Shown: piece by piece, positions 1 to 64,000 of the stretch
How the letters are laid out: each line of letters opens with the position of its first letter
Position numbering within the stretch: position 1 is the first letter of the stretch
Notes under the pieces: model-generated
The model's input: only the letters and a program-made list of their open reading frames with translations
What the model was told of the DNA's origin: nothing
The model's database searches: none
Position numbers and translations under genes: made by a program
DNA from: Antedon bifida
Taxonomy: Eukaryota > Echinodermata > Crinoidea > Comatulida > Antedonidae
Direction: 5' to 3'
Assembly: GCA_963402885.1 (NCBI GenBank)
Contig: OY727093.1
Location: 4,650,001-4,714,000 of the forward strand
Length of the DNA stretch: 64,000 bases

Positions 1-401
1 ACACAATATTGTATTATATTTATAACACAATTATACTATTTTTAGTAGATTTCATCAGACAATTTACCAAGCATTTGTTATTCTTTTTTACCACTTTTCA
101 TATCTACAATAAACACTATACGTAAAACGCTATTAATCATCTAAGACACTGTGAAACAGGTTAGTGAGTAGGTTTAGTTTTACAAATATCAAAAGCATTT
201 CAGTAATGGTAACCGATCGAAATCGTCCAGGCCAGAATGTCCTTCTAAAACTTTTTACCCGAGTCATTATCATTCTGAGAACCATCGTCTACACTTCCTA
301 GAGAGGGAGCGAGTAGTAATGTAGTATATTACCATTATTCTTGTAATACTGAACATACTTTGTCAAAAAAACGTTTATTGATAAATTGCTACTACCTAAT
401 T

Positions 402-557
402 CTAGAAAACTCAGATCTAGAAAACTCAGATCTCATCTCCGGAGATCTTAGAAAACTCAGATCTTGATATCTGAGTTTTCTGGATCTAGAAAACCCAGAT
501 AACTGAGTTTTCTAGATCTAGAAAACTCAGATATATCTGAGATCTGAGTTTTCTAGA
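402..557. repeat. Fold-back cluster of a 16-bp word in both orientations
   Basis: The word CTAGAAAACTCAGATCT and close variants occur about four times forward (near 402, 419, 451, 518) and about three times inverted (near 470, 502, 540) within 156 bp. The cluster can therefore fold into several alternative hairpins. No coding potential is seen. It may be the core of a fold-back element or a recombination product. Confidence 0.75.
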
Positions 558-964
558 CACCCTAAAATCTTACGCTTTCACATGCTAGTCTGGTGTAATG
601 TAATGGCTGTGTGAAGCTCATTAGATGCTTAGATAATGGTATTAATTAGTGCCATTCCTATAAGCATTAGCAGAATATCTGATTTTTAATCAGATACGGA
701 AACACTTTCACACGATCTTTTACCATGATAACAATTTGTTATAATGTTACATTTTCTAAGATTTTTTCTTTGTGTGAATCAAGAATTAAGTTTGTATTTG
801 TAAATATAAAATTGGTGGTAGTTCTTACTCAGCTTGCATACGATTTTTTACTGGCATCAATCCTAACAAATAAAGTTTTGGTTAACAGGTCCAATTTGTG
901 TGGGTTTATATCTACAATATTAACACGCTTTGAAATGCAATGGTTTATTGAAACAGTTATTCTT

Positions 965-997
965 GTATAATACCATATGGTACATATGGTATTATAC
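965..997. repeat. Perfect short palindrome
   Basis: Arms of 15 bp (GTATAATACCATATG and its reverse complement) are separated by 3 bp. No function can be assigned. Confidence 0.8.
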
Positions 998-1079
998 CTT
1001 CTTTATGCTTTATTAACACTAGCACCTAGCTATTTTTTTTTTTGGTTTCTTTCAACAATAACTTTTTCTCTTCTGTGCT

Positions 1080-1230
1080 AGTCAATTAAATTTGATAGAG
1101 CGCACCTCGCTTATTTGAACCCCAATCTTCCCATACTTTAATATTTTCTTGTTTAATCAATTAACGTATTGCATGTGTTGTTTGTTGTGCGGATAACTAA
1201 CTAGTCAAAGTGACGAGTTCAAATTTAGTT
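1080..1230. mobile_element. Remnant of the hairpin-ended element found at 19546-21296
   Basis: It shares with the right end of the 19.5-21.3 kb element the word TGCGGATAAC, the short hairpin around GTCAAAGTGACGAGTT, and an upstream phrase beginning near ATAGAGCGCA. Only the 3' part is present. Confidence 0.5.
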
Positions 1231-1298
1231 TTTCTTACTTTTGCCAAGGAAAATCATTTTTGCAGTGTGTAACCCTTGTAATGAAATGTTTTTAATAG

Positions 1299-4200
1299 TG
1301 CAAGAAGGCGAAATCGAAGAGAGAAGAATTAGAAAAATGCATCAAAGTTCTAAAGAAAAAAACAACTACACATTATCAAGATAAAGAAAAAGTTCGTAAT
1401 ACAGTATTAAAAAATGCTGATGTTGTGTTCTGCACATTGAATGCCAGTGGATGTTCGGATCTACACTTCCTTGCAAAGCAGAAAGGACATTTCAAATGTG
1501 TGATTGTCGACGAGGTTAGTCCAGTTCTACCATTTTCACACGCTTTCATTTGATTCAGTGTTAGTCAACTCTTACATTATGTGATATTTTTATATACAGA
1601 CGCAAGTGTTTAGCAAAACTGCATCTCTGACAAATTAGATCATTTTAAGTGCCCTTTTTAATCTAGAGACCAGTAGTGGAGGTAATGGTCTATCCTAGCT
1701 AACGATTTTTCCCCTTTTGTGGAAAGAAGACTTCTTATGGCTATGGCCTTGGATGGTTAACTCTCTTTTCTTATTCTTTCCATATTCATTTACCAGGCTT
1801 GTCAGTGCACTGAGCCAGATACTCTAATACCACTGAGGTTTAAAAGTAGTAAGCTGGTACTTGTTGGTGATCCACTGCAGCTTCCAGCTACGGTGGTATC
1901 AAAGGTAGATATCTGTTTAGCTCTGTCTACACTATCAAACTAATTTGACAAAAAAAGTGTGATGTGCCCAAATATGGTAGTGATATGCCCAAATTAGGTA
2001 GTGATATGACATCATCATGTCCATACTGAGCTTTAGATAACCAAAAAAGGAAGAAACCCAGACTATACCGCTCTGTTCTCCAGTACTTTGAAGCTCCCAT
2101 GAGAGCTCGCTGGAACAGTATTCACAGGAGGTCAAGAGAAAAAGGCATCTGTTTATCCTATCCTACCAAATTAAGATGAAAAAAGATGTTGCTTAAAGGC
2201 CCATTTACACTAGGACGATAACGATCGACGATAAATATGCATTTTTCATACATAAAACAAAGGAAATCTAAAATGTTTTCCTCCTAGAACTATAGGATTA
2301 TCATCTATGCTGCCTTTGATGAAAACTATTTTCACACGTTCAATCAAATGACGTCATGATCAGTATAGAGCATAAAACGATGTTATTGTTTTTATTGATC
2401 CTGACGTCATTTGATTGGATTTAAAAAAATATTATTATTATCAATGACAGCATAAATGATTATCCTATAGTTCTAAAATGAAAACTTTTCCAATTTATTT
2501 TATTTCATGCAAGAAAAATGTATGTTTATCTATTTATCATTCATCATTATCGTCCTAGTGTAAATGGGCCTTTAGACTTTTGTTACTTATTAATTGTAGA
2601 CCCAATAAAACTTTCAATGTAATTTCAACAATTATTAGTTTTAAGATAGGCCTATATGAGAATCATCATATTAATTATTATAGCTAGAATAAACTACAGT
2701 ATATTAGCAGGCACATGGTATGCTAGAGAGCATTATTTTTGTTCCCAACATGTTAAAGCAGTGAGTGTTTAAACAACAGGGCTATCAACCCTTAAATAAT
2801 CAAATCAGCATGCATTTGCACTGAACCTGGACAAACAGCATTCACAGCTACCAACTTTATTTTGTTGACAGAAAGCGACACAATTGGGTTTTCATCGCTC
2901 CCTATTTGAACGTATATACATGTATTATAGAAGCCAAGGGACGGAAGCAAACCATGTGTACATGTTGAACACCCAGTATCGAATGCACCCTGAAATATGC
3001 AGGTTTCCATCACAGCATTTTTACAATAGCAGACTAGAAACTCATAGGTACATTGTTTTTTTTATTCTGAATACTCACTCTGTGTTAAATGTTGTTTTCT
3101 GTCATACACCCACTGCTAACTTTGTTTCCCACTTGGACGCAACACAAGAATGTAGGCCCACCATAAATAATTTAACCAATCATGATGGGATGTGTCATCC
3201 AAACTGTCGCTTGTGATTGGTCAACTCACATCTACGAGCGCTCACTATCGAATTTCTATTAATCAGATATGATCAAGAAAAGCCTTTCCCATTCAAACCT
3301 TACTTGGTGTTTGATGTCATCAATGGACGAGAGGAATGCAATGACAAGTAAATATTAATTGTTTTATTATTTGAAAACAATTTATTATGAAACACAAAAT
3401 TAAGATACCATTAATATACAAAAATATAATTTTTGTTCAATTTACATTATGTATATTTATTACAAAATGTTATATCGAATAATTCCTACCTGTAAACTAG
3501 ATTTACAAACACACTTAGAGTACCTAATCCAAATTTCCTCAGTTTCCAGTTAAGAATAAATACATTTTAGTATGATGATTGTATATAGTGCATGAAATAG
3601 AATCTGAATTTATTTTATTTTTGTAGAGATATTAGTAACAGAGCTGAATGTGATATGGTAAAGGAATTAATTTTATCTGTGGTCCATCTGGAGAAGATCA
3701 GGATAGGTATCGTAACACCATATAGAAAACAGAAAGAGTTACTTATGGATTGTGTTGAAAGGTAATTTAGGAAAAATTCTAACTTCATTTTAGCGCCAAA
3801 AATGGCACAACTACTAGTGATAAATGTAGATGATGAAAAACGGCTAAAAGTGAGATTTGAATTAGGTTCTTCTTGATATGCAGATGCATTAGATCACTTT
3901 TGATTTTTATTTTTTAAGATTTCACTGTGTCATGAGTTTTGCTACAGGCCCATAGACAAGAGTTTTTATCTGTCTATTTCTGTCTACACTTTCAAACTTG
4001 ACAATGTGATATGTGACAAATAAATGTGATGAGGTCATATCACTACCATCTTTAAACATATCACTACCATATAGGCACATCACACTTTTTTTTGATAGTG
4101 TAGACAGAGCTTTAAGTTTGATCTCCACTAGGATGCATCGCAATGTATGAGCAACATAAGTAATTTGACCACTCACAACACGATGAACCATCTGAACTAT

Positions 4201-7200
4201 CGATTGTGATTGGTCAATTTGTTGCATTGCATTTAAGTGAGATCCAAGCTTTATTAGACGAGACATTTTGTTGTGTATAGTGGAGCTGTAGCTTGGTGGT
4301 TAACTTTCCTTCCAATCACATGGTCTAGGGTTCAATCCTGACCTAGTGCCAGTGTTGTAACTCACGACTCTTTCAACTCTGCTCTCTAAGCCTCAAATGA
4401 GACTTGGTTCATAAGCACGATAAATTATAAAATAGGTTATCCATTCTGTTGGATGCGTATAAAAAAATAAAAAATGCACTATGGTGAACACCCTATTCGA
4501 AAGAGTATGTGACCATCTGCACTTTGGCTGCTATGGGTTTTTGTATAAAGCATACTAGTACACATCTTAACTGAAGACTATAAATATTTATTTACATTCA
4601 GGCTAAATATTGATAAAAATCAAGGTATTAAAGAGAAAATCATGATATCCACTGTGGATGGATTCCAAGGACAAGAGAAAGATATCATTATTCTGTCATG
4701 TGTACGTGCAAAAGGGCGAGGAAACAATATTGGGTATGCATTACATTAGAACCCCTATTAAAGGAACATTTTCAGGTCCAAAGTGTCTCTATTTAAATAG
4801 GAGTGTCCGATGAATAGTGTTCATTGACTAAATATTTACCATACCATTTACCATATTTATTTTTTGCTAAGTTAGATTTTATTTTTTGTGTCAACCTCTG
4901 TTTGCTAAAAATACAATGCAACTAAAATTGACATGATTACTAACTATTGAAATCCTTTAGGGCATAAACATTTTGACAACTATGCATTATAATATGATTA
5001 AATTCATTCATACTTTAAATGATTTTGTTCCACTTTTTATGCATTTTATATATTTATTTGAGTGTTAATGATCGTGTATTACTTGCTTGTGCTTTCCTTG
5101 TTTAAGCTTGTCACATAAATATTAATATTAGATTATATAATTTCACAGATTTGTTGCGAATCCTAACAGAATGAATGTAGCTCTTACAAGAGCAAAGTTG
5201 GCTCTCTACGTTGTAGGTCATCTGGAAACTCTTAAGGTATTCTAGACATTTTTATTCATCAACATACAGTATCTTCTGGAAATAATTCTTTGTTACTTAC
5301 TTATTTTTAATTTGTATTTCTTTCAGACAAACCCAGATTGGTGTGCATTAATAAACGATGCAAATGATCGAAAGCTTATTTTCAAAGTGCGTGATCGTGA
5401 TTACAGACGAGCAGCTAACTATTGTGAAAAAGAAAATAGAACAAGTAAACGAGGATCTGCAAGTTCTGACCAGTCACATGACAGTGACCACCATTCACAT
5501 GACAGTGACCACCGGTCACATGACAGTGACCAAGGAACAAGAGGACGGCATAGAATAAAGGGCAATCATTCTGGGCAAAATAGATCAAATAATAAATCAG
5601 TTACTCTGTCTGATCATCTTGGAGAATTGGAAGATGGAGAAATCAGATCACAAAGTAACAGTCCTCAATTAAATGAAGATTCTGAGCCATCTACCAGTAG
5701 CCACCATTTTAAGAGGACCAAACAAGCCATTATGGCTAAATATCCAGGCGGGCCTCTCATTAGGCACATGGACGGGTTACCTTATGAGCAATGGCATGCC
5801 AGAAAAACTAAAAGCAACCAACCTAAAAACTCCAGCAATGGACATAAACAGTTAAAAAGAAAAAGGAATCGTGATGAAGATCTCGGAAATAAAAGTAAAG
5901 GCGAAGAAAGAGATTCTAATAAAATGAAAGAACACAGAGGAATTACAGCTCACACAAGTTTTGATTCTTCTGTTAATAGGCAACAGGTACATCTAGGCCA
6001 TAAAAGACACAAGAGCAATAATATTACAACATTTGAACGTAGGAGACACAGAAGTGATTCCATAACAATTAAACCAGTGGAAAAACGAAAAAGACACAGA
6101 AGTGGAGAACTACATACATCTACATGTAAGATGCATGGTGACCAAGGTCAACAGAATTCTACTGCCTCTGCTGTTAGAGCTTCCACACCAAAGTTACAGC
6201 CACTGCAAAAAGGAAGAATTAGAATAGCACACACAGCCAGGAGTGAGCTACCAAAGTCCGGACAGACTTCTTCAAACTCTGATGGCCAATCAAAGTCAAG
6301 TACATTGCAATTAGGTAACGATGAGGTAAGAAAAACTACAGTAGGTTATCTTAAGGACAGGAATGATGTAAGATCTACACTAAGAGAAGGCTCTAAATCT
6401 AAGACAGAAATGAAAACTACTGTGCAGAGAAATTTGGCATCAAAAAGTAGAAATAAGACAGGAACACAGGGCAATTCTTCTCTTGCGTCTTCATTGGCTT
6501 ATAGTTCAAACAGTTCTTCAGTATTTTCGCTGGAGAGTAATAGTCTCCACCATGGACAAGACAGTAATGCACCACAAATTACTGCAGACTCTGCAGCTGG
6601 AAGCACCCAAGCCAATAGAACTACACATGGCACTGAGCTAAGTACACATGGCACCGAGCCAAGTACATATGGCACCAAGCCAAGTGCATGTGGCACTGAG
6701 CCAAGTACACATGGCACCGAGCCAAGTGCATATAGTGCTGAGCCAAGTGCACATACCAGAGACAATTTGTATAGTCCATTCAGTATGGAAGGATCATTTC
6801 CTGAAAGTAATGACAATAATGATTATGTAGGTTGTACAGATGAAAAACAAGAAAATTATGAATTTGAAAATTTGTATAGCTCAATGAGTCCGTAAGAGGA
6901 AAAAACAATATAAATACAAAAAAATTGAAATTACAATTATTTAAAATTCAGTGCAATTTTAATATTGTCCAGGGGCGGATTGCAATATAAAGACTTTGTC
7001 TTAGGCTTAGATCTAAGCCTAAGACCCCTCGCGAAAGTCTTAGCTAAGCCTCTCAGCAAAGTCGATTGCAATATCGCGGTCTAAGCTAAGCCCGATAGAA
7101 AACCTTAGTTACCACCGTTGAGGGCATAATTTGTGTGTACAAAAATAATAAAAGCTATCGTAAATAGATAAACGCCCTCAAGCTATAGACAAAATAACAC

Positions 7201-10200
7201 GTGGGTAAAACTCGCGCGAGAGAAAGTGCTATCAATCATTAAATGACTTTTCTAACAACCAATAACAACACGCCATTTACTACAAAAAAGCGATGATTTA
7301 TGAATATTTATGAGACCCCGCAACCGTGTACGTTACACGTGTGGATTTTAATAAGGAGGTGTGTGTGTAAACGAAATATTAGAACAAAATCGAAACACAT
7401 TTTTATACCACTGACGGCTGAATATTAATTACATATAGGCCTAATTAGTAAGTTTTATATTGTTTATTACTACTACTTTACTCTATGCCTAGGCTCCTCT
7501 AGTCTATCTAGGCCTAGCTTAGCTAGTAGTATTATTAGTAGTACTGCATATAATACAGCCCGTGGCCTAGCTAGGCGGGCCTAATGAATTAGTGTAACCT
7601 AACCTTTCATTCAAGATTAAATTCCACTTATTTATTTATGCATGTGTAGCCGGCAAATGTACTATCTAGCCTGTAGAGTATATAGACCTATAATAATAGA
7701 CTGGCCAATTAATAATATTTCACATTATATTATATTATATATACTGTAATATACGATAGTAGTATACCTATACTATATAATATTTATTATTATTTATAAT
7801 AATATATGCTTTCCTTTTAATTTTAGACAAATGTGTATGAGGCCTACTTCAACAAGTTCAACAGTCAGAGAATAGATAAAGATGGAAAACAACGAATTTA
7901 ATATACTACTAGGCCTGTTTCACTTTTGTTGAAGGCCAAGCAAGGGCAAGGCTCAGCTAGTAGTATGATTTTTTACATACATCTGGATTATACTATTTCA
8001 TCATGAACTTTGTGTGTAATTTTTTGCAGCAATTTACAACGATGATATTGCCAAAATGCTGTACGAAACAAACATTGACTGAGAATCAAAATAATATTAC
8101 TGCATGGCTGTGTACTAAATTGTACTACTGTAATAATATTATAGTACTAGTAGTAGTAGGCCTAGTAGTAGTAGGGCCTAGATAGTAGCAAGTAATTACA
8201 GATTCATCATCAGCCTATGTTGACACTACACTACTAGGCCTAGCCTACAGAGTACTACAAAACATGGATATATATTTAATGGAATGGCAAAGCTAAGCAG
8301 TAAATAAAAGAATTAAGGTATTTCTATTGGTGTTTACAAATAATTAACAATCTCTAATATATTATATATAAATTACAATTTATATATAAATACTGTATTT
8401 AATGAGTAATTCATTAAATTTCTATTGGTGTTTACAAATAATTAACAATCTCTAATATATTATATATAAATTACAATTTATATATAATTTATATGTATTT
8501 AATGAATAATTCATTAAATTTCTATGGGTGTTTACAAATAATTTAACAATCTCTAATATATTATATATAAATTACAATTATATATAAATACTGTATTTAA
8601 TGAGTAATTCATTAAATTTCTATTGGTGTTTACAAATAATTAACAATCTCTAATATATTATATATAAATTACAATTTATATATAAATACTGTATTTAATG
8701 AGTAATTCATTAAATTTCTATTGGTGTTTACAAATAATTAACAAATCTTTAATATATTATATATAAATTACAATTTATATACAATTTAAATATACTGTAT
8801 TTAATATATTAATACCTGTATTATGTACAATGATGATGCTGTTATGACAGCGCCACAATTATTTTAATTAAAAATTGAATCTAATAAACCTTTAACATTT
8901 ATACAGTATAAACATTTTTTTGCAAATTTAATTAGCAATTGCATTTGCAACCATCTGCCTGATTGCACGTCCATTGTTGTCTTCAATTTGTTCATTGCGC
9001 TGCCCTGCATCCCCTATATCAATATCCTCTTCATTTTCAATTTCTGGTAAACCCAAATTACGAGCCATATTATGAAGGACCATTGTTGCTGCTACCACAG
9101 CGCAGGTTCTGTGAGGCTGCATACGGTTTTCTTCGTGCATGCACCGAAACCGCCTTTTCCATGCACCTATTGTCCTCTCGACAATACTTCTTGTTATGGA
9201 ATGTACATTGTTATACCTTCGTTCTTCCCGAGTAATTGGATTTATAAAGGGTGTCAACAGAAATGGTCGTAAAGCATACCCAGAATCCCCCAACAAATAT
9301 CCTTCTGGCATTTCACCATTTTCAAAGGCTACGCCAATACCACTCTCTCTAAAAATTCTGGAATCGTGCGTTGAACCGGGCCAACGCACTACACAATTTG
9401 TGAATCGCATGTTTGCGTCACATACGACTTGGATGTTCAGGCTATGATATCCTTTTCTGTTAACATAAACAAATTCGTCAACTGTTGGAGCTTGTATCCG
9501 GACATGAGTGCCATCAACCGCTCCAATGACATTTGGGAAACCAGATATGTCGTGAAATTTAATTTTTGTTTCCCTAATGCTTGCTGCATCCATCGGGAAA
9601 AACACATACTCATTCATATGTCTCTGTAAGGCCAGTGAAACTTGCCTTACAATTCGGCAAGCTGTTGATTCATGAATTCCTACAAACAAAGGAATACAAC
9701 ATATTATTATAATCTTGAATTAACCTAAAGTATTAAATAACAATTGATAATAGAGAATATGTATAAATTTAATTTTATAAATTTATAAGAAAAATGTAAC
9801 CTAATTTATATATTAAAATTATAGATATTTTTACCATAATTTTATTTTTATTAAAAACTAAACTAAAAGATAAAAAAAAAAAAAACAAGCAGCCTATTTA
9901 CTAGTACAAGCTTACTAATTGGCTTGTTGACTCCGCTCACTCACCATACCGCCGCCGTGCAGCTGGTGAATATTTTTAAATGGGTAAAGGTGCGAGAGAG
10001 TAAACTAGCGCCGGCGCGATAGTCATAGTCTAGGCCTAGGCCTAAATAATTATAATTTATTTTACTTAATTAGACTAAGTATTTACTAATTTTATACCTT
10101 CATTATTATCACTAAAAACTAAACAATATTATTATTGTAGTTGTGCTAATTATTAATATTAATACTTACCAGAAAGATCGCCGGAAATGTTATGCATTGA

Positions 10201-13200
10201 CCCACTTGCATAAAATCTAAGTGCTGTGCACACTTGGAGGACCGGTGGGACTGCATTATTCCTATTCGTTACATTCAAATCAATTGCTAGATTATCGCTA
10301 AGCGTCATTATACTTTGCCGGTTGAACCGAAATTTTCTATATAATTCGTTGTCATCATATTTATCAAGCGGATGCAATCTATCGCGAAAAATACGACCTA
10401 TTCTCTCGCGATAGCCTTGCACCGCGATGAAGTTCGCCATTTTTTTTGTCTTCGCGACGAATTCTAAGCCTGCTACGAGGAGGCTTAGAATCTAAGACCG
10501 CGAAACGTCCTCTCGTAGGCTTAGACTTTATATTGCAAGAGGCTTTATTCTAAGACCTCCATTGAGGGCGGTATAAAGCCTAGGCTTAAGTCTAAGACCG
10601 CGGTTAAGACCTTTATTGCAATCCGCCCCAGGAGGACAGAAAGGGACCTTTTAGGCGAAAGAGAGGAAATGGGGAAAGGTAGAATGGAGGAAGTTGAAGG
10701 TCATGGAATCAGAGATATTACCAAAAAATATCATGTTAGAAAAAGTGAAGGAGCACTAGAATATATTCTTTGTAACATATTCTGTAACATTCTTTATGGA
10801 ATTGAATTTTATACAACTCATCTACCATATGATACTTTTACAGGATAATTGTGACCATTATGAAAACAGAAGAGATTCAAATCCAATTTTTATTCTACTC
10901 CATTACCTGTACCTTGTTAGCATTTCAGCCATTTTTCTCTTCTGGTCACAAGTTGGCCATCTTACCTTATTTATGACCATTATAAGTCATTCATAGTTCA
11001 TTATTCAATATTGTGCTGTAGGTATCCCGTCTCTCCTTGCAATATCAATCAATCAATCAAAGTAACATTTATTTCTCTTCTTCTCTTTCATAGAATATAA
11101 AAATTAACAGTAAATATGATTAAAATAAAAGGGACAACATTCCAAAAAATTTCTGCTTTTTGCTCTCTCTATCAGCTTTCTTTCTTTCCATCTCTTATTT
11201 ACATAATACATTCTACAGTTCAGAAGTTGTTGATCTCTTGTGACGCAATCATGCCTACTGCTACAAAACTAGCAGTTTCGTGATTGGCACCCAAATCATT
11301 CATCATAACAGTAACCTAGCCTAGCACTTTCTAGCCTGAATGACTTACTTAAAACCTACTAATTGCTGCCTGTATATTTCCGGTAACATCAATATTAATG
11401 ACTTCATGAGCTTTGCTACTTCTGACATCGTTATAGTGGTTCAGGTTCTTATTGTTTGGGTATGTTGCTTCGTCAATACCACAATAATAAAACTATACAC
11501 AAAGATGTGCTATAACTAACTTTAATAACAACTCAAGTCAAACGAACAATATGGCGGTCTACGCACGTTGTCTCTCCTTTTCTCCCACTCCCTACGTCAT
11601 ACGTATGGGCGGCCTTAAGGGCCTCACACCTCCCCTTAGATCCAAAGTGCTTATGGCCATTTTGGATCTTCAATCAATCTTGTAGGGGCCTTAATGGTGC
11701 TGCGCATATGCCTATGCCCTTTGGGCGGGTCCACTGGTACAAAGCCAATGGATTGCGGCGTACGTTTACGTATAAAGCGTCGGTTTCTAACTAACACCCT
11801 TCCCCTCGATGTTTTGATGAAGTATCTCCTGTTTGGTTTTATATCAATTATTGTTCCGTAAATGTTAAACAGTTTATCTAAATGATTATATACTGCAACA
11901 TGGTTATGAAGCTTTAAATCTGACAGTTCTTTGGTGTGAAGATCAAAGTATTGTTTCTCTTTCACCTTCCCCTTTTCCAAGATGATTTGGGCTTCCTTAA
12001 TATCTTTCTGGAAGTCGGCATTAAAGGCGCGATGGTGCGTTGGTAGTGTATCCTGAATAGGTCGTCCAAATAACTTTATAGCAGGAGATAATCCATCTTT
12101 CCTACATGGAATATTTCTGTAGTGCAAGAGCGCTTTTGCTAACTGTTCTTTGTCTGGTAATGTATGATTTGAAGATGATGAGCGGATAAGCTTTTTCATG
12201 GATTTGACTGTAGCTTCAGCTTTCCCATTAGATTGTTGGTGATAAGGTGAGCTGTATTTTATGGTGAACTGCCAGTTATTAGCGAACTGTTTAAAACCAC
12301 TGGAGGTGAATTGTGGTCCTCCGTCGCACCAAAATACTTCAGGTACACCAACATTACAGAATAGGTCCCTTAGCTTTTCAGTCGTAGCTGCTGTAGTAGT
12401 ATTCTTACCCATATCTTCAATAATTGGCCAGTCAGTTAGGCAATCAACCACGATCAGATAATTTCTACCATTCACAAAGGCAAAATCTGCTGCAAGTTGC
12501 TGGAAGGGTCTGGTTGGTTGGGGTTTCTGAATCAGTGGTTCTCTGGGATTGACAGGTAAGTTATCCTGACAAAACTTACAGTTTGAAGTCATGTTCTCGA
12601 TATCTCGATCAATGTTCGGCCAATATAAAATCATACGGGCCCTGTCTTGAGCTCGTCGAATTCCAGGATGTGCATGATGAAGCTTGTCTAACATGATTGG
12701 TCGAAGGGCCTCTGGAACAAATAGTCTGCATCCATATACAAGAAGGTCTTGTTCAACTGACAATTCAGCTCGAATACACCAGTATTTCTTTAGATTATCA
12801 GGCATACTCGTCTTCGTTGCTGGGAAGCCATCTGTAGATACCATTTGTTTCAGTGTCTGATATTCATTGTCGTCATTTGCGGCCTTCAATATTTCGAGCA
12901 ATCTGGCATTATCAGCGTCCACACTGTCCGTGGCTGCTCGAATGGCAGCCAATGTAGGTATTGGACTAGATTCTTGACCGTTGAATGCTAATTGTTCAGC
13001 TAATTCATCTGTACTCGAAGGATTCGCATGTGGGTAACGTGACAGTGCGTCTGCTGCGTAGTTATCTTTGCCTTTAACCCACTGTGCAGTGAAGTTGTAT
13101 CGAGACATTCTAGTCTTAAGTCGTTGTAATCTGACGTTGACGATTTCATCTAATCTATGAGTGTTCAATATAGGAATAAGCGGATGATGATCAGTGACTA

Positions 13201-16200
13201 TTTGAAAATGGTGCAACCCATCTAAAAACATATAGCATTTCTGTGCTGCCCACGCAACGGCTAACATTTCAAGTTCTATCACAGCGTATCTGCTTTCTGC
13301 ATCTGTCAGATATCGCGAACCGGCCTGTACTGTTTTCCACTCATCACCGTCATGCCTTTGAGATAGAATATAGCCAATGCCATGTCTGCAGGCATCAGTG
13401 GTCAATCTCGTTGGCTTTTTTAAGTCAAAAAACGCCATTGTGGGTGCTATAGAAAGTTCATTCTTAACGTTATCAAAAGCTTGATCATGAACAGCATTCC
13501 ACATGAATTCGTTCTTTTCAGATAGCAAGGGTCGCAGTGGAGTCATCAGCTCTGCGATCTTACTAGTCGAGGATGCAAGTTGGTTTACAAGTCCACTAAA
13601 TGCCCTCAAATCTGATCTGGAACTGGGCTTTGGAAATTTACTGATCGCTTCCATGGTTTTAGGACCGATCGAATATCCATTACGTGATAAGGTGAAACCT
13701 GCGAAGGCAACTGTAGTTTTACATAACTGTACCTTATCAGTTGACAGCGCAATATGGTGTTGTTGACATCTCTTGAGATATTCTGTAACCACTTTCTGAT
13801 GCTCTTGTCTGGTTTTACTGAAAATAACCACGTCGTCGACTATGCGTCTATGATTAGTTAAACCTTGAAGCGCCTCATCCATTCGACGATTATAATGGTC
13901 CGAAATAGATGTGATACCATATGGTGCTCGCAAATATTTATACCGTCCAAAAGGAGTTATGAACGTTGTATAAGATTGGCTCTGTTTCTCTAATGGAATT
14001 TGGTGATATCCTTTCAGCGCGTCGATTACAGTAAAGTACTGAGCGTCGGAAGCAGCAATATCTGCTACCGCTTCCTGTGGAGTAGTGTGGGGATAATACT
14101 CGCGTTTTACACTTTTATTTAGTTGAGATAAGTCAACACACATTCTGATTTTTTCAGTGTCCTTTTTTGGTGCAATGACAATTGGAGCACACCAATTGGA
14201 ATGTTCAGTAGTCTTGACAATGATGCCTTGGCTTTCAAGCGTTTCAAGCTCTGCTTTCAGCTTATCATTGTAGGCATACGGTATCTTTCGTGGGGTGCTA
14301 ACACAAAATTGTTTAGCATCATCTGCTATCTTGATTGTGAATTTTTCACCAGGCATCGAGCGAATTATACCATCAAACACTTCTGGAAATTCCTTGGACA
14401 GGTTAGTCAGATTGAAATGTGGCGCAGCAATCGGACTAATGTTAGTAACTGATGCAACGTTTGCGTGACACAGTGGCTCAGGGTAAGCTGGTGAGAGAAA
14501 TCCCAACTGCTTTGATGCATCCCATGATAAAATAATGTCATCGATGTCATCAGAAAAATAAATTGTAACACTCACGCAACGTTCGTCGGTTGAAACGATT
14601 AGTGGTAATTTTCCTGCGATCTGAATTCTGTTACCTTCGACAGTTTCAGGTCGTATTTTGCAAGGGATGAGATTCTCTACGTGGTCATTAATTTGTTCGA
14701 GCAGTGATGTAGGAGCGAGACAAATATCTGAACCGGAATCAGGAAGAGCAAGAGCGTCTATGGCATGTTCCCTGTGCGTTATCATTACTGTGGTTCGAGG
14801 TGCATGTGTAAACTGATCGTACTGACTGCACGTATTGATCCGTATCGCTCCATTTTGGGGCTTAGAGCGGCATACGGTTGAAAAATGTCCGCGTTTCCTA
14901 CATGTATTACACGTAGCATCTGCAGCGGGGCAGTGCTGCCTTCCACGTTGGTGGACCTTGCCACAGTAGTTACATTTATTATTATTACTAGAAGATGGTT
15001 GTTGCTTACCCTGCTGCTTATTAATATGCTGCTTTTCTGGTTTTTTACTGTGATGTTTTCTCATATTATTGGAGTTTCTTACAGCCGCAGTAGTGCTTGT
15101 CTGGTCTAGGCTTAGCTGTTGAGGATTTATTTCATCCCTTTGTCGTTTAGCGGCCTCTAACGCACGTACCGTTGATATGGTTTTGGTCAAATCCAATTTG
15201 TCAATCGCTAAGAGTTTTTCAACAATTGTATTATCAGAGAGTCCCTCGATGATTTGATCTCTTATGGCATTCTTAGCACATTGATCATTACAAAAGTTGC
15301 ATTCGCGCACAAGGTCGCGTAGGCTAACAAGGTAGTCGTCAAATTCTTCGCCAGGTTTTTGTACCCTGGATCGAAACTTTTTCCGTTCAACTGATTCGTT
15401 CAGTTGACCTTGAATATGCGTTTCCAACGCCGTAATAATGTCCGTGGGTGACTTGAGCTGAGCCTGAGTAAGGCCTAGGTTCATTAAAATCTTCATAGTG
15501 TCAACAGAAAGGCTCAAACTGAGCACGTTTACCTGTGCTTGGTTGGGCTGTTTATCAAGTTCAGTGACAGCAATGTATGCTTTCCATTGAGTTTTCCATA
15601 CACGAAACTCCGACAGTCTGTCGCTCGCTAAATCTAGCCTTGGAGGCTGAACTTTGAATGCTCGCAGCGCCATGTTTGGGTATGTTGCTTCGTCAATACC
15701 ACAATAATAAAACTATACACAAAGATGTGCTATAACTAACTTTAATAACAACTCAAGTCAAACGAACAATATGGCGGTCTACGCACGTTGTCTCTCCTTT
15801 TCTCCCACTCCCTACGTCATACGTATGGGCGGCCTTAAGGGCCTCACACTTATAAAACACAATATCAAGTAATCTTGAAGAAACTGTAACTTTATTCACT
15901 TGCGTGATGTTTTACTAACTATTAACACATTTTTTTGACAGCAAAATACAAACATAAAGTTCTTCCCTACGATTTGACCACTGAGCTGGATGTCCGGATA
16001 AATTGGTACAAAATATAAATGTTTAGGTTGATGTAATACCGTAACAACCTAATTAATAACATTTTAATTAATTACATGGTTTTAAACATTTCTCTAAACA
16101 CTAGGAACTAAACACTGGTGCAAGTAGAAACTATGTATTTGGGAATAGTAGGGAAAGAGATATTGAAGATTCTCCACAAGGTAGTGATGATGAAGAAGGA

Positions 16201-16320
16201 ACTACAACATCTACCAGATCTATTCTGGTACCTCCAACCAGAATTACGAGACCATCAGAAAAACATGTTTCGTTTACAATGGAACCAGATATTCATGAAT
16301 TTTCAAAAGATCAAATGTGA
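1299..16320 (+). CDS. SETX: Senataxin-like SF1B RNA/DNA helicase, C-terminal part (11 exons)
   Basis: Exons read in phase: 1299-1514, 1797-1904, 2872-3047, 3267-3347, 3627-3761, 4602-4733, 5149-5236, 5327-6891, 10632-10678, 15942-16005, 16125-16320 (TGA), 936 codons in the window. Walker A lies upstream, outside the window. Seen in order: Walker B VIVDEACQ (split by an intron after DE), motif III GDPLQLPATV, LNTQYRMHPEIC, IGIVTPYRKQ, STVDGFQGQEKD and NRMNVALTRAK. This is the UPF1/Sen1 helicase core, which in the family unwinds RNA:DNA hybrids during termination and repair. A long low-complexity tail follows, rich in Ser, Lys and Arg, with two 7-residue repeats. The TAA at 6893 is best read as a donor (CC then GTAAGA, phase 2), because exons 9-11 continue in compatible phase. 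The last acceptor (16125) is weak; 16104 is a better AG but out of phase. Harbinger and gypsy elements lie in the last introns. The helicase call is firm; exons 9-11 are inferred. Confidence 0.85.
1919..2034. mobile_element. MITE, GCTCTGTCTACACTATC family, copy 1
   Basis: The left end matches the terminal repeat of a family seen eight times in this window; the right end is degraded. It carries CCAAATATGG at 1968-1977. It lies in a helicase-gene intron. Confidence 0.75.
2197..2571. mobile_element. MITE with long terminal inverted repeats and two CRE palindromes
   Basis: Both ends read inward as AGGCCCATTTACACTAGGAC, continuing for about 40 bp with mismatches. The flanks TTAA and TTAG suggest a TTA-type target duplication. 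No open frame is present. Two perfect TGACGTCA words sit near the centre (2349-2356, 2402-2409) as part of a second, inner inverted repeat. Partial relatives appear near 24400-24495 and 37800. Confidence 0.75.
3967..4111. mobile_element. MITE, GCTCTGTCTACACTATC family, copy 2
   Basis: The right end GATAGTGTAGACAGAGCTTTAAG and the degraded left end are inverted repeats of each other. The internal CArG-like words are mutated in this copy. It is intronic in the helicase gene. Confidence 0.75.
4278..4510 (+). mobile_element. tRNA-derived SINE
   Basis: The head has a pol III A box (TAGCTTGGTGG, 4289-4299) and B box (GGTTCAATCC, 4329-4338) at tRNA-like spacing, followed by a non-tRNA body. It is not a tRNA gene: the arms do not close into a cloverleaf and the same head recurs near 50390 (minus) and 51521 (plus). 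It lies in a helicase-gene intron. Confidence 0.7.
5473..5535 (+). repeat. In-frame 21-bp coding repeat, three copies
   Basis: Three tandem 21-bp units in the helicase tail encode SHDSDHH, SHDSDHR and SHDSDQG. They are His/Asp/Ser-rich and probably disordered. Confidence 0.85.
6629..6755 (+). repeat. In-frame 21-bp coding repeat, about six copies
   Basis: Units encode variants of THGTEPS (THGTELS, TYGTKPS, ACGTEPS, AYSAEPS). Conserved length with drifting codons suggests a minisatellite tolerated in a disordered tail. Confidence 0.85.
8318..8800. repeat. Tandem repeat of about 97 bp, five copies, inside the Harbinger element
   Basis: The AT-rich unit begins near TTTCTATTGGTGTTTACA and recurs at about 8320, 8419, 8518, 8616 and 8714. 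The copies are nearly identical, so the expansion is recent. Confidence 0.85.
8928..10440 (-). CDS. Harbinger transposase (HARBI1-like DDE nuclease), two exons
   Basis: Exon 1 runs 10440-10170 and exon 2 runs 9679-8928. The donor GTAAGT and acceptor TTTGTAG join in phase 1, giving about 340 residues, normal for the family. The DDE nuclease signature is visible: GAVDGTH (first Asp), RWPGSTHDSRIF (second Asp) and VERTIGAWKRRF (Glu). The N-terminal exon carries the helical region typical of the family's DNA-binding part. The product would cut and paste the surrounding element. No stop or frameshift is present, so it could be active or recently active. The start at 10440 is the first Met of the open frame and follows a T-rich run on the plus strand. 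Confidence 0.9.
10679..11452. other. Helicase-gene intron upstream of the gypsy insertion
   Basis: No exon was recognised. A short ATCA-rich run near 11043 beside ACATTTATTT could be the 3' end of a minus-strand retroelement, but this is weak. The left target duplication (CTTAT) of the gypsy element ends this stretch. Confidence 0.5.
11453..11628 (-). repeat. 3' LTR of the gypsy element
   Basis: 176 bp, TG...CA, matches the LTR at 15673-15848 at every base by eye. On the minus strand a purine-rich tract (AAGGGGAGG, 11629-11637) lies directly upstream, as expected for the plus-strand primer. Confidence 0.95.
11651..15673 (-). CDS. Gag-Pol polyprotein of the Ty3/gypsy element
   Basis: A single 1340-residue frame without frameshift. 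Order: Gag with two CCHC-like zinc knuckles (CNYCGKVHQRGRQHC and CNTCRKRGHFSTVC, residues about 234-269), aspartic protease (LPDSGSD), reverse transcriptase with catalytic IVDDVVIF in place of the usual YVDD, RNase H (TDACRHGIGY), and integrase with an HHCC finger followed by a D,D-35-E core (last part YHQQSNGKAEATVK). The order protease-RT-RNaseH-integrase identifies the Metaviridae. The first ATG straddles the LTR/primer-site junction, so there is essentially no leader. All catalytic residues are present; it looks competent. Confidence 0.95.
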   Translation of the reverse strand: MALRAFKVQPPRLDLASDRLSEFRVWKTQWKAYIAVTELDKQPNQAQVNVLSLSLSVDTMKILMNLGLTQAQLKSPTDIITALETHIQGQLNESVERKKFRSRVQKPGEEFDDYLVSLRDLVRECNFCNDQCAKNAIRDQIIEGLSDNTIVEKLLAIDKLDLTKTISTVRALEAAKRQRDEINPQQLSLDQTSTTAAVRNSNNMRKHHSKKPEKQHINKQQGKQQPSSSNNNKCNYCGKVHQRGRQHCPAADATCNTCRKRGHFSTVCRSKPQNGAIRINTCSQYDQFTHAPRTTVMITHREHAIDALALPDSGSDICLAPTSLLEQINDHVENLIPCKIRPETVEGNRIQIAGKLPLIVSTDERCVSVTIYFSDDIDDIILSWDASKQLGFLSPAYPEPLCHANVASVTNISPIAAPHFNLTNLSKEFPEVFDGIIRSMPGEKFTIKIADDAKQFCVSTPRKIPYAYNDKLKAELETLESQGIIVKTTEHSNWCAPIVIAPKKDTEKIRMCVDLSQLNKSVKREYYPHTTPQEAVADIAASDAQYFTVIDALKGYHQIPLEKQSQSYTTFITPFGRYKYLRAPYGITSISDHYNRRMDEALQGLTNHRRIVDDVVIFSKTRQEHQKVVTEYLKRCQQHHIALSTDKVQLCKTTVAFAGFTLSRNGYSIGPKTMEAISKFPKPSSRSDLRAFSGLVNQLASSTSKIAELMTPLRPLLSEKNEFMWNAVHDQAFDNVKNELSIAPTMAFFDLKKPTRLTTDACRHGIGYILSQRHDGDEWKTVQAGSRYLTDAESRYAVIELEMLAVAWAAQKCYMFLDGLHHFQIVTDHHPLIPILNTHRLDEIVNVRLQRLKTRMSRYNFTAQWVKGKDNYAADALSRYPHANPSSTDELAEQLAFNGQESSPIPTLAAIRAATDSVDADNARLLEILKAANDDNEYQTLKQMVSTDGFPATKTSMPDNLKKYWCIRAELSVEQDLLVYGCRLFVPEALRPIMLDKLHHAHPGIRRAQDRARMILYWPNIDRDIENMTSNCKFCQDNLPVNPREPLIQKPQPTRPFQQLAADFAFVNGRNYLIVVDCLTDWPIIEDMGKNTTTAATTEKLRDLFCNVGVPEVFWCDGGPQFTSSGFKQFANNWQFTIKYSSPYHQQSNGKAEATVKSMKKLIRSSSSNHTLPDKEQLAKALLHYRNIPCRKDGLSPAIKLFGRPIQDTLPTHHRAFNADFQKDIKEAQIILEKGKVKEKQYFDLHTKELSDLKLHNHVAVYNHLDKLFNIYGTIIDIKPNRRYFIKTSRGRVLVRNRRFIRKRTPQSIGFVPVDPPKGHRHMRSTIKAPTRLIEDPKWP
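15660..15672 (-). other. Primer-binding site of the gypsy element, overlapping the start of gag
   Basis: On the minus strand the base after the 5' LTR starts TGGCGCTGCGAGC. The TGG start is what a tRNA CCA end pairs with. The priming tRNA was not identified. The same bases encode the first residues of Gag. Confidence 0.55.
15673..15848 (-). repeat. 5' LTR of the gypsy element
   Basis: 176 bp, identical by eye to the LTR at 11453-11628. On the minus strand it contains ATTAAA, a possible polyadenylation signal. Such short LTRs are at the low end for the superfamily. Confidence 0.95.
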
Positions 16321-17183
16321 TTCGTACCCTTATGATTATATTTCTGTACATATTTATAATAACTATTTATTGTACCACAGAAATAGGCTGAATATCACAG
16401 CTGAATTGTGTGACAACACTCCACTGCAACAGAGTGGTCTACCTTGCCAAACATTAATAATATATTTACTTACATCTGCCATAATTAGTCCAAGTCTACT
16501 AAATTGAAAATAGGAAGGTTTTAAGTTATATTACCAGAATAGTACTATCCATCCTTATTAGCTTCCAAATTGTCCTGTTTTGAGTAAAGTTTTATTGTAT
16601 TAAAAAGATGGTGCTTACTTTTGTCCATTGTTTATGTACAGTAACAGTATTAGTTTTCAAACTTGTTATTTCTAAAAGAACACATTTCCAAACTTTAAGT
16701 AAACATAGTAGGCGCCATTATTGTGTGTGTGTGTGTGTGTAACAGAGTACAGTAGTAGAAGAGGGAAATTATCACTCTTCCCTGAAGAAGTACTTTAATA
16801 TTCAATTATGCGTTATAATATCTTGTTTAAAAACATTTTATGCAGATCTAATAAATGTATATTTATATTGCCAAATTTGCTTTAAAAAATAAGGTAGGTT
16901 TGCCCTCACCAACTTAGACATTTTAACATTTTCCCAATGCAACAAATTTGTGAAAATACAATTTTGAACAACTTGTTTGTGCTTTGAAATTTGGTGCAAC
17001 AGTAGAGGACAAACAAATAGGAGAAAAAAACTGAGTTGAGTATTTAATTATGATTGTAATGATGTATGTTTTTGCAATGTCTGAAGTGTAGGCCTAAGTG
17101 TAAAAATGCTTTAATTATTTTTTTAAGAGTTGTACTGTATATGACATGGCTTTAAATGGTTTATATATGCCTATAGAATCACG
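16321..17183 (+). other. 3' untranslated and flanking sequence of the helicase gene
   Basis: Non-coding and AT-rich. Candidate polyadenylation signals AATAAA (near 16850) and ATTAAA-like words occur. A GT dinucleotide run lies at about 16722-16740. Confidence 0.45.
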
Positions 17184-19500
17184 TTAGTCATAGTCATAGT
17201 CATATATACTTTATTGTCCATTTAAAAAACAGAAATGTGATTTGAAAACTGGCAAAATACAAAAATATAAAATACAATTTACAAAAACACACACAAAAAG
17301 TTAAGAGGCTAAAAATTGTTAAAATTATATAAAAATTATTATTATTTAATTATATTATATGATTTATTATTATATTGCACTTACAATGAAAGTTTATATA
17401 AAAGCATTAAAAATACATGCGTGAGCTATAAAAATAAACAAAAGCGGTTACATTTTATCTTTGTACTCTGGAGTTATATAAGTGTATAGCATTAGGTACA
17501 AACGAGCACCTAAACCGTTTTGTTTTGGTATTAAGTGCACGTAGTCTTATGCCAGAATTCATGAGAGCAAATTGTTTGTGAAGAGGATGTGTTTCATCAT
17601 CAATGATATTTTTTACTTTTTTTAACACATTTTCTTTATACAAGGATTCAACATCAGGTAAGTGCTCTCCTACTAGTCTAATTTTACACTGAGAATTACA
17701 GAGTTATAAAACAATTTAAGTATAGTTTTGTCAATTTGTAGGTACTTCATTTTTCTTAAAATAAACATCCTTTGGTTGGCTTTGCATGTGGCTTTATTTA
17801 CATTATTTATCCAATTTAGCTTATTGTCAATTATACAACCCAGATATTTGTACTCATTTACTACTTCAATCTCATTTTCATTTATAATCAGAGGTTCTAA
17901 GGGTTCTTTAATTTTCCTAAAATCAATTTGCATTTCTTTTGTTTTCTTTATGTTTAGTTTCAGGTTGTTATTGCAGCACCAGTGATAAAAATCACATCCT
18001 AGTTGTCTATAGCTTGTTTCATCATTGCCAGTAATGTATCCAGTGATGACTGTGTCATCTGCATATTTTACTATACAACATTCATTTGAATTGGCTCTGA
18101 AACTGCTGGTGAACAGTGAAAACAACATTGGGGAGATAACAGACCCTTGTGGCGTGCCAATGCTAACAGTTCTTTTATCAGATAAAATACCGTTTAGTTT
18201 AACATACTGGAACCTTTTTGTTAAGAAATTATATATCCATGAAGTCAATGTGTCGTTTACGTTCATTTCTTTAAGTTTGCGTACTAATGAACCAGGTTCA
18301 ACGGTATTAAAAGCACTAGAAAAATCTATATACAAACATCTTACATATGATTTAGGCACATCTAAATGTTGGTAAATATTATGTAAGTGGAAGAGCACAG
18401 CATCTTCAACACTTCTATTACTCTGATAGGCAAATTGGAGAGGATCGAGAAAAAATTTCGTCTGATCAAGCAACTGCCTAAGTACAATCTTTTCTAGGCA
18501 CTTACCAACATTGGATGTGATAGCTATTGGCCTATAGTCATTAAGTTCCTTGGGATTTTTTATCTTAGGAATTGGTGAGATACAGGCCGTTTTCCATTGA
18601 TTGGGCACTGTACCACTTGCTAAACTCTCATTAAAAAGTTTGGTGCCAACTCTTGGTTGCAGTATTTAATAACACGATTTCCAATTCCATCAGGGCCAGT
18701 ACTTTTACCAGGCTTTACTTTGGCGAATACATTACGCACATCAACTACATTTATGACTGCATTGTTTACTAATGAAGTCTCATTTTCGCGGATTTCTGTG
18801 TCTTCATTTTCATTTTTGGTAACTAATATCTCAGATTCAAAACGACAGAAAAAGTTGTTTAAGTCATTAGCGAAGTTCTCACTTCCATGTACACGCAATA
18901 TGGTTTCTTTGTAGCCGGTTAGTGTTTTAATTGCTTTCCATGCTGCTTTAGGATTTTTGTCTTTAAATTTATTTTCTAGTGTTTTTTTGTATTTCAGTTT
19001 GCTATTTTTTATACACTTGTTTATTTCCTTTTGAATTTCCTTGACTTTAGGAGTATCTTTTCCTCTATGCGCTATACGCTTATCTTGTAACAGTTTCCTT
19101 AGTTGGTTAGAGATCCATGGTTTTTCATTTGCATACATCTTTTTTGTTACTTTAGGTATAACCATATCAACACAAAAGGATATGTATGCTGAGAGAGTAT
19201 CATCGTCATCGAGCATAATATCCCAATCAGTACATGCTAGACAGCCACGCAACTTTTCAACCACCTCTGTACTCCACAACTGCTGTTGTATAACTACTGG
19301 TTTTGACTGTTTTAATTTTGTCTTGTATTTTGGCATAATATGTATATTGTTATGATCAGAATTTCCAAGTTTTGAACAGATTTTGCTTGTGTATGCTTTT
19401 TTCACATTGCAGTAGCATAAGTCCAGCGTAGCACTGCCTCTTGTTTCTACAGAGATTGCTTGTTCATAAGTAGGTGCATAGATATAGATCATATGTTTTA
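17184..19500 (-). mobile_element. 5'-truncated LINE (CR1/L2-like), minus strand
   Basis: On the minus strand it encodes the end of the endonuclease domain (GNSDHN), a reverse transcriptase and a C-terminal region, then ends in a TGACTA microsatellite tail (plus-strand 17184-17205), as in CR1/L2-type elements. The 5' end is truncated inside the endonuclease near 19500. No clear target duplication was found. Confidence 0.85.
17455..19492 (-). pseudogene. LINE endonuclease/reverse transcriptase fragment, frameshifted
   Basis: Three blocks in different frames: 19492-18620 (endonuclease end and linker, including KPGKSTGPDGI), 18608-17673 (reverse transcriptase with FSSAFNTV, GTPQGSVISPMLF and catalytic KYADDTV) and 17643-17455 (C-terminal region with HNSR-like LYNSR). 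A 1-bp shift near 18640 and another near 17660 break the frame, and the N-terminal endonuclease is missing. It is therefore inactive, though the YADD core itself is intact. Confidence 0.85.
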
Positions 19501-19545
19501 AAATAAATATTAATAAATGTTATAGTTGTCCATGTGTTTTTATTA

Positions 19546-21296
19546 TTGGTTATCCGCAACGAAGTTGCAGGATAACCTCTTGTGATTGTACGAAATCATC
19601 ATCATCTTTTTTGTCATCTTCTTTCTTTCTGTATGATTTTTGTGTAACGCTTTTCTCTAAAACTTGCAAACATAACATTTTGTTAACTATCTTAACATAT
19701 TGACATTTACGTAACGTCGTCAAGCGAAGCTTTTCATGACGTTTACAATTGCGCAACGTGACTTACGCGCGATTTAACGATTTTCTCGTATTTAACATAG
19801 GTCGAAAACCAAATAACATTTCAAATTGAAACTTTGCAAAAGTTTAATTTATATCATGCGCTAGCTTTCTGTAGAAAAAAAATTGCGTGTTTTACACAAA
19901 GTTACGCGTGCACGCGCATTTAAAATTTCAAAATGCGCAAAATTTATTTCTAATCAACTTTCTACACGTTTCATGTCGTTTTAAGCATGTAAAAAATTCC
20001 CACGCATGCGCAAATTTTTACGTGTGCGGTGCGCACGTAACATTAAAAACATATTTTTTTCGCGTGATTTATGTTTTTTTAGCCTTTTCTAGTAATGTTA
20101 CCAACTTTTAAACAATTTCGACTTAAAGTAATGTCATACGAGCACGTCGAATTGGCCAATTTGCGCGTGTTTTTGATGAAAAAGTTAAAAAATTCGTCAA
20201 AATTATGCCTTTTTTTAAACATTCGTAATTTCTAAACTGCACGGTCAACTTTTTGTGGATGACATTTTCTGGAAGTTAATGAGTTGTAGATTTCGGATCA
20301 TGTATTAATATGGCTAACCGGACATTGTGACGTCATCGTATGGCCACGCGAATATAAAATTTAGGATTTTTGTATCTTTCGTCATAGCTCATCACATTTA
20401 ATAGAGCGCATCTCCACATATCCGTTTACTATTTTCACCCCGATTTTGATATTGTCTAGATCAATCAACTATCTTTCGCATGAGTTAAAAATATTTTAAT
20501 TTTTATGATGTCATCATGCCTAAAAATCTAAATTACGTGTGGCATTAATTTCATCTTTACATTAGATTTAAATCTGTTATAGCTTATAAGAATAAAATGT
20601 GATAATCACGATTAAAACGTTTTCTGGAAGCTATTGGATTGTAGATACGAAATCATGTGAAAATTTTGCCAATCTGAGGATGTGACGTCATCATATGGCC
20701 AGTTAAATAAAAAAAGTCGTATTTTCATTTTTTGCGTAATAGTTCATTACATTTAAAAGAGCGCGCATCAATATTTCACGTATTCAAAATTCTTCTGCAC
20801 GTTAATATGTTGTTGCTGAAATAATATCCTTCCGAAATTGCTATCTTTGTATTTTATTTTGATGCCGTCGCCATGTTAAAAGTTTGAATAAATGGCGGCT
20901 CCTGTAATTTCACCTAATCTACACTGTATGTAATATGTAAACAGATTTTACTGTTTATACCGACTGTAATGGAATAGCCCAAATCGTTTATTTCCTACCT
21001 ATTTCTATAATGTAGCAGGCCAAATAAGACGTTATTTTTACAGGATAGAGGGAGGCAAACAATATTTTTCTCGTATCAGAGCCGTTCATCGTTGTTAGGA
21101 GATGTGATTTCTATTACATTTTCTGGTTTGTTTGTCAGTTGCTTGTCCGGCCTGTAGGTCATAATGCCAACGTGAACACTTCCTTTTGGCCTCAACCTAT
21201 CCCCTTAATGTTAAAAGGTACGTCGTTAAACGTCCATGTTTCACCACTTGCGCTGCGGATAACCAAACTCGTCAAAGTGACGAGTTTCATGTCTAG
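19546..21296. mobile_element. Non-autonomous element with hairpin ends (Helitron-like 3' end)
   Basis: The left end has a hairpin (GGTTATCCGCAAC/GTTGC-GGATAACC, 19548-19577); the right end carries CGCTGCGGATAACCAA, the near-perfect inverse of the left terminus. Beyond it come a 9-bp-stem hairpin (21266-21286) and CTAG followed by T, the arrangement of a Helitron 3' end. Inside, a block of about 345 bp is repeated imperfectly (GTGACGTCATC..ATGGCC at 20328 and 20681; AGAGCGC near 20404 and 20759). No transposase frame is present. The corresponding position in the second acid phosphatase unit (near 34575) lacks it. Confidence 0.6.
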
Positions 21297-21422
21297 TTAT
21301 TTTAATTTTTATTCACCAACCACATTTTGGTTGTATGCAGCGCATGCAGCATGGCATTCAAACAACTTTTTTGTCTATAGAGGGCGTTTTTTTTAAAGAC
21401 TAAACAAAAACACGACGGCAAA

Positions 21423-24400
21423 ATGGAATCGTTTGATTCTTCAAAAATCAAATCATTAAAAAATGTATTGTTACTTATGTTTTTCTTACATGAAATATGT
21501 ATTAGTTTTGCAGAAAGAAATTTAAGACAGGTGCATGTTGTAAGTATTGTGTCTAATTGTATAAATATGCAGGCTCTCTGCCTAAACCTAGCTAGGCCTA
21601 GCCTAGCTAGCTAAATAAAAAATATAAAGGGCACCCGAACACGATCGGATGAGCCTGCAATCTGACGGCATGGCTGACTTAAGGTTTGACGGGTATAGGC
21701 CTAGGCCTAACAATTTTAATTATTCAGTGTTAGTTAGTAGTATATTTAAATGTAGCCTAATTATTGCTTGAAAATTGGATGTGAAGTGAAGAATTTTGAT
21801 AAAGAAATATAGCCTAGGTAGGCCTAGTCTAGGTTAGGACCAGGTAGGCCCTCTAGCTAGCTAGGCTAGCCGCTATTAATTTGAATAAAAATGTTGGCAT
21901 TTTCACCATGTATAATGCATGGCCATGTGGTTTAATTGTGGCAAAACAAATGGTGAATAAATAAAGCCGGTCTAACCCTACAGTACCCAGTCCTACTCCT
22001 AGTCAAGATGATTTTGAGTAAAAATATAACAAAAGAAATGTTAAAAAGCCGTGGAAATGCCACAACCCCCAGCTCCTTAATTATTCTCTTGTACTGTATG
22101 ACCCCCAGGAGAGGTGCGTCTTTACAGTATAAATAATTATTGATGCAGGGTTGCGTCAAAAAACCTTGATGGTACGCCACATCAATGAACAATGTGTGAC
22201 AACACCAGGCATCATATGATGATAGCAACAGTTTAAGCTGCACACATTCATCATTAATAAGTACATATTTCTTTCACATTTCCAGCCTGCATGCCGCTAG
22301 TTTTACAAATAATTTGTATTTATTTTTTAAAGTTATATCGCCATGGAAATAGGTCTCCAGCAAACAGTTATCCTAAAGATCCGTACAATGAAACAGTTTG
22401 GCCACAAGGATTTGGAATGCTAACACAGGTACAGTAAAGATTAGCAGTCGCCATGGTAGTAGTGACACAGTAGCTGGGCACAGTAACATGCTTACATAAC
22501 AATGTTCTTTTGTTCATATCCTGCCTCAAGGATTTTTATATGCTGTGATGAAAAGTGGAGGCAATCTGTTCAAACTTACTGTACAATACATTCTGATTCA
22601 TTACTTCAGAACATAAAAACTGTCAAAACTACTGTAGTTTGGCAAGGAAAGTGTGATTTGCCCAAATATGGTAATGATATGCCCAAATATGGTAGTGATA
22701 TGACATCATCATGTCCATATATGGGCACATCACATTTTTTTGTCACATAAAGTTTGAGTGTAGACAGAGCTTTTATTAGATAATTTTTCTTTCTATCTAA
22801 AAATTGTGAAAAACTATTTATATACTTGAATATATGCAGAATTTTACATTCAAAACATTGCTTAGTAACTGGTGTATCCATTTCCACTATGTAGCTAATT
22901 ATAAATTTGTGCAGAATTTTGCCCTCACCATATTGAGACATCATCATATTGTTTTTTATATGTATATTTCTAGTGTATTACTATTAATATTAATACATAA
23001 TTAAATCTAATTCCTAATCTTAGCAAGGAATGAATCAGCAGTACGAGCTTGGGCAATGGTTACGGAAGCGGTACATAGAAGATGTCAAATTCTTGCAGCC
23101 ATCATACGTTGCGAAGGATATCGTAATACACAGCACAGACACTCATCGTACTGTTATGTCGGCACAAAGTAACCTAGCTGGAATGTTTCCTCCGAGTGGT
23201 CGTCAAATTTGGGACAAAAACCTATTATGGCAACCGATTGGTATCTTCACATGGCCTACAGATGAAGACCCTGTAGGTGTATAATTTTGTAGAACCTAAA
23301 ATCCTTTAAGGAGATACTGTACCATCAATCAGGACCTAGTATTTAAGTGCCCCCTCAATGGAAGTGTCCTCTGAGTAGGGGTTGGCCATAGTGTTTTGTT
23401 TATTAAACATTCTCAAGTTCGAAAACATAAAGTAAAATATTGAATGTTTAGAAAGAAGCCTAAATAAGTTTAAAGAAAACGTTTTGCCTAGGCTCCCAGA
23501 AATAAACATAATAACATTATAGTTAGGCAGTGATAGATATTGTTAAAACATGTTGCCCCTTCTTCATTTCATGAGAATGTGTCCTCTGGTTTCCCCTGAA
23601 TAGTGATGTCCCAAATGAATATATTTATCAAAACACAAAAGCTTGTAGGATTCAACCTTATCACTAGTTTCCACTGTTCATCTTTATTTTTTAATATAGA
23701 ATTTGCTTTCTTTGTTTACAGTAATTAACTGAATTAAAAGCTCTGCAACATTCTATTTCAATTTTGTTTTCACAGGTGTTAAAATCACGTATGCCTTGCC
23801 TGAAACGAGATATTCTGATTGAAGAAAAAACCAAGCCTCTGTTTGATCAGTTTAATAAAAAACACAAGGTAACAAATAAATAATGGCATAAAAATACAGG
23901 AAGCCTGATATCCCAAATCTTATTATAATTTGAGTAATTTGTTATTGTAAAACTTGTCAGTGAGTAAATGGCAAAAAATATCACTGTTGTTGTTGTTACA
24001 AGCAGTTTGATTTCATTTTTAAAGCAGTTTCAATTTTTCGTTAAAATATATTTTACAAAACTCACTCAAAAAACTCACTCAATTTCACATGGTAATAATT
24101 TCTGTTGAGAGACACTCCTTATAGTTTTTATTTTTAATGTATACAGTATATGATGTATAGAATTGATTTTTCTAGTCAAATTTTAATAAGATAGGGAAAT
24201 TTTATTTCTGTAGTGTTATGTTCTAATTAAGGATGGGGTACTCTCGTTGTCATTTCCACGTACCCCACCCACAAAAAAATTGGTTTCTTATTACAATTTG
24301 AGTTTCAGCGGCCTTTATCCGATTGTAAAAAACTTTTGGTCCTTCAAAAAAAGTCTTGGTTTTGGGAGACTTTTCAGAGAATCCGGTATTGGGAGAGTTA

Positions 24401-27400
24401 CAGTAGTGTTCTAGAATGAAAACTTAATGAAAAATTACTTAAATAAAAATATTTTAACAGGTCATTTGTTATCATCCTAGTATAAACAGGCCGTTATACT
24501 CTCGGATTTGATATAATCATGTACATTTTTTGAAATATACAAACAACAATGTACATTTCTTTTTACAGAAAATAATTGATTATATTTCTGAACATAGTGG
24601 TGTTAAAGGACAAATACATTCACTTGGGCTAGTTGCAGATGCGTTATATTTTGAGGTGTGTAACAATTATCATATTGACACAGGCTTTTGCTTAAGTCAG
24701 TTATCAGAATTACCTAAGCAAATATTTTTGTTCTTAAATCTTGAAGGACGAATTCATTCTACTATAAGATTAAAAGAACTGGTTTGATAAAATAAAACCT
24801 TAATTTTTCACTTAAGCACTTATTAGATATTGACTTAAGCAAAAAGATTTGATAAATGCCAGCACTATTCATGGGAATAGTGTTAATCTCTTATTGTCGT
24901 TTTAACTATTTATAGAAAGCAGCAAATTTGATATTACCAGATTGGGCATTGAAGAAGGTTGATGGCTGGGATGGTAATTATTATCAGTGGACGATACTTC
25001 TTAAAAATTACCAGTGGGAAGCTGTGTATCAAAATCTTAGCTCGGAGTTGAAAAAGCTACTATCAGGTAAATCTAGTTTCATCTTGAAAAAATAACTGGT
25101 TAATATTTTTACCACATATATGATCTGGGAACCTATTCACCAGTGTAGAATAAAGGCAATCTAACAACAGGACACTGAGCTCGCCTTGCAAGATAGGAAC
25201 TTGTAACAGTCCTTTGATCTTAAGTCTAGCTGTGACAAAACTAACTATGTACATATTCTCTGTGGCGCAGTGTCTGTTAAGGGGCTTGGAACTTATCGTG
25301 TCGCAGCCACATATTAACCCTTTTATATCCGTAGCTCAGCATCATGTTTTCAGATTGCCGAAGTGTTGGAATAGACAAGTATGATATAATTATTGTTTTT
25401 TACATTTTCAAATCAAATGCTATGGCTAAAAACACAATACAAACTATTATTTCCTAATCCAATTTCACAATCATCAGAAATGCCACTAACCACAATTTTG
25501 TTCTGCTCTACACAAGAAAGCGTATTTAAAATACATTTTTCATAGGTACTACTGTAAGATAGTTGTTCCATCAAAAATTTCTAATGGTAACTGTAGGGTG
25601 ATTTTTTTATACCATTACCCTTTTTAAAGCTCTGTCTACACTATCAGCATCACAACATCACATTTTTTTTGTCAAACTGGTTTGATAGTGGAGACAGAGC
25701 TTAAGTCTTTTTTTCAACAATATGTTGTGGTCTATGAATCCTGAACCTATGTTAGGTGTGGAAAGTGGAAATGATTGAATCTTATTGGTGTGCTAAATGA
25801 AATAACTCCTTTCTTTTATTCACTAAGGTACCCTAGTGGCTGCAATAGCTGCTAATTTTAGTACTGTTGGAATAGGGCAGCCATCTCCTAAATTCTTTAT
25901 GTATTCTGCAGTAAGTATTTAAAATGTTATTTTTACTCATTTGTCTAATTGTCTAAACAGTTTGAGTAGTAGGTTTGTCTAAATCCAGTTACTTTCGGGT
26001 GTCCGGTTCGGGCATCTTATTCCCTTGGTTTAATAGTGTCCCTATGCTCCATATTAAATGCCCATTAGAAATAATGTTTTTTTTAAATTTAATGTATTGA
26101 AATAAAATTAGTAGTGGATGGGGTGTGAATATGCTTACACCTTCTCCCACCACACCACCTGCCCTCATGGCTACTTCATGTTTCATATAGATATAACCTG
26201 CGATGTAGTATTGTACAAAACGTCAGTCATTCTAAAGAAGGAGTAATACCCTTACTTTGACCAAGGTAATCTAATAACAGGACACTGAGCTTGCCTTGCC
26301 AAGATAGGATCTCATAACAGTCCTTTGTTCTTATGTCTGGCTGCAACAAATACCAACAGTACTGTACTATGTACATATTCCATGCGGCGTGCAGTTTCCG
26401 TTAAGGGCTGTGGTACTGATCGTGTCGCAGCCAGACAAACCCTTTGATCTCCGGAGCTAACCTGTTGTTAGATTGCCTTGCTTTGAGAGATAACTAGAGA
26501 GACTAAAGCTTGGTTCAACAATTGACCAATCACAAGCAATAGATAATTAGAAATGTTGCTTGTCAGTGGTCAACTTGCTTGCATTGAGCTTTACGTCCTT
26601 GAGTTGTTTGCTAGTAGGAATCAAGCTTAAACAATCCTGTAAGCAAACTGCTTTGATCTGGAAACCCATTTTAATGAAGATATGTTAGATGACAACCACT
26701 CTTTGTATTGACTTTCAATTTGTGTGGTGACCTTGATTATTTATATAATGAATCATTGTTTTTTTAGCATGATACCAATGTAGCTGGGTTACTGTCCAGT
26801 ATAAGTACATTTAATAACATTCTACCTCCACCGGCCTCTTGTGTTATAGTAGAACTTTATGAAGATTTATATAAAAAGTAAGTTTTGTTCAAATTATTGA
26901 CAAAAATGACAATGCTGTGGGTATAAGTGGCTGGATCTCAATGGAGATTCAAGATAAAATAAACACAAAGCTTAATCAAAACAGTAAAGCAAAACAGCCA
27001 AACAAATTCTTTGTGCAATACTAACCCTTCATCAGTGCAACTGAATACACTGTATACCCAGTTACCTATAGTTAACTAATTACTGTATACCAATCCTTAT
27101 ACACATTTATCCACTAAACAGTTAACTACAGTAGTTACTATAGACCAATCTTTATACATAGGATCTACTAACTGTTACAGTAGTTAACAGTAGACCAATA
27201 TTTATACCCACTTATACTAAACAGTTAACTACAGCAGTTACTATAGACCAATCTTTATACATAGGATCTACTAACTGTTACAGTAGTTAACAGTAGACCA
27301 ATATTTATACCCACTTATACCAAACAGTTAACTACAGCAGTTACTATAGACCAATCTTTATACATAGGATCTACTAACTGTTACAGTAGTTAACAGTAGA

Positions 27401-28259
27401 CCAATATTTATACTCACTTATACTAAACAGTTAACTACAGCAGTTACTGTAGACCAAGTTCGTACGCAATTATCTATTAACAGTTAACTAGCGAGTCAAA
27501 TCTGTATACCTAGTTATCTACTATACTAACAAATAACTAATTTTTTTTTTTTTGTGAGAATCGTAAGGTGTTTTTTTTTTCTTTTGCAGTTTGTTAACTG
27601 TAGAATTGTTATATAGAAATGATACATCAAAACCACCGTACAAACTCAGGATAGGACCTGAAGGAAACAAATGTGCAGAACAGTGTCCTTTTGACCAATT
27701 CTTAGAATATGCTAAGTCAGTGACCCCAGATGACTTTCAAAAGGAATGCAATCAACACTTCCATTTAACTATGCATGTTGAATGGAACACAGGTAAGAAT
27801 CTTTGAACACGTAGTCGGCAAATTTTTATAATCTTACATTCTGTTACAGTATTATTATTTGCGTTCAAGGATGTAGCAAATCAGACGCGCTGAAACTTGT
27901 CACTTGTGCGCTCTTTATTTTTTAACTATCATGCACTGGAGTGCAAAAAGTGCCTTGTGCATGTCGCACTATTGTAAATACCCTCGAGTGCGCCCCATCT
28001 CCACTAACGCACTCTGACTTGTGTTTTATTTGTATAATAATGTAAATGATATCAAGTGATTGCTATCATCATCATAGGTTGGTTGATCTTTGCCGTTGTC
28101 TTCTTGATGTTCATCTGCTTTTTAGGCCAACCTAAAAAAAAAATTTGTTTCCTGTCGATTTTTGGCTCAAAGAAGTCGGGAGGCCGGATAATTTCTTTTT
28201 TTATTATTATTATTATTTTTGTTTGCGCGCTGAAGACGTACATAGGCATGGCTAGCTAG
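21423..28259 (+). CDS. Histidine acid phosphatase, upstream tandem copy, C-terminus altered
   Basis: Exons: 21423-21539, 22333-22428, 23024-23272, 23776-23868, 24569-24655, 24916-25066, 25828-25910, 26768-26877, 27590-27792, 28078-28259, all in phase. It has an N-terminal signal peptide, the phosphohistidine motif LYRHGNRSP, the second substrate-binding Arg in [11 protein letters not shown], and catalytic HD in SAHDTN split by an intron. This is the ACP2/prostatic acid phosphatase family: luminal phosphomonoesterases that form a phosphohistidine intermediate. The last exon begins as in the downstream copy ([14 protein letters not shown]) but runs into a Harbinger-like element after 28124. The predicted protein therefore ends in about 45 transposon-encoded residues instead of the tail kept at 40796. 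Catalytic residues are all present, so the enzyme part may still work. Confidence 0.85.
22615..22773. mobile_element. MITE, GCTCTGTCTACACTATC family, copy 3
   Basis: Intron 2 of acid phosphatase copy 1; the orthologous insertion is at 36420 in copy 2, so it predates the duplication. It carries three CC(A/T)6GG words: 22662-22671, 22683-22692 and 22715-22724. Confidence 0.85.
25155..25361. mobile_element. MITE, GGCAATCTAACAACAGG family
   Basis: Starts GGCAATCTAACAACAGGACAC and ends with an inverse ATTGCC. It is related over its length to 26264-26482. It is absent at the matching position in copy 2 (about 38485), so it is copy-specific. Confidence 0.65.
25627..25703. mobile_element. MITE, GCTCTGTCTACACTATC family, copy 4 (internal deletion)
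   Basis: Both ends are present but the centre with the CArG-like words is deleted. It lies in intron 6, where copy 2 holds a full-length member (38496). Confidence 0.8.
26264..26482. mobile_element. MITE, GGCAATCTAACAACAGG family, second member
   Basis: Ends AGGTAATCTAATAACAGG and CCTGTTGTTAGATTGCCT are inverted repeats. A shortened version of the same insertion is at about 39174 in copy 2, so this insertion predates the duplication. Confidence 0.7.
27114..27500. repeat. 103-bp minisatellite in intron 8 of phosphatase copy 1
   Basis: CTAAACAGTTAACTACA begins units at 27114, 27217, 27320 (with one substitution) and 27423, exactly 103 bp apart. Each unit is itself two related halves of about 51 bp. 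Copy 2 has no such array. Confidence 0.9.
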
Positions 28260-28433
28260 GCTTAATGTTTTATAGACCTGACACAACCACACACATGGCA
28301 TGAAACCACCCATCTGTCCAGATAAATAAAGAAAAATAGCCTATCCTAGTCTAGGCCTAGGCTAGCTATAGAGCCTAAGATAGACCTATTTTAACAGATT
28401 ATTAAATTACTAGGCTAGCCTAATTAATATTAA

Positions 28434-29880
28434 AGTGGAGCTACACTCAGACTTTCTCAGCTTATATTATGTTTAAGTATGTTTAATTGAAAGTGATTAC
28501 ATACAAAAAACAGGAAAGATATGGCAATATTTTCCAAAAACTAATTTCTAAAAAATCGGTCAGAAAATAGTGTTTTTTACTACATTACACTTTTTTAGTA
28601 ACTTAGGGGTTATTAGTTTACAATACGTCGCAAAACGCGTTACACTTAGCGACTGACGCGTTTTAGTCGCCGGTGAACGCGTTGGTGAAATGTCTCCCCT
28701 TTGGTAAATTATGTGTTGGAAAATGGCGAATCAATTTTATACCAGGGAGTTGTAAAATAATTTTTACAACTCCCTGTTTATACACACAATTAATACGATT
28801 TGTTTAGGCCCAAGTAATATTTCCGATAAAAATGTCAGCATAATTTACATGTAACATCATGATTTGCACTGCACAACAACAGCATAATAATCTTAATCAA
28901 ATTGCTTATTAATTTTAAGCTAGGCCTAGCTAAATCGTCTGCTCAGCCTAGCTAGCTAGGCTTGAATTCATGTCTAGGTAGGACTGTAGTCATGGGTTCG
29001 AAAATGCTTGGTCGTTTCGTCCCATTTATCGTTCCTGGGTTTTCTCGCACATTAAGAATTGTGAAACACAAAATTCTCTACAAAACAAGACTGGTATTGC
29101 TCAAAATAGTAAAGAATAGTAACAGATGTGGAAGCTTATGTCTGACTGAAAAGCAACTATTCAGGCACCCTATCATGGCCCATGGGTAGGCCGAGATTGG
29201 GTGCCATTACAAACTTCACTGCTGTAAGGCTATCAGGCAGCCAGCTAGAGGCCAAGCAGCATCGTTACATACCTAGACTCTAGTAGGCCTAGGCCTAGCT
29301 TTATTGAATATATAGCCACGTCTTTCTCAAATCTCGTTAAATTTGACATTTTAGTAATAATCTCATAATCACTTATTACACTGTGAAACATGATAGGGTC
29401 ACATCCAGAATGTTTTAATATACTTTTCGCCCGTCAAAAATAACATCGCGACAATAACAGATCGCCAGCTGCAGTGTGAAAAATGTCATGAGAAATGTCA
29501 CGTGATCATACTCCCTAGCAAAGTAAAAAACCCAATTGGACCCAACGGGGGAAAGTGTCTATTTACGCGAAATTGCGCAATGTATACGCAATAACAGTAC
29601 CAGAAATAAAAAGATCTGGAAAAATTACATATAAAAACATTTTACATTTTTTTTTTAGTGAAGAAATACATTTTTTAGGAATATTCAAATATACCCCCCT
29701 TTTGCATGTAAAATAATAGGAAATTACAAGGTATCCCCCCAAAACGCAAAAAGGCGTGATTTTCAAGAAAATCATACTCATTGAAAAAAATTTCAAAAAA
29801 ATATGAAGTATGAGGGATGATATTTTTAAAGAATAGTTGAAATGTATGAAAAATAGCAATTTTCTGGGTGGAGCTCCACT
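28434..29880. mobile_element. Nested TTAA-target element (Kolobok- or piggyBac-like)
   Basis: Ends AGTGGAGCT and AGCTCCACT are inverted, and TTAA flanks both sides (28430-28433, 29881-29884). At 1447 bp it has no convincing frame, so it is non-autonomous. TTAA duplication fits Kolobok or piggyBac; the exact superfamily is not settled. Confidence 0.75.
28743..28776. repeat. Perfect 15-bp-stem hairpin, minimal MITE
   Basis: CAGGGAGTTGTAAAA and its exact inverse are separated by 4 bp. It sits inside the nested element and is probably the remains of a third transposon reduced to its ends. Confidence 0.7.
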
Positions 29881-30329
29881 TTAAATAAGCCCTAGGCCTA
29901 GGGTCTACCCTCCTAGGCCTAGACAAAACATCGAACATAATAATAATTGTAACCAAAACAATATCGTCCCAGCCGCCGTGCGTGGTAGACCATGGTATAG
30001 ATAGTACATTAAAATACAGGGGTGTACACTTTTAATAATCAAGCTAAATATGTTTTCTTCGTTGGCTGCTAGCTAAGTAGCTTGCTGTTGTTAGGGTCGA
30101 TGTTCTTTATATTACCTGTTGGGCCTTGGTTGGCTTATCACATGCTTTTTTTATCGCATTGTTTTAAACACATAATAAATGAGATACAAAAAGACGTAGA
30201 CAGTCCTACTAGTACTACTACGCTATCTGATGAATGGGGGAAATCCCCAAAAAACATTTTTGTGGGTAGAATTTTTTTTTTTTTTTTAATTCCACTCGAC
30301 CGGAAACAAGCTATTTTTTTATTTTGGCC

Positions 30330-30458
30330 TTACCTTTACGATAATAATGGCCTGTAAAGGTACGGTCTACTACAAGCCACAGAGTCAATCAATTTTCATC
30401 TGCTACAGTAGGGACCAGTTTGAGCGAGTCGGAAGACGAGGCTGTATTTGATGCATAG
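30330..30458 (+). pseudogene. Orphaned tail of the phosphatase last exon (copy 1)
   Basis: It matches the end of the copy 2 last exon (ACGATAATAATGGCCTG through GATGCATAG) but is cut off from its gene by the 2.2 kb insertion. Relative to copy 2 it has lost about 10 bp and gained about 5 bp near 30390-30405, which scrambles the frame. This fits loss of constraint after the insertion. Confidence 0.85.
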
Positions 30459-30490
30459 CATTGTTTTTATATATATTATAGAATATTTAA

Positions 30491-30823
30491 AGATGTATTG
30501 TCACCCTGAAAAAATAATTTTTAACAAAATTTTTGTTGAATATGCCATTTTAATGTAACATAATAGTTATCCACTTTGACCAAAAATTAGATCGAAAAAA
30601 AAATGTTTTTACCTGAAAAAACTGTAATTTAAAGCAAAACATGGTCAAATTGGCTGGCAGCCAATCGGTTTTTGGTTGAATTTAAGCATTTATTTTGTCA
30701 TTTTATAAGTTTCGTTTTGTTTTTCTACGGAAGTGATTAACTTTATTAAAACTACAAAATAAAATATTCAAAGTCTGATTTAATTAATCTTCATTTTTCA
30801 TGTTTTTGAGGGACAATACATCT
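30491..30823. mobile_element. TTAA-flanked MITE, AGATGTATTGTC family
   Basis: Ends AGATGTATTGTC and GACAATACATCT; TTAA on both sides (30487-30490, 30824-30827). Copy 2 has the empty site near 40822. Other members are at 43017-43319 and, truncated, at 58535. Confidence 0.85.
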
Positions 30824-32485
30824 TTAAATTAAATTTAAACTAAAAATAAAATACAATCAAAAATGAAAATATCTAAATGTAGTTGAGGTGCTGATTTATG
30901 ATCTGTTGAATTTGGGATTTGAACCCAATATTTGTATACAAAAAACAATGTTTTATTTAATCAATTTTTTTGATTGTCCTGATTATATGTGATAAATGGC
31001 ATGTTTATGAACCAGTAGTACTGTATTACCTTATTTGTACCTTATTTTATTAACTATTCATTTTACTTTTTGAAATTTTATTTAGAATTCAAACTAAGTA
31101 TTTGTAGCACTGTGTACTATAGGGCACTGTGTACTATAGGGCACTTAAAAATTTACCATATTCTATCATTGTTTTTAATGTTTTTTAAAATATTGGTCTA
31201 AAATGTATTTTAGACTTGAATTGCCATGTTATGCTCTTCCAGTAATTTTATAAACAGGGTAAGTTTATGTTATTGTACAAAAAAATGTTACCGCCGTACT
31301 GTAAATGATCAAATAAGCGTAGTGCTAACCTTTTTTTGCCATATTGGTGAGTGAATTTGTGGTACATCACTATAAGTATAAATGAAATAAAATATGTGTG
31401 AAATATATTTACACTGTAATTACATCAATTATAAATTAACAATTGAGGTAAACAAATAAAGTGTTGCAGTTGAAAAAAAAATCACTAAACCCTCCATTTT
31501 AAAAAGCGTTGTAGTATTCATAATACAGTACCAATAAATTTGTTGTAAAGATTGTAATTTAATTTAACTGGACAAATTTTGCAATACTGTTCAGGAAAGA
31601 TTGTTAGTAATTTGTAAATGATGGTACAGTTTACAACTTATGGAATAGATATCATAAATTGTAGAAATATATTAATTATTAAACAGATTTTCGCGTTTTT
31701 TGACGTGCAAGAATTCTATATGTCCAAATATTATTTTATTTACAGTACTCTAGTCTTTCCAAAGAATATTCATCATTCCTCCTATGTTAATATTTCACTT
31801 CATATTTTTACACTACGTTTAGTTTTGTACTGTGGAATATATTGAGGTAATGTGCTGAATAGTGTTTGACCATGTCTAGCTTGGGTGCTTCAATCTTGTA
31901 TGTGATGGTGCTAGTGTGCACTATGGACTACAGTATATATATAACTGTAGGTTGTACAGACATTGTTGCCTTGTGCCTATTCCCTTGCCCTCTGGTTACT
32001 TCATTTCTGAAAGCCAAATTATTTTAAGCTCTGTCTACACTATCAACCTAGTTTGACAAAAAAATGTGATGTGCTCAAATATGGTAGGGATATGATGTCA
32101 TCATGTTCATATATGGGCACATAACATTATTTTGTTACATAAAGTTAAGTTTGATGGTGTAGACAGAGCTTTAAGCAAATTACACGCTTTTTTTTAATTG
32201 CATTGTTTCTGAATCTAATTCCTTTTCTGCCATCAATTGGACCACCTTAACAGGCTTATTTAAAGGACCACATTGGTATCAATAATACAACCAGAAAGAT
32301 TTAAAAATAATTTAATACAGTAGTTTACATTATTATTTAAGACAAATAAAAGATATTCTGTTTGGTGTAGAATTTTTGCAATTTTTAGATAAAGTGCAAT
32401 AAATATTTAACTTTTTGATATTAGTACTATGTAGTAGTTTTTGGTAACTGCTCAATCACATTTAAACATGTTTTTAGGACATATT
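30824..32485 (+). other. 3' flank of phosphatase copy 1
   Basis: Non-coding, alignable by eye with 40830-42620 downstream of copy 2, so the duplication unit extends well past the coding region. It contains a MITE (32029-32173) and, near 30910-30950, a degraded minus-strand tRNA-like B box. No gene was recognised. Confidence 0.65.
32029..32173. mobile_element. MITE, GCTCTGTCTACACTATC family, copy 5
   Basis: Complete ends flanked by TTAA-like bases. The CArG-like words carry substitutions. The paralogous copy is at 42191. Confidence 0.85.
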
Positions 32486-32961
32486 GTAAATGTTATTCAA
32501 GGGTTTTAAAGTAAGTCGTCTACTACTAGTCTAATATTTGTTATCATTCTTGGTTTTAATGTTAATTTTATGCATGTGTATATATTGTATGGGTATATAT
32601 GTGTGTATGTATATATATGTTTGATATATAGTATGTATTTCTATATATATACACGGTGTGTGTGAATGTGTTGATATTATATATATATACAAATATATAA
32701 ACTGAAAGAAACACAAATTATGATAAATAAGTTAACAAACGTTTCATAAGTAAACAACTTTTTTTATTAAATATGCAATATATTTTGTAATAGATAACAT
32801 AAAAAATATGCAGAAAATAATGTAAACATATATTTTTTTTAAAGTGTAGTAGACAAAACAAATATATACATTAAGAAAACATTGGGTACTACGTATAGGC
32901 CAAAATGTTAGAATTATATTAATATTTTAGAGGATAAAAATAAGAAACTATTCTCATCATC

Positions 32962-34053
32962 CAGGCCCGTAACCAGGGGGGGATCGGGGGGATCGTACGA
33001 TCCCCCCCGCTGAACAGCGAGTTCCGCTTGGCCTCCCACTTTTTTTTTGCTGAGCATACTAACACAACACGACGATTGTTCACTACAGGCCTAGTCAAGC
33101 ATTAATAAATTTAATTAATATATATATATATATATTTTAACTAAAATATAAAAACCTAACACTAAAATTTACAAGATAAGTTCTATTTGATAACTGCTGA
33201 ACATCGTGGTTCTAGCGAGCTGTACACAGAGCATAGTTGTTTGCTTGACATAACAGGGTATTCCCCTACACAGGTCTCCGCGTGCGTGTGACGTGCCCAG
33301 CAGCCAGCTGCTTGATAGAGAAAGCATGCAGCTCACACGCAAGTGCAAGATGCAACGGTTGAGTGAATTCAGAGATCATCTTAATTCCATGGTTTTTTAC
33401 CTAAACACCACATGATGGTGAATATGCCTGTTAAAGTCTCAATGATACGATCCCTAATGTACCATGTTGTTGCTAGGAGGCTTGAAAGGAGGAGGGATCT
33501 AGCCTAATTTCGGTCGGCAAGAGAATGCCGTCCTCTGACAATATAAGGTCGGCAATTGAAATTTGTGGGCTGGTAATTACACCAACTTATAGTTCATAAA
33601 CAAAAGAGAATAGCCGGAAATGCGATTTGCGGCCATAGGCCTATAGAGAAAAAAAAAATCGAGGGTATGGTTCCAGTGGCGGATCTAGCGGGGGCGTATG
33701 GGGCGTAAAGTACAGGCAAGTTGTTAGCTTGCATTTGGTACCCTAGGTAAGTATCAGCTGCATGTTCCACATGTCGTAATTTGCGAGCTTTAGAGTGTTT
33801 GGTAAATGACATTATGAGATGTTTGTAAATCGTTTTAAACGACTTACAATGCGCTAGAACGTCAAAATTTCCAGGGGCCGTCGGCCCCTGGACCCAGACC
33901 GAGGGCCCTTGGCGGCCCCCTGGCCCCCAGCCAATGTTTGCTCGCTTCGCTCGCAAAGCTACGCCACCCCTATTTCAATATCCTGGATCCGCCCCTGGGT
34001 TCCACTAAAGAACTTAACGATCCACCCCGCCGTCAAACCTGGTTACGGCCCTG
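32962..34053. mobile_element. hAT-like non-autonomous element
   Basis: Ends CAGGCCCGTAACCAGG and its near inverse; 5-bp duplication TCATC (32957-32961, 34054-34058). Its insertion point splits one arm of a perfect palindrome whose other arm gives the pre-insertion sequence. No transposase frame was recognised. Confidence 0.75.
33674..33997. mobile_element. Second hAT-like MITE nested in the first
   Basis: Ends CAGTGGCGGATC and GATCCGCCCCTG; 5-bp duplication GGTTC on both sides (33669-33673, 33998-34002). It is 324 bp, with no coding capacity. Degenerate relatives of its ends are near 48275 and 61805. Confidence 0.75.
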
Positions 34054-34054
34054 T

Positions 34055-34185
34055 CATCAGAACAGTAAACAACGCCTAGAGTGCTTATATACCAATAGGA
34101 CATGTTGTATACCAATAGAACATGTCCTATTGGTATATAAGCACTCTAGGCGTTGTTTACTGTTCTGATGATGAGAATAGTTTCT
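34055..34185. repeat. Perfect palindrome, 51-bp arms now, 66 bp before an insertion
   Basis: Arms 34055-34105 and 34120-34170 are exact inverse copies with a 14-bp spacer. The right arm continues to 34185, and its inverse is found at 32943-32961, on the other side of the hAT-like element. Confidence 0.9.
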
Positions 34186-34460
34186 CGAAACATGTCACAT
34201 TTTAAGGCAGTTTGCCTTTTTATTAAATGCCTCGCTATAGTCATTTTAACTCGTAAGTTTGGTGGTATTATTCATGATTTATCTAAAAAATAAGAAAATA
34301 ACGAAAAAATGTAGAAAACGCTGTAAGATTCTGTAATTGTTGTTTATGAAACATTGATTGAATAAAGGTGGTGGTTAACCACAAAAGATAAAATTAAATT
34401 TATGTTTTATTCACTTTCATTTTAAGTTTTGTGATTTTTTAAATGGAGACGCAGAGACGC

Positions 34461-34491
<31 letters not shown>

Positions 34492-34692
34492 GAGACAGGG
34501 GAGAGGCAGAAAGACCGAGACAGGGTCATATGTTAAAATAAATATTAATAAATGTTATAGTTGTCCATGTGTTTCTATTATTACAGTATTTTCATTTTTA
34601 TTCCAAGATTCACAGCGCATGGCGTTCAAACTAAACTTTTTTGTCTATAGAGGGCGTTTTTTTAAAAGACTAAACAAAAACACGACGGCAAA

Positions 34693-37600
34693 ATGGAATC
34701 GTTTGATTCTTCAAATATCAAATCATTAAAAAATGTATTGTTAATTATGTTTTTCTTACATGAAATATGTATTAGTTTTGCAGAAAGAAATTTAAGACAG
34801 GTGCATGTTGTAAGTATTGTGTCTAATTGTATAAATATGCAGGCTCTTTGCCTAAACCTAGCTAGGCCTAGCTAAATAAAAAATAAAAAGGGCACCGGAA
34901 CACGATCGGATGATCTGACGGCATGGCTGACTTAAGGTTTGACGGGTATAGGCCTAGGCCTAACAATTTTAATTATTATTCAGTGTAAGTTGACCAATTA
35001 GTATGTATATTATTTATTTCTTAGTATATTTAAATGTAGCCTAATTATTGCTTAAAAATGGAGTGTCAAGTGAAGAATTTTAATATAGAAAAATACTGTA
35101 TAGGCCTAGGCTAGGCCTCTGCTCTAGCCTTGGTAACGGGACGATTCGGCCTTGAGACGATTCGGCCCGGGACGATTAGGCCCTGAGACGATTCGGCCCA
35201 CTCAAATTTATTGACTTTGACAAAGAATTTTAATTAATGTTTAAATAATGTATGTTTTTTTATTTCTTTGGACCTATTCCCCGGAAAAAACTTGACTAAA
35301 CTTCCACAAAACGATACCGTTTGTAGACATGACGGTATCAGAGTTACAGATTACATTTTTATATTAGCCTATATATCAGAAGAATTACTGTATTTACATT
35401 GAAATACATTTGAAAACTTGATAAAAACCAAAAAAAAACTGTATAACATTATAATTAACAATCATTGGTTTTGTCTAAATGTGGGACGATTCAGCCTGCA
35501 AAGTGGGACGTTTCGGCCCAAAAGCCGAATAGTCCTGGGCGGCTGAATCGTCTCAGGGCCGAATCGTCCTGGAACCCTAGCCTTGGGGCTAGGCCTAGGC
35601 CTCCCTTAGCTAGGCCTAGGCCCTTTATTACTCCCTAGGCTAGCCGCTTTAATATAAAGTAATTCATTTGAATAACAATTTTGGCATTTTCACTATGTAT
35701 AATGCATGGCCATGTGGTTTAATTGTGGCAAAACAAATTGTGAATAAATAAATCCGGTCTAACCACAGTTACAGTAGTCGTCACGATGATTTTGATTAAA
35801 AATATAACAAAAGAAATGTTAAAAAGTCGTGGAAATGCCACAACCCCCAGCTCCTTAATTATTCTCTTGTACTGTATGACCCACTGTGTATGACCCCCAG
35901 GAGAGGTGCGTCTTTACAGTATAAATAATTATTGATGCAGGGGTGCGTCAAAAAACCTTGATGGTACGCCACATCAATGAACAATGTGTGACAACACCAG
36001 GCATCATCATGATGACAGCAACAGTTTAAGCTTGTACACAGTTCATCAATAAGTACATATTTCTTTTCACATTTGAAGCTACTTTCTGTATTCTTGTTTC
36101 CAGCCTGCTTGCCGCTAGTTTTAAAAATAATTTGTATTTGTTTTTTTAAGTTATATCGCCATGGAAATAGGTCTCCAGTTAACAGTTATCCTAAAGATCC
36201 GTACAATGAAACAGTTTGGCCACAAGGATTTGGAATGCTAACACAGGTACAGTAAAGATTAGCAGTCGCCATGGTAGTAGTGGCACAGTAACATGCTTAC
36301 GTAACGATGTTCTTTTGTTCATATCCTGCCTCAAGGATTTTTATATGCTGTGATGATAAGTGGAGGCAATCTGTTTAAACTCACTGTAAAATACATTCCG
36401 ATTCATTTCTTCAGAACATAAAGCTCTGTCTAAACTGTCAAAACTACTGTAGTTTGGCAAAGAAAGTGTGATTTCCCCAAATACGGTAATGATATGCCCA
36501 AATATGGTAGTGATATGACATCATTATGTCCATATATGGATATATGTTGTCACATAAAGTTTGATAGTGTAGACAGAGCTTTAGATAATCTTTCTTTCTA
36601 TCTAAAAATTGTATACTTATCCATTGTCCATTATCAATTGGTATTGTCTGGATATGCAGAATTTTACATTCAAAACATGCTTAGTAACTGGTGTATCCAT
36701 TTCCACTATGTAGCTAATTATAAATTTTAATTATGCAGAATTTTGTCCCTCACCATATTGAGATATCATCATATTGTTTTTTATATTTCTAGTATAGTTG
36801 TAAAATATTAATACATAATTAAAATTAATTCCTAATCTTAGCAAGGAATGAATCAGCAGTACGAGCTTGGGCAGTGGTTACGGAAGCGGTACATAGAAGA
36901 TGTCAAATTCTTGCAGCCATCATACGTTGCGAAGGATATCGTAATACACAGCACAGACACTCATCGTACTGTTATGTCGGCACAAAGTAACCTAGCTGGA
37001 ATGTTTCCTCCGAGTGTTCGTCAAATTTGGGACAAAAATCTATTATGGCAACCGATTGGTATCTTCACATGGCCTACAGATGAAGACCCTGTACGTGTAT
37101 AATTTTGTAGAACCTAAAACCCTATTAAGGAGATACTGTACCATCAATCAGGACCTAGTATTTAAGTGTCCCCTCAATAGAAGTGTCCTCCGAGTAGGGG
37201 TTGGCCATAGTGTTTTGTTTATTAAACATTCTCCACACATAAACACTATTATGTAGGCTCAAAAACAACATAAAGTAAAATATTTAATGTTTAAAAGGAA
37301 GCCTAAATAAGTTTAAAGAAAACTTTATGCCTAGGCTCCCAGAAATAACAATATAGTTAGGCAGTGAAAGATATTGTTAAAACATGTTGCCCCTTCTTGT
37401 GTCCTCTGGTTTCTGTATAAAGTTTCACAGTTTATCTTAATTTATGTTTTTTAATATAGAATTTGCTTTCTTTGTTTACAGTAATTAACTGAATTAAAAG
37501 CTCTGCAACATTCTATTTCAATTTTGTTTTCGCAGGTTTTAAAATCACGTATGCCTTGCCCGAAACGAGATATTCTGATTGAAGAAAAAACCAAGCCTTT

Positions 37601-40600
37601 GTTTGATCAGTTTAATAAAAAACACAAGGTAACAAATAAATAATGCCATGTATATGTCTGTGTGTTTTTAATAGTAACAAATAATTTGGGAACTTTTGGA
37701 CCTAAAAAAATCTGGTTTTGAAAGAATTTTTCAGTTTTTTAGTATGGAAACTTTCCAATTACTTTTGTTTTTTGTATGAAAAATTATTTATGTATATATC
37801 AGGTCGTTTGTTATCATCTTTAATTTAAATTTAATTTAATCATTTACATTTTTATACAAGCAACAAGGTTCATTATTTTTTACAGAAAATAATTGATTAT
37901 ATTTCTGAACATAGTGGTGTTAAAGGACAAATACATTCACTTGGGCAAGTTGCAGATGCGTTATATTTTGAGGTTTGTAACAATTACCATATTGACGCAG
38001 GTATAAGACTTGGTTTTTGCTGAAGTCAGTTTTCACAATTACATAAGCAAATATTTTTTTCTTAAATCTTAAAGGACGAATTCATTCTACTATATAAGAT
38101 TAAAAGAACTGGTTTGATGAAATAAAACCTTAATTTTTCACTTAAGCACTTATTAAATATTGACTTAAGCAAAAAGATTTGATAAATGCCAGCACTATTC
38201 ATGGGAATAGTGTTAATCTCTTATTGTTGTTTTAACTATTTATAGAATGCAGCAAATTTGACATTACCAGATTGGGCATTACAGAAGGTTGATGGCTGGG
38301 ATGGTAATTATTATCAGTGGACGATACTTCTTAAAAATTACCAGTATGAAGCTGTGTATCAAAATCTGAGCTCTGAGTTGAAGAAGCTACTATCAGGTAA
38401 ATCTAGTTTCATAGGTCTTGAAAAAATAACTGGTTAATATTTTTACCACATATATGATCAGGGACCTATTCACCAGTGTAGAATCAAGGAAAACTAAAGC
38501 TCTGTCTACACTATCAAACTAGTTTGACAAAAAAGTATGATGCACCCAAATATGGTAGTGATATGACATCATCATGTCCATATATGGGCACATCACATTT
38601 TTTTGTCACATAAAGTTTGATAGTGTAGACAGTCTTTTTTTTGTTGTGATCTATAGATCCTGAACCTGACATAAAGTGCAAATGAATGAGTGAATCTTAT
38701 TGGTGTGCTAAATGAAATAACTCCTTTCTTTTATTCACTAAGGTACCCTAGTGGCTGCAATAGCTGCTAATTTTAGTGCTGTTGGAATAGGGCAGCCATC
38801 TCCTAAATTATTTATGTATTCTGCAGTAAGTATTTAAAATGTTATTTTTTACTCATTTGTCCATGTCTAAACTGTTTAAGTGATAGGTTTCGGGGGTGCA
38901 GTTGAGGCGTCCAGTTCCTGCATCCTGTTCGAGCATCTTATACCCATGATTTAATAGTGTCCATATGCATGCCCATTAGAAGTATTTGTTTTAATTTAAT
39001 ATATTGAAATAAAATTAATAGTGGATGGGGTGTGAATATGCTTACACCTTCTCCCACCACACCCCCTGCCCCCTGGCTACTTCATGTTTCATAGAGATAT
39101 AACCTGTGATGTATTGTACAAAACGTCAGCCATTCTAAATAAATCATACGGAGTAGCACCCTTACTTTGACCAAGGTAATCTAACTGAGTGACACAATGG
39201 CAAGATAGGAATTTGTAACACTCCCTTGATCTTATGTCTGGCTGCAACAAATACCTTGCTCTGAGAGACTAATTAAAGCTTGGTTTACTAATTGACCAAT
39301 CACAAGGTATAGATAATTAGAAATGTTGCTTGTCATTGGTCAACTTGCTTTCATTGAGCTTTACATGCTTGCATTGTGCAAGCTTATAATAAGCCTGTAA
39401 AATAGCAAAATGCTTTGGTCTGGAAACCCATTTTAATGAAGATATGTTAGATGACAACCACTCTTTGTATATTGACTTTCAATTTATGTGGTGACCTGGA
39501 TTATTTATATATTGAATCATTGTTTTTTTAGCATGATACCAATGTAGCTGGGTTACTGTCCAGTATAAGTACAATTAATAACATTGTACCTCCACCAGCT
39601 TCTTGTGTTATAGTAGAACTTTATGAAGATGTAGACATCAAGTAAGTTTTGTTTTGGTAAATTAAATACATAATATCATAGATTTACACCTCATTTCATA
39701 GTATTTTATTTATGATAAAGTACTGTGATATCACATTTGCTATAGCAAAGTCAAAATGATAAAAATCGGAAAGAGGTAGAGATTAGATTCAAAATGACAA
39801 TGCTGTGGGTATCAGTGGCTGGATCTCAATGGAGATACAAAATAAGATAAACACTGAACAAAATGACAATGCTGTGGGTATCAGTGGCTGGATCTCGATG
39901 GAGATACAAAATAAAATAAGCACTGAACAAAATGACAATGCTGTGGGTATCAGTGGCTGGATCTCATTGGAGATTTCATGTTTTTTTGTGAGAATCTAAA
40001 GCTTAAATAAAATCTTTTTTTTTTTTTTCAGTTTGTTAACTGTAGAATTATTATATAGAAATGATACATCAAAACCACCGTACAAACTCGGGATAGGACC
40101 TGATGGAAACAAATGTGCAGAACAGTGTCCTTTTGACCAATTCGTAGAATATGCTAAATCGGTGACCCCAGATGACTTTCAAAAGGAATGCAATCAACAT
40201 GTCCATTTAACTATGCCTGTTGAATGGAACACAGGTAAGACAATTTGAGAATGTAGTAGTTCGCAAAGCTGTTTTTAAAACTAGGGTTCTCCGAGGGAAG
40301 ACTACCCTGGGTTACAGGCAGCGTAATTATCTGTACAATATAAATATTTTAATAAAGAACGTAGCTCTTATTCTCAATGGTATATAAATTTAAAATAAAA
40401 ATGTATAGCATGGTATAAATGTAGATCTCGAGTACATCAGCAGTGAAGTCAACTGATACATAAGTGTCCGTCAATGACGGCCATGTGTCTTCAGAAGACG
40501 GCTACAAGAACAATAACAGTATATAATCTTGCATGGTATTATTATTATTATTTTATAATGACAATTATATCAAGCGATTGCTACCATCTAGATCATTCAC

Positions 40601-40798
40601 ATCATAGGTTGGTTGATCTTTGCTGTTGTCTTCTTGATGTTCATCTGCCTAGCGTTTACTATGTGCGTGCTAACGATAATAATGGCCTGTAACGGTACGG
40701 TCTACTACAAGCCGCGGAGTCGAATGCAACCGATCGATTTCCATCTGCTAGGGACCGGTATGAGCGAGTCGGAAGACGAGGCTGTATTTGATGCATAG
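34693..40798 (+). CDS. Histidine acid phosphatase, membrane-anchored, intact tandem copy
   Basis: Exons: 34693-34809, 36151-36246, 36842-37090, 37536-37628, 37886-37972, 38246-38396, 38743-38825, 39532-39641, 40032-40234, 40608-40798; 459 residues, in the range of ACP2. Signal peptide (residues about 8-33), LYRHGNRSP with the nucleophilic His, [11 protein letters not shown], and SAHDTN with the catalytic HD. The last exon encodes a membrane segment ([20 protein letters not shown]) and a cytosolic tail with DFHLL, a DxxLL-type sorting signal, beside an acidic run (ESEDE). Known family role: hydrolysis of phosphomonoesters in acidic compartments; lysosomal targeting is inferred from the tail. 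Exon 3 differs from copy 1 by one residue (Val for Gly). Confidence 0.92.
35132..35576. mobile_element. Element with terminal arrays of GACGATTCGGCC in inverse orientation
   Basis: An 8-bp duplication CTAGCCTT flanks it (35124-35131, 35577-35584). Each end carries about four or five degenerate copies of a 15-bp unit containing GACGATTCGGCC, with the two arrays inverted. No frame. It lies in intron 1 of phosphatase copy 2 and is absent from copy 1. Confidence 0.85.
36420..36583. mobile_element. MITE, GCTCTGTCTACACTATC family, copy 6
   Basis: Intron 2 of copy 2, paralogue of 22615-22773. Contains CCAAATATGG and CCATATATGG. Confidence 0.85.
38496..38632. mobile_element. MITE, GCTCTGTCTACACTATC family, copy 7
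   Basis: Intron 6 of copy 2. Contains CCAAATATGG and CCATATATGG. The copy 1 counterpart is internally deleted. Confidence 0.85.
39790..39975. repeat. 69-bp minisatellite in intron 8 of phosphatase copy 2
   Basis: Units start CAAAATGACAATGCTGTGGG at 39790, 39859 and 39928. The period is a multiple of three, so a frame stays open by chance. Copy 1 has the unit once (near 26905). Confidence 0.9.
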
Positions 40799-42190
40799 CA
40801 TTGTTTTTATATTGTAGAATATTTAAATTAAATTTAAATTAAAAATAATATACAAAAATGAAAATATCTAAATGTAGTTGAGGTGCTGATTTATGGTCTG
40901 TTTAATTTGGGATTTGAACCCAATATTTGTATACAATGTTTGGTGCTCAACCAATTAACCATATAGTACATGTATTATGATTTTCTATGTTTAATTAGGA
41001 TTTCAACCCAGTATGTGTAATGTTTAATGCACAACTAATTAACCAGGCATGTATTAATGTCATAAGTGGCACAAACCAAACATGTTTTTTAACCAGTACT
41101 GTATTAACCTTATTGTATTAACCATTCATGATTTTACTTTTTGAAATTTTATTTTAATATTCAAACTATTGTATTTGTAGCACTGTGTACTATATGGCTT
41201 TATCATTGTTTTTAATGTTTTTAAAATATTGGTCTAAAATGTATTTTAGACTTTAATTGCCATTTTATGCTCTTCCAGTAATTTTATAAGCAGGGTAAGG
41301 TTATGTTATTGTACAAAAAAAAAAACAATTCCGCCACTGTACTGTAAATGATAAAATAAGCGTAGTGCTAACCTTTTTTGTTGCCATATTGGTATTTTAT
41401 TGAATACCGTAGAGTGAATTTGTGGTACATGACTATTTAAATGAATTAAAGTATGTGCGAAATATATTTACACCTGTAATAACAGCAATTAGAAACACAT
41501 TTAAATTATAGTCAATTTGAACATTTTAATTTTCTGAAATACTAAAATTATAGATTAACAATTGAGGTAATTGAATAAAGTTTAGATAAGCCACTAAACC
41601 CTCCATGTTAAAAAGCATTGTAGTATTCATAATACCAATACATTTTTGGTAAATTTTGCAATACTATTAGGAAAGAATTTTAGCAGTAATTTTTAAATGA
41701 TGGTACAGTTTACAGCTTATGGAATAGATATCATAAATTGTAGAAATATATCATATATCATCATATACACATTTATTCAGTTATTATTATTAAACAGCGT
41801 TTTTGACACGCAGGAGAACGATGTGTAAATTCTATATGTCCGAACAGGACCCATTATGTTTGATTTCATTACAGTACTCTAGTCTTTCCAAAGAATATTC
41901 ATCATTCCTCCTGTTAATATTTCACTTCATATTTTTAGCATTTTTACACTACGTTTAGTTTTGTGCTGTGGAATATATTGAGGTAATTTGCTGAATAGTG
42001 TTTGACCATGTCTAGCTTGGGTGCTTCAATCTTGTGTGTGATGGTGCTAGTGCAATAGCCAAGTCTATTGCACTGTGGACTATGTAACTGTAGGTTGTAT
42101 AGACATTGTTGCCTTGTGCCCATTCCCTTGCCCCCCTCTTAATTAATAGTATTAAAATATTTACGCCAACTACAGCCAAAATAATTTTAA

Positions 42191-42303
42191 GCTCTGTCTA
42201 CACTATCTAAAAAGCATGATGTGCCAAAATATGGTAGTGATATGATGTTGTCATGTCCATATATGGGCACATTATGTTGTCACATAAAGTTTGATGGTGT
42301 AGA
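42191..42303. mobile_element. MITE, GCTCTGTCTACACTATC family, copy 8
   Basis: Paralogue of 32029-32173, with CCATATATGG retained. The right end is truncated. Confidence 0.8.
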
Positions 42304-43016
42304 TGCTTGTTTGGTGTTTCAGAACTTTGCATTATTTCTGAATATAATTCCTTTTCTGCCATCAATTGGACAACCTTAACAGGTTTATTTAAAGGACCAC
42401 ATTGGTATCAATAATACAACCAGAAAGATTTTAATATAATTTAATACAGTAGTAGTAGTAGTAGTAGTAGTAGTACATTATTATTTAAGAAAAATAAAAG
42501 ATATTCTGTTTGGTGTAGAATTTTTGCAATTTTTAGATATAAAGTGCAATAAATATTTAACTTTTTAATATTAGTACTATGAAGTAGTTTTTGGTAACTG
42601 CTCACACACATTTAAGCATGTTTTATGGACTTTTATTTTTAAAATCAAACTACTGTAACTGTAAAAATATACATTTCACCATAAATATTTAAAAAATCAA
42701 TGTTCTATTTTTAATCCACCAGATTTTTAATTTGTGTTTTATTTACTTTCATTTGATGTTTTTCAAACTTTTGTGATTTTTTAAAATCAAACTGTAATGT
42801 AATAAATAATATACAGATTTAAACATTTCTTAATTTCAATATTGTTTTGTCAATTGCAACTTTGTGTTTAACTTTCATATTATCTTGTAATGTTCTTAAT
42901 AAAAATGATACAATATTCATAATTTGTCTTCATATATATTTATTATTGTTTATATTCCTCTTCTAAAAAAATTGTTTTCTTAATTTTTTTAAAGAAATTC
43001 TTCCACTCAACCTTAA

Positions 43017-43319
43017 AAATGTATTGTCCCCCTGAAAAAAATAATTCTTAACAAAATTTGGTTGAATATGCCATTTTAATGTAACATAATTGTTATCCAC
43101 TTTCACCAAAAATTGGATTGCAAAAAAAATGTATTTACCTGAAAAAACAGTAATTTAAAGCAAAAACCATTTATTTTGTCATTTTATAAGTGAAAACATC
43201 ATTTTTTTACGTTTTTTTTTCTACGGAAGTGATTAACTTTATTAAAACTACAAAATAACATATTCAAAGTCTCATTTAATTAATCTTCATTTTTCATGTT
43301 TTTGGGGGACAATACATCT
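43017..43319. mobile_element. TTAA-flanked MITE, AGATGTATTGTC family
   Basis: Ends AAATGTATTGTCC and GGACAATACATCT, with TTAA at 43013-43016 and 43320-43323. Alignable with 30491-30823 throughout. Confidence 0.85.
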
Positions 43320-43398
43320 TTAACAGAACTTTAATTTTTATGTTTTGTTTTGCAATTGTTGTTTTATATCAATTTTTAGCATCAATAATTAATGTTCA

Positions 43399-44633
43399 TC
43401 AACCCACGTTTGTATCAACAATCACAAACATTTTATGCGTTGGTATTTCGTGATCTTTCTTTGTGTACATCCTTACAGTTTCGTTAATCTGTTCGAGACG
43501 AAGGTCATTCGTAAGTAATCTTATGAACGAAGGATTCGTAAGAGGCGCTGTTATATAAAGCGCCTCATCTGGTATCACGGATATCAGAGCCAAAATTAAA
43601 ACCTGTGCCACTGCTGTGTTGAGAGCATACAAAGGTCCAATACGATGACATTTCGTTTCTTGTAGAGGGCGTACTACACCGTACCCCATAATTTTATCAT
43701 CTGAAATTAAATTAAATTAATTATTAAAGAATAAAGTAAGATTTTTAAAATAGAATACATTTGCAATTTAATCTGTAAGTGGAAATGCATTATCAATTTG
43801 TTGCTTTAATAGTTAATTTTGAAATTTACTTGAAGCTAAATCATTGACTTTGCTAAGCAAGTTGGCACTATTCTTAGAATTCAGTAGTATATTTTCAAAT
43901 CTAAAAACATACGTCGGAGGCAACAGGGGGTTTTTAGGATGGGAAATTCAAAGCGCAATGTTTAGTAATGCTTACTTTCTGTCACTAGTAAGCTAGTTCC
44001 TTTCTTTTCAGTTTTAGTCCAGCTCATGATGAATCGCCGTCTGTCTACACCAAAGATATCTGTGTCATATTCCACAACTCTTCCCAAAGGTCCTTCGGGA
44101 ATAGAATGTATGGAAGGATTTTGACCCAGCTCCGGGAAGAATGGTGTCTTTTCCGTTTTAAAGCAGCCATTATGCCATGCTGTGATAAAACCTAATTTCT
44201 GAAATGTCTCTATTTCATCTGGTTTAACTTCGATGCCAAGCCATCGATCTTTCAGATGTTCTAATGCAACATTCAACAATCCTTGTTCGTATCCTTGTTC
44301 CTTCTTTTCCTCATCCACATGACGAAATCCTATATAACCAAAGGAATCACTATATCGGATCCCTCCTATTGTTCCAATAACTTCTCCAGAGTCTGTCAGT
44401 GACATATAGTAACCTGATGGATCCAATTTATGAAACATCTTTAAATCTGTAGTTTTTGCTCTACAACCCTCAAGAGCTAAGCTGTTGGCCAGTATGCCCG
44501 ATTCTCCTTCGTGGATGTTCCTTATTTTTATTGACTGTGCTGCTTCTGATAATGTGCACATTCTATGGCATTGAGAACAATCGTTCCAAACCATTTTCAG
44601 AAGTTTTCTTGATGTTTGTCTGAAGAAAGACAT
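43399..44633 (-). CDS. GNAT-family N-acetyltransferase with C-terminal Acetyltransf_18-like domain
   Basis: Exon A 44633-43976, exon B 43700-43399; the donor GTAAGC and acceptor TTTCAG join in phase 1, giving 319 residues. Residues about 30-150 resemble a GNAT fold (EVIGTIGGIRYSDSFGYIGF followed by a helix with EQGYEQGLL in the acetyl-CoA-binding position). The C-terminal half (DTDIFGVDRRRFIMSW, then MGYGVVRP and RIGPLYALN) follows the pattern of the Acetyltransf_18 domain often fused to GNATs. Substrate unknown. The start at 44633 was chosen because a TTTCAG acceptor lies a few bases upstream, so the earlier ATG (44651) would be intronic; a 5' untranslated exon probably ends at 45240. It is transcribed away from NKIRAS. 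Confidence 0.75.
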
Positions 44634-44756
44634 TTTTCTGAAATTCAACATGAAAGTAAGTTGTATTTATATTCTCTTTTTTATTGTAGAGTAGCAACAT
44701 ACATCCAACATAAATAATTATCTGTACAGTAGGCCAAGCTAAAAGTGTATAATAAT

Positions 44757-44776
44757 ATGCAAATTAATATGCAAAT
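44757..44776. promoter_or_regulatory. Two octamer motifs 12 bp apart
   Basis: ATGCAAAT at 44757-44764 and 44769-44776, the POU-factor octamer on the plus strand, in the likely 5' intron of the acetyltransferase gene. Function is inferred only from the motif. Confidence 0.4.
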
Positions 44777-45239
44777 TAACCACCAGATAGAGATCATTAG
44801 CATAGAGTTTGGTAATGTTTCACATTATTAATTAAACATTTTATTGGAAAGCAAATAATTAATACAAAAATAACAAGAAGTAACATTCAAAGCAAGATGT
44901 CGATTTGATTCAAATAGTTTCCTGGGATTCCCGTTTCCTGGTGTAGCTAGGCCTAAAAGGTTCTATCACGTTTACGGGTCGTTATGCACATTCTCTGGCG
45001 AACGATACATCATCATCTCATAATCATATAGGCCTGCTGGAGTTTTAGACGTCCGGCCTAAGCCTAGAGAGTAGACCCAAAAGAGAGGGCATGCATAGAG
45101 TCCTAAAGACTTAGTCTTATTTAGCTCAACACCAGTCGAGAACGTGACGGAATATTGTGATGTTAATGTTCGGACAAATGTATAAATAAATTCATATTGA
45201 ATAAACAATTATATTACTGTTATTAAATACAAAACTTAC

Positions 45240-45912
45240 AACGCGGTGGTTTGATTTGCTATCTTTTTGCAACACAATCAAAACATAGAAACATGTCCAT
45301 ACTTCCTAATTTATTAAAAGCTGATCGTGCCAGACCGCTACTTTTTCAGTTCTACTAAAATAAATTCTCGGGGGACAAAACCGGAAAAACAAATCTACTG
45401 AACGTAAACAAAAAACAATTCAGCTTTCATTCCCATTAAAAACCGGTGTTTCTTTAATAATTTATTCCAATAATGTTCTGTATGTGTTAGCATCAGTTTT
45501 CATTTAGATAAAGTTGATTTGGTATGTATGCTATAGGCTAAATAATTAAGAAATATATACTTTTGTGTATACTAGCTAGGCCACAGAAAAGATAAAAAAT
45601 TCGAAGCGGAGGCAGCACCTAGAACCGCTCCACTTCCTGTTAAAAATATACTGATGATAGGCCTGGTTCAATAAACAGGGCTAAAGTTAGGTAAAATCTA
45701 TGAATATCGAATAATATACACATTAAAAATAAGAAAATAAATAAAACAAACAATGGACTTTTTAACTAGAGTACAATACTAAATAAATTAAAATCAATTT
45801 ATGTGTCTTTTCTATTCTATATTTAAAGGTAGGTCTAGCATAGGCCTATCTATATAAAAGAATGTTTTGTGGGTGCTACTAAAGACTAAAAGACTAAAGT
45901 AACAGTTACAGT
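45240..45912. promoter_or_regulatory. Divergent promoter region between the acetyltransferase and NKIRAS
   Basis: A minus-strand donor (GTAAGT reading from 45239) suggests an untranslated first exon of the acetyltransferase to its right; NKIRAS starts at 45913 on the other strand. The roughly 670 bp between must hold both starts. No TATA box was convincing. TAGGCCTA words occur within it. Confidence 0.45.
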
Positions 45913-48900
45913 ATGGGGAAAATATGCAAGATTGTTGTGTGTGGAGGAACTTCTGTTGGAAAGACGTCCATCCTTCAGCAGGCGTTGCATGGCAAAGTAG
46001 AGGTTTGTGAAAAAATCAATTTTTGTTTTACCTTGATTTTCCTTTTTCTTGGACATCTTAAGCTATGCTTGTGAGTCCCTCTGGTATATCCTATAGTTCC
46101 TGATTATTCAGTGGATGTCGGATGCTTCCAAAATATCTCTAAAAGGCTTTTAAGTTGGTTATCATTCATAGTTGCTATTACGTACTAGGGAATTATATTT
46201 TCAATAATCTACTTTTAATACAATGTATTGTAATTTACAACTAAAATAAAGAGACGTTATCTAAGTATTTTTAGAAATTGACTAAAATTTGTATTTGTTA
46301 CAGACACCACCGTTTAAAACAATTGAAGACATCCATGTTGCAATAATTGATACAGACAGAGGGGCAAAGGAAAAGGTGCAATTCTATGACACTAAGGGTT
46401 TGGTGAGTTGGTTTATTTTTTGATTCTTTGAATTCCTGTGATTTTAAAATGTTTTAAAACCAAAGAATAAAAGAAAAACAAAACAAAAATCCACTCACAT
46501 CATTAAAAAAATTACAGTACATTGATGTTGAATTTTAGAAACAGTTGATCTAGCAAACTCCATATTAATTTTTTTTTTATTCTTTAGGATGTAGCAACAT
46601 ATCAAGAATTACCAAGGCAGTACATACTAATGGCTGATGTAAGGTTTAATATACAAATGTTAATGAATGTTTATGAGGGAAAATATTATGAGTTTGAAGG
46701 CAAACAGGTCTAGTCAACGAAGTGAAGCTGGATTGAATAGACCAATTCATCTTTCAACACATCATATTTCTTCAATTACATGAATTTAAACAATAATTAT
46801 TTGCTTTATAACACACCTACCTATTTTGAGGATAGATCAAAATAATGCACGGCATGTGATACACAGTTAACCAATAAAATAGCAAGGATACACTTAGGCA
46901 TAATTGTTGATAATTCAGTTGCTTTTGCATGATTAATGAAAAATAATTTCTTCACATAATACAAAAAAATAAATTTGTTCTTTATTTTGTAGGGGTTTAT
47001 TCTCGTATTTAGTCTGGGAAATCTCGATTCTTTTCATCAAATGGAGCAACTTAGAAAAAGTATAAAAAAAGAAAGAGATTTTAAAGATAAGGTTGGTAAT
47101 TAATAGATATGTAAAACTATGGAATCCAGCATTTGAAATAAGTGTGTAGTTACAGACAATTAGAATTTTATAGACCAATATGACGCTTAAAAACTAATAG
47201 AATTTATAAACAATATAAATATGATATGTTTATGAAATATAATGCATAATTAAATTTATATAAATATTGTAGAACACCCTTATTCAGGGTTCAGGGACAC
47301 CTCTATTAAAGAGACACTTGTTGAAAGAAACAAGGGAGGAGCAATATACAGTATGTTACAGCACTACGACCAATACTTTTTTTTCAGTGGACATTCCTAT
47401 TAAGGGGACACTTTCTTGGAGGAATGAAGATGTATTGATATATATAGTGTATTATTTTTCTTTAGGTATGCATGATAGCTCTTGGCAATAAAGCAGATTT
47501 AGTGGAAGAACGACAAGTCAGCGCGGAATCTGTCAATACATGGGAGAAGAAACAGAAAGGTAAATTTCATGTACTGTATTTTCTCTAATAGAGTATATTA
47601 TTTTTGTTCATGTATTTTCTGTAATAAAATATGATATTTGTTTGATTTGTGAATGTTTCTGGTAATGAACAAAGATAGAGACCTATCATGATGCTCTACA
47701 AATGATGATACAGTTGATCTGTGTTTGTTTTCCTGTATGTTACTGAAATCAAATCAAAACAGCACTAACGGCACGATGAGATTAAACATTAACAATTAAG
47801 TCGGATGAAATAAACAAACCGTTATAGTCAATTGCATGTTGCATTAAATACAGTACTATACATTTTGGTTTAAATTTTTTGTCTATCTTCTATTATTATC
47901 TACTGTTATTCAAGGACCAAATAGAAGAAATCCTCTTCACTTTGTTCTATCTTTACTCTATGTATTTTTAGAAATGATACTACAGTGTAATATTATAATA
48001 TAATCGTATGTACAGTACCTCAGAAACCCTTGGTCTAAAAGATTCACCCATTACATACTTTAGAATACTCTAAATAGAACCCTTCCTGTAAAGGTTACAC
48101 TTCCCAATGAAGCAAACAAAGAGAAATATATTTAACACTACAGCCAACCCCTATTCATGGAAGACCTCTTTGAAGTTGACACTTTGCTGTCTTTTTTTAC
48201 TCTGATTCTCCCTTATCAAAGCTAAAATATCTATTTTTGACAGACTATTAAAATAATATGTTAGCCCTGTTTAAAAAATCCTGAATCCACCCCTGTATCT
48301 AGTTCTCTATGTTACAATAATTTTGCTAAGCCCCCTCTTGAGGTTTATGAACTGGGACAAAGTCAACACCAGCGACCGACAACATGACCTAAATTACCCT
48401 GACCACAAAGTGTGTTGATAGACAGGTTGACTTGAAGTTTTTGGTGGTATTAACAAGGAACCATTAACCTTCTAAATCATGTACTACACGACAATGTTAA
48501 GCTTCTTTCAACGGAATTACCGCTGTCAGACATCTCACTGTTGTGTATATTGATACTGTCGTTTAGTTGTCAATCACCCGATGCATTGGTGACAGATACG
48601 TACCACATGGATAAAATTGCCTAGAAAACCCCCCTTGTTTGCAAATACCCCTTTCCCATGTGTGTAGTCGTCAGCCCATATTTTCTCGTGGTTAATCCGC
48701 ACCTTAAGTATTTCTTACAAGCCATGACACGATTTGAAATGTCGTTTTGCCAAGAAATAAAATTCAATTTGCGCAGAGATCTTGAAAAATGTTCTGTATT
48801 TTAGGGATACGGAATTAGGTACTTTTAAAATCGTCTGTCATTTGAAATACAAATTGATACGCTTTTAGCAAAACTTTAAAATTTGCTACATCATGATATA

Positions 48901-51900
48901 GGTATAAAAGTAATTGACAGTAGTTTTGTTACGTCGAGTTACTTCTTCTGTTGGATCGAGTGATGTGTTTTTTTACATGCTACTGTACATGACAACCAAT
49001 GTTCTCAGCCTGTTGTTAAAGGGCAGGTCCGGGATTAAAATGTCTATTGTTTATTAGAAAATACAAGCCTTTGCAACAACATTGATAATAACCCCACTTA
49101 TTTATGTCAGTGGTAAAGCAGAACAAGCATCGTAAAGTAAGCCTCTTTTTTTAAAAAGTGAAGCTACAGGACTTTTTCATAATGGTGTTATTATGTTGTT
49201 GCAAATGTTTATATTTTATAATAAACAATACAAACTATATAAAGGCGGTTCCAGAGTGGCCGTTAAAACAAATTGACTTCCAACCAATCAAATTTATTCC
49301 TGCAGACTACATTTTCACCACTTAAGAGTATTTCGGTCTGGGTCCGACAAATAAAATGGCATCTCAATGTTTCCTTTCCGGGATGCTCCATGCGGCTATG
49401 CGCCAATCTTTTTAGTTGATATGCCGCAAAGACTTGAGCTGGAGCCGGACCGGAACAGGTGTGAAAGACCCCTTTAATCAAATCTGAACACTTAATTTTG
49501 TTTAAAAGAAAGTTCTGTAACAATCATTGTGATAATTTACAAAGCTATACAATTTACCATAGTGTAATATCTAGCTTGTGGACAATGTTGCATACTGTGT
49601 TAATATTTCTCTACGTTTATATAGATACATTTGTTTGAGGCATGACAGCATTTGACATGCCATGATCTGTGCTCACATGGGTGTTTCAGATGGTATAGAA
49701 ATGTTACGCCATTTGGCCGTACCCTTCTGTCCAAAGCTTCATGCGTCACCTTAACATTTATGTCAAATCATCGTTTCTGCGTTCCATCACCATGTTCTAA
49801 CCCCTTCTGTCTTGTTAAAAATGTTGTGAATTTGCGTTTTTATTAACTCCAGATTCCTAGCCTAGCCCTGAGGTATACATACTCCATCTGTGGTACTCAT
49901 CTGCACCCAGAAAACTGTGGTATGCCAAGGGTAGATTGAACTTCTTAATGTGTACACTCATCAACTATCTAAGCCTAGAATTTTTTTACAGTCTCGTGGG
50001 AATTGGGATGACACAGCTTTTCAATTATATGTTTATCCAATTTCAAGAGCTTTTAATAACATAATCCTAACATTATTAGAGACTTTGAACTTTTAACATG
50101 GCCCATAAATCAGAAAGAAGTAAAGATTTTTTTTTTATTTGTGTATTTTATTATATTTTTAAAGCAAATTTCTATGGATTTTTATGAAAATGTTTTTATA
50201 GTAAAATATTTTAGATGAATTGTAAATGAAATTTTGATGTCAATTTTATATTTTTGTGTACTTGTAATTGTAACTGGAATCTAGCCATTGGCTACAGAAG
50301 TTACGAATGGTATGGTGTTCAAATAAAAGTGATATATAAAAGATCATGTATTTAATTTATCATTGATTTAAATCACTAAATGGTATACTAAGTTAGGATT
50401 GAACCCCGGACCTTGGGATTGGAAGGTATGCACATTAACAACCAAGCTCCACTCCATTTCATTAACAATACAATCGAAATTTAGAGAGAAAAAAATTGAA
50501 ATTGACAATGTACAATCAAAGTATAAATAAATACATTTAAAATACAGTAGAGAACCCTAATAAAGGGGGCGGGAGAACACCTTTGGGACCTAACCAAGTG
50601 TACAATAGGGGCATGGCCATATATCCCTTTTGCTATGAAAATCTTATAATTATATATATTTTAAAGTCAATGTTTTCATTCTCATTATCATCAGTATCCC
50701 AACTCCTATTTAAAATGTGCTATTTTTTTACTCATTTTTGCAATGTCATTTTTCTTTTTAAATGCTGTCAAATTTCTTCTGAACATAATTATCGTATCTG
50801 CCAACTCACATGGGTGTGAAACATATGTAAAAATGAATGATGCATTCAGACAGACATTGAACCAAACCGAACCATCAAATTTAATCATATTATTTTTTAA
50901 CGCACTATAAACATTTTAAATCTATCTAACAGTTTACATTTTCTGATGTTTTAAATTATATTAATCATTGGTATCATATGTTTTAATATTAAATTATAAT
51001 TCAACTCATTGACTATCAAATTTAATTATCATTTATATATTATATACAAAATTATGTTTTTAAAAGTTAATTTTTTGATGTGTCAAATTATATTTCTTAT
51101 TAATATCATATGTTTTTGCTAATTGAAATGATCTCATTTGATTTTTTTATCTATTTTTTCATCATTCATTTTTTTCAGAGACCTAATTTAATGTTATAGG
51201 TCGTTGTACAGGAAAGTTTATGTGCTTCTATGACAATATCTGAACTCATAAACAAAACACTTCAAAATTGTATAGTTTTCATTAAGGTCTTACTATTAAC
51301 CAAGATTATGTTTTCTTTTCTAATGTAGTGCGTTCATTCGAAGTATCTGCAACTGATCGCAACAGTTTAGTTGAACCAATCATTTACCTTACCTCTAGGT
51401 TAACACAGCCACCAGGTAAGCATAGCTGTCAGGTGATTCAGACACAATTATCACATGACTCATTTCCTGTCTCTAACATCTTCTGTTTTATACCAATTTT
51501 TTTTATTTTTAAAGAAAGTAGAGCTGTAGCTTTTTGGTTAATGTACTTGCTTTCCAATCCCAAGGTCCAAGGATCAATCCTAACCTAGTGTCAGGGTTTT
51601 TGCCCAGCCTACCTCCTCCCATCACAATTTAATCTATGATCATGTATGTTTGTTCATGAATTATTATTATTATTATGTAGTAACTGTAGTTGTTTCTGGA
51701 AATGTCCATTAACATTCAAATATTGGCATTGGAGCGAATCTAGTTTCAATTTGATTGTACATGTCACATGTCAGATTTGACGAGTCGATAAGGAAGATAT
51801 CCTATCCACATAATCCTTCGTAAAGTCTGCCGATATTAAACTTCCAAAACTTATTTCGCAAATCAAAAACGCAAAAAAAGCGACCTATATTTTATGATCA

Positions 51901-54900
51901 AAATCATCCAATACCCTTTAAGTAGGAGGATACGAATTGACGTGTTGCGTCCCGACAACATGTCAAGCCACGTCCCAACATGCTTTACAAAGTAAACATT
52001 ACTTAAGCCATGCTGAGAATTGTCGTGCGCTGTGGCGTTATAGATAGTATACATGCTTTCCCCCCGAGGAATGGAAACCTTGTTTGGCGCTTAATACAAA
52101 GCAATCGTGTTAATGTTCGTACTTTCCGTATTGATGTAGCGTGTATGATTTTCGCCTTGTTTCCTCAATTATTTCTAATCCTGCTGCGTCGAACAAATCT
52201 CAGAATTACTGTAGTGTTTCTTTTTCAGAAAAAAAACACCAATGTTTTCAGTTACTTTTTGAATTACTGTAGTTTTAATTTTGAAACAAGCATGTTCTTT
52301 TCATTTTCACTCATTTTTAGCCGTTTCATCTTTCAATTTTTGTATTAGTTTTGTTACTTCAACAATTCATTGTTCTCTACTAATAATTCAATTTATTCCA
52401 GATGCAAATCAAGGGTATTATTTTTTCGTTCTGTATCTATTGTTATAGCTGATACGTGTCGCAAACTCCAATACATGTATCCAATTTTGTAGAAAAATAT
52501 TTTACTGATTTCTAGAATTTCAAGGGACCAGAAAACTGTAATCCTCAATATATGTGCGGTATTATTTAATAATTACTGTAGTTCATGGGTACGGTTTAAA
52601 ATTGCTTGTTGTAATTGGCATAGTTGATTCTCTCTGTAACAGAACTTAAATTTTAAAAAGAAGAAAAGTAATATACAAATTTCAAAATAAAATCTGTATT
52701 TATTGGATTCCCAATTCCAAAAAAAAAAAAAATTAAACCACCTCGTGTCTCTTGGGGCGCCCCCTGGCGTTTCCCTGGATGTTGTCTCGCTATAACATCG
52801 TTGAGAACACAGATAAGCTAGATGTGAGTGTGTTTACCTCGTTGTAGGACGTTGAATTGTAAGCATTTTCATGTTCACAGGAACGTGGCAAATTGCCTAA
52901 TAAACATAGATAAAAAATGATTGATTAGGGCGTGTTTACAATTTTATAAAGTCATGTTTTAGTGCATAAACATCAAAATAAACTATTTTTGTGTTTGATT
53001 TTATGTCAATAAACACAGTACATCAAAATCGGTTTGAAATATAACAAAGCTATACAGTAGAACTTTCAAGACTTAATACAAAATGTCCCCTTTTTTATTT
53101 ATTTATTTTTTTTTTTTATTTCAACTTTATTTATAGAGGGTAACCCTTCCAGCTGAACCCGCAGGCCAGCTGATATTCAGGGGCCCTCTTAAAAATGACA
53201 AAATATATAAAACTATACTTAACTAGTACAAATCTACTATATACATTTAAATTTAAAACAATTATATCAAAAAATAATTATCCAAAAAATAAAAAGATTA
53301 AATTAGACAATTACGATAAAATAATAAGGGTTGTGTCATAGTGTTGAAACAATGTCTTTTCATTTGACGGAAAGCATCCCCTTAGTCAACAACTTAGTTA
53401 CCCCTTCCCTTGAATTATGTGTTGGCTGTAGTAATTATAGTTTGTTTCACATGAAAGTGTCCCCGTAATTGAGATGTCCCCTGAATAGGGGTGTCCCAAA
53501 GGGGGTCTTGTACTGTAGTTAATTCTTAGATCCAAAAGCTGTACAGTAATGTAAATATGGAGATTCTGTACCATTAGACAACTGGGGATTGATGATGTGT
53601 TTAAATGGAATTCTCTTTCAAGATACACTGGTACCCCAGCCACCCTTACATAACAGTTAAACAGCCTGAGTTCCTTATTATAACATAATATGTCTAATAT
53701 AATTTAGAAATAATTATTATACCATATTTTTATTCTCATTTGTATGCATCAGGGAAAGTGATAAAAATGATTCAACTCTGGTTTTTTTATATAGCAGGTT
53801 CATTGACATCGTAATCCTTACAAATTAACTTAATTTATTTTAAGCTTTTGAACTAGTTTAGGGAAATTAAGAAATACGTATTCTCTATTCAATTTGGAAT
53901 TATAATAAACAATCAATATTTTTATTAGGAAGGAAACTAATTAATTTAAATCTAGGCCATCTTTTAAAAATCCATCAGTTTAAATTTGAGTTGAAAAGAA
54001 GGGGTTTTGTTTTCTTTTTTGAAATTTGTCTATGTAGCACAAATCATTTCCACTATTGACACTGACAGCGATAGTTAACATTATTCAATTAGAACAGTTT
54101 TATTAAATGCTTTTTGAAAATTAGGGCTGGATTATTGACAATTTAGAACTAGTAGACGTAATTGATATTGTGATTTATTGCACATGACTATTAATTTGCT
54201 ATTATGAATAGTTTGTAGTCATTAATTTCTATTTCTAAGATTTGCCTCTAAACACATGGACACATACTTCTATCAATACTGTAGATGCTGATTCTAAACA
54301 CATTGACACATGCTTCTAAACGCATTGACACATGCTTCTAAACACATTGATACATGCTTCTAAACACATTGGTACATGCTTCTAAACACATTGACACATA
54401 CTTCTAAACACATTGATACATGCTTCTAAACACATTGGTACATGCTTCTAAACACATTGACACATGCTTCTAAACACCTTGACACATGCTTCTAAACACA
54501 TTGACACATGCTTCTAAACACATTGGTACATGCTTCTAAACACATTAGTACATGCTTCTAAACACATTGGTTCATTCTTTACGTTACTTTAGGGTGTAGC
54601 CTAATTTTTGCTATCACCCATCCTTCCCTTATGAATCCTTTTACTAAATAAACATTTATCGTAAGTTTAATTCTTATTTTCGTTTCTATCTTTTCTGCTA
54701 ATCTTTTTTGAGTGCTTCATCCTATGAATACCAGTCACTGTACTGTGAAATAATGAATGATATCTAATGTACTTGAAGGTGTCTCGTTTGATTGACAGTT
54801 ACCATAGCAACCATTGACTCCCAAATACCAACATGAACTTGACCTTGTCCATCCATCCTATAAATAAAAATATTGCTCATATTTAGTTTAAAATAAAACT

Positions 54901-56044
54901 CCTCTTCTAAAATTATCTTCTGGACCGAAACTTAGTTACTTTCATTTAAAAATGATAAATGATGTAAATCCGATTTTCAATAATTTTTGATTGATTTATA
55001 TATATAATATGATAATATAATAATAAAATTTAATTTAATCACATAAGCACATTATACAAATAGATAAAAAAATGCTCTATACGAGTTTGTTACAAACTAC
55101 ACAAAAGTCAAAAAATGAAATTAATTGATTAATGATATTCCTGTAGTACTATACTTTACAAACAATCGTGGTAAAACTAATTGTGAAAATAATGAAACTG
55201 TGTTTTTTCCTATTCAGGTTTTAACTTTATAGTTTAAATAAATATTGCTTTTGTAATTCTCTTATAGTTTTTCAATTAATATCAGTCACTGCAATTGATA
55301 AAATTTAATATTGCTTTGTGAAAAAATGTAATTGATTTGGACAGAATGTATCACTCTATACAATTTCTTTTATGGTGATTTGTTTTTTTAAATGAATTAC
55401 CTGTGATATATATCTGTGATTATCACAGTTGTGTGAAATAGCCGTGTAATTGTTTCACTCGCGGGAACTATCTTGCTAAACGCTTCATAAAAATCGTAAT
55501 TGAACACTGATAATAGAGGATGTAATAAATGTAACAACTAAATTAGATTAGTTGGGTTTTATTCAATAAAACGTTTACTTCTAGATATGGATAGTAATGT
55601 CAGCATTGGGAATATATTAAATTAATTGTATAGCTCAAAGGAGCGCTACACACAGGGTGTCCATCCTATAGTAACTGTATAACTTTATAGATTAATATAA
55701 TATAAGCTTTGAAGGAGCATTACACACAATGTGTCCATCCTATAGTAACTCTGTGTAAAGGAATAATTTGTTTGATATCTAACCGGAAGCAAAATGTTTA
55801 GAAGAAAACAGGTTTTTAGTTGAATCATTATTTTTTGAATTTGTATATCTATCCTTCTATTTTTTTTGGTAAAAGTTAATAACTTATTAAACAACTACAA
55901 GATGTAATTTTCAAAGTAGGATTTTGTTCATCTTTATTTTCATGTTTTGGAAAACAATACATTAAATAAAATACTATTTTTTGTTTTGCAGCAAAATCGT
56001 CTTTTCTCAGTGGTGGAAAGAAAAGCAAGTCTGTGGATCCCTAA
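45913..56044 (+). CDS. NKIRAS: KappaB-Ras small GTPase (NF-kappaB inhibitor-interacting Ras-like)
   Basis: Exons: 45913-46002, 46304-46402, 46588-46638, 46993-47091, 47466-47559, 51329-51415, 55992-56044; 190 residues, matching the roughly 191 of the family. Motifs: starts MGKICKIVVCG, P-loop GGTSVGKTS, YDTKGL in the switch II position (no catalytic Gln, as in kappaB-Ras proteins), GNKADL for guanine specificity, and SATDR in the G5 region. No CAAX box. Known family role: binds the PEST region of IkappaB-beta and restrains its degradation; also inhibits Ral signalling. Introns 5 (3.8 kb) and 6 (4.6 kb) are long. An alternative 3' end exists (see next entry). Confidence 0.93.
49020..49262. mobile_element. 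Short TTAA-flanked inverted-repeat element
   Basis: TTAA at 49016-49019 and 49263-49266. Inner arms share ATTGTTTATTA and TTTGCAACAACAT in inverse orientation (about 48 bp, imperfect). The outer ends are less similar. Confidence 0.5.
50386..50455 (-). mobile_element. tRNA-derived SINE head, minus strand
   Basis: The reverse complement shows A-box-like GAGCTTGGTTG and B box GGTTCAATCC (plus 50396-50405), closely matching the heads at 4278 and 51521. Confidence 0.65.
51515..51600 (+). mobile_element. tRNA-derived SINE head
   Basis: A box TAGCTTTTTGG (about 51528-51538) and B box GGATCAATCC (51571-51580), each one or two changes from the member at 4278. Confidence 0.6.
54290..54570. repeat. 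22-bp minisatellite, about 13 copies
   Basis: Unit ACATGCTTCTAAACACATTG plus two variable bases (AC, AT, GT). The variable dinucleotide follows no obvious order. Intronic in NKIRAS. Confidence 0.92.
54787..54830. promoter_or_regulatory. Cluster of PBX/MEIS, X-box and nuclear-receptor-like motifs
   Basis: TGATTGACAG (PBX-MEIS decamer) is followed directly by GTTACCATAGCAAC (RFX X-box palindrome, 54798-54811), then TTGACCTTG (inverse ERR/SF1 half-site). Three good matches in about 45 bp could mark an intronic enhancer. This is motif reading only. Confidence 0.3.
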
Positions 56045-56257
56045 AGATGGTAGATAATGGTAAGTTATAAAAAGTTTTATTTATTTACATTTTATTATTT
56101 GTGATATTTTAATACCATTGACGAAAAACCCATCAGTTCACCTTCAACCAATTTATTATATTCTACTTTACCATAGTCCTAATCAAACTATTAATTTATT
56201 TAAACATAATTTATAGGTACATTTGCAGCGACAATTCTTTTTTCTTTTTTTTTGCAG

Positions 56258-56421
56258 CCTTTTCGTCTGTTTCTCAGGTACTACCCTACTGAGTAGTCAA
56301 CAGCTTCCATCAAATTTGAAAATAATTTGCTTTTATTTTTTTATAGCCTTCTTTACCACAACCTGTAGGAGGACAGAAAATTGATGCACTTTTCAAAAAA
56401 AGAATACACAGAAAATTATGA
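56258..56421 (+). CDS. NKIRAS: Alternative terminal exons of NKIRAS
   Basis: Exon 56258-56277 (T-rich tract and GCAG before, GTAC after) and exon 56347-56421 (ATAG before, ends TGA). If exon 7 (55992) is skipped, exon 6 joins 56258 in phase 1 and both exons stay open. This gives a C-terminus of about 32 residues that includes GGQKIDALFKKRIHRKL, more basic than the exon 7 ending. AATAAA follows near 56478. A donor (GTAAGT) also lies after the exon 7 stop, so these exons could instead be spliced 3' untranslated sequence. Inferred from phase only. Confidence 0.5.
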
Positions 56422-58166
56422 ATACAATTAGTCATGGATTTTTATGAAACAAATACATAGCTTCAACTATAGAGATGTTCATAATAAATCGCGAAAAACT
56501 ACCTCGTATGAATGATAGATGGTGTACCGCAAACTTTTTATCATTATATTGATTTTCTCAGACCCTCTAGCAATGATAGACATATGAGTATGTCACTGAA
56601 TTGAAAGGTATTACATCGTTTTCCAAGATTGACAGAAAAAAAAAAGATTTTTTGAAGGATATTTTACTTAGAAAAAAAGTCTAGCCGACATTGTAACATG
56701 GGAATTAGTCGTTTTAACAATGACTTCAGACTGCTAAGTAAAAATCTAATTAGTGAGTTAGAGTTTGTTGACCGACGTTATTATGTCGATTTTATTTTGT
56801 AATTTGTGTTAAGATCCGTCAATCAGTCAGTCACGGCTTTGATTGACAGTCGGGCAAAGAGAAAGTACCGACACAGATTAAACCGTATTTGTGGGGAATT
56901 TCGGTGAGTACCCTTATATGGCCTCTTTTGCATGATGTAAGCAACCCGACTTATGTATAACTTTATAACTGGGTTTTCTTAGACAAGATGTTTTTGCGTC
57001 ATCGCATCATAGTTTTAAAGGGATGTTTAGGAAAGAGGCAAATGCAGCCAAACCATGGAGTTAAAAACTGATTTCATAATCAGTATGTTTTTTTCGTAGG
57101 ACAATATTTGTGGATGTAGAGAATAATTTGCCGTTGATCTACATATTTGCGGTACACTTAATTATTATTAGTGTAATTTAATGTTATTAGTATAGCCAGT
57201 TAAATGGCAGTGCAAGTACACATGCGCAGTGCTGTAAAACATCTTGGAACAATTTCACACTATGCAAAACTTGTTAAAACTTATAGTATACAAGTTGTTA
57301 TGATGTGAAAAAGATAGTTTATCCATGCAGAATTTAAAACTTCTTTTATACTATGTGACATAGTTGCTTACAATCTACATAGTACAGTAATTGTTTCCTC
57401 TATAAATGAAGTGACCATAATATATACTAGACACCTTGGGCTGGCCTAATAATGTCTAGAAAATCTGGTATATGTTTTTAATGGTAAAACAGAATTTGGG
57501 AGAGTTTCCCATTTTCACCGGTCCGGTATTGATATGACTTGACTGTACTAGCAATGCTGTTTAATATTAGTTAAGGAATTAGTTATAGCACAAATATAAT
57601 TTACACTCATTATGCACCTTATGCTTGACCAAAGAAATAGTATATATAAACAAAGAGTAGCTACATTCCATAGGTCCAGTTAGTTAGCAAGAATGTAAGT
57701 AGATTGGTCAGTGAACACTAAAAGGATGTAAAATATCTATTACACTTTTTAATTGAATATAGATATATTATATAGAGCATCACTTGTATAAGTTTGTCTG
57801 TGAACTAGAATTTACCCTCTTAAATCATCCTTTATTTCAAATAAAATACATAAGAATGTTACAAACATCCCAGCTCACAGCTTTGAGGACCAATCATATG
57901 CAGGCAACATTGGACATTTTGACTGAAATGTGACTGAATTGAGAATAGTGTGTGTATTAAAATGAAATAAACCCTAAATATATAAATTATAAAATAAAGC
58001 AATATGAAACTTTATTTATTTATTTATTTTTTATACATAATTTTCCAAATAAGAAAACTTTACTATACAATGCATATTTTAAATTATATATTTTGCAATA
58101 ATATCTACTTATAACTTGGAACTATGATTAAATGCATTGATTATATAATAGAGCATAGTAAGGATA
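56422..58166 (+). other. 3' flank of NKIRAS, intergenic
   Basis: Mostly AT-rich and non-coding. At about 56848-56903 an open stretch lies between TTGATTGACAG and a strong donor (CG then GTGAGT). It could be a first or internal exon of a gene beyond the window, but is unsupported otherwise. Confidence 0.35.
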
Positions 58167-58306
58167 CAGTAGAACCTCTATTAAGGGGACACCTTCAGGA
58201 CCCAACAATGATTCCCCTCAATAGGGATTAGTCCTAGTGTAAAAATTTATATATTTTGCCTTGTTTTTTTCGATAGGAAAGTGTCCCATTAATAGGGGTT
58301 CCACTG
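58167..58306. mobile_element. Mariner-type MITE
   Basis: Ends CAGTAGAACCTCTATTAAGG and the inverse of CAGTGGAACCCCTATTAATG; TA on both sides. 140 bp. Degraded relatives occur near 4747, 23340, 47330, 50550 and 53460. Confidence 0.8.
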
Positions 58307-58534
58307 TAATTGTAATTGTAAAGACAAATTTTAATTTGATCATTTACAGTACAGTATATTTTAAAAAAATAATATGTATTTTAATAATAGTGATACGTTC
58401 GCCCACCTCTTAGTTGAATATGCAAATGTACGAACCAAGTTTTTTTTTTATAGAATATTATTTACCACATATATAATGATATACTTTGATTGTGAGGTTC
58501 AGATTCATGCTGCCGATCAACGTTTTATTGTTAA

Positions 58535-58640
58535 AGATATATTGTTCCCCTAAAAAAGAGAGAAAGAAAGATTGAATATGGCATTTTAATGTCATATAAG
58601 AGTTTGACCAAAAATTGAATAAAAAAAGGGTATTGCCTGG
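58535..58640. mobile_element. Truncated TTAA MITE, AGATGTATTGTC family
   Basis: TTAA then AGATATATTGTTCCCC, followed by the family's internal phrases ATATGGCATTTTAATG and GACCAAAAATTGA. The right part is lost. Confidence 0.6.
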
Positions 58641-59369
58641 GGGAAAAAAAGGAGAAGAGGGACCAATTAGTTTACTGGAAGACTGGAACAACATCTTTAA
58701 CATTTGTTTGATTTGTGGCAAAATATCTCTTAATTTCTGAAATAACTGTATCTCATCTGGCGATGTTAAACATCCTACAGTATCATATCTGATGACGGCC
58801 ACAGCCACAAACCATAGCATCTAACCCCCAAATATTAACATAACCCAACCCTCTAAGTATCACTATACTATATAACATTATGGGATTAAAGTACCTGTCA
58901 GATGATGCGATACTACGGGATGTTTAACGTCTAAACGCTATGCCGTTCGTGTATGTCTGGTATTTTATTATAGTGTTGTAGAAATAATTTGTTTATACAC
59001 AGAAAATATTTCGTTATTATACTAAAATTTACATGATAAAATTTATAAATTTCTATAAAGTTATATTTAAAAGATATCCAACATCATTGTGCATTCCACA
59101 AGTTATACAATTGTATAGTTTTAAATCCATCCAGCTACTGTACAACATGAGAGTGCCTAATATTTTCTACACTTTTCATCACTTTCTGTACTGGGAAACT
59201 TTGTTCGCTTCTCATGTATCACGTAGTTCTGTAATAATGTTAGTACATTTATGTCGCAATAAAGATGCTTAATTTTACATGTTTGGTTCTGATTTTTCCC
59301 TGTACTATAGAGTTGAGTAGTAGAGTAGGGATTTTTATCTCGTAATTTGTAACCAAAATATCGACTTCT
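58641..59369. other. Intergenic sequence with an imperfect inverted repeat
   Basis: Arms near 58756-58792 and 58893-58931 share GATGTTTAAC and CAGAT..GATAC in inverse orientation. A 120-codon minus-strand frame (58458-58820) crosses a MITE and is not credible as a gene. Confidence 0.4.
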
Positions 59370-60670
59370 AAAAATCCCTGTACTATAGCACAGGGATTTT
59401 GCCAAAATATACACTTTTCAAAATTCAATTATTATGCAATAATATTGCTATATATGTATATATGTTGCGTTATCATCATCTTATAGATGCATAGTAAGCA
59501 GTTATGTCAAAAAATAAAAGGGTCAAAATTTGGGCATTTTTGGAAAAAATCCCTGTACTATAGCACAGGGATTTTTTCGAAAAATGGCCAAAATATGCAC
59601 TTTTCAACATTCAATTATTATGCAATAATATTGCTATATATGTGTATATATTGCGTTATCATCATCTTATAGACACATAGTAAGCAGTTATGTCAAAAAA
59701 TAAAAGGGTCAATATTTTGGCATTTTTTGAAAAAATTCCTGTACTATAGCACAGGGATTTTTCGAAAAAATTGCCAAAATATGCACTTTTCAAAAATCAA
59801 TTATTATGCAATAATATTGCTATATATGCATATATGTTGCGTTATCATCATCTTATAGACGCATAGTAAGCAGTTATGGCAACAAATAAAAGGCTCAAAA
59901 TTTTGGCATTTTTTCAAAAAATCCCTGTACTATAGCACAGGGATTTTTCCAAAAAATTGCCAAAATATGCACTTTTCAAAATCCAATTATTATGCAATAA
60001 TATTGCTATATATGCATATATGTTGCGTTATCATCATCTTATAGACGCATAGTAAGCAGTTATGTCAAAAAATAAAAGGGTCAAAATTTGGGCATTTTTG
60101 GAAAAAATCCCTGTACTATTAGCACAGGGATTTTTTCGAAAAATGGCCAAAATATGCACTTTTCAAAATTCAATTATTATGCAATAATATTGCTATATAT
60201 GTGTATATATTGCGTTATCATCATCTTATAGACACATAGTAAGCAGTTACGTCAAAAAATAAAAGGGTCAAAATTTTGGCATTTTTTGAAAAAATCCCTG
60301 TACTATATAGCACAGGGATTTTTCCAAAAAATTGTCAAAATATGCACTTTTCAAAAATCAATTATTATGCAATAATATTGCTATATATGCATATATGTTG
60401 CGTTATCATCATCTTATAGACGCATAGTAAGCAGTTATGTCAAAAAATAAAAGGGTCAAAATTTGGGCATTTTTGGAAAAAATCCCTGTACTATAGCACA
60501 GGGATTTTTTCGAAAAATGGCCAAAATATGCACTATTCAAAATTCAATTATTATGCAATAAAATTGCTATATATGTGTATATATTGCGTTATCATCATCT
60601 TATAGACGCATAGTAAGCAGTTATGTAAAAAAATAAAAGGGTAAAAATTGGGGCATTTTTTGCGTTATCA
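59370..60670. repeat. Satellite array, unit about 186 bp, seven units, each with a hairpin
   Basis: CCCTGTAC starts recur at 59376, 59551, 59737, 59923, 60109, 60296 and 60484. Each unit opens with an inverted repeat (AAAATCCCTGT and its inverse around TATAG) and contains TTATTATGCAATAATATTGC. Two sub-types differ at linked positions (TTTCGAAAAATGGCC with TGTGTATATATTGCG, versus AAAAAATTGCC with TGCATATATGTTGCG). No coding capacity. Confidence 0.95.
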
Positions 60671-63230
60671 TCTTATACAAAACAGATTATGTGATTTCCC
60701 TGTCAACAAATAAAAGCGTTGAAGTTTTGCAATTTTTCAACAATTTTAAAAAGTTTATAAATGTATAGATGCACAGACCACATTATGTTTTTGTCAAAAA
60801 TGTGCAAAAAAACCCATAAAATCAACTGTAAACAATTTTAGTACATTTTGTTGAACCGAACATACTTGCACAAATAAAATTCATTTCTTATACAGATTTA
60901 TTCCAAGCAATGATGGTCAAGGTAACGCCCATTGAGGGCCAACAACTCCCACATTTTAAACCCCTGGAGGCCAAATAACTTTGTCCATGTTTTATCATTT
61001 ATAACATGCTTTCCCAATGAATAATTAATTAACGGTATGAAATCATCTTAGATCTTAAATACTATAAAATTATTTAAAGACGATTTACAAACACTATTAA
61101 AAAATAAATCATAAAATCATTAATTTTCAGCTCAAAGAAAAGAAAATATGAAAATAAAACATACAGATCTTCCAACATTTTATGAATAAAAAAAAGATTG
61201 TTATTTTGAAGACTTTACTATTTTGTATCAAAAGACTACAAAAATATGATTATTTACTGGTTCGAATACAAACTTTGGATTGGATACCTAAAATATATAA
61301 AATAATAATAATTCTTTGAAAAAGTTAACAAAATGACTTTGATGTCACTCTATCAGAACATCTGAGATGGTTTTGGAATCTCCTGGTATGCCACGGAAAA
61401 CATCTTTTGTTTTTTAATCATTTTCATTGTCAATAAAGCAGTAATGTAAAAATAATATTAAACTATTATTATGAATATGGCACTGAAAAAATTAAAATGA
61501 TATGCAAAAATCATAAATATTAAACACAACAAATCAATATAAAATTTTGGTTACTTTTTACTAGTAGTTTTAACCCATTTCACAGTTCATAAATTCATTA
61601 TTAAAATGGTTCCTTTTGAATTAATGATATGCACATAGACTTTGGCAAATTTGTTACATTTTAAGCGACAAACTGAAAACTGGAGAAGACTTGAAATTTA
61701 AAAAAATGTCTGTCTTGTACAAAAGAAAAAAAGAGGAACAGACTTCAGTGTATCTTTCTACTATTTCCTTTGAGTTACTGAACATCTTTGGGGTCAGCAA
61801 TGCTGTTTTAGGGGTGGATCCAGAGGGTGGTGTTCTACCCCTACCACATTTAGACAGCTAAAATGAAATTTTAAACTACTTTTTGACAGATTAAAATTAT
61901 TATATTTGTCAGAACTTCTCATTTGAAAATCCTAAATTCTCCCCTGTATATGGCCACTCAAATATGGGCAAATGTAGTTATAGGTATCACACTGTACTTT
62001 TTTAATAACAATATTTTATCTTTTAAGTCGCTTTAATTATATTTTTTGCAGCAGTAAATGTTTAAAAACAAATGAGTACCAAAATATTTCATCTCTTTAT
62101 AGCCAACATCTGTTGCATCATTCTTTCATTTTCCCTTCATATTTCTACAGCTTTGAAAAATACATAAAAATTGATCAAACATAGGCTTAACCATATAAAA
62201 CGCACTTGCATATATAAAAAAAAACCTAGATACATATTTACAAAAGAAGATTTAAAATGTTGCATGCATGCAGAGTTATGTACATGCAACTAATGTTATT
62301 CTATGGTTGAATTCATCTTTTTTTTTCTCCAGTATTTTATTTAAATTTAAAAAGAAATAAAGATATGAATTGCGTTCAGATCTTGAAAGACCATATTTGG
62401 CTTAAAAATCATTCACAACTCATCACTTATACTTCAAACAAAAAAATATATAAAAAATAACTTACAAATTAATTATAAATTTAATGTTAAAGTAAATGTA
62501 TTCATTTAACTGCTTGAATAATTAATTTGAATAAAATTAATCAACAGCATCTTATTTTTTAGTTATTACTGCCATTGTACTAGTTTGTTGAATTTGCTCA
62601 CCAAAATATCCAAAATTGGAAATTTCAAAACGAGTTCTGTTTAAAAAAAATCATTTATCAAAATTTTAAAAACTAGGTCCCATATTAGGTTCCTGCAGTT
62701 TTTAATATATAGAAATTTAGGCAAGAAATAATGTAAATTTCTAAACAATTCAAACATCTTCAAGCTTATATATCAAGCAAGGTGATGCATGTATAGCTGG
62801 AGCTGGTATCAAACATTTTAGGTGGCTATATACCCACTCATTATGACTCATGGTAAAAGGATTTATAAATAGTGAATACATTAATTCAAGATTAAAAAAG
62901 AAATTGCATTACAACAAGTAATTTGTTCATTTCCCCTTCTTTTCAGTATTATAAATATTAAGTATCTTTTGTTTAAAAACACAGCACCTATGAACAAGTG
63001 GAAGGTACTATGGAAACTCAACCATTATCCTTTATTGTTCGTATAAAACTGTCTAAATCTTCTATCCTTTACAATTTAAATTCTTACTATGAACATGGGT
63101 TTGGTAAAATAAGAGGAACAACTGAAAGACTAAACATTTTGTGAGCGAATACCTGCATTGATTGAGAGATTGAGGAAGTTTAGACTAGAATATCCAAAGT
63201 AACTTTGATATATTTTTTTTGGAAGTTTAC
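60671..63230. other. AT-rich intergenic sequence
   Basis: No gene, RNA or clear element recognised. A degenerate hAT-like end pair may lie at about 61805 (AGGGGTGGATCCAGAGG) and 61955 (CTCCCCTG). Oligo-A and oligo-T runs are frequent. Confidence 0.5.
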
Positions 63231-63980
63231 TTTTACTCGGAAGTATTCCAAACTTTCTTGGCAACTTAGCAACTTCCATACTTTAAAGAAACTTAACTCC
63301 ACACTATGTTTAAAGAAGTTAGAACTTCTCACATTCTATGAAGCAATTCCATACTTTACAGACACTTAAAGCCACACTTTCTAGAAGCAACTCCACACAA
63401 TGAAGAAGAACACTGTCTAAAATGGAAGTTCACACAACTCCACACTTCTAGGGAAGTTAACATCACACTTTCTAGAAGCAACTCCACACCATGAAGAACA
63501 CTTTCTAAAAAGGAACTTCCCACTACCATGTAAACAACTCCACACTTCCAGGGAAGTTAACATTGCACTTTCTAGAAGCAAACTTTAAACTTTCTAGGAA
63601 AAACTCTTCACCTTCAAAAACGCAATTGCATACTTTCTGGAAAATAAGTCCCAACTTTCAAAGAAGGTTAACTTCAACTTTTCCTGTAAGAATCTCCACA
63701 CTTCGTAGGAAATAACTTCACACTTTCTAGGAAGCAAGTTCACATTTTTAAGGAAGTAAAGTAACTTCATCCTTTCTAGGAAGTAATTCCACATTTTCTA
63801 GGAAGAAAGTTCACATTTACAAGAGGCAGAAAAAGCAAGTCCACCACATTTTAAAAAAGCAACTCCTCAAGTTCAAGGAAGGAACTCCACACTAGGAAGC
63901 AAGTTCACAACATCAAGGAAGTAATGCCACTCTTTATAGGAAGTCACTCCATACTTTCCTGCAGATCTTCAAGTATAGAT
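63231..63980. repeat. Degenerate short tandem repeat, period about 20-40 bp
   Basis: The phrases CACTTTCTAGGAAG, AACTCCACAC and GGAAGTTAAC recur many times with insertions and substitutions up to near the window edge. It may continue beyond. A 66-codon minus-strand frame inside is a by-product. Confidence 0.7.
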
Positions 63981-64000
63981 ATCGTAGATGAAAATGCATT

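What the first reader, a model, noticed from the sequence alone, without database searches (positions are those of the whole stretch)
6970..10632. Harbinger element inserted exactly on a splice acceptor, with the acceptor CAG as target duplication
Seen: the 3-bp duplication flanking the element is CAG, and the right-hand CAG is followed directly by a 47-bp segment (10632-10678) that joins in phase with the donor at 6891 and with the exon at 15942. Before insertion the same CAG would have been the acceptor of that exon. So the transposon split the intron at its last base and now supplies the branch and pyrimidine region (CTTTATTGCAATCCGCCC) from its own terminal repeat. Known: PIF/Harbinger elements duplicate 3 bp and some prefer CWG; splice acceptors end in CAG, so such elements could be seamless intron-expanders. 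Inference: the exon is still spliced.
Basis: partly seen in the sequence, partly recalled or inferred. Interest (0 to 1): 0.78.

Follow-up and report, generated by a model that had tools for sequence, protein, structure and literature searches.

The report
Harbinger-type transposon in senataxin's tail
A young cut-and-paste transposon landed on its usual CAG-centred target near the end of an animal senataxin-like gene; that CAG may once have been a splice site, but nothing shows that the gene still splices cleanly across it.

Summary
The transposon is real: a 3,656-bp Harbinger-type element (6973-10628) with perfect 15-bp terminal repeats and CAG on both sides, at the 3' end of a senataxin/SEN1-type helicase gene. 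Nine near-identical left ends, ours included, were found. Of 24 distinct family sites with matching duplications, 21 are CAG/CTG, in a motif near GTC-CAG-GWC. The features tested fit the published NuwaI group. So the CAG duplication is the family rule, and the motif imitates a splice acceptor: ours ranks 5th of 22 scorable family sites.

Whether this CAG was an acceptor is open. For: largest GC step and best codon score of 23 family sites; senataxin frame open 71 codons past it. Against: weak donor; equally good donors lie near most family sites; real senataxin acceptors show no such step; no relative, no RNA. Nothing marks the end of the claimed 47-bp exon at 10678.

'Still spliced seamlessly' is not supported: the left CAG keeps the native acceptor, 11 higher-scoring AGs lie between it and the right CAG, and poly(A) signals lie inside the element. 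An ordinary insertion; the splice-site reading stays a testable possibility.

The parts
1300..6895 (+). 3' exons of a senataxin/SEN1-type helicase gene: part of one exon to 1514, then 1797-1904, 2872-3047, 3267 to about 3348, 3627-3761, 4602-4733, 5149-5236, and 5327 to 6891 or to TAA 6893-6895
   Evidence: AAA_12 E 2.4e-14; 5 PDB sequences match one exon, two named Helicase SEN1, best E 1e-6; exon ends placed by eye and translated. The name senataxin is inferred
6892..6972 (+). candidate 81-bp pre-insertion intron (GTAAGA...TCCAG), 41 A of 81, a multiple of three, three in-frame stops
   Evidence: inference, no RNA
6970..6972 (+). left copy of the CAG duplication; keeps the native upstream acceptor context
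6973..10628 (-). NuwaI-type (PHIS superfamily, Harbinger-like) element, without the Myb/SANT ORF of sister copy L056; strand is that of the transposase
8928..9689 (-). transposase ORF with DDE domain; 2 of 762 bases differ from L056
10159..10440 (-). ORF that probably holds the first transposase exon (splice end not determined); 281 of 281 compared bases identical to L056
10629..10631 (+). right copy of the CAG, preceded by the C-rich element end; best acceptor score of 181 AGs in 6930-10699 on a recalled matrix
10632..10846 (+). alternative: terminal senataxin exon, frame open to TAA 10844-10846, with ATTAAA/AATAAA at 11119/11124
11453..15848 (-). LTR retroelement in the following stretch; direct repeats of 177 bp, 100 percent identical; apparent duplication CTTAT
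   Evidence: duplication and exact end read by eye
16105..16319 (+). coding-like ORF to TGA; owner gene not settled (senataxin tail or another gene)
   Evidence: 28.0 bits over 70 codons; the genome search matched only this place

Best explanation
A young NuwaI-type transposon copy (PHIS superfamily, CWG target duplications) that lacks its Myb/SANT gene jumped into its own preferred motif, TGTC-CAG-GAGGA, at the 3' end of a senataxin-like gene. The CAG duplication comes from transposition, not from splicing. The C-rich element end plus the duplicated CAG makes a good-looking acceptor wherever the family lands on a sense CAG. Here that CAG may have been the acceptor of the gene's last exon (about 45 percent). 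In the present allele I expect transcripts to stop at TAA 6893, or to use the untouched left CAG, read a 37-codon tail from the element and end at poly(A) signals inside it, rather than to splice seamlessly to 10632. Shown: element, family features, duplication, motif, youth. Inferred: all splicing outcomes.
For: Perfect repeats and CAG on both sides. 21 of 24 distinct matching duplications are CAG/CTG, motif near GTC-CAG-GWC. Sister L056 carries DDE transposase and Myb/SANT ORFs; ours lacks the Myb ORF. The transposase ORF differs by 1-2 bases over 407-762 aligned bases from six sister copies (L013, L014, L015, L016, L055, L056). NuwaI: CWG, repeats usually starting GGG, mostly two ORFs (PMC4482050 section 7). 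Acceptor score of our empty site 5th of 22. Left CAG keeps score 1.82; 12 of 181 AGs score higher, 11 inside the element plus the right CAG; AATAAA at 7147, 8303 and 8883.
Against: The right CAG scores highest of 181 AGs (6.35), so splicing to it cannot be excluded. GC step and codon score here are the best of 23 family sites, not what a random landing site would show. The splice matrices are recalled, human-like and not trained on this species. One related copy (L057/L010) is only about 93 percent identical in the transposase, so not all copies are young.
Confidence: 0.72

Rival explanations
1. One reading: the CAG was the acceptor of a 47-bp exon, the element split the intron at its last base, and transcripts still join 6891-10632-15942 using the element's own end as branch and pyrimidine region.
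For: Phase fits at both joins; the right CAG has the best acceptor score of 181 AGs; 10632-10678 has exon-like codon content (0.19 percent of noncoding 47-base windows score as high in that frame) and the largest GC step of 23 family sites.
Against: The native acceptor is intact 3.66 kb nearer; 11 higher-scoring AGs and 13 poly(A)-like signals lie in the element; nothing marks the end at 10678; later sites score -4.65 and -6.77.
Confidence: 0.1
2. Before insertion the CAG was the acceptor of the gene's terminal exon, from 10632 to a stop at 10844-10846, poly(A) near 11140, after an 81-bp intron. The insertion now alters the last 70 or so residues.
For: Frame open to 10843 in phase with 6891 (14 of 5000 dinucleotide shuffles equal it in that frame); codon score positive to about 10758; ATTAAA/AATAAA at 11119/11124; empty-site acceptor within the range of seven real ones of this gene.
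Against: 221 of 5000 shuffles of 10632-10952 have an equal open run in some frame; 241 of 1439 CAGs of the element-free window are followed by such a run in some frame; the first 47 bases score high in all three forward frames; the donor is slightly weaker than the weakest of six real ones; no Pfam match of the tail.
Confidence: 0.3
3. The gene simply ends at TAA 6893-6895 and the element sits in its 3' UTR or just beyond; the splice reading is a coincidence of the target motif.
For: The donor at 6891 overlaps the stop and ranks 43 of 283 GTs; a donor at least as good lies 50-250 bases upstream of 16 of 23 family sites; acceptor score is ordinary for family targets; poly(A) signals at 11119/11124 would also serve a UTR of about 600 bases.
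Against: A GC step as large occurs at only 14 of 1439 CAGs of the element-free window; open frame and codon content after the CAG.
Confidence: 0.45
4. 10632-10678 is the start of a separate downstream gene with ATG at 10669 (MGKAKYKHK...), so the element lies in its upstream region.
For: In-frame ATG in the segment (GAGGAAATGGGG) leading on to 15942 and the coding-like ORF 16105-16319.
Against: Before insertion only about 114 bases would separate stop and start, very tight for a 315-Mb genome (inference); no Pfam or PDB match of the product.
Confidence: 0.12

Closest known systems
NuwaI group of the PHIS (PIF/Harbinger, ISL2EU, Spy) transposon superfamily, PMC4482050
   Same: CWG duplications, terminal repeats starting GGG, 15-bp repeats (published range 12-61), DDE transposase plus separate Myb/SANT ORF in a sister copy
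   Different: Our copy lacks the Myb/SANT ORF; the host was not identified (the paper lists bony fish, a beetle, a crustacean, a mollusc and an anthozoan); no transposase tree was built
Zebrafish Harbinger3_DR
   Same: Palindromic target centred on CCWGG (AAACACCWGGTCTTT; passage in PMC3016246)
   Different: Flanking motif here is near GTC-CAG-GWC; activity not tested
Introners (transposon-derived introns), PMC9860276
   Same: Target duplication and element end can together supply splice sites (passages)
   Different: Introners create whole new introns in many copies; no donor is seen at this element's left end, so it could at most lengthen an existing intron (inference)

Membership tests
NuwaI group (PHIS superfamily) | 3-bp CWG target site duplication | tested here: met
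   21 of 24 distinct sites with matching duplications (exceptions CAT, CTA, TAG); 7 further distinct sites did not match, one of them (L006/L015) mispaired by the script and CCG by eye
NuwaI group (PHIS superfamily) | Terminal repeats usually beginning GGG, 12-61 bp | tested here: met
   GGGCGGATTGCAATA, 15 bp perfect, at both ends
NuwaI group (PHIS superfamily) | DDE transposase of the PHIS type | tested here: met
   DDE_Tnp_4 E 1.8e-40; no phylogeny built
NuwaI group (PHIS superfamily) | Second ORF with Myb/SANT domain in most autonomous copies | tested here: met
   met in sister L056: Myb_DNA-bind_5 E 2.9e-18; not in the window copy, where only the repeat array matches it
Introner | Many copies, each forming a spliced intron | not testable with these tools
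   no RNA; of 23 family sites ours has the largest GC step, 0.29, next 0.19
Seamless intron expansion at a splice acceptor | Splicing from the old donor to the distal CAG | not testable with these tools
   no RNA; intact left acceptor and poly(A) signals found

The most novel reading that the evidence does not exclude
CWG-targeting Harbinger-type families carry a ready-made half splice site: a C-rich inverted end (CCGCCC) plus the duplicated CAG forms a strong acceptor on the strand that reads CAG, whichever way the element lies. On a CAG-ending intron such insertions could be spliced away whole, so these families would be tolerated at, and lengthen, existing introns; this copy would be a case caught young.
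Probability: 0.12. Interest if true: 0.6.

Novelty: new member of a known kind. Interest (0 to 1): 0.3.

Why it matters
If the exon is still spliced, it would show a route by which a transposon lengthens introns without harm because its target motif coincides with the 3' splice site. If not, it is a recent insertion that may change the tail of a conserved helicase. The general lesson: families that target CCWGG-like motifs will look as if they choose splice acceptors, so a control with the family's own target sites is needed before claiming it.

Tried and rejected
Acceptor score as proof: rejected, other target sites of the family score alike. Nearby donors as proof: rejected, a donor at least as good as 6891's lies 50-250 bases upstream of 16 of 23 family sites, and one at least as good as 10678's lies 25-220 bases downstream of 18 of 23. 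GC step as proof: weakened, seven real senataxin acceptors show steps of only -0.08 to +0.14. Codon score as proof: weakened, all three forward frames of the 47 bases score high, and the score was trained mostly on this gene's own tail. A second copy of the flank or of the predicted exons in the genome, as a paralogous empty site: none found (the searches score only the best candidates). PDB for the 101-residue peptide and Pfam for both predicted peptides: nothing. Species-specific splice and codon models: not made, the genome machine stopped answering.

Papers: listings only; one search found none. Read: passages and section 7 of PMC4482050, passages of PMC9860276 and PMC3016246. In those listings I saw no title on a Harbinger-type element at a splice acceptor; the three papers that hold all terms were not opened, so this is no proof that none is in print.

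Dropped rows: of 38 paired sites printed, 24 were kept as distinct with matching duplications; 7 distinct ones did not match and 7 were repeats of a site already listed. One search scored 22 of the 24 (two do not end in AG). One search kept 23 CAG/CTG sites, of which L021, L037 and L042 are near-duplicates.
Full report
WHERE. The window is G000:C1:4650001-4714000 of a 315.6-Mb genome in 27 contigs. The species was not identified. The + strand from about 1300 to 6895 holds 3' exons of a senataxin/SEN1-type helicase: AAA_12 E 2.4e-14; one exon matches 5 distinct PDB sequences, best E 1e-6, three named 5'-3' RNA helicase-like protein and two Helicase SEN1. The chained exons read through in one frame apart from one stop at a boundary that I placed a few bases off (3350). 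The last exon's open frame ends at TAA 6893-6895.

THE ELEMENT. GGGCGGATTGCAATA begins at 6973, its complement ends at 10628, and CAG flanks both. ORF 8928-9689 (-) is a DDE transposase (DDE_Tnp_4 E 1.8e-40). The left 130 bases give 49 matches: 9 places at 99-100 percent over 129-130 bases, ours included, 31 others at 81-99 percent, some of them partial, and 9 short inverted matches. The right 132 bases give 40 matches, 9 of them at 99-100 percent over 130-132 bases. Eight of the nine pair up; counts are lower bounds, since only the best candidates are scored. Sister L056, about 5.7 kb, has the transposase in two ORFs and a Myb/SANT ORF. The window copy lacks the Myb ORF; only its repeat array matches it. 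Most near copies are 96-98 percent alike over long stretches, one (L010/L057) about 94 to 97.5. The transposase ORF differs by 1-2 bases from six sisters and is 92.7 percent identical to L057. So the insertion is recent and may still vary between individuals (inference).

TARGET. Of 38 paired sites, 24 are distinct with matching 3-bp duplications; 21 of these are CAG/CTG, the rest CAT, CTA and TAG. Oriented on CAG, the commonest neighbours of 24 are G (14), T (12), C (15) before it and G (15), T or A (10 and 9), C (12), T (12) after it. Our site TGTC-CAG-GAGGA fits except for one base. NuwaI transposons have CWG duplications, ends usually starting GGG, and mostly a DDE plus a Myb/SANT ORF (PMC4482050 section 7). 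Zebrafish Harbinger3_DR prefers AAACACCWGGTCTTT (PMC3016246, passage). So the CAG duplication is expected for this family.

WAS IT A SPLICE ACCEPTOR? With recalled matrices, the donor at 6891 scores -1.09, rank 43 of 283 GTs in 1300-6969; six real senataxin donors scored -1.00 to 3.66, so it is just below the weakest. The empty-site acceptor scores 1.82; seven real ones score -2.2 to 4.2. But 22 scorable empty sites of the same family span -7.8 to 5.3 and ours is fifth: the motif alone can give such scores. Donors as good are also near most family sites: upstream at 16 of 23, downstream at 18 of 23. What sets our site apart is the change across it: GC rises from 0.20 (81 bases before) to 0.49 (47 after), the largest step of 23 family sites (next 0.19), and the 47 bases have the best codon score. 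In the window with the element removed, 14 of 1439 CAGs have such a step, 241 of 1439 an open run of 71 codons or more in some frame, and 6 of 1439 both, ours included. Against this, seven real senataxin acceptors have steps of only -0.08 to 0.14, so the step is not how this gene marks exons.

WHICH EXON? From 10632 the senataxin frame is open to TAA 10844. In that frame 14 of 5000 dinucleotide shuffles are as open; in any forward frame of 10632-10952, 221 of 5000 equal its run of 71; for 10632-11452, 995 of 5000 equal its longest run of 78. Codon score per codon in 42-base steps from 10633 is 0.59, 0.59, 0.19, -0.55, -0.27, so nothing changes at 10678, the end of the claimed 47-bp exon. ATTAAA/AATAAA at 11119/11124 could end the transcript. 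The claimed next exon 15942-16005 is open but scores -0.13 per codon; two of seven real senataxin exons score 0 or below, so this alone does not exclude it. The sites leading on are poor (donor 16005 -4.65; acceptors 16125 -6.77 and 16105 -2.62). The ORF 16105-16319 is coding-like (28.0 bits); its owner is not settled. An in-frame ATG at 10669 leaves open a separate gene.

IS IT STILL SPLICED? The insertion duplicated the CAG. The left copy keeps all of the native upstream sequence and the same score, 1.82, and lies first. Of 181 AGs in 6930-10699, 13 reach 1.8: the left CAG, the right CAG with the best score of all (6.35), and 11 inside the element. Splicing to the left CAG would add 37 codons; AATAAA or ATTAAA occurs 13 times in the element, first at 7147. 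So seamless splicing needs the proximal native site and several poly(A) signals to be passed over. It is possible, because the right site scores best, but not the default (inference). Introners are known to build splice sites from target duplications and element ends (PMC9860276, passages); this element shows no donor at its left end.

VERDICT. An ordinary recent NuwaI-type insertion, well placed for a good question. Probability that the CAG once was an acceptor: about 0.45. Probability that the present allele splices seamlessly as described: about 0.1. The decisive data are RNA reads and the empty allele, neither available here.

Noticed in passing
window 11453-15848: LTR retroelement with one long ORF (RT, RNase H and integrase domains), 177-bp direct repeats 100 percent identical and apparent duplication CTTAT (by eye): another recent insertion close to the first.
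   Followed up: partly
window 5469-5532 and 6622-6754: 21-bp tandem repeats inside the senataxin open frame, so the protein tail carries 7-residue repeats.
   Followed up: no
window 16105-16319: Coding-like ORF ending in TGA with a KHVSF stretch that resembles a PP1-docking RVxF motif (motif recalled, not tested); owner gene unknown.
   Followed up: partly
window 17673-19492, minus strand: ORFs of what looks like a non-LTR element (type inferred); RVT_1 E 1.2e-32 for 17673-18608.
   Followed up: no
window 43962-44651, minus strand: ORF with a GNAT acetyltransferase domain, E 1.9e-5.
   Followed up: no
window 54243-54569 and 59399-60662: Tandem arrays of 22 bp x 14.8 and 186 bp x 6.8.
   Followed up: no
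L032, L033, L034, L035, L047: Five family copies on contig C10 share the same flanks, CAT on one side and CAG on the other, so this site has probably been copied as part of a larger repeat.
   Followed up: no
L022, L030, L044: Three copies have CAG on one side and CTG on the other, as if one flank had been inverted or the ends belong to different insertions.
   Followed up: no
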